From contig JAPSKH010000005.1 in NCBI GenBank assembly GCA_031177765.1, positions 38,576 through 102,575 of the forward strand: a stretch of DNA of 64,000 nt. Direction: 5' to 3'. The translations under genes were made by a program, and so were the position numbers. Under the pieces are notes generated by a model that made no database searches, was not told the DNA's origin, and saw nothing but the letters and a program-made list of their open reading frames with translations. Origin of the DNA: Microbacterium sp. GTDB lineage: Bacteria; Actinomycetota; Actinomycetes; Actinomycetales; Microbacteriaceae. Positions 1 to 64,000 of the stretch are shown here, one piece after another. The stretch's first letter is position 1. Every line of letters begins with the position of its first letter.

Positions 1-580
1 GGACGGCTCGAGCCCCGCCAAGCTCGCCCTGACCGGAGCCGCCGTGACGGCGGGTCTGACCGCGGTCACGACGCTGATCCTCACGACCTCCATCACCGCG
101 TTCGACGTCTTCCGGTACTGGCAGGTCGGCGGGCTCACCGCGCGCGGACTGGACACGGTCGGCGTGGTGATCCTCCCGGTCATGGTCGGCGCCGTCATCG
201 CGCTCGTGTCGGCGCGCGGCCTCGATCTCATGGCGCTCGGCGATGCCACCGCGAAGGGGCTGGGCCACAGCGTCGCCCGCACCCGCGCGGCCGGAATCGT
301 CGCGACGGTGCTGCTGTGCGGCGGGGCCACCGCCATCGCCGGCCCCATCGTCTTCCTCGGTCTGCTCGTCCCGCACGCGCTGCGCGCGGTCGTCGGCAGT
401 GACTACCGCTGGCTGCTGGCGACCGCCGTCCCCGCCGGCGCCGTCGTGCTGCTGGCGGCGGACGTGCTGGGGCGCGTGATCGCGCTTCCGGGGGAGGTGC
501 AGGCCGGCCTCGTCGTGGCCTTCGTCGGCGCGCCCGTTCTGATCTCACTGGTCCTTCGCCGAGGGCGGGTGGCGCTGTGA
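1..580 (+). CDS. FecCD-family iron-siderophore ABC transporter permease (5' truncated by window edge)
   Basis: Open frame continues to window start; hydrophobic FecCD protein with VFLGLLVPHALR and GLGHSVARTR motifs; overlaps next permease start. Confidence 0.9.
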   Translation, partial: DGSSPAKLALTGAAVTAGLTAVTTLILTTSITAFDVFRYWQVGGLTARGLDTVGVVILPVMVGAVIALVSARGLDLMALGDATAKGLGHSVARTRAAGIVATVLLCGGATAIAGPIVFLGLLVPHALRAVVGSDYRWLLATAVPAGAVVLLAADVLGRVIALPGEVQAGLVVAFVGAPVLISLVLRRGRVAL

Positions 581-1599
581 CAGCCTCCGCCGTCCTCGCC
601 ATCCGTGCGCGCACACGGACACGCCGCATCGCTGTGGTCGGCGCCGCTCTGCTCGTGGGGCTGATCGTCGCCACGACCGCCTTGACCGTCGGCGACTACG
701 CCATCTCGCCCGGCGACGTGTGGCGGACGCTGTGGGGAGGCGGTGACCGGGCCCAGGCGTACGTCATCTTCCAGGTGCGCGCACCCCGGCTGGCGATGGC
801 GCTCGTGGTCGGGGCGGCGCTGGGCGCCGCCGGTGCGCTGCTGCAGGCGCTGCTGCGCAACCCGCTGGCGAGCCCGGACCTTCTGGGCATCTCGGGAGGC
901 AGCGGCGTCGCCGCCGTCTTCGCCCTGCTGGTGCTCGGCATCGGCGGACCGCTGCTGGCCGTCGCCGCATTCGCCGGCGGCCTCGTCGTGGCGTCGTTCC
1001 TGCTGTTGGCGGGCCACCACCGATCCGACGGCGGCTACCGGCTGATCCTCGCAGGCGTCGGCGTGGCGTTCCTGTGCACCGCGGTCACGAGCTTCCTGAT
1101 GGTGAGGGCTCAGGTCGAACTCGCGCAGGCGGCGCTGATCTGGCTCACCGGGAGCCTCGCCTCGACGCCGTGGTGGAACGTCCTCACCGTCGCCGTGGTG
1201 ACCGTCGCCGCACTTCCCGCCGTGGTCGCCTGCGCACGCTGGCTCCCGATCGTGCAGATGGGGTCCGCGACGGCCGCGTCGCTGGGCGTGCGCGCCTCGA
1301 CGGTGAAGGTCGTGACGGTGCTCACCGCCGTGCTGCTGACCGCCGTCACGTGCGCGTTCGCAGGGCCGATCTCGTTCATCGCACTGTGCGCCCCGGCGAT
1401 CGCACGCCCGCTGCTCGGACATGGCGCGGTGGCCGTGGGCACGAGCGCGGCGGTCGGAGCGGCGCTGCTGGCGGCGGCCGACATCGTCGCCCAGTTCGCC
1501 ATCCCCGGCTACGCCATGCCCGTCGGCGTGGTCACAGGCGCCATCGGGGCGATCTTCCTGCTGTGGCTGCTTGCGACGTCGAAAGGACGACAGCTGTGA
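577..1599 (+). CDS. FecCD-family iron-siderophore ABC transporter permease
   Basis: 340 aa, multiple TM segments, RAPRLAMALVVGAALGAAGALLQALLRNPLASPDLLGISGG signature. Confidence 0.93.
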   Translation: MTASAVLAIRARTRTRRIAVVGAALLVGLIVATTALTVGDYAISPGDVWRTLWGGGDRAQAYVIFQVRAPRLAMALVVGAALGAAGALLQALLRNPLASPDLLGISGGSGVAAVFALLVLGIGGPLLAVAAFAGGLVVASFLLLAGHHRSDGGYRLILAGVGVAFLCTAVTSFLMVRAQVELAQAALIWLTGSLASTPWWNVLTVAVVTVAALPAVVACARWLPIVQMGSATAASLGVRASTVKVVTVLTAVLLTAVTCAFAGPISFIALCAPAIARPLLGHGAVAVGTSAAVGAALLAAADIVAQFAIPGYAMPVGVVTGAIGAIFLLWLLATSKGRQL

Positions 1600-2417
1600 C
1601 TTCCGCATCCGCCCCTCGTCTGACCGCCCGCGGGCTGACCGCGGGGTACCCCGGCCGTCGCGTGATCGAGGACCTCGACCTGGAGATCGCCCCCGGGCGC
1701 ATCACGATGATCATCGGCGCCAATGCGTGCGGGAAGTCGACGCTGCTCAGCGTGCTGGCACGGGTGAATCCGCCGCTGGGCGGACGCGTCGAGCTCGACG
1801 GCGTCGACACCGCGACGCTCCCGCGGCGGCGCTTCGCGCAGAGCGTCGGGCTCCTCCCGCAGCATCCGAGCGCCCCCGAGGGCCTCACGGTGGCAGAGCT
1901 GGTCTCGCGTGGGCGTCATCCGCACCGCGGCGTCTTCCAGCGCTGGAGCGCCGCGGACACCGCCCGCGTCGACGACGCGATGGCGAAGACGGGCGTGGCG
2001 GCGCTGGCGGACCGGCCCGTCGGCGACCTCTCGGGCGGTCAGCGCCAGCGCGTCTGGATCGCGATGGCGCTCGCGCAGGAACCGCGCATCCTGCTGCTGG
2101 ACGAACCCACGACCTTCCTCGACCTCAGCCACCAGATCGAGGTGCTCGACCTGCTGCGCACGCTGAACCGCACGGACGGCACGACGATCGTCGTGGTCCT
2201 CCACGAGCTCAACCTCGCCGCCCGCTACGCGGACGATCTCGTCGTGATGAGCCGCGGCCGCGTCGTCGCGCACGGAGCCCCCGCCGACGTCCTCACCAGC
2301 GACGTCGTCGCGCAGGCCTTCGACCTGGACGCCCTCGTCATGCCCGACCCCCTGACCTCGACCCCCCTCGTCATCCCCGTCCCCGGCGGCGCGCACGCCG
2401 CGGCCGACGAGGCGTGA
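1596..2417 (+). CDS. Iron-siderophore ABC transporter ATP-binding protein
   Basis: GTG start overlapping upstream stop; Walker A GANACGKST, LSGGQRQRVWIAMALAQ, LLLDEPTTFLD. Confidence 0.93.
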   Translation: MTSASAPRLTARGLTAGYPGRRVIEDLDLEIAPGRITMIIGANACGKSTLLSVLARVNPPLGGRVELDGVDTATLPRRRFAQSVGLLPQHPSAPEGLTVAELVSRGRHPHRGVFQRWSAADTARVDDAMAKTGVAALADRPVGDLSGGQRQRVWIAMALAQEPRILLLDEPTTFLDLSHQIEVLDLLRTLNRTDGTTIVVVLHELNLAARYADDLVVMSRGRVVAHGAPADVLTSDVVAQAFDLDALVMPDPLTSTPLVIPVPGGAHAAADEA

Positions 2418-2437
2418 CGCCACTGAAAGGAACCACC

Positions 2438-3478
2438 ATGTCCGCACTCACCTCCCGACTGTCCGCGCTGGCTGCGCTGACGGTCGCCGGCGGCCTCGTG
2501 CTGAGCGGATGCGCCGGCGCCGCCACGCCCGCGACCTCCAGCGACGCCGACGCCCCCTCCGGCTCGAGCGAAGGCTTCCCCGTGACCTTCGAGCACATGT
2601 ACGGCGAGACCATCATCGAGGAGGCGCCCGAGCGCGTCGCCACGTGGGGCTGGGGCGCCACCGACGCGGTGCTGGCCCTCGGGATCGTCCCCGTTGCCGT
2701 GGCATCCATGGACTACGGCGGGGGTGACAACCGCATCACCCCGTGGGTCGAGGACGCCCTCGCCGACCTCGGCGGCGAGGAGCCGGTGATCCTCGACAAC
2801 GCCTCGTTCGAGCTCTCGGTCGAAGAGCTCCTCGCGGCGGACCCCGACGTCCTGATCGCGCCGTACTCCGGACTGACGCAGGAGGAGTACGACGCCGTCA
2901 CCGCCGCAGGCATCCCGGTCGTCGCGCCCGAAGAGGCGGTGTGGTCGACGCCGTGGCGCGACGTCATCACCGAGACCGGAAAGGCGCTCGGGCTGGAGTC
3001 CGAAGCCGACCAGCTCCTGGCGGACCTCGACCAGCAGGTCGCCGACGCGGCCGCCGAGCATCCGGAGTTCGAAGGCACGACCATCGCCTATGCCGCTGAC
3101 GACGTCGACACGTTCTACCTCTACCTGCCTGCCGACCCGCGCGTGGAGATCCTCGAGGACCTCGGCTTCGTCACCGCCGACGCCGTGACCGCCCTCGACA
3201 CCGGCGAGTCGACCTTCTACACCACCGTATCCAGCGAGAACCTGGATCAGATCGACGCCGAGGTCATCTTCACGCAGGTCGACAGCGAGGACGAGCTTGA
3301 GACCTTCCTCACGTCGGACCGCACGAAGATCATCCCCGCGGTGTCCGCAGGGGCCGTCGGTGCGATCGTCGGGGAGGAGAACGTGGCGGCCATCTCGCCG
3401 ACCGCGCTGACACTGCCCTGGATCCTGCCGGACATCGTCGAGCAGCTCGCCGCGGCCACCGCGGTCGCCCGAGGCTGA
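2438..3478 (+). CDS. Iron-siderophore ABC transporter substrate-binding lipoprotein
   Basis: Signal peptide with lipobox (VLSGCAG); periplasmic-binding fold sequence (PERVATWGWGATDAVLALG); last gene of FecCD operon. Confidence 0.92.
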   Translation: MSALTSRLSALAALTVAGGLVLSGCAGAATPATSSDADAPSGSSEGFPVTFEHMYGETIIEEAPERVATWGWGATDAVLALGIVPVAVASMDYGGGDNRITPWVEDALADLGGEEPVILDNASFELSVEELLAADPDVLIAPYSGLTQEEYDAVTAAGIPVVAPEEAVWSTPWRDVITETGKALGLESEADQLLADLDQQVADAAAEHPEFEGTTIAYAADDVDTFYLYLPADPRVEILEDLGFVTADAVTALDTGESTFYTTVSSENLDQIDAEVIFTQVDSEDELETFLTSDRTKIIPAVSAGAVGAIVGEENVAAISPTALTLPWILPDIVEQLAAATAVARG

Positions 3479-3491
3479 CGCGCGCCCGCAC

Positions 3492-3529
3492 CGCGAGAGC
3501 CCCCGGCCTTGAGGTCGGGGGCTCTCGCG
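3492..3529. terminator. Intrinsic terminator hairpin, bidirectional between SBP gene and bioY
   Basis: Arms CGCGAGAGCCCCCG / CGGGGGCTCTCGCG (14 bp) with 10-nt loop in convergent intergenic region. Confidence 0.8.
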
Positions 3530-3556
3530 TCGTGGGATGCCGGGTGCGGCATCCGC

Positions 3557-4189
3557 TCACGGCGTGCCGGCGTCCGCCTTCCGGACGAGAGCCCACGCGC
3601 CGGGGATGACGGCGGCGGCGAGGGCGGCCTTCATCAGGCCGCCGAGGATGAACGGCAGGAGTCCCGCCTCCAGCAGTGCACCGACGGAGTAGTCCAGGCC
3701 GAGCACGACGTTGAGGATCAGCGCCATGTAAGGGATGCCGAAGAGGAAGGGCACGACGCTGGCTGCGGCGAAGCCGACGAAGGCGAGCGCCGGCCGGCGG
3801 TCCCACGCACGCTGCGCGAACCACCCGGCGACGAAGGCAGCGACGACGAAGCCGATGATGTACCCGAAGCTCGGCTTGGCCACGGCCGCGACCGTGCCGG
3901 TGAAGCCGGCGAAGACGGGGAGGCCGGCAAGGCCCGCGATCAGATAGGTCAGCAGCGCCGCAGCACCCCGCCACGCGCCGAGGGCGGCGCCGACCACGAT
4001 TACGCCGAGCGTCTGACCGGTGATGGGCACCGGCCACAGCGGGACCTCCACCTGAGCGAGCAGAGCGACCACGGCGGCGCCGGAGACGACGAGTCCAGCG
4101 TCCAGGGTCAGGGCGCGCAGACGTGAGGACGGACGGGCGATGACGTCGGCGAGCACGCGACGAGGCGGTGCGGCGGCGATGGTTGACAT
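3557..4189 (-). CDS. bioY: Biotin transporter BioY
   Basis: 210 aa, ALLAQVEVPLWPVPITGQTLGVIVVGAALGAWRGAAALLTYLIAGLAGLPVF typical BioY. Confidence 0.93.
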   Translation of the reverse strand: MSTIAAAPPRRVLADVIARPSSRLRALTLDAGLVVSGAAVVALLAQVEVPLWPVPITGQTLGVIVVGAALGAWRGAAALLTYLIAGLAGLPVFAGFTGTVAAVAKPSFGYIIGFVVAAFVAGWFAQRAWDRRPALAFVGFAAASVVPFLFGIPYMALILNVVLGLDYSVGALLEAGLLPFILGGLMKAALAAAVIPGAWALVRKADAGTP

Positions 4190-4369
4190 GGCACTCAGCC
4201 TAGGACGCGGCGGCGTGACGCCCTTGGATGCCGTGCACCAGAGAACCGCCGCATCGCTGTGTCATCCCCACACCTCGCCCGCGGCCGGGCACGAGGCGCA
4301 GGCGACCTATACTGGGAGGCTGGCCGTTCGGCCACTGCCACTCATCCATCGACGAAACGGACGTTCGCT

Positions 4370-5968
4370 GTGCTCGCCGTGCACGATCTCGAGATCCGCG
4401 TGGGCGCCCGCGTGCTCATGTCGGACGTGTCGTTCCGCGTGTCCGACGGTGACAAGATCGGTCTGGTCGGGCGCAACGGCGCCGGCAAGACCACGCTGAC
4501 CAAGGTGCTGGCCGGGGACGTCCTTCCCTCGGCCGGTCGGGTGGAGCGCGCCGGCGAGCTGGGCTATCTGCCGCAGGACCCGCGGTCGGGTGATCCCGAG
4601 ATGCTGGCCCGCACCCGGATCCTGGATGCGCGCGGGCTGGGAACGCTCGCCATAGGCATGCACGAGGCATCCCTGGCCATGGCCAGCGACGATGTCGACG
4701 CCGCCGCGCGGGCGATGCGCAGATACGCGAGCCTCACCGAGCGGTTCGAGGCGCTGGGGGGCTACGCCGCCGAAGCGGAGGCAGCCTCGATCGCGCACAA
4801 TCTGTCGCTTCCCGACCGCATCCTCGACCAGCCTCTCAAGACGCTCTCCGGCGGACAGCGCCGCCGCATCGAGCTCGCCCGGATCCTCTTCTCGGATGCG
4901 GGCACGATGATCCTCGACGAGCCGACGAACCACCTGGATGCCGACAGTGTGGTGTGGCTGCGCGACTTCCTCAAGGGCTACAAGGGCGGGCTCATCGTGA
5001 TCAGCCACGATGTCGAGCTCGTCGGCGAGACGGTGAACCGGGTGTTCTACCTCGATGCGAACCGCCAGGTCATCGACATCTACAACATGAACTGGAAGAA
5101 CTACCTGCGTCAGCGGGTGGCCGACGAGGAGCGTCGCAAGAAGGAGCGCGCCAACGCGGAGAAGAAGGCCACGGCTCTGCAGCAGCAGGCTGCGAAGTTC
5201 GGGGCGAAGGCCAGCAAGGCCGCGGCGGCGCACCAGATGGTCGCCCGCGCCGAGAAGCTGCTGTCTGGGCTGGAGGAGGTCCGCCAGGACGATCGCGTGG
5301 CCAAGCTCCGGTTCCCGAAGCCGGCGCCGTGCGGCAAGACGCCCCTCACCGCGTCGGGCCTGTCGAAGTCGTACGGATCGCTGGAGATCTTCACGGACGT
5401 GGATCTCGCCATCGACCGCGGCTCCAAGGTCGTCGTCCTGGGGCTGAACGGCGCGGGCAAGACGACGCTGCTGCGCATCCTCGCCGGCGTCGACCGTCCC
5501 GACACGGGCGTCGTCGAACCGGGCCACGGCCTGAAGATCGGCTACTACGCGCAGGAGCACGAGAACCTCGACGTGAGCCGCTCGGTGCTGGACAACATGA
5601 TGTCCGCTGCGCCGCACATCACCGCCACGGACGCGCGGAAGGTGCTGGGGTCGTTCCTGTTCACCGGCGACGATGTGCTCAAGCCCGCAGGCGTCCTCTC
5701 CGGTGGCGAGAAGACGCGCCTCTCGCTGGCGACGCTCGTGGTCTCCAGTGCCAACGTGCTGCTTCTCGACGAGCCGACCAACAACCTCGACCCCGCCTCG
5801 CGGGAGGAGATCCTCGGCGCTCTCGCGCACTACGAGGGCGCGGTCATCCTGGTCTCGCATGATGAGGGCGCGGTCGAGGCGCTGAACCCCGAGCGTGTGC
5901 TGATCCTGCCCGACGGCGTCGAGGACATCTGGGGCCGCGACTACGCCGACCTGGTCACGCTGGCCTGA
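4370..5968 (+). CDS. ABC-F family ATP-binding protein (ribosomal protection/translation factor type)
   Basis: Two ABC domains (GRNGAGKTTLTK, GLNGAGKTTLLR), LSGGQRRRIELARIL, LSGGEKTRLSLA, linker rich in Lys/Ala, no TM; GTG start at 4370 (ORF track extends upstream). Confidence 0.9.
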   Translation: MLAVHDLEIRVGARVLMSDVSFRVSDGDKIGLVGRNGAGKTTLTKVLAGDVLPSAGRVERAGELGYLPQDPRSGDPEMLARTRILDARGLGTLAIGMHEASLAMASDDVDAAARAMRRYASLTERFEALGGYAAEAEAASIAHNLSLPDRILDQPLKTLSGGQRRRIELARILFSDAGTMILDEPTNHLDADSVVWLRDFLKGYKGGLIVISHDVELVGETVNRVFYLDANRQVIDIYNMNWKNYLRQRVADEERRKKERANAEKKATALQQQAAKFGAKASKAAAAHQMVARAEKLLSGLEEVRQDDRVAKLRFPKPAPCGKTPLTASGLSKSYGSLEIFTDVDLAIDRGSKVVVLGLNGAGKTTLLRILAGVDRPDTGVVEPGHGLKIGYYAQEHENLDVSRSVLDNMMSAAPHITATDARKVLGSFLFTGDDVLKPAGVLSGGEKTRLSLATLVVSSANVLLLDEPTNNLDPASREEILGALAHYEGAVILVSHDEGAVEALNPERVLILPDGVEDIWGRDYADLVTLA

Positions 5969-5975
5969 CGGGCGC

Positions 5976-6845
5976 TCAGCGACGGGCCGCGTCGACGAGG
6001 GCGTCCTCGATCTCCGCATCCCGGTCCCGCCGCCGGCGCGTCGGAGCGGGGGACGGATGCGGCGTGCCGTCGTCGTCCTCCTCCTCCCGGCGGTGCCGCC
6101 GCTCGGTGCGGATGACGTACCCGATGAAGACGAAGCCCATGACGGCGAAGAGGATCCACTGGATGGCGTAGGACAGGTGCGGTCCCGGATCCTCCGACGG
6201 GTCCTCGAGGGGCTTCGGCATCGACGCCGGTGCAGGGTCCTCTGAGACGACGATGCCGTACGCGCTGCGCTCGAGCGCCTCGGCAGCGGAGGCGGAGATG
6301 CGGTCGGCCACGAGAGACGGCGCGATCGTCGGCACCTGCCCCTCGGGAGCGGACCTGCCTGAGGCCGGGACCGGCTCGGCGGCACGGAGCCGTACGACGA
6401 CGGTCGTCTGTCCGGCGGGAGGCGCCGGAACGGTCTCCGGCACAGGCGCGTCGTCGCCCGGTGGCACCCATCCCCGGTTCACCAGCAGCACACGACCGTC
6501 CGCAGCCCGGAACGGCACCAGCACCTCGAAGGCCGCGGTGCCGCCGTGCGGGCGATTGCGGACGAGCAGTGTGTCGTCGGGAAGGTAGGTGCCGACCAGG
6601 CGCACCGGGCGCCACTGGTCGCCGGGATCCAGCTCGCCGCCGGCGGGGATCAGCTCGTCGAGCGGCACCGGGGGAGCGTCGTAGTTCGCCTCGACGAGGG
6701 CCAGCTGCTCGGAGCGCTGCTCGTTGCGGGAGAACTGCCAGTTGGACAGGAAGGCGCACGCGACCGCGAACAGCACCGCCAGGGCGATGTAGATGCTCCA
6801 CCGGCCGGCCTTCGGCAGGTCCTGCATGCTCATGGCGCGGGTCAT
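5976..6845 (-). CDS. SURF1 family cytochrome oxidase biogenesis protein
   Basis: N-terminal TM, NWQFSRNEQR, PVRLVGTYLPDDTLLVRNRPHGG, VLLVNRGWVP, C-terminal TM. Confidence 0.9.
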   Translation of the reverse strand: MTRAMSMQDLPKAGRWSIYIALAVLFAVACAFLSNWQFSRNEQRSEQLALVEANYDAPPVPLDELIPAGGELDPGDQWRPVRLVGTYLPDDTLLVRNRPHGGTAAFEVLVPFRAADGRVLLVNRGWVPPGDDAPVPETVPAPPAGQTTVVVRLRAAEPVPASGRSAPEGQVPTIAPSLVADRISASAAEALERSAYGIVVSEDPAPASMPKPLEDPSEDPGPHLSYAIQWILFAVMGFVFIGYVIRTERRHRREEEDDDGTPHPSPAPTRRRRDRDAEIEDALVDAARR

Positions 6846-7069
6846 GACGGCGCCGCCTCGCGCTGCAGCGGGGTCACCGTCACGGGAAAATCGCGCGCCG
6901 TCAGGAACGTCTCGAGGTAGCCGACATGGTCGTCGCAGGCGACCCAGGTCTTCGTGCGATCGGCGGCGTGGATGCGCGGGTTGCGCCAGTCGATCCGCCA
7001 GCGCGCCGCCGCGCGGCATCCCGCCCGCGAGCACGTGGCATCCGCCGGCGCGTGAACCGCGTCGCTCAT
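6842..7069 (-). CDS. Small Cys-rich hypothetical protein (possible zinc-binding)
   Basis: 75 aa; CSRAGC...CDDH; ATGA overlap with downstream SURF1 gene. Confidence 0.75.
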   Translation of the reverse strand: MSDAVHAPADATCSRAGCRAAARWRIDWRNPRIHAADRTKTWVACDDHVGYLETFLTARDFPVTVTPLQREAAPS

Positions 7070-7443
7070 GCCGACGCGTCCGGATGCTGGGACGGATCGG
7101 TGCGCGGCGGCCGGGGACGGGATTCCTCGATGCGGATGACGCGCTGCTCGGCAGGCGGGACCGGCGCCGCCGTCGCCGGCAGGGCGCCCTTCGGGTCCTC
7201 CGGCCGGTCGCGGCGCGCCTCGTGTCCGACGTTGGCCGTGACGACCGCGACGTAGGGCAGGAAGATCGCGGCGGCCGCGAACACCCACGTGTACCAGCCG
7301 TACGGGGTGATCAGCACCATGAGCACGAAGCACGCGATGCGGATCCCCATCATGATGAGGTACCGGATCGAGCGCGCGCCCGCTTCGTCGCGCGGGGCGC
7401 GAGGCAGCGACGTGGCCGAAGGGGCGTGGTGCGAACTCTTCAC
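7066..7443 (-). CDS. DUF3099 family membrane protein
   Basis: Two TM segments, RYLIMMGIRIACFVLMVLITPYGWYTWVFAAAAIFLPYVAVVTAN; GTG start at 7443; overlaps next gene. Confidence 0.82.
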   Translation of the reverse strand: MKSSHHAPSATSLPRAPRDEAGARSIRYLIMMGIRIACFVLMVLITPYGWYTWVFAAAAIFLPYVAVVTANVGHEARRDRPEDPKGALPATAAPVPPAEQRVIRIEESRPRPPRTDPSQHPDASA

Positions 7444-7474
7444 GGTGCTTCCAGCGTACGCCGGAAGCACCGTG
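7441..7474 (-). promoter_or_regulatory. Long inverted repeat covering SD and start codon of the DUF3099 gene (terminator or attenuator hairpin)
   Basis: CACGGTGCTTCC-10 nt-GGAAGCACCGTG, 12-bp perfect arms; inner GCGTACGC palindrome extends the stem. Confidence 0.7.
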
Positions 7475-7483
7475 CCGGCGCCG

Positions 7484-8071
7484 TCAGAGGCTGCTGTAGA
7501 CCACGCGGCCGCCCTGGCTCGCGGCCCACGCCAGGAGCGAGAACACCACGATCATGCCGATGATCCACAGGCCCAGTCCGACGTAGCCCACGATCGTGCC
7601 GGCCAACGCCATGCCGCGGCCGTTCTCGCCGCTGGTCTTCAGCTGGTGCAGCGAGATGTGCCCGGTCACGACGGCGCCGATCGATCCGATGATCGGCAGG
7701 ATGCCGATGAGGCCGACGATCGATGCGATGAGGGAGACGATCGCGAGGACGTTCGTCTTGGGCTGAGCGCCGTAGCCGTACGCCGGCGCAGCGCCGTAGG
7801 CGGGATAGCCCGGTGCCGCGCCGGGCGCTCCGTACGCGGGCGGGTAGGCGCTCTGCCCTGCTGCGGGGTACGCGCCCGCCGGCGGAGGAGGGTACGCGCC
7901 CTGTGCCGGCGGCTGCCCGTGGGCGCCGGTGTAGCCCCCCGGAGGCGCGGAGGGCGGGACGTGTGCATCCCGGCTCCCGGGCGTCGGTGCGGCCGGCTGC
8001 GGACCCGCGCCCTGCTCGTTCGCGTGGGCATTGGGTTCGGGGGTGGAGCTGCCGGGAGTGTTGTCGCTCAC
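7484..8071 (-). CDS. DUF4190 domain-containing membrane protein with Pro/Tyr/Gly/Ala-rich N-terminus
   Basis: Low-complexity GYPAYGAAPAYGYGAQPKT then two TM segments LAIVSLIASIVGLIGILPIIGSIGAVVTGHISL; GTG start at 8071. Confidence 0.82.
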   Translation of the reverse strand: MSDNTPGSSTPEPNAHANEQGAGPQPAAPTPGSRDAHVPPSAPPGGYTGAHGQPPAQGAYPPPPAGAYPAAGQSAYPPAYGAPGAAPGYPAYGAAPAYGYGAQPKTNVLAIVSLIASIVGLIGILPIIGSIGAVVTGHISLHQLKTSGENGRGMALAGTIVGYVGLGLWIIGMIVVFSLLAWAASQGGRVVYSSL

Positions 8072-8180
8072 GATCGACCTTTCTGGGACGTCTGTCCTCC
8101 AGCGTTCCAGCGTGCGGCACAAGGTGTCAATCGGCGCGCCGGTAGGCTGGTCCGGTCCGTTCGAGCCCGGGAGCATCATC

Positions 8181-8891
8181 ATGTCCAGCGATCGCGTCGT
8201 CCTCGTCACCGGTGGGAACCGCGGCATCGGCCGCGCCATCGCGGAGCGCTTCGTCGCGCTGGGGTATCGCGTCGCCGTCACCGCCCGTTCCGGCGAAGGC
8301 CCGGAAGGCACCCTGACCGTGCGGGCGGACGTGACGGACGCCGCAGCCGTCGATGCCGCGTTCACCGAGGTGGAGAGCACGCTGGGCCCCGTGGAGATCG
8401 TGGTCGCCAATGCCGGGATCACGAAGGACACGCTGCTGGTCCGCATGACCGAGGAGGACTTCGACACCGTCGTGTCCACCAACCTCGGTGGCGCGTTCCG
8501 CGTGGTCAAGCGCGCGTCGAAGGGCATGATGCGCGCGAAGTGGGGTCGCGTCGTCCTCATCTCGAGCGTCGTCGGCCTGTACGGCTCGGCGGGTCAGATC
8601 AACTACGCCGCGTCCAAGAGCGCGCTCGTCGGCTTCGCCCGGTCGCTGACCCGCGAGCTCGGCGGTCGGGGCATCACCGCGAACGTCGTCGCGCCCGGAT
8701 TCATCGAGACCGACATGACCGCCGAGCTGCCCGAGGACACGCAGGCGGAGTACAAGCGGAACATCCCCGCGGGCCGCTTCGCCACGGCCGACGAGGTGGC
8801 CGGTGTGGTCGCGTGGATCGCCTCCGACGAGGCCGCCTACATCTCCGGCGCCGTCATCCCCGTGGACGGGGGACTGGGCATGGGTCATTGA
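8181..8891 (+). CDS. fabG: 3-oxoacyl-[ACP] reductase FabG-like SDR
   Basis: TGGNRGIGRAIAERF, NAGITKDTLLVRMTEEDFDTV, YAASKSALVGFARSLTREL. Confidence 0.9.
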   Translation: MSSDRVVLVTGGNRGIGRAIAERFVALGYRVAVTARSGEGPEGTLTVRADVTDAAAVDAAFTEVESTLGPVEIVVANAGITKDTLLVRMTEEDFDTVVSTNLGGAFRVVKRASKGMMRAKWGRVVLISSVVGLYGSAGQINYAASKSALVGFARSLTRELGGRGITANVVAPGFIETDMTAELPEDTQAEYKRNIPAGRFATADEVAGVVAWIASDEAAYISGAVIPVDGGLGMGH

Positions 8892-8929
8892 CCCACGGCG
8901 GCTGACGTCCGGCCGCGCGACGACCGGTA

Positions 8930-9637
8930 TCAGCGAAGCGCCGCCAGAATCGCCTCGGCCACGGCGCCCGGCTTGGAGAACTGCGGCCAGTGGCCGGTGG
9001 GTTCGCCGTCCGCGTGGAGCTGCACGATGTCGAGGTGCTCGAGCGCCGCGAGCTCGGACGCCCATGCCGGCGCCTGCTGGATGATCTCGCGGATCTGCGC
9101 CTCGGGGACCGTGCTCGTGATCATGGTCGCGGGCACGGCACGGCGCCGCTCGTCGCTGAGCGAGAGCGGGTCGGTGGGCACTCGCTGAGGCACCGACTGC
9201 ATGCGCGCCGCTGCTGCCGCGCGCTTCTGCGGGTCCAGGTCGGCGATCTCGGACTCGTCGAAGGACTCCCACCCCGGGAACGGGATGACGCCGTCGACGA
9301 TGGGGAACTCCCAGATGGACGCGCCGTCGGTCGGCGGGAACGTGTCGAGGAACACGATGCGCGCCACGCGGTCGACGCGCGCGTCGAGGGCGCCGTAGGC
9401 GACGTTCCCGCCTCCGGAGTGGCCGACGAGCACGACGTCGCCGTCGAGACGGTCGACCTCGGCGACCGCCGCGCGCACCCAGTCGCCGATCCCGATCTCG
9501 GACGACTGGCTCGCCGGGGCTCCGAGGCCCGGCATCGTGAGCGGATGCGTCGTGTGCCCGGCTGCCTCGAGGGCGGGCGTCACCTCGCCCCACGTCGACG
9601 CGTCGAGCCACAGGCCGGGGATGAGGATGATGTGCAT
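8930..9637 (-). CDS. Alpha/beta hydrolase
   Basis: MHIILIPGLWLDASTW, VGHSGGGNVAYGAL nucleophile elbow. Confidence 0.87.
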   Translation of the reverse strand: MHIILIPGLWLDASTWGEVTPALEAAGHTTHPLTMPGLGAPASQSSEIGIGDWVRAAVAEVDRLDGDVVLVGHSGGGNVAYGALDARVDRVARIVFLDTFPPTDGASIWEFPIVDGVIPFPGWESFDESEIADLDPQKRAAAAARMQSVPQRVPTDPLSLSDERRRAVPATMITSTVPEAQIREIIQQAPAWASELAALEHLDIVQLHADGEPTGHWPQFSKPGAVAEAILAALR

Positions 9638-9674
9638 GGGGCGAATGTACCCGGCACCGCCGACACCGGGGGCG

Positions 9675-10316
9675 TCACGGCAGCAGCGCGATGACCTCCG
9701 CGAGATCGACCGGCTGGACGACGACATCCGCGCGGCCGCGCACCGCGGGCTTGGCGTTGAAGGCCACGCCGAGTCCTGCCGCTTCCATCATGAGCAGGTC
9801 GTTGGCGCCGTCGCCGATGGCGATCGTGCGGGCAAGAGGCACGCCGAGCTCGTGCGCCCATTCCCGCAGCGCCGCGGCCTTGGCCTCGGCATCCACGATG
9901 TCCCCGTCCACGGCGCCGTCGAGCGTCCCGTTCGCGGTCGAGAGCCGGTTCGCGCGCCAGGTGTCCACGCCCAGGTCCGGCGCCACCGTGTCGAGGATCT
10001 CGTGGAACCCGCCGGAGACGACGCCGACGACACCGCGGCGCTCGTGCACCGCGTCGATGAGCTCCCGGACGCCGGGTGTCGGCTCGATGCGGGCCAGCAC
10101 GCGCGCGAACGCCGCGACAGGCACCCCCTCGAGCGCGGCGACGCGCGACCTCAGGCTGGCGGCGAAGTCCACATCGCCGCGCATCGCGGCCTCCGTGGCG
10201 GCGGCCACCTCCGGGCCGCGGCCCGCCTCGTCGGCGAGGAGTTCGATGACCTCGTTGCGGATCAGCGTGGAATCGGCATCGAGGACGACAAGCAGGCGGG
10301 CAGGGGCGTCGGGCAT
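9675..10316 (-). CDS. serB: Phosphoserine phosphatase (HAD family)
   Basis: LDADSTLIRNEVIELLADEAG, VVSGGFHEILD, AIGDGANDLLMMEAAGLGVAFNAKP. Confidence 0.92.
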   Translation of the reverse strand: MPDAPARLLVVLDADSTLIRNEVIELLADEAGRGPEVAAATEAAMRGDVDFAASLRSRVAALEGVPVAAFARVLARIEPTPGVRELIDAVHERRGVVGVVSGGFHEILDTVAPDLGVDTWRANRLSTANGTLDGAVDGDIVDAEAKAAALREWAHELGVPLARTIAIGDGANDLLMMEAAGLGVAFNAKPAVRGRADVVVQPVDLAEVIALLP

Positions 10317-10374
10317 CCCTCCACGCTAGCGGGAGCGCGTCCGTCGACATGGACGCCGGCCGCGCCCGCGCGCA

Positions 10375-11619
10375 TCAGCGCTCGACGCGCACGCCCTTCC
10401 CGACGACGGTGATCCCGCTGTCGGTGACGGTGAAGCCGCGCGCCAGGTCGCGCTCGCGATCCACCCCGACCGTCGCGCCGTCCTCGAGGACGACGTTCTT
10501 GTCGAGGATCGCCCGGTGGATGCGCGCCCCGGCGCCGACGTGGACGTGGTCGAAGAGGACGGAGTCGGTGATGGTGGAGCCGCCATCGGCGAGCGTCCAC
10601 GGTCCGACGACGCTGCGCTCGAGGTGGGTGCCCGACAGGACCGAGCCGAGCGAGACGATCGAATCGATCGCGTTGCCGATGCGCCCGACCGAGTCGCGCA
10701 CGAACTTCGCCGGCGGGGAGTTGACCGCCTGGGAGTGGATCGGCCAGTCGGTGTTGTACAGGTTGAAGATCGGCAGGGTCGCGATCAGATCGCGATGGGC
10801 GTCGTAGAACGAGTCGATCGTTCCCACGTCGCGCCAGTAGTAGCGGTCGCGGTCGGTGGATCCCGGCACGTCGTTGCGGTTCATGTCGTACACGCCCGCT
10901 TCGCCTCGCCCCACGAAGTAGGGGATGATGTCGCCGCCCATGTCGTGGTTGGACGTCGGGATCTCGCCGTCGGCTTCGACGGCTTCGATCAGCGCATCGG
11001 CGTCGAAGATGTAGTTCCCCATGGAGGCGAGCACCTGGTCGGGCGCGTCGGCGAGACCGGTGGCGTTGAGGGGCTTCTCCAGGAACTGGTTGATCTTCAC
11101 CGCGTCCTCCTGATCGACGTCGATGACGCCGAACTGGTTGGCGAGCGAGATCGGCTGTCGGATGCCGGCGACCGTGGCGCGGGCGCCCGATTCCAGGTGC
11201 GCCGCCAGCATCTGCCGGAAGTCCATGCGGTAGACGTGGTCGGCGCCGATGACCACGACGATGTCGGGCTGCTCGTCGTTGATGAGGTTCAGGCTCTGCA
11301 GGATCGCGTCGGCGGACCCGGAGAACCAGCGCTTCCCCAGGCGCTGCTGCGCGGGCACCGAGGCGACATACGAGTCCAGGAGTGCCGACATGCGCCAGGT
11401 CTGGGAGATGTGCCGGTCGAGGCTGTGCGACTTGTACTGGGTCAGGACGACGATCTGACGCAGCCCGGAGTTGATCAGGTTCGAGATCGCGAAGTCGATC
11501 AGTCGGTACTGGCCGCCGAACGGCACGGCGGGCTTGGCGCGGTCCGCGGTCAGAGGCATCAGCCGCTTGCCCTCGCCGCCGGCGAGGATGATTCCGAAGA
11601 CCTTGGGCGCTCCTGGCAT
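10375..11619 (-). CDS. glgC: Glucose-1-phosphate adenylyltransferase
   Basis: [45 protein letters not shown]; 414 aa. Confidence 0.96.
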
Positions 11620-11694
11620 GGCACAACACTAGGGCCCGCGCCCCGGGCGGGCCACCGGCTGCACGGGGGTTGCGCGTGTACTAGCGTTCGTGGC

Positions 11695-12906
11695 ATGCGC
11701 GTCGATGTCGTGACCAAGGAGTACCCGCCCGAGATCTATGGGGGAGCGGGTGTCCACGTCACAGAACTGGTCAAGGCGCTGCGGGAGCCGGGGCCGGATC
11801 GTGACGGCGTCGACGTGCGGGTGCGCGCGTTCGGCGCCGAGCGTGACGAGGCCGGCACGACGTCGTACTCGGTCCCGGCCGAACTCGCCGGGGCGAACGC
11901 GGCGGTCCAGACGCTGGGGACGGACCTGGCGATCGTGACAGACGTCGCCGGCGCCGACGTGGTGCACAGCCACACCTGGTACGCCAACTTCGCCGGCCAC
12001 CTCGCTTCGCTGCTGCACGGCATCCCGCACATCGTCACCGCGCACAGCCTGGAGCCGCTGCGCCCGTGGAAGGCCGAGCAGCTCGGCGGGGGGTACGCCG
12101 TCTCGAGCTGGATCGAGCGCACCGCGTATCAGGGAGCGGCCGCGATCGTCGCCGTGAGCGAGGGCATGCGCGCCGACATCCTCCGCAGCTACCCCGATCT
12201 GGATCCTGCCAAGGTGCGTGTCATCTACAACGGCATCGACGTGTCGGCGTGGCACCCGGTCGACGATGCCGAGCTGCTCACCGGCTTCGGGATCGATCCC
12301 GCCCGGCCGTCCGTGGTCTTCGTGGGGCGCATCACACGTCAGAAGGGCCTTCCGTACTTCCTCCGCGCCGCCGAGCGGCTCCCCGCCGACGTGCAGGTCG
12401 TGCTCTGCGCCGGAGCTCCCGACACGCCGCAGATCATGGCCGAGGTGCAGGATCTCGTGCGCGGGCTGCAGGCCGGCCGTCAGGGCGTGGTCTGGCTGGA
12501 TCGCATGCTGTCCCGGCACGAGCTGAGCGCCATCCTGTCGGCGGCCACGACATTCGTCTGCCCGTCGGTGTATGAACCGCTCGGCATCGTCAACCTCGAG
12601 GCGATGGCGTGCGGGGCGGCGGTCGTCGGCACGGCGACCGGCGGCATCCCCGAGGTCGTCGTCGACGGCGTGACGGGCCGCCTCGTCCCCATCGAGCAGG
12701 TGCAGGACGGCACGGGAACGCCGCTGGATCCCGAGCGCTTCGTCGCCGACCTCGCGCGCGTGCTGACGGAGGTCGTCAGCGACCCCGAGCAGGCGCGCGC
12801 CTACGGGGCGGCGGGTCGTCGGCGGGCGACCGAGGACTTCAGCTGGGCCACGATCGCGGAGCAGACGGCGGCGCTGTACGCGGAGGTCGCGGCGCGCGGC
12901 CGATAG
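11695..12906 (+). CDS. glgA: Glycogen synthase (actinobacterial GT4 type)
   Basis: MRVDVVTKEYPPEIYGGAGVHVTELV, FVGRITRQKGLPYFLRAAERL, SVYEPLGIVNLEAMACG; divergent from glgC. Confidence 0.94.
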   Translation: MRVDVVTKEYPPEIYGGAGVHVTELVKALREPGPDRDGVDVRVRAFGAERDEAGTTSYSVPAELAGANAAVQTLGTDLAIVTDVAGADVVHSHTWYANFAGHLASLLHGIPHIVTAHSLEPLRPWKAEQLGGGYAVSSWIERTAYQGAAAIVAVSEGMRADILRSYPDLDPAKVRVIYNGIDVSAWHPVDDAELLTGFGIDPARPSVVFVGRITRQKGLPYFLRAAERLPADVQVVLCAGAPDTPQIMAEVQDLVRGLQAGRQGVVWLDRMLSRHELSAILSAATTFVCPSVYEPLGIVNLEAMACGAAVVGTATGGIPEVVVDGVTGRLVPIEQVQDGTGTPLDPERFVADLARVLTEVVSDPEQARAYGAAGRRRATEDFSWATIAEQTAALYAEVAARGR

Positions 12907-12915
12907 GCTAACGGC

Positions 12916-13701
12916 ATGCCCCAGGTGCTCGAATTCTCCGACGTCGTCGTCCGCCGAAACGCCCGGAACATCGTCGACCACCTGGACTGGAACGTTCGCG
13001 ACGACCAGCGCTGGGTCATCCTCGGACCCAACGGCGCCGGGAAGACCACCGTCCTGCAGCTGGCCGACACGCTGATGCATCCGACGTCGGGCGTCGTGTC
13101 CATCCTCGGCGAGCGGCTCGGCCGCACAGACGTGTTCGAGCTGCGGCCGCGCATCGGGTTCGCCTCGTCCGCGATGGCCCGCCGCGTGCCTCCGGAGGAG
13201 ACGGTGCTCAACGTCGTCCTGACCGCGGCGTACTCGGTGCTCGGGCGCTGGCGCGAGGACTACGAGGACATCGACGAGCGTCGCGCGCTGCGCGTCCTGG
13301 CGGAGTGGCGACTGGACCACCTGGCCGATCGCACGTTCGGCACCCTCAGCGACGGCGAGCAGAAGCGCGTCCAGATCGCACGCGCGGTCATGACCGACCC
13401 CGAACTGCTGCTGCTGGACGAGCCCACGGCGAGCCTGGACCTCGGCGCGCGCGAGGAGCTCCTGGAGCTCCTGGGCGGATACGCGCAGGCTCCCACGACG
13501 CCCGCGATGATCATGGTCACCCACCACGTCGAGGAGATCCCGCTGGGGTTCACCCACGTGCTCCTGCTCGCGGACGGCCGGGCGGTGGCATCCGGACCCA
13601 TCGCCCAGACGCTCACCGGCGACGCGCTCAGCGAGACGTTCGGCGTGCCGATCAAGCTCACGGAGGATGGCGGCCGGTACGCCGCCCGCGCGGCGCGCTG
13701 A
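12916..13701 (+). CDS. ABC transporter ATP-binding protein (no adjacent permease)
   Basis: GPNGAGKTTVLQLADTLMHPTSG, LSDGEQKRVQIARAVM, LLLDEPTASLDLG. Confidence 0.9.
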   Translation: MPQVLEFSDVVVRRNARNIVDHLDWNVRDDQRWVILGPNGAGKTTVLQLADTLMHPTSGVVSILGERLGRTDVFELRPRIGFASSAMARRVPPEETVLNVVLTAAYSVLGRWREDYEDIDERRALRVLAEWRLDHLADRTFGTLSDGEQKRVQIARAVMTDPELLLLDEPTASLDLGAREELLELLGGYAQAPTTPAMIMVTHHVEEIPLGFTHVLLLADGRAVASGPIAQTLTGDALSETFGVPIKLTEDGGRYAARAAR

Positions 13702-13741
13702 GATCGCACGGCGCGATTCCGCCGAGGCGCCCATCGCCTGA

Positions 13742-13747
13742 TAGAAT
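13742..13747 (+). promoter_or_regulatory. Candidate -10 element (TAGAAT) for rpmE2
   Basis: TAGAAT about 75 bp upstream of rpmE2 start, immediately before the leader hairpins. Confidence 0.5.
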
Positions 13748-13755
13748 CGCTCTTT

Positions 13756-13802
13756 GGTGCGCTCGCACCGCAGACTTTGACCGTCCTGGCAAAATCCAGG
13801 AC
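13756..13802 (+). ncRNA. Candidate structured 5' leader of rpmE2 (ribosomal protein L31 leader type)
   Basis: Two hairpins: GGTGC-GCTC-GCACC (13756-13769) and GTCCTGG-CAAAAT-CCAGGAC (13783-13802), between -10 and ATG 13823. Confidence 0.6.
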
Positions 13803-13822
13803 ACACTCCTCAAAGGATCATC

Positions 13823-14080
13823 ATGAAGACTGACATCCACCCCGAGTACCGTGCCGTCGTGTTCCGCGACCTCGGCTCCGGCGACACCTTCCTCACCCGC
13901 TCGACGGTGAGCAGCGACAAGACCATCGAGCTCGACGGCGTCGAGTACCCCGTCATCGACGTCGAGATCTCGTCCGCCTCGCACCCGTTCTACACGGGCA
14001 AGCAGCGCATCCTCGACTCGGCCGGTCGCGTCGAGAAGTTCAACCAGCGCTTCAAGAACTTCGGCGGCGGCTCCAAGTAA
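13823..14080 (+). CDS. rpmE2: 50S ribosomal protein L31 type B (zinc-independent, no CxxC)
   Basis: [31 protein letters not shown]...[29 protein letters not shown]; lacks cysteines. Confidence 0.97.
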
Positions 14081-14093
14081 GCCCCGTCGCCTG

Positions 14094-14121
14094 GAAGACC
14101 CCGTCCTCGGACGGGGTCTTC
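14094..14121 (+). terminator. Intrinsic terminator downstream of rpmE2
   Basis: GAAGACCCCGTC-CTCG-GACGGGGTCTTC, 12-bp stem, tetraloop. Confidence 0.85.
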
Positions 14122-14206
14122 GTGTTCCCGCCGGGTCCGCCGCAGCGGGCGGGCCGGGGCGGTGCGACCCGCTCACCCTGATCGGAGCGGCTCGTAGACT
14201 CGAGGT

Positions 14207-15106
14207 GTGACCGTCGCCAACCCGTACGCGCAGCTGCTCGACGACCTGCCGGTGACGCGGCGGGAGGCCACGATCCTCGGCTCCGCGACGTCGTACTGGG
14301 CGTACGGTCCCGAGGACGCGTCCACGACGATCGTCGCGGTGCACGGCTTCCGCGGCGAGCATCACGGGCTCGAACCCGTCGTGGCCCATCTGCCCGAGGT
14401 CCGGGTGATCTCACCCGACCTGCCGGGATTCGGCGAGACGCCGCCGATCCCGCACCGGCGGCATGACCTCCGCCTGTACGCGCAATGGCTGACGGCATTC
14501 GTGGACGCGGTCGCGCCCGGAGCCGTCATCCTGGGGCACTCGTTCGGCTCCATCGTCGTCGCCGCCGCGGTCGCCGACGGACTCCCGACGCCGCGCGTCA
14601 TCCTGGTGAACCCGATCGGCGCTCCGGCGCTCGAGGGCCCGCGGGGGATGCTCACCCGCCTGGCGGTCTTCTACTACTGGGCCGGCGCCCGGCTGCCTCG
14701 TCCCCTCGGCGAGGCGCTGCTGCGCAACGGACTCATCGTGCGGGTGATGAGCATCTCCATGGCAAAGACCAGGGACCGGCTGCTGCGGCGCTTCGTCCAC
14801 GAACAGCACGACACCTACTTCTCACGGTTCGCCGACCGCGACGTGCTGCACGACGCGTTCGTGGCGTCGGTCTCGCACGACGTGCGCGCCTTCGCTCCTC
14901 GCATCCCGCAGCCGACGCTCCTGGTCGCCGCACAACGTGACGACATCACGCCCATCGAGGCCGAACGGCGCCTTGCGCGCCTGTTCCCCGACGCACAGCT
15001 GGTGGAGATCCCCGAGGTCGGCCACCTGATCCACTACGAGACGCCTGCGCCGGCCGCCGCGGCGATCAGACGGTTCCTCGCGCCTTCCGACGACGATAGG
15101 CGATGA
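14207..15106 (+). CDS. Alpha/beta hydrolase
   Basis: VAVHGFRGEHHGLEPVVAHL, ILGHSFGSIVVAAAV, EVGHLIHYETP; GTG start. Confidence 0.9.
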   Translation: MTVANPYAQLLDDLPVTRREATILGSATSYWAYGPEDASTTIVAVHGFRGEHHGLEPVVAHLPEVRVISPDLPGFGETPPIPHRRHDLRLYAQWLTAFVDAVAPGAVILGHSFGSIVVAAAVADGLPTPRVILVNPIGAPALEGPRGMLTRLAVFYYWAGARLPRPLGEALLRNGLIVRVMSISMAKTRDRLLRRFVHEQHDTYFSRFADRDVLHDAFVASVSHDVRAFAPRIPQPTLLVAAQRDDITPIEAERRLARLFPDAQLVEIPEVGHLIHYETPAPAAAAIRRFLAPSDDDRR

Positions 15107-15635
15107 CGTTCATGCGGTTGCCGCAGTTGCCGGTGTCGCAGTAGCGTTTCGAGCCGTTCTTCGAGAAGTCCACGTAGACGCTGTCGCAGTCATCGGCGGA
15201 GCACAGCCGGATGCGGTCGTACTGGTCCGAGCGGATGACGTCGACGAACGCCATCGCGGTCTCGACCAGGATCCGGGTGGCCAGCGGCGCATCGTCGGAG
15301 GTAGCGTGCACGTGCCAGTCGAAGCCGTCGTGGATGACCAGGCGGGGGAGGGCGTGACCGTCGCGAAGCATGTCATTGACCAGCGGCACGGCGTGCTCCC
15401 GATCCACCTCCCAGAGCCGACGCAGCCGCGACCGGATGCCGCGAAGGGCTTCGAGCTCCGCCTCGTCGCGACGGATGGCGCCGGTGTACGGGTGGGCCGA
15501 GAGGAACGCCTCCAGATCCTCGCCGCTGGTCAGCGCGTCCTCGTCGTCGAATCCCGGAAGCGTGTTGACCAGGTGCGCGGCGGCGGCGAGACTCCGCTGC
15601 GTGTCATGGATGAATACCACATTGACTCCTGACAA
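15066..15635 (-). CDS. CGNR zinc finger (ABATE-domain) regulatory protein
   Basis: C-terminal RIRLCSADDCDSVYVDFSKNGSKRYCDTGNCGNRMNVIAYRRRK; start codon uncertain; tail overlaps convergent hydrolase gene by ~41 bp. Confidence 0.9.
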   Translation of the reverse strand: MSGVNVVFIHDTQRSLAAAAHLVNTLPGFDDEDALTSGEDLEAFLSAHPYTGAIRRDEAELEALRGIRSRLRRLWEVDREHAVPLVNDMLRDGHALPRLVIHDGFDWHVHATSDDAPLATRILVETAMAFVDVIRSDQYDRIRLCSADDCDSVYVDFSKNGSKRYCDTGNCGNRMNVIAYRRRKARGTV

Positions 15636-15686
15636 CCCGGGTGGCTACTGTCATCATCGTACGCATGCTTCGCCCCTGACAGTCGG

Positions 15687-16706
15687 ATGTCGCCCATGAC
15701 AGCTTCCACCGGTTCGATCCCACTGGCCGGCGTCGTGGTGCACGACATCGCCCGTCGCCGCGCGCGCACCAGCGGGCTGGTCCTGGGGCTCGCCTCGGCG
15801 CTGGCCTTCTCCTCCAGCGGCCCCTTCGTCAAGCCGCTGCTCGAGGCCGGATGGTCGCTGGGGGCGGCGCTGCTGGTGCGCATGGGCGTCGCAGGCCTGA
15901 TCCTCGCGCCGGCTCTCGTGATGGCCGTGAGACGCCAGCCCGGTCTGCTGCGGCGGCACGGAAGGATCATCCTCGCCTTCGGGCTGATGCCCGTCCTGGG
16001 CTGCCAGCTGTTCTTCTTCTCCGCGATGCAGCGCATGCCGGTGGCCGTGGCGCTGCTGATCCAGTACCTCGCCCCCGTCCTGCTCGTCGCGTTCGTGTGG
16101 ATCCGCACCCGCCGGGCGCCATCGGCCCTCGTCCTGTGGGGATCGCTCGTCGCGATCGCCGGGCTCGTGCTCGTCGTCGACATCTCCGGAGCCGCGTTCG
16201 ACCTCGTCGGGACCCTCCTCGCCCTCGGTGCCGCGTTGTGCGTCTGCGCGTACTTCGTGATCTCCGAGCGCGCCGGGGACGACCTTCCGCCTCTCGCCCT
16301 CGCGTCCGGCGGCCTGCTGACCGGCGCAGCCATCGTGGGCGTCCTGTGCCTGAGCGGGCTCCTGCCTTTCCGCGCTCCCGACGTGATCGTCGTCCTGGCG
16401 GGGACCGAGGTGGCGTGGTTCGTCCCGCTGCTGTGGGTCGCGGGGGTGGCCACGACGCTCGGCTACGCGCTCGGCGTCATGGCCGTGCCGCGAATCGGCT
16501 CGCGCGTGGCGTCCTTCGTCGGACTGTCCGAAGTGCTGTTCGCCCTCGCGTTCGCGTGGCTCTTCCTCGGCGAAGTCCCCGGGCCCGTTCAGTTCGTCGG
16601 CGGGGCGCTGATCCTCGTCGGGGTCGTGCTCGTGCGCGCGGAAGCCGACTCAGCGCGGAAGGATGCCGCCCCGGCGGTCAGGCGCCCCGTCGCGCCAGCT
16701 CCATGA
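15687..16706 (+). CDS. EamA/DMT family transporter
   Basis: Ten hydrophobic segments; LASALAFSSSGPFVKPLLEAGWS, VGLSEVLFALAFAWLFLGEVP; true start may be 15696. Confidence 0.88.
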   Translation: MSPMTASTGSIPLAGVVVHDIARRRARTSGLVLGLASALAFSSSGPFVKPLLEAGWSLGAALLVRMGVAGLILAPALVMAVRRQPGLLRRHGRIILAFGLMPVLGCQLFFFSAMQRMPVAVALLIQYLAPVLLVAFVWIRTRRAPSALVLWGSLVAIAGLVLVVDISGAAFDLVGTLLALGAALCVCAYFVISERAGDDLPPLALASGGLLTGAAIVGVLCLSGLLPFRAPDVIVVLAGTEVAWFVPLLWVAGVATTLGYALGVMAVPRIGSRVASFVGLSEVLFALAFAWLFLGEVPGPVQFVGGALILVGVVLVRAEADSARKDAAPAVRRPVAPAP

Positions 16707-17151
16707 GCGGAGTCACCCGGTGGGGGATCACCTCGCCCATGACCAGCGAGGTCTCGGTGCGCTCGACGCCCTCGATGGAGAGGATGCGCGCGTCGGTGTC
16801 GAACAGATGCCGCGTGTCGCGGCAGGCCACCCGCACCAGCAGGTCGACCTGACCTGAGAGGCCATGTGCCTGCACGACCTCGGGGACGCGAGCGAGCTCG
16901 ACGCTGATGCGCGGGAGGTCCGCCTGGCGAACGATGACGCTGATGAACGCCTCGATGGGGAACCCCAGCGAAGAAGACGAGATCGCTCGCTCGTACGAGA
17001 GGAAAACGCCGGAGCGCTCCAACCGCGCCATGCGCGCCTGGACGGTGTTGCGTGACAGGCCCAGTCGCTCGGCGAGCGCCACGACGGTGGCGCGGGGGTC
17101 TGTCGAGAGGGCGGCGAGAAGCTCGAGGTCGACGTGGTCCAGAGCGGCCAT
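16678..17151 (-). CDS. Lrp/AsnC family transcriptional regulator
   Basis: MAALDHVDLELLAALSTDPRATVVALAERLGLSRNTVQARMARLERSGVF; divergent from the E1 alpha gene. Confidence 0.92.
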   Translation of the reverse strand: MAALDHVDLELLAALSTDPRATVVALAERLGLSRNTVQARMARLERSGVFLSYERAISSSSLGFPIEAFISVIVRQADLPRISVELARVPEVVQAHGLSGQVDLLVRVACRDTRHLFDTDARILSIEGVERTETSLVMGEVIPHRVTPLMELARRGA

Positions 17152-17197
17152 AGTGCCAAACGGTAGCACGGTCTGGGGGAAGCGCATTTGTCATCGT

Positions 17198-17224
17198 GCT
17201 CAAGAACCATCCACATGCTTGAGC
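17198..17224. promoter_or_regulatory. Inverted repeat, candidate Lrp-type operator
   Basis: GCTCAAG-13 nt-CTTGAGC between divergent lrp-like gene and 2-oxoacid dehydrogenase operon. Confidence 0.5.
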
Positions 17225-17312
17225 GTCGTGCGTTGCCGTCGTACTCTCGGGCTGACCGGCGACGAAGCCGGCGAACCGACGCGGCTCCTCACGAGGGAGT
17301 ACCGCATGAGGA

Positions 17313-18446
17313 GTGATGACGATGACGCACACCCTTGGCCCCACCGCTGACCTCGGCACCGACATCGAGGACGTCGCACGCCTGGTGAGCCCCGACGGCG
17401 AGCGCCTCGCCGACGCGGAGCTGGATCGCTGGGTGCAGGACGTCGACGCAGCGTTCCTGCGCAGTCTCTATCGCGACATGGTGCTCGTCAGACGCATCGA
17501 CAAGGAGGGGGTCGCCCTGCAGCGGCAGGGGCAGCTGGGCCTGTGGCCGCCGTGCCTCGGGCAGGAGGCCGCGCAGATCGGTACCGCGCGTGCCCTCCGA
17601 GCCGATGACTTCGCCTTCCCCAGCTACCGGGAGACCGGCGTCGTCTACGCCCGTGGCGCGCGTCCCGCGGACTACGTGCTCGCGTGGCGCGGCGAGGAGC
17701 TGTCGACCTACAACCCGTACGACATCAACGCCGCCACCCCGCAGATCATCATCGGCGCGCAGTCGCTGCACGCCGTCGGCTACGCGATGGGCATCCAGCG
17801 CGACGGCACCGACCAGGTCAGCGTCGCCTACTTCGGCGACGGCGCGACGAGTCAGGGTGACGTCAACGAAGCCCTGGTCTTCGCATCCTCCTTCCGTGCA
17901 CCCACGGTGTTCGTGTGCACCAACAACCAGTGGGCCATCTCGGAACCGGTCACCGTCCAGGCGAAGTACCCGATCGCGGGTCGGGCGCCGGGCTTCGGCA
18001 TCCCGAGCATGCGGGTGGACGGCAACGACGTGCTGGCCTGCCTCGCGGCGATGCGGTGGGCCCTCGACCACGCCCGCTCCGGCAGGGGACCGGCGTTCAT
18101 CGAGGCGGTGACCTACCGGATGGGACCGCACACCACCTCTGACGACCCCACGCGGTACCGCGACAAGGAGGAGGTCGAGCAGTGGCGCCGGCGCGACCCG
18201 ATCGCGCGTGTGGAGGCGCTGCTGCGCGGGATGGGCGAGTTCGACGACGAGTTCGCCGCCGGGGTCGAGGCCGACGCGGACGCGCTCGCGGGCGAGGTGC
18301 GGGCGGCCGCCATGCAGGCGGTGACGCGCGAGCCGATCAGCGTCCTCGACCACGTGTACGCCGAGCCGCACGCGGGTCTGGACGAACAGCGCGCATGGTT
18401 CGCGGCGTACCTCGACGGGTTCGAAACGCAGGAGGCGCAGCGATGA
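17313..18446 (+). CDS. bkdA: Branched-chain 2-oxoacid / pyruvate dehydrogenase E1 component alpha subunit
   Basis: ThDP-binding GDGATSQGDVNEALVFASSFRAPTVFVCTNNQWAIS; phosphorylation loop YRMGPHTTSDDPTRYR typical of the BCKDH type. Confidence 0.9.
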   Translation: MMTMTHTLGPTADLGTDIEDVARLVSPDGERLADAELDRWVQDVDAAFLRSLYRDMVLVRRIDKEGVALQRQGQLGLWPPCLGQEAAQIGTARALRADDFAFPSYRETGVVYARGARPADYVLAWRGEELSTYNPYDINAATPQIIIGAQSLHAVGYAMGIQRDGTDQVSVAYFGDGATSQGDVNEALVFASSFRAPTVFVCTNNQWAISEPVTVQAKYPIAGRAPGFGIPSMRVDGNDVLACLAAMRWALDHARSGRGPAFIEAVTYRMGPHTTSDDPTRYRDKEEVEQWRRRDPIARVEALLRGMGEFDDEFAAGVEADADALAGEVRAAAMQAVTREPISVLDHVYAEPHAGLDEQRAWFAAYLDGFETQEAQR

Positions 18447-19459
18447 CGCAGCTGACGATGGCCAAGGCCATCAACGAAGGCCTCCGCCGGGCGATGGCCG
18501 ACGACCCGAAGGTGCTCGTCATGGGCGAGGACATCGGCAAGCTCGGCGGGGTGTTCCGCATCACCGACGGGCTGCTCGACCAGTTCGGCGCCCAGCGGGT
18601 GATCGACACGCCACTGGCGGAGGCCGGCATCATGGGCACCGCGGTCGGGCTGGCGTTCCGCGGATACCGCCCGGTGGTCGAGATCCAGTTCGACGGCTTC
18701 GTGTATCCCGCCTTCGACCAGATCGTGTGCCAGGTGGCCAAGCTCCACTACCGCACGCGCGGCAACGTCTCGATGCCGATCACGATCCGCATCCCGTGGG
18801 CCGGGGGCGTGGGCGCCGCCGAGCACCACAGCGAGTCGCCCGAGGCGTACTTCGTGCACACGTCGGGTCTGCGCGTGGTGGCGGTGTCGAACCCGCAGGA
18901 CGCGTACGTGATGCTCCGGCAGGCGATCGCGTCGGACGACCCGGTGGTCTACTTCGAGCCCAAGCGGCTGTACCACACGAAGGGCGACGTCGACCTCGAC
19001 GTCCCGCTCGCCGACGCAGCCCCGATGGGCCTGGCGCGCGTCGTCCGTGAAGGCTCGGACGTGACGCTTCTGACCTACGGGTCCCAGGTCTCGACGGCGC
19101 TGGACGCCGCGACCGCCGCCGAGGATGAGGGCGTGTCGATCGAGGTCGTCGATCTGCGGTCGATCTCACCGGTGGACTACCGCACGGTGACCGCGTCCGT
19201 GCGCAAGACCGGTCGTGTCGTGGTGACCCACGAAGCCGCACGGGAGGCGGGCGTGGGAGCGGAGCTCGTCGCGAGCGTGACCGAGCGCTGCTTCCACTAC
19301 CTGGAAGCGCCCCCGCAGCGGGTCACCGGCCACGACATCCCGTACCCGCCGGCGAAGCTCGAGAAGCATCACCTCCCGGACCTCGACCGCATCCTGGATG
19401 CCGTGGATCGCGTGCTGGACAGACCCAACAGCCTCACCGGCCTGGTGGAGGCGTCATGA
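18443..19459 (+). CDS. bkdB: Branched-chain 2-oxoacid / pyruvate dehydrogenase E1 component beta subunit
   Basis: MTQLTMAKAINEGLRRAMADDPKVLVMGEDIGKLGGVFRITDGL, EIQFDGFVYPAFDQ; ATGA overlap. Confidence 0.92.
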   Translation: MTQLTMAKAINEGLRRAMADDPKVLVMGEDIGKLGGVFRITDGLLDQFGAQRVIDTPLAEAGIMGTAVGLAFRGYRPVVEIQFDGFVYPAFDQIVCQVAKLHYRTRGNVSMPITIRIPWAGGVGAAEHHSESPEAYFVHTSGLRVVAVSNPQDAYVMLRQAIASDDPVVYFEPKRLYHTKGDVDLDVPLADAAPMGLARVVREGSDVTLLTYGSQVSTALDAATAAEDEGVSIEVVDLRSISPVDYRTVTASVRKTGRVVVTHEAAREAGVGAELVASVTERCFHYLEAPPQRVTGHDIPYPPAKLEKHHLPDLDRILDAVDRVLDRPNSLTGLVEAS

Positions 19460-20856
19460 CCGAGGACTTCCGGCTGCCTGATCTGGGCGAGGGCCTGCCC
19501 GAGGCGGAGCTCGTGCAGTGGCTCGTCGCCGAGGGCGACACGGTGGCGCTCAACCAGACGATCGCCGAGGTGGAGACGGCGAAGGCCGTCGTGGAGCTGC
19601 CGTCACCGTATGCCGGTACGGTGACGGCGCTCCACGCCGCGGCGGGCGACGTCATCTCCGTCGGCTCCGTGCTGATCTCCTTCGACACCGCGGACGCCTC
19701 GCCGTCGACCAGCAGCGCTCCCGAGCCCGCCGCCGAGGTGGCCCCCGAGACGGCGACGCCGGCGCAGGCGACTCCTGCCGCCGAGCCCAACCTCGTCGGG
19801 TACGGCGCCGCCCCGGCCGGTGCCGGGCGGCCGCGGCGGCGAACCCGCGCCGCCGGGGTCGCGCGCGCAAGCGCGCCCGACACCGCCGTCCTGGAGGCGG
19901 CGCCTCACGACGCCATCCACCTCGGCGACGTGACCGACCGGCCCATCGAGCGGCCGAGGTCCACGCCGCCGGTGCGCAAGCTCGCCAAGGAGCTGGGCGT
20001 GGACCTCGCCCTGGTCGAGGCCACCGGCGCGAGCGGAATCATCACGCGTGCCGACGTCGAAGCGTTCGCGGCCCGCGTCGGCGCGTCGACGATCGGCGGA
20101 GCACCGACGATCGACCGGGAGCCGGCGCCCGCCCAGGACGGGCGCGAGACCCGTGGCCGGGAGACGCGCACCCCCATCCGCGGGGTGCGCAAGCACACGG
20201 CGGAGGCGATGGTCCGCAGCGCCTTCACGGCGCCGCACGTCACGACATTCCTCACCGTCGACGTCACGGCGACGACGGAGCTCATCGCCTCGCTGCGCGC
20301 CGACCGGTCGTTGCAGGACCATCGCATCGGCATCCTCGCCGTGGCGGCCAAGGCGGTGTGTCTGGCACTCGCCCGTCACCCGGAGCTGAACTCGCGCTGG
20401 GACGAAGCGGCGGGCGAGATCGTCGAGCATCACTACGTCAATCTCGGCATCGCCGCCGCCACCGGCCGCGGCCTCGTGGTGCCGAACATCCGCGATGCGC
20501 ACGAGCTGACCCTCGTCGAGCTCGCGGATCGCATCCGCGCCCTGGCTGAGACGGCACGGGCGGGCAAGACGGCACCGGGCGACATGACCGGCGGCACCTT
20601 CTCGATCACCAACGTGGGCGTCTTCGGCGTCGACGCCGGAACGCCCATCCTCAATCCCGGCGAGGCGGGCATCCTCGCTCTTGGCGCCGTGCGACGGCAG
20701 CCGTGGGAGCACCGGGGCGAGATCGCGCTGCGCGATGTCATGACGCTCGCCCTGTCGTTCGACCATCGCCTCGTCGACGGCGAGCAGGGGTCGAAGTTCC
20801 TCGTCGACGTGGCGGACGTGCTGCGCGAGCCGGGTCGCGCGATGCTGCTGCGGTGA
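19456..20856 (+). CDS. bkdC: Dihydrolipoamide acyltransferase (E2) of 2-oxoacid dehydrogenase complex
   Basis: Lipoyl domain (ETAKAVVELPSPYAG), E3-binding domain (PVRKLAKELGVDLALVEATGASGIITRADVEAF), catalytic SFDHRLVDGEQGSKFL. Confidence 0.94.
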   Translation: MTEDFRLPDLGEGLPEAELVQWLVAEGDTVALNQTIAEVETAKAVVELPSPYAGTVTALHAAAGDVISVGSVLISFDTADASPSTSSAPEPAAEVAPETATPAQATPAAEPNLVGYGAAPAGAGRPRRRTRAAGVARASAPDTAVLEAAPHDAIHLGDVTDRPIERPRSTPPVRKLAKELGVDLALVEATGASGIITRADVEAFAARVGASTIGGAPTIDREPAPAQDGRETRGRETRTPIRGVRKHTAEAMVRSAFTAPHVTTFLTVDVTATTELIASLRADRSLQDHRIGILAVAAKAVCLALARHPELNSRWDEAAGEIVEHHYVNLGIAAATGRGLVVPNIRDAHELTLVELADRIRALAETARAGKTAPGDMTGGTFSITNVGVFGVDAGTPILNPGEAGILALGAVRRQPWEHRGEIALRDVMTLALSFDHRLVDGEQGSKFLVDVADVLREPGRAMLLR

Positions 20857-20875
20857 CGTCGGACCTGGCCCGCCG

Positions 20876-22693
20876 TCACGCTCGCTTGGGGTAGAACAGG
20901 CCGAGCCCGTGCCGCTGCAGCACGTCGTAGGCCTCCGCGTACGTCTGAGGCTCCGCGGCGTCCGGCGGCCCGTAGCGCGCGAGCAGAAGGCCCAGCAGGC
21001 CGCGCCCGGGAGAGCTCAGCGGCTTGTGCCTGTGAGGGCCCGACTCCAGATCCGCCGGCTCGTCCTCGTGGGGGTTGGGCGGCATGTACATCGGATGCAC
21101 GACCGGCCACGTCGCCGGGTCGCGCGGGGTGTCGAGGTTCACGACCGAGAACAGGTCGCCCGCCTCGGCATCCCGTCGTGTCAGAGGACGCAGACCGTGC
21201 AGGCGCGTGAGGGTGGCGATGACGGCGGCATGGTGCAGCTCGTCGTGCACGATCGTCCCCGCGCGCGTATACGCCGAGACCGCGATCGCCGGGACGCGAA
21301 CTCCCAGGCGGTCGAACGCGAACCCCATCTCTCCCACGTCGCCGCCCGCTTCGGGCGGGGTGGCGGCCGGCGGAGGGACGTGGTCGTAGGTGCCGCCGTG
21401 CTCGTCGAAGGTGATCAGCAGGAGGGTGTTCATCGCGTTGGAGCCGTCCGGCGTGCTGCTCTGCCTGACCGCGTTGTAGACGTCCGCGACCAGCTTCTCG
21501 CCGGCGCGCACGTCGGAGACGGCGGAATCGACGACCATCTGCCCGTCGACCTCGCTGGAGCGGTACACGCCCACGGGCGGGTGGAAGTCGTTGTGGTTGT
21601 ACACCAGGCGCGGTTCGATGAACGCGTAGGCCGGCAGACGTCCCGCCTGGGCATCGTCGAAGAACTCGGACATGTAGCCGAAGCGGCCCGTGCGCCAGTA
21701 CGGCTCGAGCGCCGGCGCATGGAGGATGCCCGTGAGGGAGACCAGCTGCATCTCGTCGAAGTACACCTTCCACGAAAGCCCCGCGTCCTCGAGACGGTTG
21801 AAGATCGTGGGCGCCGCCGGCGCGTCGAGCCACTTGTCGTAGCCGCCCCCGTGCTTGTTGGTGACGAATCCGTGCGACGTGGAGGCGTGGAAGAACGAGC
21901 GGTTGCCGTAGGTCTGCGACGGCACGGCGGCGAACCAGGCGTCGAAGACTGCGAACCCCTTGGCGAGGGTCGACAGCACCGGGAGCTGCTCCGGCGAGAA
22001 GCCGCCCATGATGTGGGCGGCTTCGTCCGGCGTGGGCGCGCGGCCGTGGCGCAGACGCGCGACGTTGTTGACATAGTCGCGGACGAAGCCCGACATGGTC
22101 GGCTTCGTCCCGGCAGGGGGCGCGTTGAAGGGCTCGGCCATCGCGTCGATCTGACTCGTCGCGTTGGATGCCGGCTCGACCGTGCCGAAGAGCTGCGTGT
22201 TGACGTGCGGGAACTCTTCGCCCGGGTCAGGGTTCGGCCGGCCCATCACCTCGTCGGTCGGTCCGCTGTACGGGTGGGCGGCGATCCGCTCGCCCGAGGG
22301 AGCGGTGTTGGCGTAGTCGCCGAAGGCGAGACCGTCGAAGGTCTCACCGGCCGGAAGCGTCTCAGGCGTGTACAGCCACCCGAGCATGTTGTCGAAGGAC
22401 CGGTTCTCTCCCATGAGCACCACGACGTGGTCGAAGCCCGGCTCGTCCCGCGCGGGCGCGGCGCCGATGTCGACAGATCCCTCGCGGTAGCCCGCCTGAT
22501 ACGCGATCGACGCGCCGGCCGCCGCTCCCACGCCGCCGCCGACCACCATTCCGGCCGCGGCGATGCCGCCGAGCTTGAGGAAGTCGCGGCGGGACCGCAG
22601 CTCCTCGCCGTCGCCGCCGTCGGCGGGCGCGTCCGGCTGCGGCGTCGCGCCCCCGTGCGCCGCGTCGTCCGTCCTGCCGTCGTGCCCCGACAT
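20876..22693 (-). CDS. Phosphoesterase / phospholipase C family protein, Tat-exported
   Basis: Tat motif SRRDFLKLGG; FDHVVVLMGENRSFDNMLGWL; LLITFDEHGGTYDHVPPP. Confidence 0.9.
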   Translation of the reverse strand: MSGHDGRTDDAAHGGATPQPDAPADGGDGEELRSRRDFLKLGGIAAAGMVVGGGVGAAAGASIAYQAGYREGSVDIGAAPARDEPGFDHVVVLMGENRSFDNMLGWLYTPETLPAGETFDGLAFGDYANTAPSGERIAAHPYSGPTDEVMGRPNPDPGEEFPHVNTQLFGTVEPASNATSQIDAMAEPFNAPPAGTKPTMSGFVRDYVNNVARLRHGRAPTPDEAAHIMGGFSPEQLPVLSTLAKGFAVFDAWFAAVPSQTYGNRSFFHASTSHGFVTNKHGGGYDKWLDAPAAPTIFNRLEDAGLSWKVYFDEMQLVSLTGILHAPALEPYWRTGRFGYMSEFFDDAQAGRLPAYAFIEPRLVYNHNDFHPPVGVYRSSEVDGQMVVDSAVSDVRAGEKLVADVYNAVRQSSTPDGSNAMNTLLLITFDEHGGTYDHVPPPAATPPEAGGDVGEMGFAFDRLGVRVPAIAVSAYTRAGTIVHDELHHAAVIATLTRLHGLRPLTRRDAEAGDLFSVVNLDTPRDPATWPVVHPMYMPPNPHEDEPADLESGPHRHKPLSSPGRGLLGLLLARYGPPDAAEPQTYAEAYDVLQRHGLGLFYPKRA

Positions 22694-22723
22694 CGTCGCT
22701 CCAGGGTAGGGCACGTGGGCCCG

Positions 22724-23320
22724 TCAGGCCTCGAGGGCCGCGAGCGCCATGGCCTCGAGGATGCCGCGGACCTCGACGTCGGCCGGACGTGAGCGCAGGG
22801 CCCGCACACTGTGCGGGGTGGAGTTGATCAGCCCGAAGCAGGCGTGGGCGCGAACCCGGAGGTCGTCGTTCGCGCGCGCCGGATGGACCGCGGACAGGAT
22901 GCCGATCCATACCTCGACGTACTCGCGCTGCAGGCGTCGCACGGTGTGGCGGTCCTCGTCGCTGAGACTGCCGAGGTCGCGGTCCTGGACGCGGATCACG
23001 TCGGCGTCGCGCAGCGCGAACTCGACGTGGAACGCCACGAGCGCTCGCAGCTGCTGCGCGGGCCGCTCGTGCTCGCCGACGACGGCGCGGCCGCCGCTGA
23101 GGAGCCGCTCGCTCACGCGCACCAGGATGGCGCCCAGCAGCGCCTGCTTGTTGGCGAAGTGACGGTACAGCGCCGGTCCGCTCACGCCCACGGCGCTGCC
23201 GATGTCCTCAAGACTCACGCCGCTGAACCCGCGCTCGGCGAAGAGCGCGGCCGCCTCCTGCAGGATCGCGGCGTGGCGGTCGGCTTTCGCCCGTCCGCGC
23301 TCGCTGACGCCGCTTGTCAT
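22724..23320 (-). CDS. TetR/AcrR family transcriptional regulator
   Basis: ILQEAAALFAERGFSGVSLEDIGSAVGVSGPALYRHFANKQALL HTH; divergent from acyl-CoA carboxylase operon. Confidence 0.92.
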   Translation of the reverse strand: MTSGVSERGRAKADRHAAILQEAAALFAERGFSGVSLEDIGSAVGVSGPALYRHFANKQALLGAILVRVSERLLSGGRAVVGEHERPAQQLRALVAFHVEFALRDADVIRVQDRDLGSLSDEDRHTVRRLQREYVEVWIGILSAVHPARANDDLRVRAHACFGLINSTPHSVRALRSRPADVEVRGILEAMALAALEA

Positions 23321-23350
23321 TTCAGTTAATCCTCGCTAACCTCGGAGCCA

Positions 23351-23366
23351 GTTAGTGAACACTAAC
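23351..23366. promoter_or_regulatory. Perfect palindromic operator candidate for the adjacent TetR regulator
   Basis: GTTAGTG-AA-CACTAAC; related imperfect half-sites GTTA...TAAC at ~23325-23340. Confidence 0.7.
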
Positions 23367-23424
23367 CAATGCGGTCGCGCCGGGACAACCGGCGTGATCC
23401 GATCGTGACGTCGACGGAGATGAC

Positions 23425-25029
23425 ATGAGCGTGCCGGCAAGCGGTGCCCTGCGCGAGGACGGCTTCGCCTCCGCGGATGCCTCGCAGCGGGCGCTCGCCC
23501 GTCGACTGCGAGAGCGCCTGGCCGCGGCGTCCCTCGGCGGACCCGCGCACGCCCGTGAGCGTCACGTGTCCCGCGGCAAGCTCCTGCCGCGCGACCGCGT
23601 CACGCGTCTTCTCGACGAGGGGAGTCCCTTCCTCGAGATCGCGCCGCTGGCCGCTGACGGCCTCTACGGCGGCGAGGCGCCCGGGGCGGGCGTCATCGCG
23701 GGCATCGGGCTCGTGCACGGCCGCCACGTGCTCGTGGTGTGCAACGACGCGACCGTCAAGGGCGGCACGTACTACCCGATGACGGTCAAGAAGCACCTGC
23801 GGGCCCAGGAGATCGCGCTGGAGAACTGGCTGCCCTGCGTCTACCTCGTCGACTCGGGCGGGGCGTTCCTTCCGCTCCAGGACGAGGTGTTCCCCGATCG
23901 GGATCACTTCGGTCGCATCTTCTTCAACCAGGCCCGACTGTCGGCGGCCGGCATCCCGCAGATCGCCGCGGTGCTGGGCTCCTGCACCGCCGGCGGCGCG
24001 TATGTGCCGGCGATGAGCGACGAGACCGTGATCGTGCGCAACCAGGGGACGATCTTCCTCGGCGGGCCGCCGCTGGTGAAGGCCGCGATCGGCGAGGTGG
24101 TGTCCGCGGAGGATTTGGGCGGGGGAGAGCTCCATGCCCGTCGCTCAGGAGTGGTGGACCACCTCGCGGAGGACGATGAGCACGCGCTCGAGATCGTCCG
24201 GGACATCGTCGCGACGCTGCCGCCTCCCGCCGCACCGGCGTGGGAGGCGGCGGCGCCGGTCCCGCCGGCGGCGGATCCGGAGGAGCTCTACGACGTGGTC
24301 CCGGTGGACGTGAACCAGCCGTACGACGTCCGAGAGGTCATCACCCGCCTGGTCGACGGCAGCGACTTCCACGAGTTCAAGCGCGAGTACGGCCAGACGC
24401 TCGTCACCGGATTCGCCCGCATCCACGGGCATCCCGTGGGCATCGTGGCCAACAACGGCGTCCTGTTCGGCGAGTCGGCGCTCAAGGGCGCGCACTTCAT
24501 CGAGCTGTGCGATCAGCGCGGGACCGCGCTGCTGTTCCTGCAGAACATCTCCGGCTTCATGGTGGGCAGGGACGCCGAGGCGGGCGGCATCGCCAAGGAC
24601 GGCGCGAAGATGGTCACGGCCGTGGCGACCACGCGCGTGCCCAAGCTCACGGTGGTCATCGGCGGATCCTTCGGCGCCGGCAACTACTCGATGTGCGGAC
24701 GGGCGTATTCGCCCCGGTTCCTGTGGACATGGCCGGCGAGCCGGATCTCGGTCATGGGCGGGCAGCAGGCCGCGTCCGTGCTGTCGACCGTGAAGCGGGA
24801 CCAGCTCGCCGGGCGTGGACAGGAATGGCCGCCCGAGGAGCAGGCCGACTTCGAGGCTCCCATCCGGGCCCAGTACGAGGAGCAGGGAAACCCCTACTAC
24901 GCCACGGCTCGGCTCTGGGACGACGGCATCCTGGATCCGGTCGACACGCGCGACGTCCTGGGACTCGCACTCGACGTCATCTCGCGCACCCGTCTTCCCG
25001 ACACCCGCTTCGGCGTCTTCCGGATGTGA
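23425..25029 (+). CDS. accD1: Acyl-CoA carboxylase carboxyltransferase (beta) subunit
   Basis: [81 protein letters not shown] (methylcrotonyl-CoA carboxylase-like). Confidence 0.92.
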
Positions 25030-25032
25030 GCC

Positions 25033-27129
25033 ATGATCGACCGCGCTGACGGCAGAGCGACCGCGACCGGGCTGTTCGACACCGTGCTGGTGGCGAACCG
25101 TGGCGAGATCGCGCGCAGGGTCATCCGGACGCTCCGGCGCCTGGGCATCCGCTCGGTCGCCGTCTACAGCGATGCCGACGCCCAGGCGCCGCACGTCCGT
25201 GAGGCCGACGTGGCCGTCCGGATCGGCCCGGCGCCCGCGGCCGCGTCGTATCTCGACATCGAGGCGGTCGTCGCCGCCGCGCGGCGGACCGGGGCGCAGG
25301 CGGTGCATCCCGGGTACGGATTCCTCTCCGAGAACGCCGCCTTCGCCCGCGCGTGCATGCGGGCGGGCATCGTCTTCATCGGGCCGGGCGAGCGCGCCCT
25401 CGACGTGATGGGCGACAAGATCCGGGCCAAGGAGCACGTGGCCGCGCACGGCGTGCCGACGGTGCCGGGCTTCAGCGCCGTCGGCATGACGGATGCCGAG
25501 ATCGCCGCCGCTGCCGAGAGCGCCGGCTTCCCGCTCCTGGTGAAGCCGTCCGCGGGCGGCGGCGGGAAGGGCATGCAGGCTGTGCAGACGGCGGCGGAGC
25601 TCCCCGACGCCCTGGCGACCGCCCGCCGGGTCGCCGCCGCCGCCTTCGGCGACGACGCCCTGCTGCTGGAGCGCCTGATCGAACGGCCGCGTCACATCGA
25701 GGTGCAGATCCTCGCGGACGGGCAGGGCGGGATCATCCACCTGGGAGAGCGCGAGTGCACGCTGCAGCGTCGACACCAGAAGGTCATCGAGGAGGCGCCG
25801 TCGCCGGTCGTCGACGGCGCTGTGCGAGACCGCCTGGGCGCCGCGGCCTGCGCGGCGGCGGCGTCCGTGGATTATCGCGGCGCCGGCACGGTGGAGTTCC
25901 TCGTGTCCGGCGACCGGCCCGACGAATTCTTCTTCATCGAGATGAACACGCGGCTGCAGGTGGAGCATCCCGTCACCGAGCTGGTGACGGGCGTGGACCT
26001 CGTGGAGCAGCAGGTGCGTGTGGCGGCGGGGGAGCGGCTCGGCATCGCGCAGCACGACGTGCGGCTGACCGGACACGCGATCGAGGCGCGCGTGTACGCG
26101 GAGGCGCCCGAGCGCGGCTTCCTGCCCGCGACGGGCGACGTGCTGCTGTGGCAGGCGGCGCCGCACGCGCGCACCGACAGCGCCGTCGAGACCGGCAGCG
26201 CCGTCACAGCGGACTACGATCCCATGATCGCCAAGGTCATCGCGGTCGGAGACGACCGCGATGAGGCGCTCCGCCGTCTCGACGACGCCCTCGCCGAGAC
26301 GGTCGTGCTCGGCGTCGACACGAACATCGCGTTCCTCCGGACGCTCATCGCCCACGCCGACGTGCAGGCCGGTGCGATGGAGACCGGACTGATCGACCGC
26401 ATGCCGCCCTTCGCATCACCGCCTCCCGACGACAGCGTCCTCCACGCCGCCGCCGCGGCGTGGGACCGCCTCGGCGGCGCGGCATCCGCGCAGTCGGAGG
26501 CCGGGGTCCGAGCGCACGGCGGCGCCGCGCACCACGCGAGCGCCCTCTGGCGCTCGCGCAGCGGATGGCGCCTGACCGGTCCCGTGCCGCCCGTGCAGCG
26601 GTTCGAGACGGATGCCGGTCAGCTGGTGTCCGCAGCTGCGCCGACGGGAGACGGCTCGGGCATCGGCGCGGGATCTGCGGCATCCGGCCCGCGCATGACA
26701 GGCGCGGCGCCCTCCGACGCGCTCACGACAGTCGACGCCGACGGATGGGTGTGGATCCATGCCGCCGGCCGCACCCACCGCCTGCGCCCGGTGTCGCGGC
26801 GCGCGGCGATGCAGCGGCGGCTCGCCGAGCGCGAGCGGTCGACCGCGGCCGCCGACCCCGAGCTGCGCGCCCCCATGCCGGGCGCCGTGGCCGCCGTCCA
26901 CGTCGCCCCCGGCGACACCGTCGCGGCCGGCCAGCGCGTCGTCACCATCGAGGCCATGAAGATGGAGCACCCGGTCACAGCGCCGCACGAGGGCGTCGTC
27001 CGCATCGACGTCGCCGTCGGCGACCAGGTGCGCCGCGATCAGGTGCTCGCGCACGTCGCCTCGCACGAGGCATCCTCACCCGCACCCGCTGCCGACTCCG
27101 CCCACGAGGCGGCGCCGGCACCCTCCTGA
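25033..27129 (+). CDS. accA1: Acetyl/propionyl/methylcrotonyl-CoA carboxylase biotin-carboxylase/BCCP (alpha) subunit
   Basis: Biotin carboxylase domain ([31 protein letters not shown]) and biotinyl motif EAMKMEHPV. Confidence 0.94.
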
Positions 27130-27145
27130 GACCCCGAGGAGCATC

Positions 27146-28297
27146 ATGGACACCTACGACCTCAGCGATGACGAGCGCGAGCTCGCCGCGATGGTGCGAC
27201 AGTTCGCCGACGAGATCGTCGCGCCGCAGTCGTACGAGGCGGACCGCACGCACACGCTTCCGCTCGACGTCGTGGCGCAGATGGGGGAGCTCGGCCTGTT
27301 CGGGCTGCCCTTCCCCGAGGAGTACGGCGGGCAGGGCGGCGACTACTTCGCCCTGTGCCTGGCCATCGAGGCTCTCGGGCGGGTCGACCAGTCGATCGCC
27401 ATCACGCTGGAGGCGGGCGTGAGCCTGGGCGCCATGCCGGTGTTCCGGTTCGGCACCCAGGAGCAGAAGCGTGAACTGCTGCCCGACCTGCTGGCAGGGC
27501 GGGCGCTGGCCGGCTTCGGCCTGACCGAGCCCGAAGCCGGGTCCGACGCCGGCGCGACGCGCACCACGGCGCGCCTGGATGGTGACGAGTGGGTCCTCAA
27601 CGGCTCCAAGCAGTTCATCACCAACTCCGGCACCGCGATCACCCGCTTCGTCACCGTGACAGCGGTGACCGGCGAGCGCGAGGGCGCGAAGGAGATCTCC
27701 ACCATCATCGTCCCCAACGGCACACCGGGCTTCACCGTCGAGCCGGGGTACGACAAGGTCGGCTGGCGCGCATCCGACACCCACCCGCTCACGTTCCAGG
27801 ACGCGCGGGTGCCCGCCGGCAACCTCCTCGGCGAGCGTGGTCGCGGCTTCGCGAACTTCCTGCACATCCTCGATGAGGGGCGTATCGCGATCGCCGCGCT
27901 GGCCACGGGCGCGGCCGAAGGATGCCTTGAAGCGGCCGTCGACTACGCCCGCAAGCGCACGGTGTTCGGGGAGGCGCTGGCCACCCGGCAGAGCATGCAG
28001 TTCCTCCTGGCCCGCATGCACGCACGCGTCCACAACGCACGCCTGGCCTGGCACCATGCGGCGCGCCTGCGGGATGCCGGCCGGCCCTTCAAGACCGAGG
28101 CGGCGATCGCGAAGCTCACGGCCAGCGACGCCGCGATGGACAACGCGCGCGACGCGACGCAGGTGTTCGGCGGCAACGGGTTCATGAACGAGTACCCGGT
28201 CGCCCGGCACTACCGCGACTCGAAGATCCTCGAGATCGGCGAAGGGACCACGGAGGTCCAGCTGCTCGTGATCGCGCGGGCACTCGGCGTCGCGTGA
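27146..28297 (+). CDS. Acyl-CoA dehydrogenase (isovaleryl-CoA type candidate)
   Basis: FGLTEPEAGSDAGATRTTA, DATQVFGGNGFMNEYPVARHYRDSKILEIGEGTTEVQLLVIAR. Confidence 0.92.
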   Translation: MDTYDLSDDERELAAMVRQFADEIVAPQSYEADRTHTLPLDVVAQMGELGLFGLPFPEEYGGQGGDYFALCLAIEALGRVDQSIAITLEAGVSLGAMPVFRFGTQEQKRELLPDLLAGRALAGFGLTEPEAGSDAGATRTTARLDGDEWVLNGSKQFITNSGTAITRFVTVTAVTGEREGAKEISTIIVPNGTPGFTVEPGYDKVGWRASDTHPLTFQDARVPAGNLLGERGRGFANFLHILDEGRIAIAALATGAAEGCLEAAVDYARKRTVFGEALATRQSMQFLLARMHARVHNARLAWHHAARLRDAGRPFKTEAAIAKLTASDAAMDNARDATQVFGGNGFMNEYPVARHYRDSKILEIGEGTTEVQLLVIARALGVA

Positions 28298-28307
28298 GGA
28301 CGGTAGC

Positions 28308-28814
28308 GTGAGCAACGTGGACGACGACGGCGCGGAGGGCATCGTCCAACGCGGCCTCTACTACGACGAGCTGGACGTCGGGGCGCGGTATCTGCACCGC
28401 CCCGGCCGGACGGCGACCGAGGCCGACAACGTGCTGTTCTCCTCACTGACGATGAACGCGCAGGCCCTGCACCTGGACGCGGCCTACGCGCAGACCCAGC
28501 CGTTCGGTCAGCGGCTCATGAACTCGATGTGGACGCTGTCGACCATGGTGGGCGCATCCGTCACGCAGATCACTCAGGGGACCCTCGTCGCGCAGCTCGG
28601 GCTCTCGGACATCTCGTTCCCGGCGCCGCTGTTCCACGGCGACACCCTGTACACCGAGACGGAGGTCGTCGACAAGCGCCTGTCCGCCTCGCGGCCGGGG
28701 CAGGGGATCGTGACGCTCCGCCACACCGGACGCAACCAGCGCGGCGAGATCGTGGCCGTCGCGACGCGCGTGGCACTGATGTGGCGTGCACCGGACCGGA
28801 AGGACTCCGCATGA
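28308..28814 (+). CDS. MaoC family (R)-specific enoyl-CoA hydratase-like protein
   Basis: RGLYYDELDVGARYLHRPGRTATEADNVLFSSLTMNAQALHLD. Confidence 0.9.
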   Translation: MSNVDDDGAEGIVQRGLYYDELDVGARYLHRPGRTATEADNVLFSSLTMNAQALHLDAAYAQTQPFGQRLMNSMWTLSTMVGASVTQITQGTLVAQLGLSDISFPAPLFHGDTLYTETEVVDKRLSASRPGQGIVTLRHTGRNQRGEIVAVATRVALMWRAPDRKDSA

Positions 28815-29620
28815 GCTTCGCACTCGGCCCGGCGCTGCTGTTCTGCCCGGCGGACCGTCCCGAGCGCTACACGAAGGCGCTCGAGCGCTCCGACGGTGTC
28901 ATCCTCGACCTCGAGGATGCCGTCGCTCCGGCCGACAAGACGGCGGCACGCGGCCACCTCATCGAGTCCGAGCTCGATCCTTCGCGGGTCATCGTGCGGG
29001 TCAACCCCCTCGGCACCGACGACTTCACGGCGGACCTGGCGACGCTGTCGCAGACCGACTATCGGCGCATCATGGTCGCCAAGGCGGACTCGCCCAAGCG
29101 CCTGGCGCGGATCGACGCCCGGTTCGAGGTGGTCGCGCTGTGCGAGACGGCGAAGGGCGTCGCGCAGGCGGACCGGATCGCCGCGCTGGGCAACGTGGTC
29201 GCCCTGATGTGGGGCGCGGAGGACCTCGTGGCAAGCCTCGGCGGCACATCCAGCCGCAAGCCCAACGGCCGCTACCGCGACGTCGCGCGGTATGCCCGCT
29301 CGCGCGTGCTGATCGCGGCCGGCGCCCGCGGCAAGGCGGCGATCGACGCGGTGCATCTGGACATCGGCGACAGCAAGCGCCTGGCCGCCGAGGCCGCCGA
29401 TGCCGCGGCATCCGGCTTCGCGGCGACGGCGTGCATCCACCCGAGCCAGGTGGCCGTCATCCGCGACGCCTATCGCCCTGACGACAAGGCGGTCTCGTGG
29501 GCGGAAGGCGTGATCGCCGCCGCGCGCGGTCAGCGCGGCGTCTTCGCGTATGAGGGCCGCATGATCGACGAGCCGGTGCTCCGTCATGCGCGCGGCGTGC
29601 TGGCGCGGGCGCGGCGGTGA
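28811..29620 (+). CDS. HpcH/HpaI-CitE-like CoA ester lyase
   Basis: LLFCPADRPERYTKALERSDGVILDLEDAVAPADKTAAR, CIHPSQVAVI. Confidence 0.92.
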   Translation: MSFALGPALLFCPADRPERYTKALERSDGVILDLEDAVAPADKTAARGHLIESELDPSRVIVRVNPLGTDDFTADLATLSQTDYRRIMVAKADSPKRLARIDARFEVVALCETAKGVAQADRIAALGNVVALMWGAEDLVASLGGTSSRKPNGRYRDVARYARSRVLIAAGARGKAAIDAVHLDIGDSKRLAAEAADAAASGFAATACIHPSQVAVIRDAYRPDDKAVSWAEGVIAAARGQRGVFAYEGRMIDEPVLRHARGVLARARR

Positions 29621-29630
29621 ATCCGAAGGA

Positions 29631-29664
29631 TCCCTCGGCGAGGGGCGCGTCTTTCGCCGAGGGG
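29631..29664. terminator. Candidate terminator hairpin between convergent CitE-like and phosphatase genes
   Basis: CCCTCGGCGA-12 nt-TCGCCGAGGG. Confidence 0.5.
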
Positions 29665-29675
29665 ATGGCGCCGGC

Positions 29676-30284
29676 TCAGGCGACGAGGCCGGCGTAGGCG
29701 ACCAGGCGAAGCTCGTCGCCTTCGAAGACGAAGTCGTGCGCGGATCCGTTCGCCAGACGCTCGCCCACAGGCGGGAGCGTGCCGGCCGTGGCGTGGCGGA
29801 TCACTTCGCGGATGAGCGCGCCGTGCGCGACCACGACCAGCGTGGTCCCAGGCGTCGATGCGGTGGCGCGGCGGTGTTCTTGCACGGCCGAAGCGAGCGC
29901 CGACAGGGCACGCGCCCGGAGGTCGGGCCACGATTCGGCGCCCGGCACCTCAGCGGTGTGCCAATCGCCCCAGCGGGCGCGGAAGTCCTCGACGTGCATG
30001 CCCTCCGCCTCGCCGTAGCGGCGCTCGCGCAGACCCGGGTAGACGAGAGGTGCCCCGGCCCCGAGCTCGGCGGCGATGATCTCGGCCGTCTCCCGCGCGC
30101 GGGCGAGGTCGCTGGAGGCGACCGTCAGGGGAAGCGTCCGGTCCAGACGCGCCCGCAGCGCCTCGGCGGTCTCGCGCGCCTGCGCACGTCCCGTGTCGTT
30201 GAGGGGGATGTCGGTGGTGCCCTGAATGCGCCGATCACGGTTCCAGTCGGTCTCGCCATGGCGGATGAGGATCAGCGCAGTCAC
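29676..30284 (-). CDS. Histidine phosphatase family protein (phosphoglycerate mutase-like)
   Basis: LILIRHGETDWNRDRRIQGTTDIPLNDTGRAQA. Confidence 0.93.
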   Translation of the reverse strand: MTALILIRHGETDWNRDRRIQGTTDIPLNDTGRAQARETAEALRARLDRTLPLTVASSDLARARETAEIIAAELGAGAPLVYPGLRERRYGEAEGMHVEDFRARWGDWHTAEVPGAESWPDLRARALSALASAVQEHRRATASTPGTTLVVVAHGALIREVIRHATAGTLPPVGERLANGSAHDFVFEGDELRLVAYAGLVA

Positions 30285-30351
30285 CTCTCGAGCCTAGGGG
30301 CCGTCGCCTTGACGGACGCTGAGCCCCCACGCCGCGCGCGGCACGGGAGGG

Positions 30352-31209
30352 TCAGGCCGGCGCGGGAAGGACGTCGACGAGGGCGCTGAGGACCTCGCTG
30401 GCGCCTGCGTCGATCTTCACCGTCGCGCGGGCGTCGGCGCGCGTCGCACCCCGATTGACGATCACGACGGGCAGCCGGCGTCGACGTGCGCGCTCGAGCA
30501 GGCGGATCCCGGAGTTCACCACGAGCGAGGAGCCGGCGACGATGAGCGCGTCGCTGGTGTGCACGAGCTGCTCGGCCTCCCGGAACTTCTCCGCCGGGAT
30601 GAACTCGCCGAAGAAGACGACATCGGGCTTGAGCATCCCTCCGCACACGGTGCACTCCGGGATGCGGAAGCCCTCGGTGGATTCGGGCAGCACGTCGCCG
30701 TCGGGACCCAGCGCGACGTTCTCGGGCACGCGGATCCACGGGTTGTCGCGCTCGACGCGCAGCGCGAGGTCGCGTCGATCGAACACCTGGCCGCAGTGCG
30801 TGCAGAACACCCGCCGCATCGTGCCGTGCAGCTCGACGACCCGCCGGCTCCCGGCGCGCACATGGAGGCCGTCGACGTTCTGCGTGATCACGCCGTTGGC
30901 GATGCCGCGGTGCTCGAGCTCGGCGATGGCGCGGTGACCGGCGTTGGGCGCGGCGGCCGCGAAGGCGCGCCAGCCGAGATGGCTCCCCACCCAGTAGCGA
31001 CGGCGCGAGGCGTCGCTGGAGAGGAACTCCGTCACCGTCATCGGGGTGCGCACCGGCGCGCCCTTGCCGCGGTAGTCGGGGATGCCCGAATCGGTGGACA
31101 GCCCCGCACCGGTCAGCACGGCGACGCGGCGGCCCGCGAGTGCCTCCGCGGCCGCGGAGACCGCGTCCGCGGTCACCGCGTCGAAGGCGGTATCGATCGT
31201 CGTGGTCAC
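30352..31209 (-). CDS. Sir2 family NAD-dependent protein deacylase
   Basis: VLTGAGLSTDSGIPDYRG, ITQNVDGLHVRAG, Zn Cys residues CTHCGQVF and CTVCGG; GTG start 31209. Confidence 0.93.
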   Translation of the reverse strand: MTTTIDTAFDAVTADAVSAAAEALAGRRVAVLTGAGLSTDSGIPDYRGKGAPVRTPMTVTEFLSSDASRRRYWVGSHLGWRAFAAAAPNAGHRAIAELEHRGIANGVITQNVDGLHVRAGSRRVVELHGTMRRVFCTHCGQVFDRRDLALRVERDNPWIRVPENVALGPDGDVLPESTEGFRIPECTVCGGMLKPDVVFFGEFIPAEKFREAEQLVHTSDALIVAGSSLVVNSGIRLLERARRRRLPVVIVNRGATRADARATVKIDAGASEVLSALVDVLPAPA

Positions 31210-31298
31210 GCGGCACACCCCTCTCGCGTCGAGTGTAGGCGTCGAGCATAGACCCGGCGCTTTTCGGGGATGTTTCCGCGCTCTGCGAGAGTGGGACG

Positions 31299-32102
31299 GT
31301 GAGGATCGAATGGATCGCATCTGCCGACGACGAGCGCCTCGGCGACTACCGGGACCTCACGGATGTCGCGCTGCGGCGCGTGCTCGAGCCCGAGGGAGGG
31401 CTGTACATCGCCGAATCGGCGAAGGTGATCGCGCGGGCCATGGCGGCAGGACATCGACCCCGCTCGGTGCTCGTCCAGGAGAAGTGGCTGCCCGATATGG
31501 AGGCGCTTCTGGCCGGTGCCGACGTCCCGGTCTACGTCGTGGATGCCGCCGTCGCGGAACGGCTGACCGGCTATGCCGTGCACCGGGGCGCCCTCGCGTC
31601 GATGCACCGCCCGGTCCTGCCGGAGGTGGCCGAGGTCGTCGAGGGCGCCCGGGTCGTCGTGGTCCTCGAAGACATCGTGGACCACACCAACGTCGGCGCG
31701 ATCTTCCGGGCCGCCGCCGGCCTGGGCGCCGACGCGGTGCTGGTGAGCCCGCGGTGCGCCGACCCGCTGTACCGTCGCAGCGTGCGGGTGAGCATGGGCA
31801 CGGTGTTCCAGGTGCCGTGGACACGCCTTCCGCAGTGGCGGCAGGCGCGCGGCATCCTGCACGAGAGCGGCTTCCACCTCGCGGGACTCGCGCTCGCCGA
31901 GGACGCCGTGCCGCTCGACGTGTTCGCCGCCGCCGGGCACGAGCGAATCGCCCTGCTGCTCGGAGCCGAAGGCGATGGCCTCACGCGCGCTGCGATCGAA
32001 GCCGCCGACACCGTGGTCACCATCCCGATGCACGGCGACGTCGACTCGCTCAATGTCGCCGCAGCCAGCGCCGTCGCGCTGTGGGAGCTGCGCGCCCGCT
32101 GA
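31299..32102 (+). CDS. TrmH family RNA methyltransferase (SpoU)
   Basis: LEDIVDHTNVGAIFRAAAGLGADAVLVSP, ALLLGAEGDGLTRAAIEAADTVVTIPMHGDVDSLNVAAASAVAL. Confidence 0.93.
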   Translation: MRIEWIASADDERLGDYRDLTDVALRRVLEPEGGLYIAESAKVIARAMAAGHRPRSVLVQEKWLPDMEALLAGADVPVYVVDAAVAERLTGYAVHRGALASMHRPVLPEVAEVVEGARVVVVLEDIVDHTNVGAIFRAAAGLGADAVLVSPRCADPLYRRSVRVSMGTVFQVPWTRLPQWRQARGILHESGFHLAGLALAEDAVPLDVFAAAGHERIALLLGAEGDGLTRAAIEAADTVVTIPMHGDVDSLNVAAASAVALWELRAR

Positions 32103-32106
32103 GGGG

Positions 32107-32796
32107 TCAGGCTCCGGGGCGCACGGTGAGCTCGGTCAGCTCGGCGTCGCGGGGAAGCTCGAGCGCGGCGAGGATCGTGGCAGCGACCGACCGCGGCTCG
32201 ATCCAGCGCGACGCGTCGTACGCCGAGCCCTCCTGCTGGTGGACCTTCTCCTGCATCGGCGTCGCCGTCCGTCCGGGGTAGACGGTCGTCACGCGCACCC
32301 CGTTGGGGCGCTCCTCTTCACGCAGCGCGTCGGCGATCGCGCGGACGGCGAACTTGCTCGCGGCGTAGGAGCCCCATTCCGGGCTCGCGCGCAGACCCGC
32401 CCCCGAGTTGACGAACACGACGTGCCCTCGTGCGGCGCGCAGCGCCGGCAGCATCAGGCGCGTCAGCTCCGCCGGAGCGACCGCGTTGACGTTCAGCTGC
32501 TGCTGCCACGTCGCCACCGGCGTCTCGCCGACCGGGCCGAGCTCGACCACTCCGGCGACGTGCACGAGAGCGTCCACGCGCGGCGGAACGGGCTGGTGGC
32601 TGAAGGCCCAGGACAGCCGCGCGGGGTCGGCGAGGTCGCCCACCAGGGTGTGCGCGGTCGGGAAGCGCTCGCGCAGCTGCGCAGCGCGCCCGGCGTCGCG
32701 GGCGAGGAGCCAGAGCTCGTCGCCACGGGCGGCCAGCATCTCGGCGAGGACCGCGCCGATCCCCGATCCCGCGCCGGTCACCACGCTGCAGCTCAC
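32107..32796 (-). CDS. SDR family oxidoreductase
   Basis: VTGAGSGIGAVLAEMLAARGDELWLLARD, YAASKFAVRAIADALREEE. Confidence 0.9.
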   Translation of the reverse strand: MSCSVVTGAGSGIGAVLAEMLAARGDELWLLARDAGRAAQLRERFPTAHTLVGDLADPARLSWAFSHQPVPPRVDALVHVAGVVELGPVGETPVATWQQQLNVNAVAPAELTRLMLPALRAARGHVVFVNSGAGLRASPEWGSYAASKFAVRAIADALREEERPNGVRVTTVYPGRTATPMQEKVHQQEGSAYDASRWIEPRSVAATILAALELPRDAELTELTVRPGA

Positions 32797-33659
32797 GAGT
32801 CCATCCCTTCACGCGTCTGCGACGCGGCATCCGCGCGGGGCGCCGACATGACCACCGGCAGGGGATCGGGCCGCTTGGCGGTGATGTGGTCGCCGGACGA
32901 CTGCTGCCGCAGACGACGCAGCACCCAGGGCACGAGGTGCTCCCGCGCCCACACCAGATCGCTCGTGCGGGCCTTCCGCCACGTCCGATGCGGCAGCGGG
33001 TCGGGTTGCATCGGTCGCAGGTCGTTGGGCACGTTCAGGGCGCGCAGCACCATCCGGGCGATCTCATGATGGCCGAGGGCGTTGTAGTGCAGCCGGTCGT
33101 CGTCGAAGAAGCGCATGTCCTGCACCTCCTTGAGGGCCCACTGGTCCGCCACGATGCAGTCGTACCGGTCGGCGATGGCGCGGATGTTCTCGTTGTAGAT
33201 CGCCACCTTGCCCCGGATCCCACGGAACACCGGCGTGAACGCGGTGTCGATGCCGGTGAAGACGACGACGGTCGCACCATCGCGGGACAGCCGCACCACG
33301 GCGTCCTCGAACTGCTGCGCGACGGCGTCGGGGTCGGAGCCCGGCCGGATGACGTCGTTGCCGCCGGCGGAGAAGGTGATGAGATCGGGCTTGAGCGCGA
33401 TGGCCGGCTCGACCTGCTCGGCGATGATCTGCCCGATCAGGCGCCCGCGGATGGCGAGGTTGGCGTACGCGAAGTCGTCAACCTGCTGCGAGAGCACCTC
33501 GGCGACGCGATCGGCCCATCCCCGCAGGCCGTTCGGTGAGGAGGGCTCCGGGTCGCCCACGCCTTCGGTGAAGGAGTCGCCGAGGGCGACGTAGCGGCGC
33601 CAGGGGTGCGGACCCGCGTTGTCGACGAAGGGGCTGCGGTGATCGTCTTTCGTAGGCAT
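32793..33659 (-). CDS. SGNH/GDSL hydrolase family protein
   Basis: RRYVALGDSFTEGVGDPEPSSPNGLRGWADRVAE, FSAGGNDVIRPG, HYNALGHHEIAR. Confidence 0.92.
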   Translation of the reverse strand: MPTKDDHRSPFVDNAGPHPWRRYVALGDSFTEGVGDPEPSSPNGLRGWADRVAEVLSQQVDDFAYANLAIRGRLIGQIIAEQVEPAIALKPDLITFSAGGNDVIRPGSDPDAVAQQFEDAVVRLSRDGATVVVFTGIDTAFTPVFRGIRGKVAIYNENIRAIADRYDCIVADQWALKEVQDMRFFDDDRLHYNALGHHEIARMVLRALNVPNDLRPMQPDPLPHRTWRKARTSDLVWAREHLVPWVLRRLRQQSSGDHITAKRPDPLPVVMSAPRADAASQTREGMDS

Positions 33660-33809
33660 CGTTGTTCCTCGGCTCGTGACCGAAGTCAGGCTACCGCGCC
33701 GCGCCGACACGCGCCGCGAGGCGGTCGCCCGAGCGCATCCGTCGGCACGGCGGCGTCCCCGGGATGACTTAGGGTGGTGACTCGTCGTCCACGGGGAGGA
33801 GTGCATTCG

Positions 33810-35714
33810 GTGACAGACGAAGCCGCGCTGGAAGCACCGCCCGCGCCGGAGCCGTCGACCCGACAGCACGCCGAATCGCCGCACGGCGGATCGCCCCACG
33901 GCGAACCTCACATCGGCAGCTTCGCCGCGGAGCATCTGAGCCCGTCCTACCCGCAGCGGGCGCCATGGGGCACCGCTCAGCGCCTGCGCGCGTGGCAGGC
34001 GGAGGCCCTGGATCTCTACTTCTCGCTCGACGGGCCCGACGGTCCCGGAGGCGGCCCACGCGACTTCCTCGCCGCCGCAACCCCCGGCGCCGGCAAGACG
34101 ACGTTCGCGCTGCGCCTGGCGAGCGAGCTGCTGCGCCGCCGGATCGTGGACCGGATCGTCGTGGTCGCGCCGACGGAGCATCTGAAGACCCAGTGGGCCG
34201 ATGCCGCCGCGCGCGTCTCGATCCGGCTCGACCCCGCCTTCAGCAACAGGCACGTCGCCCCCTCACGGCAGTACCACGGCGTCGCGGTCACGTATGCCCA
34301 GGTGGCGGTCAAGGCGTCGGTGCACCAGCGACTGACGATGGACGCCCGCACGCTGGTGATCCTCGACGAGGTGCACCATGGCGGCGACGCCCTCAGCTGG
34401 GGCGATGCGCTGCGGGAGGCGTACAGCCGGGCGACGCGGCGGCTGCTGCTGTCGGGCACACCGTTCCGCAGCGACACGGCGCCCATCCCGTTCGTGGAGT
34501 ACCACCCGGATGAGAAGGGCATCCGCGTCTCGCGCACCGACTACGCCTACGGGTACCGCCGGGCGCTCGAGGACGGCGTCGTCCGCCCCGTGATCTTCCT
34601 GGTGTACGCCGGCAAGATGCGCTGGCGCACCAAGACCGGCGACGAGATGGAGGCCCACCTCGGCCAGGACAACACCAAGGACATCACGTCGCAGGCCTGG
34701 CGCACCGCCCTGGATCCGGAGGGGGACTGGATCCCCGCAGTGCTGCGATCGGCCGATCGTCGCCTGACCGAAGTGCGGGAGCACGTGCCGGACGCCGGCG
34801 GCCTCGTCATCGCGACCGACCAGACGGCGGCGCGCGCCTACGCGGCGATCCTGCACCAGATCAGCGGAGAGGCGCCCACGGTGGTCCTGTCCGACGAGGC
34901 GGAGGCCTCCAGCCGCATCGAGGAGTTCTCCAAGTCCACCACCCGCTGGATGGTCGCGGTGCGGATGGTGTCGGAGGGTGTCGACGTTCCCCGCCTCGCC
35001 GTCGGCGTGTATGCGACCAGCGCCTCCACACCACTGTTCTTCGCCCAGGCGATCGGTCGCTTCGTGCGCGCCCGGCGTCGAGGGGAGACCGCGAGTGTGT
35101 TCCTGCCGAACGTGCCGCAGCTGCTCGCCCTCGCCGGCGAGATGGAGCGACAGCGCGACCACGCGCTCGATCGCGACAGCGACGGCGAGGACGACTGGAA
35201 CGCCGAGGAAGACCTCATGAACGCCGCGGAGCGCGAGGACAAGGCCTCCGACGCGCTGACCGAGGAGTTCTCCTATCAAGCGCTGGGATCGCTGGCCCAC
35301 TTCGACCGCGTCCTGTACGACGGCAAGGAGTTCGGCCAGCTGGCCGTTCCGGGCACGCCGGAGGAGGAGGAGTTCCTGGGGCTTCCCGGCCTGCTCGAAC
35401 CCGAGCATGTGCACGAGCTGCTGATGCAGCGCCAGGCTCGGCAGAGCCGGCATCGGCGCGCGCGCGAGGCCGAAGAGGCACAGGCGCCGCCGGACGAGGA
35501 GCAGGCCCTCCCGCCGGCGCTGCATCGCTCGCTGAAGGAGCAGCGCCAGCTTCTGAACAGCCTGGTCGGCCTCTACGCGCGCCAGACGGGGGAGCCGCAC
35601 GGGCTGATCCACGCCGAGCTGCGCCGCATCTGCGGGGGGCCCGCGGTGTCGCATGCGACCGTGGCCCAGCTGCAGGCGCGCATCGACACGCTGCGCAAGC
35701 GGGTGCGCTCCTGA
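33810..35714 (+). CDS. DEAD/DEAH box helicase family protein
   Basis: ATPGAGKTTFALRLASELL, LDEVHHGGD, GTPFRSD, SEGVDVPRLAVGVYATSASTPLFFAQAIGRFVRARRRGE. Confidence 0.9.
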   Translation: MTDEAALEAPPAPEPSTRQHAESPHGGSPHGEPHIGSFAAEHLSPSYPQRAPWGTAQRLRAWQAEALDLYFSLDGPDGPGGGPRDFLAAATPGAGKTTFALRLASELLRRRIVDRIVVVAPTEHLKTQWADAAARVSIRLDPAFSNRHVAPSRQYHGVAVTYAQVAVKASVHQRLTMDARTLVILDEVHHGGDALSWGDALREAYSRATRRLLLSGTPFRSDTAPIPFVEYHPDEKGIRVSRTDYAYGYRRALEDGVVRPVIFLVYAGKMRWRTKTGDEMEAHLGQDNTKDITSQAWRTALDPEGDWIPAVLRSADRRLTEVREHVPDAGGLVIATDQTAARAYAAILHQISGEAPTVVLSDEAEASSRIEEFSKSTTRWMVAVRMVSEGVDVPRLAVGVYATSASTPLFFAQAIGRFVRARRRGETASVFLPNVPQLLALAGEMERQRDHALDRDSDGEDDWNAEEDLMNAAEREDKASDALTEEFSYQALGSLAHFDRVLYDGKEFGQLAVPGTPEEEEFLGLPGLLEPEHVHELLMQRQARQSRHRRAREAEEAQAPPDEEQALPPALHRSLKEQRQLLNSLVGLYARQTGEPHGLIHAELRRICGGPAVSHATVAQLQARIDTLRKRVRS

Positions 35715-35734
35715 CGGCGGCTTAGACTCCCGGC

Positions 35735-36262
35735 ATGGTCGCGCACTACGCGTTCGTGTCGCGCTGGCGTCTGCCGGTGCCGGCGGCACGCGCGTGGGAG
35801 GAGCTCGAGGGGATGCTGCGGCCGCGTGCAGACTTCTCGTGGTGGCCGGGTGTGCAGGTCGACATGCCGCCACGACGCCTCGCTCCCGGAGAGCGTCTGG
35901 TGATGTCCGTGCGCACTCCGCTCGGCTACCGCCTCCGCATGCTGCTGACGATCACGGACGTCGATCCGCCGCGCGCGATCGCCGCGGCCGGCGACGGCGA
36001 CCTCCGGGGCATCGGCCGCATCGTCGTCGCGGGCGACCCACCGGCGGCATCCGTCGTCACCATCCACTGGGATGTCGCCACACGCCGGAGGTGGATGAAC
36101 GCCACCGCCTGGGCGCTGCGGCCCGCCTTCACATGGGCGCACGCGCACGTCATGCGCCGCGGCGGGGAAGGGCTCGCGCGGAGGCTCGGCCCGGCCCGTT
36201 CGGATCTCCGAAATGCTGGCAATTCCGGGGTTCGGGACGTTTCGGGGGAGGCGGCTGACTAG
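35735..36262 (+). CDS. SRPBCC-like hypothetical protein
   Basis: MVAHYAFVSRWRLPVPAARAWEELEGMLRPRADFSWWPGVQV. Confidence 0.7.
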   Translation: MVAHYAFVSRWRLPVPAARAWEELEGMLRPRADFSWWPGVQVDMPPRRLAPGERLVMSVRTPLGYRLRMLLTITDVDPPRAIAAAGDGDLRGIGRIVVAGDPPAASVVTIHWDVATRRRWMNATAWALRPAFTWAHAHVMRRGGEGLARRLGPARSDLRNAGNSGVRDVSGEAAD

Positions 36263-36284
36263 CGTTGACGGGTTCCCGCATCGA

Positions 36285-37385
36285 ATGGAGACCGTCGTGA
36301 CCGCCCTCGCCGCCCCCACCGACCGTGATCGCCGGCGCTGGGCACAGTATCTGGTGAACGAGAGGGCGGAGGCCCGCGTGTACCGGGAGCTCGCCGCGCG
36401 GCGCAGCGGGGAGGAGCGGGACATCCTGCTGGCGCTCGCCGACGCGGAAGGCCGCCACGAGGCGCACTGGCTCGACCTGCTCGGCGGCGAGCCGACGCGC
36501 CTTCCGCGCCCCGACGTCCGCACGGTCCTGCTCGGCTCGATGGCCAAGCGCTTCGGCTCGATCTTCGTCCTCGCCCTCGCCCAGACCGCCGAAGCCCGCT
36601 CGCCCTATGACGACGAGCCGTTCGCGACCCCGGCGATGGCGGCCGACGAGAAGATCCATCACGAGGTGGTGCGCGGCCTCGCCGCACGCGGGCGGCGACG
36701 CCTGTCGGGCACGTTCCGCGCCGCGGTGTTCGGCGCCAATGACGGGCTCGTGTCGAACCTCGCCCTGGTGATGGGCGTCGGCGCGACGGGCGTCTCGCCG
36801 CAGTTCGTCCTCTTCAGCGGCATCGCGGGGCTTCTCGCCGGCGCCCTCTCCATGGGAGCGGGCGAGTTCGTGTCGGTGCGATCGCAGCGGGAGCTTCTCG
36901 CCGCGACGGGACCCAGCGACTACGCCGATCACGCCCTGCCGGACCTGGACCTCGACGCGAACGAGCTGGCGCTGGTGTACCGCACTCGCGGGATGGCGGA
37001 GGACGAGGCCCTCGAGCGCGCGCGCCGCGTGGTGTCCACCGCGCAGGCGGCCGACCGCTCGCAGCCGTACCGCCTGCCGGCCGAGCACGCGCAGGAGCAC
37101 GATGTGGTCGGGAGCGCGTGGGGCGCGGCGCTGTCGAGCTTCCTCTTCTTCGCGTCGGGCGCCGTGATCCCCGTCCTGCCGTGGATGCTCGGGCTGTCGG
37201 GCCTCGCGGCCGTTGCGACGGCGCTCACCCTCGTCGGCGTCGCGCTCCTGGCGACCGGCGCCGCCGTGGGCGTCCTGTCAGGTGCCTCGCCGCTGCGACG
37301 CGGCCTGCGTCAGCTCGCGATCGGGTACGGGGCGGCCTTGGTGACCTACCTGCTCGGACTGCTGTTCGGGGTGTCCGTCGCGTAG
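36285..37385 (+). CDS. VIT1/CCC1 family transporter with N-terminal ferritin-like (rubrerythrin-type) domain
   Basis: N-terminal VNERAEARVYRELAARRSGEERDILLALADAEGRHEAHW; C-terminal VIT signature RAAVFGANDGLVSNLALVMGVG, GALSMGAGEFVSVRSQREL. Confidence 0.88.
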   Translation: METVVTALAAPTDRDRRRWAQYLVNERAEARVYRELAARRSGEERDILLALADAEGRHEAHWLDLLGGEPTRLPRPDVRTVLLGSMAKRFGSIFVLALAQTAEARSPYDDEPFATPAMAADEKIHHEVVRGLAARGRRRLSGTFRAAVFGANDGLVSNLALVMGVGATGVSPQFVLFSGIAGLLAGALSMGAGEFVSVRSQRELLAATGPSDYADHALPDLDLDANELALVYRTRGMAEDEALERARRVVSTAQAADRSQPYRLPAEHAQEHDVVGSAWGAALSSFLFFASGAVIPVLPWMLGLSGLAAVATALTLVGVALLATGAAVGVLSGASPLRRGLRQLAIGYGAALVTYLLGLLFGVSVA

Positions 37386-37454
37386 CCCGCGGATTCGTTC
37401 GCGGGGCCCTGACGTGGTAGTGTCGTTCCTCGGTTGCGAAACCGGAAACCACCT

Positions 37455-37539
37455 GCGCGGGTGGCGGAATAGGTAGACGCGCTAGCTTGAGGTGCTAGTG
37501 CCCGTATAGGGCGTGGGGGTTCAAGTCCCCCCTCGCGCA
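37455..37539 (+). tRNA. tRNA-Leu (anticodon GAG)
   Basis: Acceptor GCGCGGG/CTCGCGC, anticodon stem CTAGC-TTGAGGT-GCTAG, long variable arm, T-loop GGGGGTTCAAGTCCCCC; CCA not encoded. Confidence 0.95.
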
Positions 37540-37544
37540 CAGTG

Positions 37545-37572
37545 AAGAAGGCCCCCGGAAGGGGGCCTTCTT
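37545..37572 (+). terminator. Intrinsic terminator downstream of tRNA-Leu
   Basis: AAGAAGGCCCCC-GGAA-GGGGGCCTTCTT. Confidence 0.88.
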
Positions 37573-37597
37573 GCGTACAGCCGTACCGGGCGCCGCG

Positions 37598-38200
37598 TCA
37601 GATCCACCCCCGTTCCTCTGCGAGCATGATGGCCTGCTGACGGGTCGCGACGCCGAGCTTGGTCAGAACAGCCGACACGTGGTTGCGCACGGTCCCCGGA
37701 GCGAGGGACAGCTTCTTGGCGATCTGCCCTGTCGTCTCACCGCGCCGGCCGGCGCGCAGGACATCCAGCTCCCGGTCGGTGAGCGGGGAGCGCTCGTCGC
37801 TGAGGGCGTCGGCGGCGACCTCGGGATCGACGTAGCGCGTCCCGGCGGCGACGCGGCGGATCACCGCAGCCACCTCCTCGGCCCCCCGCGACTTCGGGAT
37901 GAACCCCGCGACGCCCGATGCGAGGGCGCGCCGCAGGACCCCCGGCCGTGCGTGGCGCGTCACGACGACGCATCGGGTGGCGATCGCGCGGTGAAGCCGA
38001 TGGGCCACCTCGACCCCATCGAGGAAGGGCATCTCGAGGTCCAGCAGACACACGTCGGGCTGAAGCCGCATCGCTGCCGCCAGCGCGGCCTCTCCGTCGC
38101 CGCACTCGGCGACGACCTCGATGTCGCTCTCGAGCCGCAGGAGCGCGGCAAGCGCGGAGCGGATCATCGCCTCGTCATCGGCCACCAGGACGCGGATCAC
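37598..38200 (-). CDS. NarL/LuxR-type response regulator
   Basis: VLVADDEAMIRSALAALLRLESDIEVVAECGDG, C-terminal LTDRELDVLRAGRRGETTGQIAKKLSLAPGTVRNHVSAVLTKLGVATRQQA. Confidence 0.94.
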   Translation of the reverse strand: MIRVLVADDEAMIRSALAALLRLESDIEVVAECGDGEAALAAAMRLQPDVCLLDLEMPFLDGVEVAHRLHRAIATRCVVVTRHARPGVLRRALASGVAGFIPKSRGAEEVAAVIRRVAAGTRYVDPEVAADALSDERSPLTDRELDVLRAGRRGETTGQIAKKLSLAPGTVRNHVSAVLTKLGVATRQQAIMLAEERGWI

Positions 38201-39396
38201 GAGGGCGCCTCCGCCGACGCCGGCACGGTCACGGTGACGGTGAAGGATCTGGCGTCCCGGCGCACCTCCGCCGCGCCCCCGGCGCTGGCCGCACGCCGAC
38301 GGATGCCGTCGAGCCCAGCGCCGCTGCCCGTGCCTTCTTCCTCGCCCGATCGGGCGTCATTGGAGATGCTGTAGCGCCACAGACGCCCGTCGCGGGTCAG
38401 TGACATGCGCACCCATCCGCCGCCGCCGTGCCGGAGGATGTTCGTCGTCGTCTCCCGCACCACCGGTCCGAGTGTCGCGGCGGGCGCGTGCTCGAGCCCG
38501 GAATGCACGTGCGCGTCCACGCGCGCGCCGGCGGCGCGCAGGAGATCGACGGCGTTGGCCACTTCGTCCTCGAGAGCGACCGCTCTGACTCGTGTCGCCA
38601 GGTCTCGCGTGCCCTGCTGCGCGTCCCGCACGGTGGCGCGGGCGGCGCGCAACTGCTCGAGAGCACCCTCGGAGTCCTGTGTCATGAGACGCTCCGCGAG
38701 CTCGAGCTGCAACGCGATCACCTGCAGGTGATGCCCCTGCAGGTCGTGCACGTCCGTCGCGATGCGAAGGCGCTCCTGCGTGGCGGCCAGGCGCGCCTCC
38801 GAGACGCGCGCCCGGTTCAGGGCGATGAGCACATCCCACCACCACAGCGACAGCACGCTCATCGCGGGTAGACCGATGGAGTAGAACCCCGTCATCCACC
38901 AGCTGAGGTTCGGCCCCTCGGACAGTCCGGTGCCGGTGTCGACGGTCCACAAGGCGGCCAGGACGGTCGTGGCGGCCAGGACGACGCGGATGCGGATGCC
39001 GCTCGGCCAGTTCAGCAGCGCGAGCGACTGCACGAGCGGCAGCACTCCGAGGATCCACATGCCCAACAGCGGGCCCGCGACGCACCCGTACGCGACGGCG
39101 ATCAGCAGGGGCGCGATCGTGCGCCACGCCGCCACGGGTCCGTCGACCGGGCGGTTCCGGTACTCGAGGAGAAGCGGCAGCGTCGATGCCCACCAGAGGG
39201 CTCCGCCGATGCCGATGGGAGGTGCCGCGCTCTCCGCGATCGAGATGCTGCTTCCGGTCCACAGGAGCACCAGCATGCCCTCGAGGAAGAGCACGCCGGT
39301 TGCGGTGTACCACCACGTGGCCGTGATGCTGCGCGTCAGACGACGCGCCCCGAGGTCCGCACCGCCCCCTTGCTGCGCACGGGGCCGATGAGTCAT
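38197..39396 (-). CDS. Sensor histidine kinase (HisKA_3/NarL-partner type)
   Basis: IATDVHDLQGHHLQVIALQLELAERL, N-terminal TM segments, ATPase region GTGSGAGLDGIRRRAASAGG; overlaps response regulator. Confidence 0.92.
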   Translation of the reverse strand: MTHRPRAQQGGGADLGARRLTRSITATWWYTATGVLFLEGMLVLLWTGSSISIAESAAPPIGIGGALWWASTLPLLLEYRNRPVDGPVAAWRTIAPLLIAVAYGCVAGPLLGMWILGVLPLVQSLALLNWPSGIRIRVVLAATTVLAALWTVDTGTGLSEGPNLSWWMTGFYSIGLPAMSVLSLWWWDVLIALNRARVSEARLAATQERLRIATDVHDLQGHHLQVIALQLELAERLMTQDSEGALEQLRAARATVRDAQQGTRDLATRVRAVALEDEVANAVDLLRAAGARVDAHVHSGLEHAPAATLGPVVRETTTNILRHGGGGWVRMSLTRDGRLWRYSISNDARSGEEEGTGSGAGLDGIRRRAASAGGAAEVRRDARSFTVTVTVPASAEAPS

Positions 39397-39526
39397 CCGT
39401 CCACCCTACGGGCGTGACAGATGTCACCCGTCCGACGTGCGCATCGTCGTCCCAGCGCTGACACCCCGACACTTCCCGACGACGATCTGGACCGCTGGAC
39501 TGGCTGAACCGAACGACAGGAGCACC

Positions 39527-40087
39527 GTGAGCCTCATCGACACCTTCCAGGATCTGGTCGCCCAGGTCCCCGACTTCGTGCAGCCGCTGATCGTCGCCGC
39601 GGCAGGGGCGGTGCCCTTCATCGAGGGGGAGGGCGCGGCGACCATCGGCATCGTCGGGGGCATCCACCCCGTCCTCGCCGTCGCAGCCGGTGCCCTGGGG
39701 AACTTCGTGTGCGTCGCCGTCCTCGTGCTCCTGAGCTCTGGCGCCCGCACCGCCGTGGTCACGCGGCATCGCGAGCGTGTACGGGTGCGCGCGGCCGCGG
39801 AGGACCAGCAGGGCGACGACGCGCAGTCCGGTATCCTCTCTGCGCCCGAGCCGCGCAACGGCGCGTCGGCGCGTCGTGCGAAGTTCCAGCGTGCGTTCGA
39901 GCGCTATGGCGTCCCGGGTGTGAGCCTGCTGGGGCCACTGCTCCTGCCGACGCAGTTCACGGCGACGATGCTCGCCGCCGCCGGAGTCGGACGCGTACGC
40001 ATCCTCGTGTGGCAGGCGATCGCCATCGTCGGCTGGACCTGTGTCGTGGCGGTGCTGGTGAGCGGCGTCGTGTTCGCAGTGCGGTGA
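39527..40087 (+). CDS. Small multidrug export-like (DedA-like) membrane protein
   Basis: GAVPFIEGEGAATIGIVGGIHPVLAVAAGALGNF; GVPGVSLLGPLLLPTQFTATMLAAAGV. Confidence 0.75.
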   Translation: MSLIDTFQDLVAQVPDFVQPLIVAAAGAVPFIEGEGAATIGIVGGIHPVLAVAAGALGNFVCVAVLVLLSSGARTAVVTRHRERVRVRAAAEDQQGDDAQSGILSAPEPRNGASARRAKFQRAFERYGVPGVSLLGPLLLPTQFTATMLAAAGVGRVRILVWQAIAIVGWTCVVAVLVSGVVFAVR

Positions 40088-40138
40088 GCGCCACGCCCGG
40101 CGCCAGCCATCCGATGCGGCCACGGTAGGTTAGTCGGC

Positions 40139-41440
40139 ATGTCTGTCCCCGACGCCGACCTCCCCGAGGTCGCCCGGATCGCACGAGATCTCATCCGGTT
40201 CGACACCACGAACCACGGCGGCGGACGCGCCGTCGGCGAGCGGGAGGCCGCCGAGTACGTCGGCGCCTACCTGGAGGGTCTCGGGCTGACCCCGGCCTAC
40301 TACGAGCCGATCGCGCGGCGCACCAACGTCTCGGCGCGCGTGCCGGGCCGCAACCCCGACAAGCCGGCGCTGGTCCTGCACGGGCATCTCGACGTCGTGC
40401 CCGCGATCGCGGAGGACTGGAGCGTCGACCCGTTCGGCGGCGTCGTGCGCGACGGGATGCTGTGGGGCCGGGGGGCGGTGGACATGAAGGACATGGACGC
40501 CATGATCCTGACCTCTGTCGCCGACATCCTCCGTTCGGGCGGCCAGCCCGAGCGCGATCTGGTGCTGACGTTCTTCGCCGACGAGGAGAACGGCGGGGTC
40601 GAAGGCTCGGCGCTGGTCGTGAGGGACCATCCCGAGTGGTTCGAGGGAGCGGCCGAGGCGATCAGCGAGGTCGGCGGCTACTCGATCACGCTCGCTGATC
40701 GACGCGCGTATCTGCTGCAGGTGGGGGAGAAGGCGCTCGTCTGGATCAAGCTCGTCGCGCGCGGTCGCGCCGCGCACGGGTCGAGCCTGCACGCCGACAA
40801 CGCCGTGACGAACCTCGCCGCCGCGGTGGCGGCGCTGGGCCGCACCGCATGGCCGGTCACCCTGACCGAGACCACCCGTCAGATGGCCGAGCGCCTCGCC
40901 GAGCTCACGGGAGCCACCACCGACGACCCGGATGCCGTCGCTGCGGCCGCCGGCGCCGCATCCGGGTTCCTCCGGTCGACGCTGCGGACCACGACCAACC
41001 CCACCGGGCTCGTCGCCGGATACAAGCACAACGTCATCCCCGACCGCGCCGAAGCGCTCGTGGACGTGCGCGTCCTTCCTGGCACCGAGGACGAGGCGCT
41101 GGCCGACATCCGGCGGATCGTCGGTCCGGGCGTAGATGTCGAGGTCGTGCACCAGGACATCGGGTTGGAGGTGCCGTTCTCAGGTGACCTCGTCGACGCG
41201 ATGGTGAGCGCTCTGGGCCGGCATGACCCGGGTGCGCCGGTCATCCCGTACCTCATGGGCGGCGGGACCGACAACAAGGCGCTCGCGACCCTGGGCATCG
41301 CCGGCTACGGCTTCGCGCCGCTGCGGCTTCCCGCCGATCTCGACTTCACCGGAATGTTCCACGGCGTCGACGAGCGGGTCCCCATCGACGCCCTGGTGTT
41401 CGGGCAGACGGTCCTCACAGACCTGCTCCGCACCTACTGA
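40139..41440 (+). CDS. M20 family metallopeptidase
   Basis: ALVLHGHLDVVPAIAEDWSVDPFGGVVRDGMLWGRGAVDMKDMDAM, FFADEENGG. Confidence 0.94.
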   Translation: MSVPDADLPEVARIARDLIRFDTTNHGGGRAVGEREAAEYVGAYLEGLGLTPAYYEPIARRTNVSARVPGRNPDKPALVLHGHLDVVPAIAEDWSVDPFGGVVRDGMLWGRGAVDMKDMDAMILTSVADILRSGGQPERDLVLTFFADEENGGVEGSALVVRDHPEWFEGAAEAISEVGGYSITLADRRAYLLQVGEKALVWIKLVARGRAAHGSSLHADNAVTNLAAAVAALGRTAWPVTLTETTRQMAERLAELTGATTDDPDAVAAAAGAASGFLRSTLRTTTNPTGLVAGYKHNVIPDRAEALVDVRVLPGTEDEALADIRRIVGPGVDVEVVHQDIGLEVPFSGDLVDAMVSALGRHDPGAPVIPYLMGGGTDNKALATLGIAGYGFAPLRLPADLDFTGMFHGVDERVPIDALVFGQTVLTDLLRTY

Positions 41441-41490
41441 CAGGTCCGAACCGAAGCGCGCCCTCCGGCGCGCCGGAATGAAAGGCGCCC

Positions 41491-42321
41491 ATGCAGTTCA
41501 TCGAGGCGATCATCCTCGGGCTCGTCCAGGGTCTCACCGAGTTCCTCCCGATCTCGTCGAGCGCGCACCTGCGCATCGTCGGCGAGTTCCTCCCCTCGGC
41601 GCAGGACCCGGGCGCCACCTTCACCGCGATCACCCAGATCGGCACCGAGGCGGCGGTGCTGCTGTACTTCTGGGGGACGATCGTGCGGATCATCGCCCGG
41701 TGGGCGCAGTCGCTCGCGGGCCGCGTGCCGCGCAACGACCCCGACGCGCGCATGGGATGGCTCATCATCCTCGGGACCATCCCGATCGGGGTGCTCGGGT
41801 TCCTCTTCCAGGACGTGATCCGCAACACGTTCCGCAACCTCTGGCTGGTGGCCGTCGTGCTCATCGTGTTCGGGCTGCTGCTGGGCGCCGCCGACCGATG
41901 GGGTCGGCGTACCCGCGAGCTGCCCGACCTGACATACCCGCATGGACTCGCACTGGGATTCGCCCAGGCCCTCGCGCTCATTCCGGGCGTGTCCCGCTCG
42001 GGCGCGACGACCACTCTCGGACTCGCGCTGGGCTACACCCGCCCCGCGGCAGCCGAGTACGCCTTCCTGCTGGCCGTGCCGGCGGTGTTCGGCAGCGGCT
42101 TCTACGAGCTGCTGCAGAGCTTCGAAGAGCCCGGCGGCCCGTACGGGCTCGCCGAGACGGCCGTCGCGACGATCGTCGCCTTCGGCGTCGGCCTCGCGGT
42201 GATCGCGTTCCTGATGCGCTACCTCAAGCGCGGCAGCTTCCTGCCGTTCGTCATCTATCGCGTGCTGCTGGGAGCGGTGCTCATGGTGCTGCTGGCGGTC
42301 GGCGTGCTGCAGCCGTACTGA
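41491..42321 (+). CDS. uppP: Undecaprenyl-diphosphatase
   Basis: [64 protein letters not shown]. Confidence 0.97.
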
Positions 42322-42346
42322 CGTCGGGGCCGCGACGCGGCCGGAG

Positions 42347-43210
42347 TCACCGGCGGGGGTCGTCGCGTCCGGGCTTGTTCGGTCCCTCTCCGCCGCGCCG
42401 CAGGTACCGCTCGAACTCCTGCGCGATGGCGTCGCCGGACGCCTCCGGGGAATCCCAGGTGTCGCGGGTGCGCTCCAGCTGGCGGATGTACTCTGTCATC
42501 TCCTCGTCGTCCGCCGCGGCGGCGTCGATGGATGCCTCCCAGGCGGCCGCCTCGGTGGCGAGATCGCCGCGGGGCACGGGCGCGCTCGTGAGGTCCTCGA
42601 GCCGGTCGAGCAGCGCGAGCGTCGCCTTGGGCGAGGGGGTGTGCCCCGCGACGTAGTGGGGCACGCTCGCCCAGAGGCTCGCCGCAGGGATGCCCGCGGC
42701 ATCCGCGGCGCTGCTCAGCACGCTGAGGATGCCCACCGGCCCCTCGTAGGTGCTCCGCTCGAGGCCCAGCGAGCCGCGAAGGGCTTCGTTCTCGCTGCCG
42801 GCGAAGACGGAGATCGGACGGGTGTGGGGGACGTCGGACATCATCGAGCCGATCGCGACGAAGCCGGTGATGTCCTCCCTCAGCGCCACGTCGATGAACT
42901 CGGACGCGAACGCCTGCCAGGCGCGGGCCGGCTCGACGCCGGTCAGCAGCCACAGCTGGGTGCCGCGCGTGGCACGCGAGGGTCGCAGGAGCGTCGCCTC
43001 GGGCCACCGCAGCACGCGTCGGCCGTCGGCGTCCACGGCGACGTGCGGGCGGGTGTACTGGTAGTCGAAGTACAGCTCGGGGTCGACCGAGAACACCGGC
43101 TCGTAGGAGCCGGCGTCGCGCAGGTGGGCGATCGCCGACGAGGCGGCCTCGCCCGCGTCGTTCCAGCCGTCGAAAGCGGCGACGAGCACACGACGACCCA
43201 GTCCGTCCAC
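42347..43210 (-). CDS. PAC2 family protein (proteasome assembly chaperone-like)
   Basis: RRVLVAAFDGWNDAGEAASSAIAHL, GIPAASLWASVPHYVAGHTPSPKATLALLDRLEDL. Confidence 0.9.
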   Translation of the reverse strand: MDGLGRRVLVAAFDGWNDAGEAASSAIAHLRDAGSYEPVFSVDPELYFDYQYTRPHVAVDADGRRVLRWPEATLLRPSRATRGTQLWLLTGVEPARAWQAFASEFIDVALREDITGFVAIGSMMSDVPHTRPISVFAGSENEALRGSLGLERSTYEGPVGILSVLSSAADAAGIPAASLWASVPHYVAGHTPSPKATLALLDRLEDLTSAPVPRGDLATEAAAWEASIDAAAADDEEMTEYIRQLERTRDTWDSPEASGDAIAQEFERYLRRGGEGPNKPGRDDPRR

Positions 43211-43340
43211 GAGACCTCCTCCGCGCCTGCCGGCTTGTTCCAGGATAGGCCCGCGCCATCGCACCGGGCCCATCCGCGACCGTCGGGCACGTGTGACCGC
43301 TCGCCCCGAGAGCCGGAAGTCCGCTCGGTAGGATTGCACG

Positions 43341-44033
43341 GTGAACGCACCACGCCTTGCCGCCGTCCTGTGGGATATGGACGGCACCCTCGTCGACACC
43401 GAACCGTACTGGATGGCTGCGGAGACACCGCTGGTCGAGAGGTTCGGCGGCACGTGGTCGCACGAGCAGGCGCTGAGCCTGGTGGGACTGGCGCTGGAGG
43501 ACTCGGCGCGGATCTTCCAGGCCGCCGGGGTGCGCATGAGCGTCGACGACATCATCGATCATCTGACCGACGAGGTCATGCACCGGCTGTCGACGACGGG
43601 TGTGCCGTTCCGCCCCGGAGCACGCGAGCTGCTCGCGGGCCTGCGCGCCGCGGGCATCAAGACCGGCCTCGTCACGATGTCCATGCGTCGGATGGCCCAG
43701 TCAGTGGTCGATCTGATCGACTTCGACGCCTTCGACGTCATCGTCGCCGGCGACGACGCCACGCGTCCGAAGCCCTTCCCCGACCCGTACCTGCAGGCCT
43801 GTGAGGCGCTGGGGGTCACGCCGGAGGAGACGGTGGCGATCGAGGACTCGCCGAACGGGCTGCGCTCCGCTGTCGCCTCGGGCGCATCGTCGATCGGGGT
43901 CCCGCTGATGGTGTCGCTGGCCGGCGCCGGTGCGCACGCCGTATGGCCGACGCTCGAGGGTCGCACCGTGGAGGATGTCATCGCCTTCCACGCCGCGCAT
44001 CGCGCCGGCCTCCACCGTGAGGTCGTGCGATGA
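43341..44033 (+). CDS. HAD superfamily hydrolase (beta-phosphoglucomutase-like)
   Basis: AVLWDMDGTLVDTEPYWMAAETPL, KPFPDPYLQACEALGV, AIEDSPNGLRSAVASGA. Confidence 0.92.
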   Translation: MNAPRLAAVLWDMDGTLVDTEPYWMAAETPLVERFGGTWSHEQALSLVGLALEDSARIFQAAGVRMSVDDIIDHLTDEVMHRLSTTGVPFRPGARELLAGLRAAGIKTGLVTMSMRRMAQSVVDLIDFDAFDVIVAGDDATRPKPFPDPYLQACEALGVTPEETVAIEDSPNGLRSAVASGASSIGVPLMVSLAGAGAHAVWPTLEGRTVEDVIAFHAAHRAGLHREVVR

Positions 44034-45037
44034 GCGGGCGGCCCAGCGGTCCCTTCCGCCTCGGAGACCGCGTGCAGCTGACCGGACCGAAAGGTCGCCT
44101 GCACACGATCACCCTGCGCGAAGGCGGCGAGCTCCACACGCACCACGGCGTCCTGCGACACGCCGACCTCGTAGGCCAGCCCGACGGATCGGTCGTCGCC
44201 AACAGCGGCGGCCACGAATACCTCGCGCTGCGTCCGCTGCTGCGGGACTTCGTGATGTCGATGCCGCGTGGCGCGGCGATCGTCTATCCGAAGGATGCCG
44301 CGCAGATCCTCGCGGAGGCGGACGTGTTCCCGGGCGCAACGGTCGTCGAGGCGGGCGTCGGCTCCGGGGCGCTGTCGCTGTGGCTGCTGCGGGCGATCGG
44401 CGCCGAGGGGCGCCTCATCTCGTTCGAGCGGCGCGAGGACTTCGCCGCGGTGGCGCGCGCGAACGTCGAGACGTTCGTGGGGGAGGTGCCGGCGAACTGG
44501 GACGTCGTGGTCGAGGACCTGGTCGAGGCGCTGCCGTCGGCGGTGGCGCCGGGAACCGTGGATCGGGTGGTGCTGGACATGCTGGCGCCGTGGGAGTGCA
44601 TCGACGTCGTGGCGGACGCGCTGACCCCGGGCGGCGTGGTGGTGTGCTACGTCGCGACCGCGACGCAGCTCAGCCGTGTCGCCGAGTACATCCGCGGCAC
44701 GGGACTGTTCACCGAGCCCGACGCCAACGAGACGATGGTGCGGGGCTGGCACGTCGAGGGGCTCGCGGTGCGTCCGGATCACCGCATGGTGGCGCACACC
44801 GGCTTCCTGGTGTGGGCGAGGCGGTTGGCGCCCGGCGCGATCCCGCCCGAGGTCAAGCGCCGCGCGTCGAAGTCCAGCTACTCCGACGAGGACGTCGAAC
44901 TGTGGACGCCCGGTGCCGTCGGCGACCGCGAGATCACCGACAAGAACCTGCGCAAGCGCGTGCGGGAGGCCGAGCGCGCAGCCGAGGGCGCGCGGCTGGC
45001 GGCCGGGCGCACCAGCGACGACGCGCCGAACGCCTAA
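44030..45037 (+). CDS. trmI: tRNA (adenine-N1)-methyltransferase (TrmI)
   Basis: GPFRLGDRVQLTGPKGRLHTITLREGGELHTHHGVLRHADLVG, VEAGVGSGALSLWLLRAIG. Confidence 0.94.
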   Translation: MSGRPSGPFRLGDRVQLTGPKGRLHTITLREGGELHTHHGVLRHADLVGQPDGSVVANSGGHEYLALRPLLRDFVMSMPRGAAIVYPKDAAQILAEADVFPGATVVEAGVGSGALSLWLLRAIGAEGRLISFERREDFAAVARANVETFVGEVPANWDVVVEDLVEALPSAVAPGTVDRVVLDMLAPWECIDVVADALTPGGVVVCYVATATQLSRVAEYIRGTGLFTEPDANETMVRGWHVEGLAVRPDHRMVAHTGFLVWARRLAPGAIPPEVKRRASKSSYSDEDVELWTPGAVGDREITDKNLRKRVREAERAAEGARLAAGRTSDDAPNA

Positions 45038-45046
45038 ACTGATCCG

Positions 45047-46009
45047 GTGCGCAAGATCCCCGCTGCCCTCGCCGTCCTGGGCCTGACGACCGTCGGCCTG
45101 GCCGGCTGCTCGCTGCCCGGCTCCAACGACTGCTCGCGCCCCGCCGTGTCCGATCGCGAGGTGATGGACCTCATCGACGTGACGGGCAGCACGGACGCCG
45201 AGCCCGAGGTCGACGTCTTCACCCCGCTGCACGCCTCCACGCTCGCCTTCGAGGACGTCGAGCAGGGGAACGGCACCGTCATCACGACGGCCGACCAGCT
45301 CGTGGTGATCGACGTCGCGCTGTTCAGCGGCACCACGGGAGAGCCGCTCGTGTCCACGCCCTACGACGGCGACCTGTCGCGAGTGTTCCCGCTCTCGCAG
45401 TGGACCCAGGGCTTCCCCGGGTTCGAGGAGGCGCTGACCTGCGCCGCCGAGGGATCCCGCGTCGCGGTCGCGCTCGCGCCCGAGGACCTGACGCCGGAGT
45501 CGGCGGCGAGCCTGGGGCTCGAGCAGAACGACTCCGCCGTCGCGGTGATCGACGTCCGCAAGGTGTACCTCGCCGCGGCGGACGGGCAGGACCAGTTCAC
45601 CGCCGGTCACGGGCTGCCCGCGGTGGTCCGCGCCCCCGACGGCCGTCCCGGCCTCATCGTTCCGGACGGCGCGCCGCCGCAGGACATCGCCGTCCAGACG
45701 CTGAAGAAGGGGTCTGGCCCCGCGGTCACCGGCGACGAGCCGGTGCGCGTGCACTACACCGGCGTCGTCTGGGGCGAGGACGACCCGTTCGACTCCACCT
45801 GGGGCGCAGAGCCGGCGTCGTTGACGCTCGACGGCGTCGTTCCGGGCTTCGCGCAGGCGCTCGAAGGCCAGACGGTGGGCTCTCAGGTGCTGGTCGTGAT
45901 CCCGCCCGATCTCGGGTACGGCGATGAGGAGCAGGGTTCCATCCCGGCCGATTCGACGCTCGTCTTCGTCATCGACATCCTGGGTCTGGACGCCGAACCG
46001 CAGCAGTAG
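45047..46009 (+). CDS. FKBP-type peptidyl-prolyl isomerase lipoprotein
   Basis: Lipobox VGLAGCS; C-terminal PVRVHYTGVVWGEDDPFDSTWG...VVIPPDLGYGDEEQGSIPADSTLVFVIDIL. Confidence 0.92.
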   Translation: MRKIPAALAVLGLTTVGLAGCSLPGSNDCSRPAVSDREVMDLIDVTGSTDAEPEVDVFTPLHASTLAFEDVEQGNGTVITTADQLVVIDVALFSGTTGEPLVSTPYDGDLSRVFPLSQWTQGFPGFEEALTCAAEGSRVAVALAPEDLTPESAASLGLEQNDSAVAVIDVRKVYLAAADGQDQFTAGHGLPAVVRAPDGRPGLIVPDGAPPQDIAVQTLKKGSGPAVTGDEPVRVHYTGVVWGEDDPFDSTWGAEPASLTLDGVVPGFAQALEGQTVGSQVLVVIPPDLGYGDEEQGSIPADSTLVFVIDILGLDAEPQQ

Positions 46010-46054
46010 GCGGGGATCCGCGGCGGCGTGCAGACGGCGCTCTAGGATAGGCGG

Positions 46055-47050
46055 GTGCCTGCCAACCCGTCCGCGAAGATTCCGCCCGAGGAGCGGCTCG
46101 TCAATCTCGTCGTCGCGCTGATCGCGACCGATCAGGGGCTGACGAAGGACACCATCCTGACCTCGGTCGCCGGGTACCGGGAGCAGAGCGCGTCGGGCGC
46201 GTCGAAGGACGCCCTCGAGAAGATGTTCGAGCGCGACAAGGAGAGTCTGCGCGGGCTCGGTGTGCCGATCGAGACGATCGGCGACTTCGCCGATCCCGAC
46301 GATCTGCGCGAGGCGCGATACCGGGTGCCGAGCGCGGAGTACGAGCTCCCCGACGACATCGAGTTCACGCCCGCCGAGCTGGCGCTGCTGAACCTCGCAG
46401 GAGGCGTGTGGAGCGAGAGCTCCATGTCGGACGACGCACGCAGCGGCCTGCGCAAGATCCGCGCCCTCGGCGACCTCGTCGACGAGCCGATCATCGGGTT
46501 CTCGCCCCGGCTCAGCCTGCACGACCCCGCCTTCTCGCCGCTGCAGCAGGCGATCGAGCAGAGCCGCGTCGTCACGTTCCCGTACCTGAAGCCGGGTGAG
46601 GACCGGCCGCGCACCCGGCGGCTGCAGCCGCTGGCGCTCGTGGAGTACGAAGGTCGCTGGCACGTCTTCGGGATCGACCTCGACATCGGCGCCGACCGCA
46701 CCTTCCTTCTCGCCCGCATCGTCGGGCCCGTGACCGTCACCCGCCACACCTTCGACCCGGCGCTGCGCGACGGGGCGGGGGAGCGGGCACTGTCAGGACT
46801 GGAAGCGGTGGCCGCGCGCAACACCGCGCTGCTCGAGGTCAACCCCGGGACGGAGGCCGCGCTCCGCCTCGCGCGACGTGCCCGTCCGGCCGAGCAGGGG
46901 ATACACGTGTCGTACGTGGACGCGCACATCTTCGCCGACGAACTGGCCTCGTACGGCCCGGAGGTCCGGGTCGTCTCCCCGGCGGACCTGCGCGACCGCG
47001 TCATCGAGCGCCTCGCGGCCACCCGCGACCTGCACCGGAGCGAACCATGA
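46055..47050 (+). CDS. pafB: WYL-domain transcriptional regulator PafB
   Basis: PAEERLVNLVVALIATDQGLTKDTIL-type winged HTH then WYL domain; followed by pafC with ATGA overlap. Confidence 0.9.
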   Translation: MPANPSAKIPPEERLVNLVVALIATDQGLTKDTILTSVAGYREQSASGASKDALEKMFERDKESLRGLGVPIETIGDFADPDDLREARYRVPSAEYELPDDIEFTPAELALLNLAGGVWSESSMSDDARSGLRKIRALGDLVDEPIIGFSPRLSLHDPAFSPLQQAIEQSRVVTFPYLKPGEDRPRTRRLQPLALVEYEGRWHVFGIDLDIGADRTFLLARIVGPVTVTRHTFDPALRDGAGERALSGLEAVAARNTALLEVNPGTEAALRLARRARPAEQGIHVSYVDAHIFADELASYGPEVRVVSPADLRDRVIERLAATRDLHRSEP

Positions 47051-48009
47051 CCGCCCGCCGCCCCCTCGTCGCGACCGACCGCGCCGCCCTCATGCTCCAG
47101 CTCGTGCCGTACCTCATCGGCAAGGGCGAGGTGTCGATTGCGGAGGCGGCCGACGAGTTCGACGTCACACCCGAGCAGATGCGGGCCATGGTCGAGAAGC
47201 TCACCGTGATCGGGCTCCCGGGGGACCGCGGCTACTGGCAGATGGCGAACGACCTGTTCGACATCGACTGGGACCTCCTGGACGAGCAGGACCTCATCGT
47301 CATCACCAATGCCGTCGGCCTGGAGCGGGCGCCCAAGCTCACCGCGCGCGAAGCCGCCGCCCTGCTGGCGGGCCTCCAGATGGCGCGCTCGATCCCCGGC
47401 GTCGGCGACACCGAGCTGTATGCCGGACTGCTCGCCAAGCTCGCGCGGGGCGCGTCGAGCACGCCCGCCGAGGTGATCCTCGCGCCCGAGCCGGTCGACG
47501 CCGTCCGCGACCGCGTGGCAGCGGCGGTGCGCCGCGGCGTCGCCGTCTCGTTCACCTACAAGGCGCCGGATGCCGCACCCACGACCCGCACGGTCGACCC
47601 GGTGAAGGTCCACATCGCCAGCGGCCAGTGGTACCTGCAAGGCTGGTGCCACCTGCGCGAGGCGATGCGGACGTTCCACCTGGACCGGGTGAGCGAGCTC
47701 GAGCTCACCGACATCCCCATCACCCACGCCGGCGAGCCGGAGCCCGGCTGGTTCGAGCCGTCCGACGCCGATGTGGTGGCCCGCGTCCGCTTCCCCGAGG
47801 CGGTCGCCCCGCTGTTGGGCGACTACCTCGACCGCGCCGAGCTCGAGACGCACGACGGGATGACGATCGCGACGATGCGCGTCGCCGACGAGCTGAGCCT
47901 GCGCCGACTGGCCGCCCGGCGCGGCGGCACCGTCGAGGTGCTCGAACCCGCGGGCGCCCGCCGTGCGGCGTTCGAATGGGCGGAAGCCGGTCTGGCGCAA
48001 TACCGCTGA
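47047..48009 (+). CDS. pafC: WYL-domain transcriptional regulator PafC
   Basis: LMLQLVPYLIGKGEVSIAEAADEFDVTPEQMRAMVEKLTVIGLPGDRGYW; WYL region SGQWYLQGWCHLREAMRTFHLDRV. Confidence 0.9.
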   Translation: MTARRPLVATDRAALMLQLVPYLIGKGEVSIAEAADEFDVTPEQMRAMVEKLTVIGLPGDRGYWQMANDLFDIDWDLLDEQDLIVITNAVGLERAPKLTAREAAALLAGLQMARSIPGVGDTELYAGLLAKLARGASSTPAEVILAPEPVDAVRDRVAAAVRRGVAVSFTYKAPDAAPTTRTVDPVKVHIASGQWYLQGWCHLREAMRTFHLDRVSELELTDIPITHAGEPEPGWFEPSDADVVARVRFPEAVAPLLGDYLDRAELETHDGMTIATMRVADELSLRRLAARRGGTVEVLEPAGARRAAFEWAEAGLAQYR

Positions 48010-48083
48010 CACCGGCGCGGCGGGTCCGACGCCGTGGTTAGACTGGAGTGACTTTCCGCTGACGCGACACGACGGAGCATCTC

Positions 48084-48326
48084 ATGTTCGGCAATCTGAC
48101 TGGCTGGCACCTGCTGATCGTGCTCGTGGTGATCCTTCTGCTGTTCGGGGCGGCCAAGCTCCCCGCACTGGCCAAGAGCATGGGCCAGTCCGCCCGTGTG
48201 TTCAAGGGCGAGATGAAGGCCATGAAGGAGGAGGACGCAGCGAGCACCACCGCGCCCGACACCACCTCGAGCACGGCATCCACGACGCCGAACACCAGCG
48301 ACGGCACTCCCGACCGCAAGCCCTAG
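48084..48326 (+). CDS. tatA: Sec-independent protein translocase subunit TatA
   Basis: MFGNLTGWHLLIVLVVILLLFGAAKLPALAKSMGQSARVFKGEMK. Confidence 0.96.
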   Translation: MFGNLTGWHLLIVLVVILLLFGAAKLPALAKSMGQSARVFKGEMKAMKEEDAASTTAPDTTSSTASTTPNTSDGTPDRKP

Positions 48327-48329
48327 CGC

Positions 48330-49151
48330 ATGGTCGCGACAGCCGGTTCCGCGCCCGTGAACGGGCCGGAGGCGCCGAAGCGCGACAAGCGCATGTCGCT
48401 GGGGCAGCATCTTCTGGAGCTGCGCAAGCGGCTGATCATCGCCGCGATCGCGCTGATTCTCGGCATGGTGGTGGCCTTCCTCATCACCGACCCGATCATC
48501 CACTGGATCACCGGTCCGATCCGCGAGATCGCCGAACGTCGAGGCGACGACTTCGCCAAGCTCAACTTCGGCACCGTCACCTCCGCCTTCGACCTGCGGA
48601 TGAGGATCGCCTTCTCCATCGGCATCTTCCTGTCGGCTCCCGCATGGCTGTGGCAGATCTGGGCGTTCATCATGCCCGGACTGACGCGCAAGGAGGTCCG
48701 GTACACCGTCGGATTCGTCGCGGCGGCCGTGCCGCTGTTCTTCGCCGGATGCTACGTGGGCGTCCTGATCGTTCCGCACGTGATCGAGCTGATGTGGGGG
48801 TTCACGCCGGAAGGCGGTGTCAACTTCTACAACGCCGCCGAGTACTACGACTTCGTGTTCAAGCTCATGATCGTGATCGGCGTCGCGTTCGTGCTGCCGG
48901 TGTTCCTCGTGGCGCTGAACCTGGCGGGCGTCGTCTCGGGGAGAGCGATCCTCCGGGGCTGGCGGGTCGCCGTCCTGGTCGCGACGGCCTTCGCCGCCCT
49001 CGCCACCCCGGCCGCCGACGTCGTGAGCATGCTCATGCTGGCCGGCATGCTCGTCGTGCTGTTCTTCGCCGCCGCGGGCCTGTCGCTCCTGTTCGACCGC
49101 CGCAGAGCCAAGCGCGACGCCACGCTGCTGCCTCCCGGGGCCGGCTCATGA
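48330..49151 (+). CDS. tatC: Sec-independent protein translocase subunit TatC
   Basis: MSLGQHLLELRKRLIIAAIALILGM, FLSAPAWLWQIWAFIMPGLTRKE. Confidence 0.97.
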   Translation: MVATAGSAPVNGPEAPKRDKRMSLGQHLLELRKRLIIAAIALILGMVVAFLITDPIIHWITGPIREIAERRGDDFAKLNFGTVTSAFDLRMRIAFSIGIFLSAPAWLWQIWAFIMPGLTRKEVRYTVGFVAAAVPLFFAGCYVGVLIVPHVIELMWGFTPEGGVNFYNAAEYYDFVFKLMIVIGVAFVLPVFLVALNLAGVVSGRAILRGWRVAVLVATAFAALATPAADVVSMLMLAGMLVVLFFAAAGLSLLFDRRRAKRDATLLPPGAGS

Positions 49152-51646
49152 GCGAGCCCGGGCCAGCGGAGCGCTATGCGCGTGCGCGCGCGGCCGCGCA
49201 GCTGGACCGGAGCCACCCGATCACGGCGGAATTCGCCGAGTCCCAGCGGTTCTCGCTCGACCCGTTCCAGCTGGAGGGCTGTCGCGCCCTCGAGGAGGGT
49301 AGGAGCGTGCTGGTCGCAGCGCCCACGGGCGCAGGCAAGACCATCGTCGGCGAGTTCGCGGTGCACCTGGCGATGCGGGAACCGGGCGACAAGGCGTTCT
49401 ACACCACGCCGATGAAGGCGCTGTCGAACCAGAAGTTCCGTGAGCTGCAGGACGTCTACGGTCCCGACGACGTGGGCCTGCTGACCGGCGACACCAACAT
49501 CAACGGCGGCGCCCGTGTCGTGGTGATGACCACCGAGGTGCTCCGCAACATGCTCTACGCCGACTCGCCGGCGCTGCGAGGCCTCCGGTACGTCGTGATG
49601 GACGAGGTCCACTACCTCGCCGATCGCTTCCGCGGTGCGGTGTGGGAGGAGGTCATCATCCACCTCCCTCCGAGCGTGCGACTGGTGTCGCTGTCTGCGA
49701 CCGTCTCCAACGCCGAGGAGTTCGGCGACTGGCTCGACACCGTCCGCGGCGACACCGAGGTCATCGTGTCCGAGACCCGGCCCGTCCCGCTCGAGCAGCA
49801 TGTCCTCGTGCGCGGCGACCTGCTGCCGCTCTTCGACGACCGCGCCGGCGTGGCCACGGCGAAGGTGAACCAGGAGCTCCTGCGTATCCGGTCGCTCCGA
49901 GGACCGACCTACGAGAACAACCGCCGCGCGCAGAGCCTGAACAGCGCCCGTCACGCGGGGTACGAGGCATCCCGGCGACGCCCCAAGAGGGGCGAGAGGC
50001 GTCCGGTCCGCGCCGCGAACGTCCAGCGCATCGAGCGCCTGGACCGTCCGGACGTGGTGGAGCTCCTCGGCCGATCCAACCTCCTCCCGGCGATCTTCTT
50101 CATCTTCAGCCGCGCCGGCTGCGACGCCGCCGTCAAGCAGGTGCGGCGCTCGGGCGTGCGCCTGACCGATCAGGACGAGCGTCGTGAGATCCGCGAGATC
50201 GTCGAGGAGCGCACCCGCACGCTGCTCGAGGAGGACCTCGCGGTGCTGGGGTACTGGGAGTGGCGGGACAACCTCGAGCGAGGCATCGCCTCTCACCACG
50301 CCGGCCTCCTCCCGGCGTTCAAGGAGGTCGTCGAGGAGCTGTTCCAGCGCAAGCTGGTCAAGGTCGTCTTCGCGACCGAGACACTCGCGCTCGGCATCAA
50401 CATGCCCGCGCGCACGGTCGTGCTGGAGAAGCTCGAGAAGTTCAACGGCGAGGCGCGCGTGGCCATCACCTCGGGGGAGTACACGCAGCTCACCGGGCGC
50501 GCCGGTCGCCGCGGCATCGACGTGGAGGGCCACGCCGTCATCCAGTGGACCGAGGGCCTGGACCCTCAGGCGGTGGCGGCGCTGGCGTCACGGCGCACCT
50601 ACCCGCTGAACTCGAGCTTCCGTCCCACCTACAACATGGCCGTCAACCTCATCGACCAGTTCGGCCGGTCGCGGGCCCGCGAGATCCTGGAGTCCTCGTT
50701 CGCGCAGTTCCAGGCGGACCGGTCGGTCGTCGGCCTCGCCCGCGAGGTGCGCGAGAAGGAGGACTCGCTCGCCGGCTACGAGAAGGCGATGACCTGCGAC
50801 CGCGGCGACTTCACGGAGTACTCGGCCATCCGGCGCGAGCTCAGCGACCTCGAGAAGCTCAACCGCAAGGACGCCGGAGCGTCCCGCCGCACACGCGACG
50901 AGCGGCTCGATCGGATCGCCGACCTGCGCACGCGCATGCAGCGTCACGCGTGCCATCGCTGCCCCGACCGTGAGAACCATGCACGCTGGGCGGAGCGGTA
51001 CTGGAAGCTGAGGCGGAGCATCGACAAGGTGCGCGGTCAGATCCAGGCGCGCACCGGCACGGTGGCCCGTGTGTTCGACCGCGTCGTCGACGTCCTCTCC
51101 GAACTCGACTACGTCCGGATCGACGACGACGGGGTCACCGCGCTCACGCCCGCTGGGCGCACGATGAAGCGCATCTACGGTGAGCGCGACCTGCTCGTCG
51201 CCGAATCGCTCCGTCGTGGTCTGTGGGAGAAGCTCGATGCGCCCTCGCTGGCCGCGCTGGCGTGCTGTCTGGTCTACGAACCGCGCCGCGATGAAGCCGG
51301 CGTCGGGGAGCGCGGCCTGCCGCGTGGACCCTTCCGTCCGGCCTTCGAGGCCACGTCGGATCTCTGGCAGGCTCTGGATGACCGCGAACGCGAACATCAC
51401 CTGCCCGGGTCGGAGCCGATCGCTCTGGGACTGGCCACGGCGATGCACACGTGGGCGCGCGGCGGGATGCTCGACCGGGTGCTGCTGGAAGCGGACATGG
51501 CCGCCGGCGACTTCGTGCGGTGGGCGAAGCAGACCATCGACCTGCTCGACCAGCTGTCGCTGGTCGCGGATGCGTCGGTGGCCTCGACAGCGCGCAGGGC
51601 GCTGGAAGCCGTGCGCCGCGGGATCGTCGCATACTCGGGCGTGTGA
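49148..51646 (+). CDS. helY: DEAD/DEAH-box RNA helicase HelY (Mtr4/Ski2-like)
   Basis: APTGAGKTIVGEFAVHLAM, MDEVHYLADRFRGAVWEEVIIHLP, SLSATVSNAEEFGDWL, TETLALGINMPARTVVLEKLEKFNGE. Confidence 0.95.
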   Translation: MSEPGPAERYARARAAAQLDRSHPITAEFAESQRFSLDPFQLEGCRALEEGRSVLVAAPTGAGKTIVGEFAVHLAMREPGDKAFYTTPMKALSNQKFRELQDVYGPDDVGLLTGDTNINGGARVVVMTTEVLRNMLYADSPALRGLRYVVMDEVHYLADRFRGAVWEEVIIHLPPSVRLVSLSATVSNAEEFGDWLDTVRGDTEVIVSETRPVPLEQHVLVRGDLLPLFDDRAGVATAKVNQELLRIRSLRGPTYENNRRAQSLNSARHAGYEASRRRPKRGERRPVRAANVQRIERLDRPDVVELLGRSNLLPAIFFIFSRAGCDAAVKQVRRSGVRLTDQDERREIREIVEERTRTLLEEDLAVLGYWEWRDNLERGIASHHAGLLPAFKEVVEELFQRKLVKVVFATETLALGINMPARTVVLEKLEKFNGEARVAITSGEYTQLTGRAGRRGIDVEGHAVIQWTEGLDPQAVAALASRRTYPLNSSFRPTYNMAVNLIDQFGRSRAREILESSFAQFQADRSVVGLAREVREKEDSLAGYEKAMTCDRGDFTEYSAIRRELSDLEKLNRKDAGASRRTRDERLDRIADLRTRMQRHACHRCPDRENHARWAERYWKLRRSIDKVRGQIQARTGTVARVFDRVVDVLSELDYVRIDDDGVTALTPAGRTMKRIYGERDLLVAESLRRGLWEKLDAPSLAALACCLVYEPRRDEAGVGERGLPRGPFRPAFEATSDLWQALDDREREHHLPGSEPIALGLATAMHTWARGGMLDRVLLEADMAAGDFVRWAKQTIDLLDQLSLVADASVASTARRALEAVRRGIVAYSGV

Positions 51647-51693
51647 GAACGTCTCAAGCCGTCGTTCAGACACCGCCATCTAGGGTGGTGCTC

Positions 51694-53259
51694 GTGTCCT
51701 CCGCCGCCCGCGCGCGTCCGCTCCTCCCGCTGTGGGCAGCGGTGCCGGCATCGGCGATCGCGGGCGTCCTGCTCGACGTCGCGTTCCCGGCCGTGGGCTG
51801 GTGGCCGATGGCATTCGTCTCGGTCGCGGTGGCACTGGTCTGCCTGATCGGCCGGCGCTTCGGCGGCGCCTTCCTCGCGGGCCTGGCGTACGGTCTGGCG
51901 TTCTACCTCATGAACGTCGACTTCACGGCCGCCTGGGTCGGACCGGTGCCCTGGCTGGCACTGGCCGGTTTCGAGTCCCTGTTCGTCGCTGGTGGCGCCG
52001 CGCTCATCGCTCTGGCGTACCGCTGGGCGCCCCTCATCGTCCGCCGCCCGGGTGGGCGGATCATCGCGACGGCCCTCCTCGTCGCCGGACTGTGGACGGC
52101 CCGTGAGGCGGTGACCGGCGGCTTCCCCTACGGGGGCTTCCCATGGGGTCGCGTGGGCACCAGCCAGGTGAGCGGGCCGTTCGCGGAAGTCGTGTCGTGG
52201 ACCGGGACCTCGGGTCTGACGTTCCTCGTCGTCGGCATCGCCGCCGCCGGGATCGAGCTGGTGCGCGGGGCCGGCCGATCGCGGCGCCGGATGAGATGGG
52301 CGCCCGCCGCGGCGCTGCTTGCGGCGGCGGCCGCCCTGGCGGTCCTTCCCGCGTGGGGCACCACGCCGACCGGCAGCATCCGGGTCGCCGGCATCCAGGG
52401 GAACGGGCCCGCGGGGTACTTCGACACGCGACAGGCCGGCGACATCCTGAAGTCCCAGCTGGATGCGACCCGTCCCGTCTTCGACGCCTCGGATATCGAT
52501 GTGGTGCTCTGGCCGGAAGGGAGCGTCGACCTCGACCCCCGCACGTCGCCCACCGCGGCCGCCGCGCTGGACCTGATCACCCGCGAGCTGGATGCGCCGC
52601 TGCTCGCCAACCGCATCGAGCAGCGCGGGGAGGCGTACTTCAACACCTCGTTCCTCTGGAACGACGGCATCGAGCAGACGTATGACAAGCGCAACCCCGT
52701 GCCGTTCGGCGAGTACGTGCCCGACCGCGCGTTCTACGCCGCACTGGCGCCCGACCTCATCGGGATGATCGGGCGGGACTACACGCCGGGGAGCAACTCG
52801 CCGGTGTTCGACGTGAACGGCGTGCGAGCCGGCCTGGCCATCTGCTTCGATGTCATCTACGACGCTCTGGTCTGGGAAGGCGCACACGCGGGCGCGGAGG
52901 TGTACCTCTTCCAGACCAACAACGCCGACTTCCGCGGCACCGACGAGAACCTCCAGCAGCTGGCCGTCGCACGACTGCGCGCGATCGAGACGGGCCGGGC
53001 CGTGGTCAACCTGTCGACGGTGGGGACGAGCCAGGTGATCGGCCCGAACGGGGCCACCATCCAGGGGCTCCCGGCCGACGAGCCGGGTCACCTGCTGACG
53101 GATGTGCCGCTCCGGGCAGGACTCACCCCCGCCGTGGTGCTCGGCGCCGGCATCGGCGCCGTCCTGTCGTGGGGGAGTGTGGCCGCGCTCGCCGCGGCGG
53201 GCGTTGTCGTGCGCATGAGGGCTTCCCGCGCCGGGAACGCGGAAACGCCGGCCCCGTAG
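51694..53259 (+). CDS. lnt: Apolipoprotein N-acyltransferase
   Basis: TM-rich N-terminus, nitrilase domain VLWPEGSVDLDP, NAVPFGEYVPDR-like NPVPFGEYVPDRAFY, GLAICFDVIYDAL. Confidence 0.92.
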   Translation: MSSAARARPLLPLWAAVPASAIAGVLLDVAFPAVGWWPMAFVSVAVALVCLIGRRFGGAFLAGLAYGLAFYLMNVDFTAAWVGPVPWLALAGFESLFVAGGAALIALAYRWAPLIVRRPGGRIIATALLVAGLWTAREAVTGGFPYGGFPWGRVGTSQVSGPFAEVVSWTGTSGLTFLVVGIAAAGIELVRGAGRSRRRMRWAPAAALLAAAAALAVLPAWGTTPTGSIRVAGIQGNGPAGYFDTRQAGDILKSQLDATRPVFDASDIDVVLWPEGSVDLDPRTSPTAAAALDLITRELDAPLLANRIEQRGEAYFNTSFLWNDGIEQTYDKRNPVPFGEYVPDRAFYAALAPDLIGMIGRDYTPGSNSPVFDVNGVRAGLAICFDVIYDALVWEGAHAGAEVYLFQTNNADFRGTDENLQQLAVARLRAIETGRAVVNLSTVGTSQVIGPNGATIQGLPADEPGHLLTDVPLRAGLTPAVVLGAGIGAVLSWGSVAALAAAGVVVRMRASRAGNAETPAP

Positions 53260-53268
53260 GGCCGGCGT
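53245..53268. terminator. Bidirectional hairpin overlapping the lnt stop codon
   Basis: ACGCCGGCCC-CGTA-GGGCCGGCGT, perfect 10-bp stem; TAG stop at 53257-53259 sits at loop/stem junction; convergent with rbpA. Confidence 0.75.
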
Positions 53269-53286
53269 CGCATCGTCGGGGTTCGG

Positions 53287-53670
53287 TCAGGCGCTCATCT
53301 TGTCGACGGACATGTCCTCGCCGGCGCCGCGGCGGGCGCGGACGTAGGCGAGCCGCTCCTCGAGGAGCTCCTCGAGCTCGGGGATGGTCCGCCGCTCCAG
53401 CAGCATGTCCCAGTGGCTGCGAGGCGTCTTGTCGCCAGAGTGGTCGACCGTCTCGGTGCCCTCGCCGACGCGCCGCAGCGCCTCGCCGCCGCACGTGCGG
53501 CACTCCCACGACGGGGGCACCTCGGCGTCGGCCGCGAAGGTCAAGGTCGTGTCACGGCCGCATGCCGTACACGTATAGGTGTGCTGTGCGCGCTCATGGA
53601 ACACGACGCCCTCTTCGCTCTGTAGGCTCTGGGCGCCGAGTCGGATGCCGCGGAGACTCCGGTCTGCCAT
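53287..53670 (-). CDS. rbpA: RNA polymerase-binding protein RbpA
   Basis: MADRSLRGIRLGAQSLQSEEGVVFHERAQHTYTCTACGRDTTLTFAADAEVPPSWECRTCGGEA; HWDMLLERRTIPELEELLEERL. Confidence 0.97.
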   Translation of the reverse strand: MADRSLRGIRLGAQSLQSEEGVVFHERAQHTYTCTACGRDTTLTFAADAEVPPSWECRTCGGEALRRVGEGTETVDHSGDKTPRSHWDMLLERRTIPELEELLEERLAYVRARRGAGEDMSVDKMSA

Positions 53671-53806
53671 TGTGTGGTCCTCTCGTCGCTGTACAGGTAT
53701 AACCAAGCGACCTGTGCGGATCATCCGAGCGGCCCCCGCTGGACCCGCATTCACAGTGGATGCTCAGCCCCGGCGAGGGCGGCGGCGATACGGCGGCGCG
53801 GACCTG

Positions 53807-54604
53807 TCAGCCGAGCGCCTCGAGGGCTACGTCGGCGCGGTCGGTGACGATGCCGTCGACGCCCATCCCGACGAGGCGGCGCATGTCATCCACGTCGTTC
53901 ACAGTCCACACATGCACCTCGACGTCGTGCCGGTGCGCCGCTTCGATGAGACGCGGCGTGACGATGCGCAGCCGGCCGCGACGCTCAGGCACCTGCAGCG
54001 CATCCAGACCCGCCAGCGAGCGGCCGATCGCGCGGCGCGAGCGCGACGCGACGGCGGCGAGCACGCGCGCGACCGCGCCCCGACCGGCCGAGGTGGCCGG
54101 CAGCGACGCCGGAGCATCGCCGGCGGGCGCGTGCAGGACCTCGCGGGCGGCGGCCAGCGCGGTGCGACGACGCGCATCCGAGAAGCTCGTCACGAGCACC
54201 CGGTCGGCATGGGGAGCGACCAAGCGGCCCACGGCCTCGGCGGCGGCGTCGACCTTGACGTCGAGGTTGAACCGGAGCGTCGGGAAGGCCTCCAGCGCCT
54301 GGGCCAGCGCGATGAGGCCGCCCCGTTCCGCCATCAGCTGTTCGAGCTCTGCGGCCGCGACGCGGGCGACTTTCCGGGGGTCTCCCGTGACGCGTGACAG
54401 ATCCTCGTCGTGGAACAGCACGACCACGCCGTCCGCGGTCACATGACAGTCGGTTTCGACGTACGCGACCCCGGCCGCGTGGGCTGCCGCGACCGCCGCG
54501 AAGGAGTTCTCGACGACACCGTCTCTGGCGGCATCCGCCGTGACGAGTCCTCGATGGGCCAGGACGCGAGGCGTCGCGACGCCCCGGAACCACGGGTGGC
54601 TCAT
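53807..54604 (-). CDS. Glycerophosphodiester phosphodiesterase
   Basis: VLAHRGLVTADAARDGVVENSFAAVAAAHAAGVAYVETDCHVTADGVVVLFHDEDLSRVTG; VHVWTVNDVDDMRRLVGMGVDGIVTD. Confidence 0.94.
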   Translation of the reverse strand: MSHPWFRGVATPRVLAHRGLVTADAARDGVVENSFAAVAAAHAAGVAYVETDCHVTADGVVVLFHDEDLSRVTGDPRKVARVAAAELEQLMAERGGLIALAQALEAFPTLRFNLDVKVDAAAEAVGRLVAPHADRVLVTSFSDARRRTALAAAREVLHAPAGDAPASLPATSAGRGAVARVLAAVASRSRRAIGRSLAGLDALQVPERRGRLRIVTPRLIEAAHRHDVEVHVWTVNDVDDMRRLVGMGVDGIVTDRADVALEALG

Positions 54605-54618
54605 ACCTCTGCTCAGGC

Positions 54619-55710
54619 TCAGCGGACGATATCGCCCGACGACTCTCCCGGTGCCGCGCCGACACCACCCGGTGTCGCGTCCATCGCCTGCGTCGCGATC
54701 TCGTCGGCTGCCGAGGCGGCCTCGTGCGCGGCGGCCACCGCCTCGTCCGCCGCCGAGCTGGACCGCGGACGCGCACGGCCGGGCGTCGACGCGGGACCTG
54801 CGGACGTGGGCGCCGCGCGGCCACCGAAGGCGTCGCCGATGCCCTTGAGCGCCTCGGTGAGCTCGCTTGGGATGATCCACAGCTTGCTGGACGGGCTTTC
54901 GGAGATCTTGGGCAGTGTCTGCAGGTACTGGTACGCCAGAAGCTTGTCGTCCGGTCCGCCGGCGTGGATGGCGTTGAACACCATCTCGATGGCCTCCGCC
55001 TCGCCCTGCGCGCGCAGGACCGCGGCCTGCTTGTCTCCTTCGGCGCGAAGGATCTCGGCCTGCCGGCGCCCCTCGGCCTCGAGGATCTGCGACTGCTTCG
55101 ACCCCTCGGCGGTGAGGATCGCCGCGCGCCGATCGCGCTCGGCGCGCATCTGCTTCTCCATCGAGTCCTGGATCGACAGCGGCGGATCGATGGCCTTGAG
55201 CTCCACACGCGACACCCGCAGGCCCCACTTGCCCGTCGCCTCGTCGAGCACGACGCGCAGCTGCCCGTTGATGTTGTCGCGACTGGTGAGCGCCTCCTCC
55301 AGGTTCAGCCCGCCCACCACGTTGCGCAGCGTCGTGGTGGTGAGCTGCTCGACCGCGCTCAGGTAGTTCGCGATCTCATAGGTCGCAGCCCGGGCGTCGG
55401 TGACCTGGAAGTAGACCACCGTGTCGATCGAGACCACGAGGTTGTCCTCGGTGATCACCGGCTGCGGGGGGAACGACACCACCTGTTCCCGCATGTCGAC
55501 GAGGGGACGCAGGCGGTCGATGAACGGCACGAGCAGGTTCAGGCCCGGCTGCAGGGTGCGCTGATAGCGGCCCAGGCGCTCCACGACGCCGGCGTACGCC
55601 TGGGGGATGATGCGGATCGAACGGAAGATCACGACGATCACGAAGATCGCCAGGACGACCAGCAGGACGATCACGAAGATCTGGCCGATGAAGGCGCCGA
55701 CGTCAACCAT
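54619..55710 (-). CDS. SPFH/Band 7 (stomatin-like) protein
   Basis: RIIPQAYAGVVERLGRYQRTLQPGLNLLVPFIDRLRPLVDMREQVVSFPPQPVITEDN. Confidence 0.95.
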   Translation of the reverse strand: MVDVGAFIGQIFVIVLLVVLAIFVIVVIFRSIRIIPQAYAGVVERLGRYQRTLQPGLNLLVPFIDRLRPLVDMREQVVSFPPQPVITEDNLVVSIDTVVYFQVTDARAATYEIANYLSAVEQLTTTTLRNVVGGLNLEEALTSRDNINGQLRVVLDEATGKWGLRVSRVELKAIDPPLSIQDSMEKQMRAERDRRAAILTAEGSKQSQILEAEGRRQAEILRAEGDKQAAVLRAQGEAEAIEMVFNAIHAGGPDDKLLAYQYLQTLPKISESPSSKLWIIPSELTEALKGIGDAFGGRAAPTSAGPASTPGRARPRSSSAADEAVAAAHEAASAADEIATQAMDATPGGVGAAPGESSGDIVR

Positions 55711-56188
55711 CGTGGGGGTTCCTTTCAGGGGGGTCGGTGGCGACCTCGACGGTCGCTCCGAGGACGGCGACCACGTTGACCCGGGCGCCGACCTCGAGTG
55801 TCGGGGGAGCGGTGGGAGCGAGCTTGGCGGTCCAGGTCTCGCCGTTGTCGAGCTTGACGGAGCCGTAGCCGTCGACGAACGGCGCGAGCACACGCGCACC
55901 CATGCCGTAGAGCGCATCGACGTTCGTGCGAGCCGGCTCTGCGCCGCGGTGCAGCGTGCGAAGCAGCAGCGGCCTGATCGTGAAGAGCAGGATGGCCGAC
56001 AGCGCGGCGGCGGCGCCGATCTGCAGCCACCACGGGCCGCCCAGGAGATTCACGCCCAGGCCGCCGATCAGCGACCCCGCGGCCAGCATCAGGAACGTGA
56101 ACTCCAGCGTGAGCAGCTCGACGATGACGAACAGGAGTGCGAGCACCAGCCAGAGGATCCACATGTACTGCGTGAGATCTGGCAGCAT
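55703..56188 (-). CDS. NfeD family membrane protein
   Basis: TM segments and C-terminal OB-like domain GMGARVLAPFVDGYGSVKLDNGETWTAKL; overlaps stomatin start. Confidence 0.9.
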   Translation of the reverse strand: MLPDLTQYMWILWLVLALLFVIVELLTLEFTFLMLAAGSLIGGLGVNLLGGPWWLQIGAAAALSAILLFTIRPLLLRTLHRGAEPARTNVDALYGMGARVLAPFVDGYGSVKLDNGETWTAKLAPTAPPTLEVGARVNVVAVLGATVEVATDPPERNPHDG

Positions 56189-56307
56189 CGCCTTCCCTTC
56201 CCGAGTCCCTTGATGGAACCCTACACGCGCCTGCGCGCGGCGCGTTGATAGGGTCGACACGGCCCGCCCACCCGCGATCCGGGCCCACATCCACAGGAGC
56301 GTCATCC

Positions 56308-57072
56308 ATGACTCAGACCCTCGAGGCCGGCTCTCTGCGCGGCAAGACCGCGCTCGTCACGGGTTCGTCCCGCGGCATCGGCGCCGACACCGTCCGCTAT
56401 CTCGCCGAAGCGGGAGCCGATGTCGTCGTGAACTATCGCAACAAGGCTCCGCGGGCGGAGAAGCTCGCGGCAGGCCTGCGGGAGCTCGGCGTCGAGGTGC
56501 TCGTCGTCGGCGCCGACCTCACCGACGCCGCATCCGTGCAGGCGATGTTCGACGAGGTGGAGCGGACCTTCGGCGGCCTCGACATCCTGGTGCTCAACGC
56601 CTCCGGCGGCATGGAGTCCGGCGTGGCCGAGGACTACGCGCTGCAGCTGAACCGCGATGCGCAGGTGCGCGTCCTCGAGACGGCGCTGCCGCTGCTGCGC
56701 GAGGGCTCGCGCGTGGTGTTCGTCACCAGCCACCAGGCCCACTTCATCCGCACGACGCCGACCATGCCCGAGTACGAGCCGGTGGCCCTGTCCAAGCGAG
56801 CCGGCGAGGACGCCCTGCGCGAGCGCATCCCCGCGCTCACCGAGCGGGGGATCGAGTTCGTGGTCGTCTCCGGCGACATGATCGAGGGGACGATCACCGC
56901 GACGCTGCTCGAGCGCGCCAACCCGGGCGCGATCGCAACCCGGCGGGAGTCGGCCGGCAAGCTCTACAACGTGTCGGAGTTCGCCGCCGAGGTCGCCGCC
57001 GCAGCCGTGGAGCCTGTGCCGGCCGATCACACACGACTCGTGGGCGACGTCTCGTCGTTCGCGGCGGAGTGA
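56308..57072 (+). CDS. SDR family oxidoreductase
   Basis: TALVTGSSRGIGADTVRYLAEAGADVVVNYRNK. Confidence 0.92.
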   Translation: MTQTLEAGSLRGKTALVTGSSRGIGADTVRYLAEAGADVVVNYRNKAPRAEKLAAGLRELGVEVLVVGADLTDAASVQAMFDEVERTFGGLDILVLNASGGMESGVAEDYALQLNRDAQVRVLETALPLLREGSRVVFVTSHQAHFIRTTPTMPEYEPVALSKRAGEDALRERIPALTERGIEFVVVSGDMIEGTITATLLERANPGAIATRRESAGKLYNVSEFAAEVAAAAVEPVPADHTRLVGDVSSFAAE

Positions 57073-57075
57073 CCG

Positions 57076-59064
57076 ATGCGCGCGGAAGACATCACCACCC
57101 TCATCGCCGTCAGCCGTCCGACGATCGCGCCGGACGCGTCGTTCGCGGTCTTCGCCACCTCGCGCCCCGATATCGAGGCCAACCGCGCGGTCGGGCAGCT
57201 CTGGCGCGTCGAGCTTCCTGACGGATCGCCACGCCGGCTCACCCGCGGCACGGCCGATGCCGCGCCGCGCCTGTCGCCGGACGGCACACGCATCGCTTTC
57301 CTCCGCGGGGATGCGAAGGGCAAGCCGCAGGTGCACGTCGTCGCCGCCGCCGGAGGCGAGCCGGTGCAGGCGACCGACGCGCCGCTGGGTGTCGAGGACT
57401 TCGCATGGTCGCCCGAGGGTGGCCGCCTGGCATATCTCGCCCGCGTCCCGGAGAAGGGGCGATACGGCAGCGTCGAGGGCCTGGATGCCTCCGCGGAGGC
57501 GCCGCGACACATCACCGGCATCCGGTGGCACGCCAACGGGCTGGGGTACGTCTCCGATCGCCCGGCTCACGTGTTCATCGTCGACGCGCCGTCACCCGAG
57601 TCGGAGCCGTTCTACGAGCCGGCGCCGGCCGTGCGCGCCGAAGGGGAGGACGCGCCCAAGAAGAAGCTCGTCCACGCCGCCGCTGAGCAGCTGACGGACG
57701 GCACCGCGTCGCACGGCGGCGTCGTCTTCACCGCCGACGGCGCCGAGGTCCTCACCGTGCCCGACGAGATCGAGCCGGATCGCCGGGACCTGCGCTCGCG
57801 CCTGATCGCCGTGTCGGTCGACGGCTCCGGCCAGCGCGAGGTCCTCGCTCGCGAGGCCGGGCTGACCGTCTTCGGCGCCGAGGTCGCCGGCGACGGCGCC
57901 ATCGCGCTGCTCGCACACGAGGTGGGGGACGACGGGGTCGACTTCATCGCACCGGGCGTCGGCCTCTGGCTGCTCGAGGCGGACGGGCCGCGCCGGCTGA
58001 CGGACGCCGAGTCGATCGACCTGGGCGAGGTGGGCAGCCACATCACGGCCGTCGGCGACGACTTCCTGGTGCAGGATCGCACTCGCGGACGGGTCCGGCT
58101 CGTGCGGGTCGCACGCGACGGAGCGCTGACGGAGGTGCTCGGCGGCGATCTCGAGGTGGCCGGCCACGCCGCCGCGGGGGAGCGGGTGGTCGCTTCGGTC
58201 GCGCGACCGGACTCGTACGGGGAGCTCGTGCTCCTCGAGGGCCCGGACCAGAAGACGCTGACGGCCTTCGGGGCGGCTGCCGCCGCGTCGGGCATCGCGC
58301 TGCCGCGCGAGCTGACCGTCACCGGCCGTGACGGCTACCCCGTGCACGGCTGGGTCGCCGCGCCGGACGGGGAGGGGCCCTTCCCCGTCATCCTGCAGAT
58401 CCACGGCGGACCGTATGCGGCGTACGGCGTGCACCTCTTCGACGAGACCCAGGTCCTCGTCGATGCCGGGTACGCCGTGGTGTACTGCAACCCTCGCGGC
58501 TCCGCCGGCTACGGCCGAGCCCACGGTCGCAGCATCCGGCAGGCGATGGGGACGGTGGACTTCGCCGACGTGATCGACTTCCTCGAGGGGGCCGTCGCCG
58601 ACGATGCCCGGCTCGACGGCGCACGCGTCGGCGTCATGGGCGGCTCGTACGGCGGATACCTCACCGCATGGGTGATCGCGCACGATCACCGCTTCGCCGG
58701 CGCCATCGTCGAGCGTGGCTTCCTCGACCCGGCGACGTTCCAGGGAACGAGCGACATCGGGACGTTCTTCGGCGACGAGTACGTCGGCGTCTCGGCGGAG
58801 GACATCGCCCGGCAGAGCCCCATGGCGGTCGCCGACCAGGTGAAGACGCCGACTCTGGTCCTGCACTCCGAGCTGGACTTCCGCTGCCCGCTCGAACAGG
58901 CCACCCGGTACTTCTCAGCCCTGAAGCGCAACGGGGTCGAGGCGGAGATGCTCATCTTCCCCGGTGAGAACCACGAGCTCACCCGATCGGGCCAGCCGCG
59001 TCACCGCGTGGAGCGCTTCGCCGCCGTGCTGGACTGGTGGAGTCGCACGCTGCCGGTCGACTGA
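57076..59064 (+). CDS. S9 family peptidase (prolyl oligopeptidase/acylaminoacyl peptidase-like)
   Basis: WD40-like beta propeller then PVILQIHGGPYAAYG, GVMGGSYGGYLTAWVIAHDHRF, LDFRCPLEQATRYFSAL. Confidence 0.94.
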   Translation: MRAEDITTLIAVSRPTIAPDASFAVFATSRPDIEANRAVGQLWRVELPDGSPRRLTRGTADAAPRLSPDGTRIAFLRGDAKGKPQVHVVAAAGGEPVQATDAPLGVEDFAWSPEGGRLAYLARVPEKGRYGSVEGLDASAEAPRHITGIRWHANGLGYVSDRPAHVFIVDAPSPESEPFYEPAPAVRAEGEDAPKKKLVHAAAEQLTDGTASHGGVVFTADGAEVLTVPDEIEPDRRDLRSRLIAVSVDGSGQREVLAREAGLTVFGAEVAGDGAIALLAHEVGDDGVDFIAPGVGLWLLEADGPRRLTDAESIDLGEVGSHITAVGDDFLVQDRTRGRVRLVRVARDGALTEVLGGDLEVAGHAAAGERVVASVARPDSYGELVLLEGPDQKTLTAFGAAAAASGIALPRELTVTGRDGYPVHGWVAAPDGEGPFPVILQIHGGPYAAYGVHLFDETQVLVDAGYAVVYCNPRGSAGYGRAHGRSIRQAMGTVDFADVIDFLEGAVADDARLDGARVGVMGGSYGGYLTAWVIAHDHRFAGAIVERGFLDPATFQGTSDIGTFFGDEYVGVSAEDIARQSPMAVADQVKTPTLVLHSELDFRCPLEQATRYFSALKRNGVEAEMLIFPGENHELTRSGQPRHRVERFAAVLDWWSRTLPVD

Positions 59065-59092
59065 CGCGCGAGGGTCGACTGACGCATGTGAG

Positions 59093-59122
59093 AGGGGGCA
59101 CCGGACGGATCCGGTGCCCCCT
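59093..59122. terminator. Intrinsic terminator between convergent S9 peptidase and DUF308 genes
   Basis: AGGGGGCACCGGA-CGGA-TCCGGTGCCCCCT, 13-bp stem. Confidence 0.85.
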
Positions 59123-59137
59123 TCACGTGGCCTGCGT

Positions 59138-59701
59138 TCAGATCGTCCGCGAGCCGAAGGTGAAGGCCCGCACGATGTTCATGACGCCGAGCACGAGCAG
59201 CGAGATGCCCAGCAGCCACCACAGCACCAGCGTGCCCCACACCGGAGCGAAGAGGATCACGATGCCGGCGACGATGCTGAGCACCGCGAAGACGACGGTC
59301 CAGGGTCTGGACCGTCCCGTCTCGAGCGTGGACAGCGAGACCACGCCTTCGATGATCCACATGATGCCCACGAGGACGCCGACGAAGAGCAGCAGCCAGT
59401 CGCGGGTCAGGGTGATGTTGAACAGCGCCACCACACCGGCGATGACGAAGAGGACGCCGAGCACGATGTGGCCGACGCGGGACCACCCGCCGCGCACCGT
59501 CGAGAAGATGCCGAGACCGGCGTAGACAAGGCCCGCGGCGATCGCGTAGATCGCGATGATGACGGTCACGAAGGACAGCGTCTTGCCCGGCCACAGCAGG
59601 ATGAGGACGCCCACGACGGCGGCGAGGACGCCGCCGATGCCGAGGGCGGTACGGAGCGCGTTGACGGCGGGCCTCCCGATGACGGGTTCGGTGGACATCA
59701 C
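59138..59701 (-). CDS. HdeD/DUF308 family membrane protein
   Basis: Repeated TM pairs; GVLVGIMWIIEGVVSLSTLETGRSRPWTVVFAVLSIVAGIVIL. Confidence 0.88.
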   Translation of the reverse strand: MMSTEPVIGRPAVNALRTALGIGGVLAAVVGVLILLWPGKTLSFVTVIIAIYAIAAGLVYAGLGIFSTVRGGWSRVGHIVLGVLFVIAGVVALFNITLTRDWLLLFVGVLVGIMWIIEGVVSLSTLETGRSRPWTVVFAVLSIVAGIVILFAPVWGTLVLWWLLGISLLVLGVMNIVRAFTFGSRTI

Positions 59702-59883
59702 GGTCCCTTCTGCATGTTCCCTGAGAAGACGCGGCTAAAGCTTAGACCGCGTCGGATCCCGTCATGTGATGCCTCGCCCGTCGCGGCGCCCCTCGCGTCA
59801 CGCGCGCCGAGCCGCTGCGGGCCGCCGCTGGGGCGGCCCAGTATGCCGGCGTCGTCGGCGGGATGCTGTTGCCGTACGCAAGA

Positions 59884-59897
59884 CACGATATATCGTG
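59884..59897. promoter_or_regulatory. Orphan 14-bp palindrome, operator-like
   Basis: CACGATATATCGTG perfect palindrome in a GC-rich intergenic region; no regulator gene adjacent. Confidence 0.5.
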
Positions 59898-59961
59898 ACT
59901 CCGCTGACGGAGGCGCCGCCAACGGGGGAGTGGCGCTCGCCTGCGCCGCTCCGCTGAGCGG

Positions 59962-60882
59962 TCAGCCCAGCAGCAGCGTGACGGCGAAGAGCACCGGGAT
60001 GCAGCCGACGGTGGTGAGGAAGACGGTGTCACGCGAGATCGTCTCGCCGACGTCGTAGCGCTGGGAGTAGTTGAAGACGTTCTGCGCCGTCGGCAGCGCG
60101 GCGAGCACCGTCACGATGAGAACGTCGTGCGGGTGCAAGCCGAACACGAACTCCGCGACCGCCCACGCCACGACCGGCATCGCCACGAGCTTCAGCACCG
60201 TCGCCAGCACGATGTCACGCCGGCGCCCGGAGGAGCCGAGCACCCGCTGGCCGTGCAGCGAGATCCCGTAGGCGATGAGGAGGATCGGCACGCACGCGTT
60301 CGCGATGAGCTGCGCCGGTTCCATGACGATGGGGGGCAGGTCGACGCCGAGCACCGACACGAGGGTGCCCAGCACGGAGCCGAGCACGATCGGGTTGCCG
60401 ACCACGCGTCCGACCGACTGCCACAACGACGACCGGCCCGCGGTGACGGCATCCAGGATCGCCATCGTGATCGGGGTGAACAGCAGCAGCTGCATCAGGA
60501 TGACGGGCGCGGGATAGGCGGCACTGCCCAGAAGGTACAGCGACAGGGGGATCCCGATGTTGTTGGAGTTGACCTGACCCGCGCTCAGCGCTCCGATGAC
60601 GATCTCGCCGAGGGGGCGTCTCCACACCAGACGGGCGATGAACGCGTACACGGCGATGACCGCCACCGCGGCGATCGCCGAGACGGGGAGCAGTGCCGAG
60701 AAGAGCGTCCGGACGTCGGCCTGCGCGAGCACGACGAACAGCAGGAACGGCGACAGGACGAAGAACGTGAGCCGAGCGAGCACCGGCCGGGCATGCGCGC
60801 CGAGCAGGTCGATGCGTCCGAGGATCCACCCCACGATGATGGCGACGCCCACCACGACGAACCCGGTGAGCGATTCCAGCAT
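59962..60882 (-). CDS. AEC family (auxin efflux carrier-like) transporter
   Basis: 306 aa, ten TM segments, GALSAGQVNSNNIGIPLSLYLLGSAAYPAPVILMQLLLFTPITMAILD. Confidence 0.92.
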   Translation of the reverse strand: MLESLTGFVVVGVAIIVGWILGRIDLLGAHARPVLARLTFFVLSPFLLFVVLAQADVRTLFSALLPVSAIAAVAVIAVYAFIARLVWRRPLGEIVIGALSAGQVNSNNIGIPLSLYLLGSAAYPAPVILMQLLLFTPITMAILDAVTAGRSSLWQSVGRVVGNPIVLGSVLGTLVSVLGVDLPPIVMEPAQLIANACVPILLIAYGISLHGQRVLGSSGRRRDIVLATVLKLVAMPVVAWAVAEFVFGLHPHDVLIVTVLAALPTAQNVFNYSQRYDVGETISRDTVFLTTVGCIPVLFAVTLLLG

Positions 60883-60986
60883 TCTTCGAGCCTAGAGCGG
60901 CGCCGGGCCGGCTCTTCTCAGCGACCGGGCACGCATTCCGCAGGAATCGAGAAGCGGGACGATGGGGGCTTGGCTAGCGTGGCGGC

Positions 60987-61448
60987 ATGAGTGTGAACAT
61001 GCCGCAGCCCCGGGACCGCGCGACGAGGAGGGCCGACGCGCTGACGAGACTGAGCGAGCCGGCGGTCGACGTCTGGGTGTCGACGGCGTCGCCCGCCGGG
61101 ACGCCGTATCTGGTCCCGCTGTCGCTGGCGTGGGTGACCGAGCGCGCCGTCATCGCCGTCGATGAATCGTCGCCGACGGCGACGAACCTGGCGTCGACGG
61201 GCAGGGCGCGGCTCGGGGTGGGTCCGACCAGAGACGTCGTCGTCATCGACGCCGTCGTCGAGCGCACCGTCGGGGTCGACGAGGATGAGACGCTCGGCCG
61301 AGCGTATGCCGGCCAGGCCGACTGGGACCCGCGAGGCCTCGCCGGCTACCAGTTCGTCGTCCTGCGACCGGACCGCATCCAGGCGTGGCGCGAGTCGAAC
61401 GAGCTCGGCGGGCGGCTGCTCATGCGGGACGGGCGCTGGCTCGCCTGA
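60987..61448 (+). CDS. Pyridoxamine 5'-phosphate oxidase / F420-dependent family protein
   Basis: VDVWVSTASPAGTPYLVPLSLAWVTERAVIAVDESSPTATNLASTGRARLGVG. Confidence 0.87.
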   Translation: MSVNMPQPRDRATRRADALTRLSEPAVDVWVSTASPAGTPYLVPLSLAWVTERAVIAVDESSPTATNLASTGRARLGVGPTRDVVVIDAVVERTVGVDEDETLGRAYAGQADWDPRGLAGYQFVVLRPDRIQAWRESNELGGRLLMRDGRWLA

Positions 61449-61456
61449 ACGATCCC

Positions 61457-61484
61457 GCATCCGATAATCCACATTATGTCAACT
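61457..61484. other. dif: dif-like XerC/XerD recombination site (chromosome dimer resolution)
   Basis: GCATCCGATAA-TCCACA-TTATGTCAACT; ATAA-N6-TTAT symmetric core and XerD-type arm TTATGTCAACT (9/11 identical to E. coli TTATGTTAAAT); in an 87-bp convergent intergenic gap. Confidence 0.78.
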
Positions 61485-61535
61485 CGCATGCGGAAGCGCT
61501 GCTTTTTCCGCTCCCCGCCCTGAGGCCGCAGCGCC

Positions 61536-62126
61536 TCACCCGCGGCGGTGCGGTCCCACGCCGTCCGGGATGCCGGTGTGGACGTGCGGCACGTACACGA
61601 GCTTGAGCGTGCGGCCGTCGAGGACCTTCGAGTCGACGAGTTCCAGGTCGAACTCGGGCCCGTCGTGGAACAGCGACGCGTAGCCGGCGCGTCCGGTGAT
61701 CGCCGGAAACAGCATCACCTCGAGTCGGTCCACCAGGCCCGCCGCCAGCAGCGCCCGATTCAGCGAGATGCTGCCGTGCGAGCGCAGCGGCACGTCGCTC
61801 TCGCGCTTGAGCCGCTCCACCGCTGTGACGGCGTCCTCCCGGACGAGTGTCGAGTTCTGCCAGCCCAGCGGCTCCTCCAGCGTGCTCGAGAAGATGATCT
61901 TCGGCAGGGCGTTCAGGCTCTCGTAGTACGGCTCGTCGTACTCGCGCACGAACCGGCGGAACTCCCGGAAGGTGGTCGCGCCGAAGACCAGCGCCTGCGG
62001 CTGGGCGAACGTTTCCACGCGATCCCGGCGGAGCTCCGGCCCCTCCTTGCCCCAGTAGCCGGGCCACCCTCGCGCCGAGCCGTTGCCGTCGAGACTGCTG
62101 AAGAAGTCCACCGTGAACGTCGCCAT
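61536..62126 (-). CDS. Dihydrofolate reductase family protein (RibD C-terminal-like)
   Basis: FTVDFFSSLDGNGSARGWPGYWG, LPKIIFSSTLEEPLGWQNSTLV, LFPAITGRAGYASLF. Confidence 0.92.
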   Translation of the reverse strand: MATFTVDFFSSLDGNGSARGWPGYWGKEGPELRRDRVETFAQPQALVFGATTFREFRRFVREYDEPYYESLNALPKIIFSSTLEEPLGWQNSTLVREDAVTAVERLKRESDVPLRSHGSISLNRALLAAGLVDRLEVMLFPAITGRAGYASLFHDGPEFDLELVDSKVLDGRTLKLVYVPHVHTGIPDGVGPHRRG

Positions 62127-62200
62127 GACGCCACGGTAGCGATGTCCCCTGGGCGCGGTAAGGCGGAACCGCTCCCCCCTTGGTCGGTATCGTTTGGCGC

Positions 62201-62704
62201 GTGATCCCCCGTCGCACCCCTCGCCTCCGCTTCCGCGAGATGACGACGGCGGACCTGGACGACATGGCCCGGCTGCTAGGCGACCCGGACGTGATGCGCT
62301 TCTATCCCGCGCCGAAGACGCGGAACCAGGCGGCCGCCTGGATCGCGTGGAATCAGAGGAACTACGCCGACCACGGTCACGGTCTGTGGATCGTCGAGAC
62401 GCTCGAGGGCGACTTCGTCGGCGACTGCGGGTTGACGTGGCAGGACGTCGACGGCGTCAGCATGCTGGAAGTGGGCTATCACGTCTCCCCCGCGCGGCAG
62501 GGACGCGGCTTCGCCACCGAAGCGGCCGCCGCATGCCGTGACCTCGCCCGCGAGCGCCGCCTCGCCGACGAGCTCGTCGCGATCGTCCATCCCGACAACC
62601 GCGCGTCGGAGCGAGTGGCGGAGAAGCTCGGCATGCGGCGCCTCCACGACGGCGACCGCCGGGGTGACGGACCGCTGCGCAGGGTCCTCGGCATGCCGCT
62701 GTGA
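62201..62704 (+). CDS. GNAT family N-acetyltransferase
   Basis: RTPRLRFREMTTADLDDMARLLGDPDVMRFY, EVGYHVSPARQGRGFATEAAAACRDLA; GTG start at 62201. Confidence 0.93.
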   Translation: MIPRRTPRLRFREMTTADLDDMARLLGDPDVMRFYPAPKTRNQAAAWIAWNQRNYADHGHGLWIVETLEGDFVGDCGLTWQDVDGVSMLEVGYHVSPARQGRGFATEAAAACRDLARERRLADELVAIVHPDNRASERVAEKLGMRRLHDGDRRGDGPLRRVLGMPL

Positions 62705-62738
62705 CGGGCTCGGCGGGGACAGGAACTACGGTGGAAGG

Positions 62739-64000
62739 GTGGCGCGCCTGACCCGGACCCTCCTCGCAGGGCCGGGATTCCGGGCCTGGCTCGTGTGGTC
62801 GGTCGGCGTCGCCGCGTATGTGCTCGCGGTCGTCAACCGCTCGTCCCTGAGCGCCGTCGGTGTGGACGCCGCGGCCCGCTTCGATGCGGACGCCTCCACC
62901 CTGTCGCTCTTCGCGGTGGTGCAGCTCGCCGTGTACGGCGGCATGCAGATTCCGATCGGCGTGCTCCTGGATCGTTACGGCGCACGCCCGATCATGACGG
63001 TCGGCATGGTGCTCATGGCGGTCGGGCAGCTCGTCATGGCGCTCTCCCCCAGTGTCGGCGTGGCGATCGTCGCGCGCATGCTGCTGGGCGCCGGCGACGC
63101 CGCCGTGTTCCCCGGGGTCCTTCGCCTGGTCGCGACGTGGTTCCCGGCCCAGCGCGGACCGCTCATGGTTCAGCTGACCGGCATCATCGGGCAGTCCGGA
63201 CAGCTCGTCGCGCTCGTGCCGCTGGCGGCGCTGCTGCATGCGACGACCTGGACGATCACCTTCGGCAGCGTCGCCGGCCTCGGTGTGCTGTTCGCAGTGC
63301 TCGTCTTCCTCATCATCCGCAACCATCCACCCGACCGCGACGACGACGTGTCGGTCGACACCGACACCGGCGCGATCCGCGTCGTCACATCGACGGTCGA
63401 CACGGGTGCGGGCATCCGCGCAGCCTGGGCGCATCCGGGAACGCGGCTGGCCTTCTGGTCGCACTTCACGACGCCTTTCGCCGGGACCGCCTTCGTGCTG
63501 CTGTGGGGCATGCCGTTCCTCACCGCCGGCGAAGGGCTCTCCACGGCCGAGGCCGCAAGCGTCATGTCGGCGTACGTCGTGGTCGGCATGGCGCTGGGAC
63601 CGGTGATGGGCGAGCTCTCGCGACGCGTCCCCACGATGCGATCGCGCGCTCTCGTGCTGCCGACGGTCGCGGTTCAGCTGATCGCGTGGCTCGCGGTGAT
63701 CCTCTACCCCGGTCCAGCTCCGCTGTGGCTGCTGCTCATCCTCGCGTTCGCCCTCGGAACGGGCGGGCCGGCATCGATGATCGCGTTCGACCACGCCCGG
63801 ACCCACAACCCGACGCATCGCCTGAGCACCGCGACCGGCGTGACGAACGCGGGCGGCTTTCTCGCCGCGCTCCTTGCGATCTTCCTCATCGGCCTCGCGT
63901 TGGACCTGCAGGGCGCGGGAACGCCGGAGACGTATTCGCTGGATGCCTTCCGCGTGGCGTTCCTCGCGCAGGTGCCGCTGTGGCTGCTGGGTGCGAGCTT
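62739..64000 (+). CDS. MFS transporter (3' truncated by window edge)
   Basis: GTG start at 62739; no in-frame stop to window end; VARLTRTLLAGPGFRAWLVWSVGVAAYVLAVVNRSSLSAVGVDAAARFDADASTLSLFAVVQLAVYGGMQIPIGVLLDRYGARPIMT; absent from the supplied ORF track because it has no stop. Confidence 0.9.
   Translation, partial: MARLTRTLLAGPGFRAWLVWSVGVAAYVLAVVNRSSLSAVGVDAAARFDADASTLSLFAVVQLAVYGGMQIPIGVLLDRYGARPIMTVGMVLMAVGQLVMALSPSVGVAIVARMLLGAGDAAVFPGVLRLVATWFPAQRGPLMVQLTGIIGQSGQLVALVPLAALLHATTWTITFGSVAGLGVLFAVLVFLIIRNHPPDRDDDVSVDTDTGAIRVVTSTVDTGAGIRAAWAHPGTRLAFWSHFTTPFAGTAFVLLWGMPFLTAGEGLSTAEAASVMSAYVVVGMALGPVMGELSRRVPTMRSRALVLPTVAVQLIAWLAVILYPGPAPLWLLLILAFALGTGGPASMIAFDHARTHNPTHRLSTATGVTNAGGFLAALLAIFLIGLALDLQGAGTPETYSLDAFRVAFLAQVPLWLLGAS

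Follow-up and report, generated by a model that had tools for sequence, protein, structure and literature searches.

The 28-mer GCATCCGATAATCCACATTATGTCAACT at positions 61457-61484 of the window (the whole 64-kb stretch of DNA that we analyzed, positions 38576-102575 of contig C3) is almost certainly the native dif of a Microbacterium-like actinobacterium's chromosome and marks its replication terminus. With the terminus now fixed, the order and strand of the window's genes can be interpreted with respect to replication. As a feature, dif is standard; this kind of site has already been predicted in other actinobacteria, and here one more species is added.

Anatomy, copy number, and conservation of the site

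The original prediction placed this 28-mer in an 87-bp gap between convergent PPOx-like and DHFR-like genes, with an 11-6-11 layout, an ATAA-N6-TTAT core, and an XerD arm matching 9 of 11 positions of the E. coli arm. The coordinates match exactly, the layout and core can be seen in the 28-mer, and the arm count was confirmed for TTATGTCAACT (Table 1). The second base of the central region is C here and G in 30 listed congeners. An imperfect 15-nt inverted repeat (61450-61498, 80% complementary) closely brackets the site; judged by eye, it shows no conservation in the table of homologous sites.

Table 1. Features at and around the site, in window coordinates (motif positions on contig C3 are given minus 38575)
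Feature	Position	Strand	Remarks
Predicted dif site, 28 bp	61457..61484	+	Unique in genome; core kept in 289/298 congeners; at GGGGGAG polarity switch
Predicted XerC half-site GCATCCGATAA	61457..61467	+	11-6-11 layout; homologous sites strongly favor CCGATAA and vary in the outer bases
Central region TCCACA	61468..61473	+	Between the arms
Predicted XerD half-site TTATGTCAACT	61474..61484	+	TTATGTCA invariant in sites fetched with it; 9/11 of E. coli arm
PNPOx/F420-PPOx-like gene	60987..61448	+	Stop borders dif gap; syntenic dif neighbor in several congeners
RibD_C (DHFR-like) gene	61536..62126	-	Convergent neighbor; no synteny to dif in relatives checked
Mem_trans (auxin efflux carrier type) transporter gene	59962..60882	-	Also near dif in several Microbacterium loci
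18 GGGGGAG, pointing to dif	490..59930	+	Window portion of own-contig count
First bases of + strand GGGGGAG	490, 6670, 11740, 15344, 24121, 26028, 27283, 35588, 36244	+
First bases of + strand GGGGGAG, remainder	39625, 40723, 44479, 46777, 50473, 53171, 55803, 58176, 59924	+
3 GGGGGAG, pointing back to dif	62172..63050	-	Lowest bases 62172, 62485, 63044

The claim that no second copy is present held up. Allowing up to 3 mismatches, the 28-mer was the sole match in the window, with 0 expected from shuffles, and the single match in the assembly (2.2 Mb, 74 contigs, 72.6% complete). A looser search of the assembly with the core gave one extra match, which had 3 mismatches over the 15 specified bases and lacked dif-like arms. 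From base composition (A and T 0.15 each, G and C 0.35 each), about 1e-6 copies of the core GATAATNNNCATTATGTCAA are expected by chance in this genome. As the assembly is in 74 contigs and 72.6% complete, the absent ~27% of the genome might hold another copy, though this is unlikely.

Conservation in related genomes, which the original prediction implied, was found both for the core and for the neighboring gene. With up to 2 mismatches, GATAATNNNCATTATGTCAA was present in 289 of 298 same-genus genomes, nearly always once (18 genomes had two matches), and in 271 of the 275 of good quality; a reversed GATAATNNNCATTATGTCAA control gave 0 matches across all 298. The genus is probably Microbacterium, to judge from named Microbacterium loci that have the adjacent transporter gene in common with this genome. 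Five congeners (G038, G028, G198, G012, and G160) have the PPOx gene no more than ~0.9 kb from dif, the first of them in an alignment that runs unbroken through dif; in G049 and G102 the gene is ~3 kb from dif. The best match to the DHFR-like gene in G160 and G049 is elsewhere on the chromosome, away from dif.

An exact core scan of public genomes returned at least 119 further stretches, almost all from Actinobacteria. These were picked by the core pattern, so invariance within the pattern is no evidence and only the bases that it leaves free are informative. Among the matches listed, these free positions behave as in a dif site, with a strong preference for CC ahead of GATAA, for A at position 15, and for T at position 28. 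The outer bases of the XerC arm vary among the homologous sites listed.

Actinobacterial-type dif cores also occurred in five contigs labeled Burkholderia, Flavobacteriales, Proteobacteria, Aquificota, and Oscillospiraceae (L079, L012, L090, L092, and L117). Their arms are unlike actinobacterial arms, and GGGGGAG is absent from the vicinity of four of the five. The contigs may be mislabeled, or the sites may be genuine dif of other phyla. The sequence GATAATNNNCATTATGTCA was present in 79 viral contigs (L260-L338), some of which could be phages that integrate at dif and others host flanks.

Terminus position and GGGGGAG polarity

We placed the terminus using homologous sites in 17 single-contig relatives, as the 74-contig draft itself gives no true skew curve, and dnaA was not found in this draft (72.6% complete). 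Measured from dnaA, the site is 0.39-0.50 of a chromosome away in 11 congeners and 0.47-0.50 away in six other Actinobacteria (Pseudarthrobacter, Mycobacterium aurum, Phytohabitans, Kibdelosporangium, Prescottella, and Corynebacterium senegalense), with a median of 0.49 across all 17. Under uniform placement, the chance of all 17 lying so far from dnaA is ~1e-11. These distances agree with the original prediction of a native dif near the terminus. As for the accompanying expectation about skew, no better dif was found elsewhere in the assembly and GGGGGAG inverts here, but plain GC skew was uninformative. It is too weak as a terminus marker in the window and in a sampled complete congener, where it is still positive past dif.

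To find a polar motif, we compared heptamer counts across 40 samples from one complete congener, G163; a single very polar word emerged, GGGGGAG, which we tested afterwards on our own contig. In the congener, GGGGGAG is very polar (263 versus 21), and its polarity inverts between the samples flanking dif. On our contig there are 27 forward and 0 reverse copies before dif and 0 forward and 3 reverse copies after it, so that all 30 converge on the site; the left side alone (27 versus 0) has a binomial P of 1.5e-8. The far side holds only 3 motifs because the right end of contig C3 is 2.5 kb from dif. Gene-strand bias can be ruled out as the cause of the polarity, as the 27 left-side copies have the same orientation in plus-strand genes (16), minus-strand genes (8), and intergenic DNA (3).

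The same polarity surrounds dif sites in other genomes. GGGGGAG points towards dif 457 times and away 7 times around 119 sites elsewhere, among the matches listed, where it is the most polar heptamer; around 30 congener sites the counts are 72 and 0. Pooled over these 149 homologous sites (529 towards, 7 away), forward copies end and reverse copies start within ~200 bp of dif. Heptamers with the six G and the single A in another order show far less polarity around dif, so the polarity of GGGGGAG is more than a simple bias towards G. Two known motifs, GGGNAGGG (the KOPS of E. coli) and GAGAAGGG (the SRS of B. subtilis), were also tried as the polar motif and were dropped, being only weakly polar around dif. 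At chromosome scale, samples of Prescottella gave 20 forward and 1 reverse GGGGGAG between position 1.15 Mb and the last sample ahead of dif, and 0 forward and 26 reverse from dif onward as far as the last sample ahead of dnaA; the sample just past dnaA was discordant (0 forward, 3 reverse). In this 70% GC genus, the heptamer count pins dif more sharply than GC skew does.

On balance, we favor GGGGGAG as the FtsK-orienting motif (KOPS) of Actinomycetota generally, a functional counterpart of GGGNAGGG recognized by the FtsK gamma domain. Our literature search found no paper tying GGGGGAG to FtsK.

Alternative readings and second sites in congeners

The 28-mer might not be a native dif at all but an attachment-site copy from a XerCD-exploiting plasmid or integrative element, a reading encouraged by the second dif-like sites that some congeners carry on small contigs. 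We consider this very improbable, as the 28-mer is single copy in this assembly, core-type neighbor genes are kept beside dif in relatives, the polarity of the flanking GGGGGAG inverts at the site, and the second sites of the congeners differ in the central region. Even less credible is a coincidental likeness to dif, in a transcription terminator or a random AT-rich stretch of the convergent gap. The position between convergent gene ends and the bracketing inverted repeat would suit this reading, but the number of copies expected by chance is negligible (given above), a consensus scan of the 87-bp gap found neither a terminator nor a promoter, and the core is kept in nearly all congeners, at the terminus. 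The native chromosomal dif site is the reading that we carry forward.

The second dif-like sites in congeners, nine in the set that we compared (L345-L353: G209:C2, G242:C2, G268:C2, G051:C6, G273:C8, G080:C6, G053:C71, G058:C11, and G154:C1), have altered 6-bp central regions and are mostly on small contigs, possibly plasmids; G209:C2, for example, is a 34-kb contig in a two-contig genome. The genes around them are mixed, and a tyrosine recombinase adjoins the L348 site. They may be plasmid dimer-resolution sites or elements that use Xer. Around L346 (G242:C2:392661-412660), GGGGGAG is absent from the left 10 kb, whereas the right 10 kb holds 13 copies that all point to the site, as though a terminus-like region had foreign DNA joined to it.

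Proposed recombination and comparison with known systems

The genome encodes XerD (341 bits, above the TIGR02225 cut-off), XerC (296 bits to its best match, TIGR02224, whose cut-off of 335 bits it does not reach), and an FtsK that has a gamma domain. From our reading of the open reading frames, xerD is neighbored by parA, scpA, and pyrG and xerC by dprA, rpsB, and tsf, which are the usual contexts of these genes.

By analogy, we infer XerCD binding, recombination, and a role for GGGGGAG at this site. Following the E. coli model, XerC and XerD would each occupy one 11-bp half-site. FtsK at the septum, steered by polar motifs pointing to dif (GGGGGAG being the candidate), would pair the dif copies of a dimeric chromosome, and its gamma domain would activate XerD. 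Strand exchange by XerCD in the 6-bp central region would then turn the dimer into two monomers.

Compared with dif of E. coli, the site has the same layout, an ATAA-N6-TTATGT core, and the similar XerD arm noted above, whereas the XerC arm is alike at just 6 of 11 positions. In E. coli, GGGNAGGG is the polar motif that points to dif; here it is GGGGGAG.

The likeness to actinobacterial dif sites is closer. Kono et al. (2011) assigned a predicted dif to each of the actinobacterial genomes they covered (66 of 66) and remarked that not one had experimental confirmation (PMC3025954), and an actinobacterial dif consensus is credited to Hendrickson and Lawrence (2007), as cited in PMC2830990. The dif that Kono et al. 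(PMC3025954) give for Frankia alni is identical to the 28-mer at 22 of 28 positions. Like actinobacterial dif sites, ours is 28 bp long with an 11-6-11 layout and a GATAAT-N3-CATTATGTCAA core, one per chromosome and opposite the origin; the differences are limited to the outer bases of the XerC arm, the central region, and position 27.

The GGGGGAG motif itself is not new, as it has been published for Corynebacterium. Genome papers on that genus located dif with the help of architecture-imparting sequences, namely the octamers G(A/T/C)GGGGGA and (T/C)GGGGGAG (PMC2830990, PMC3350403). These octamers share the GGGGGA(G) core and a strong leading-strand bias with the motif described here, whereas our GGGGGAG counts come from a Microbacterium-like genome and from the surroundings of dif in about 140 Actinobacteria.
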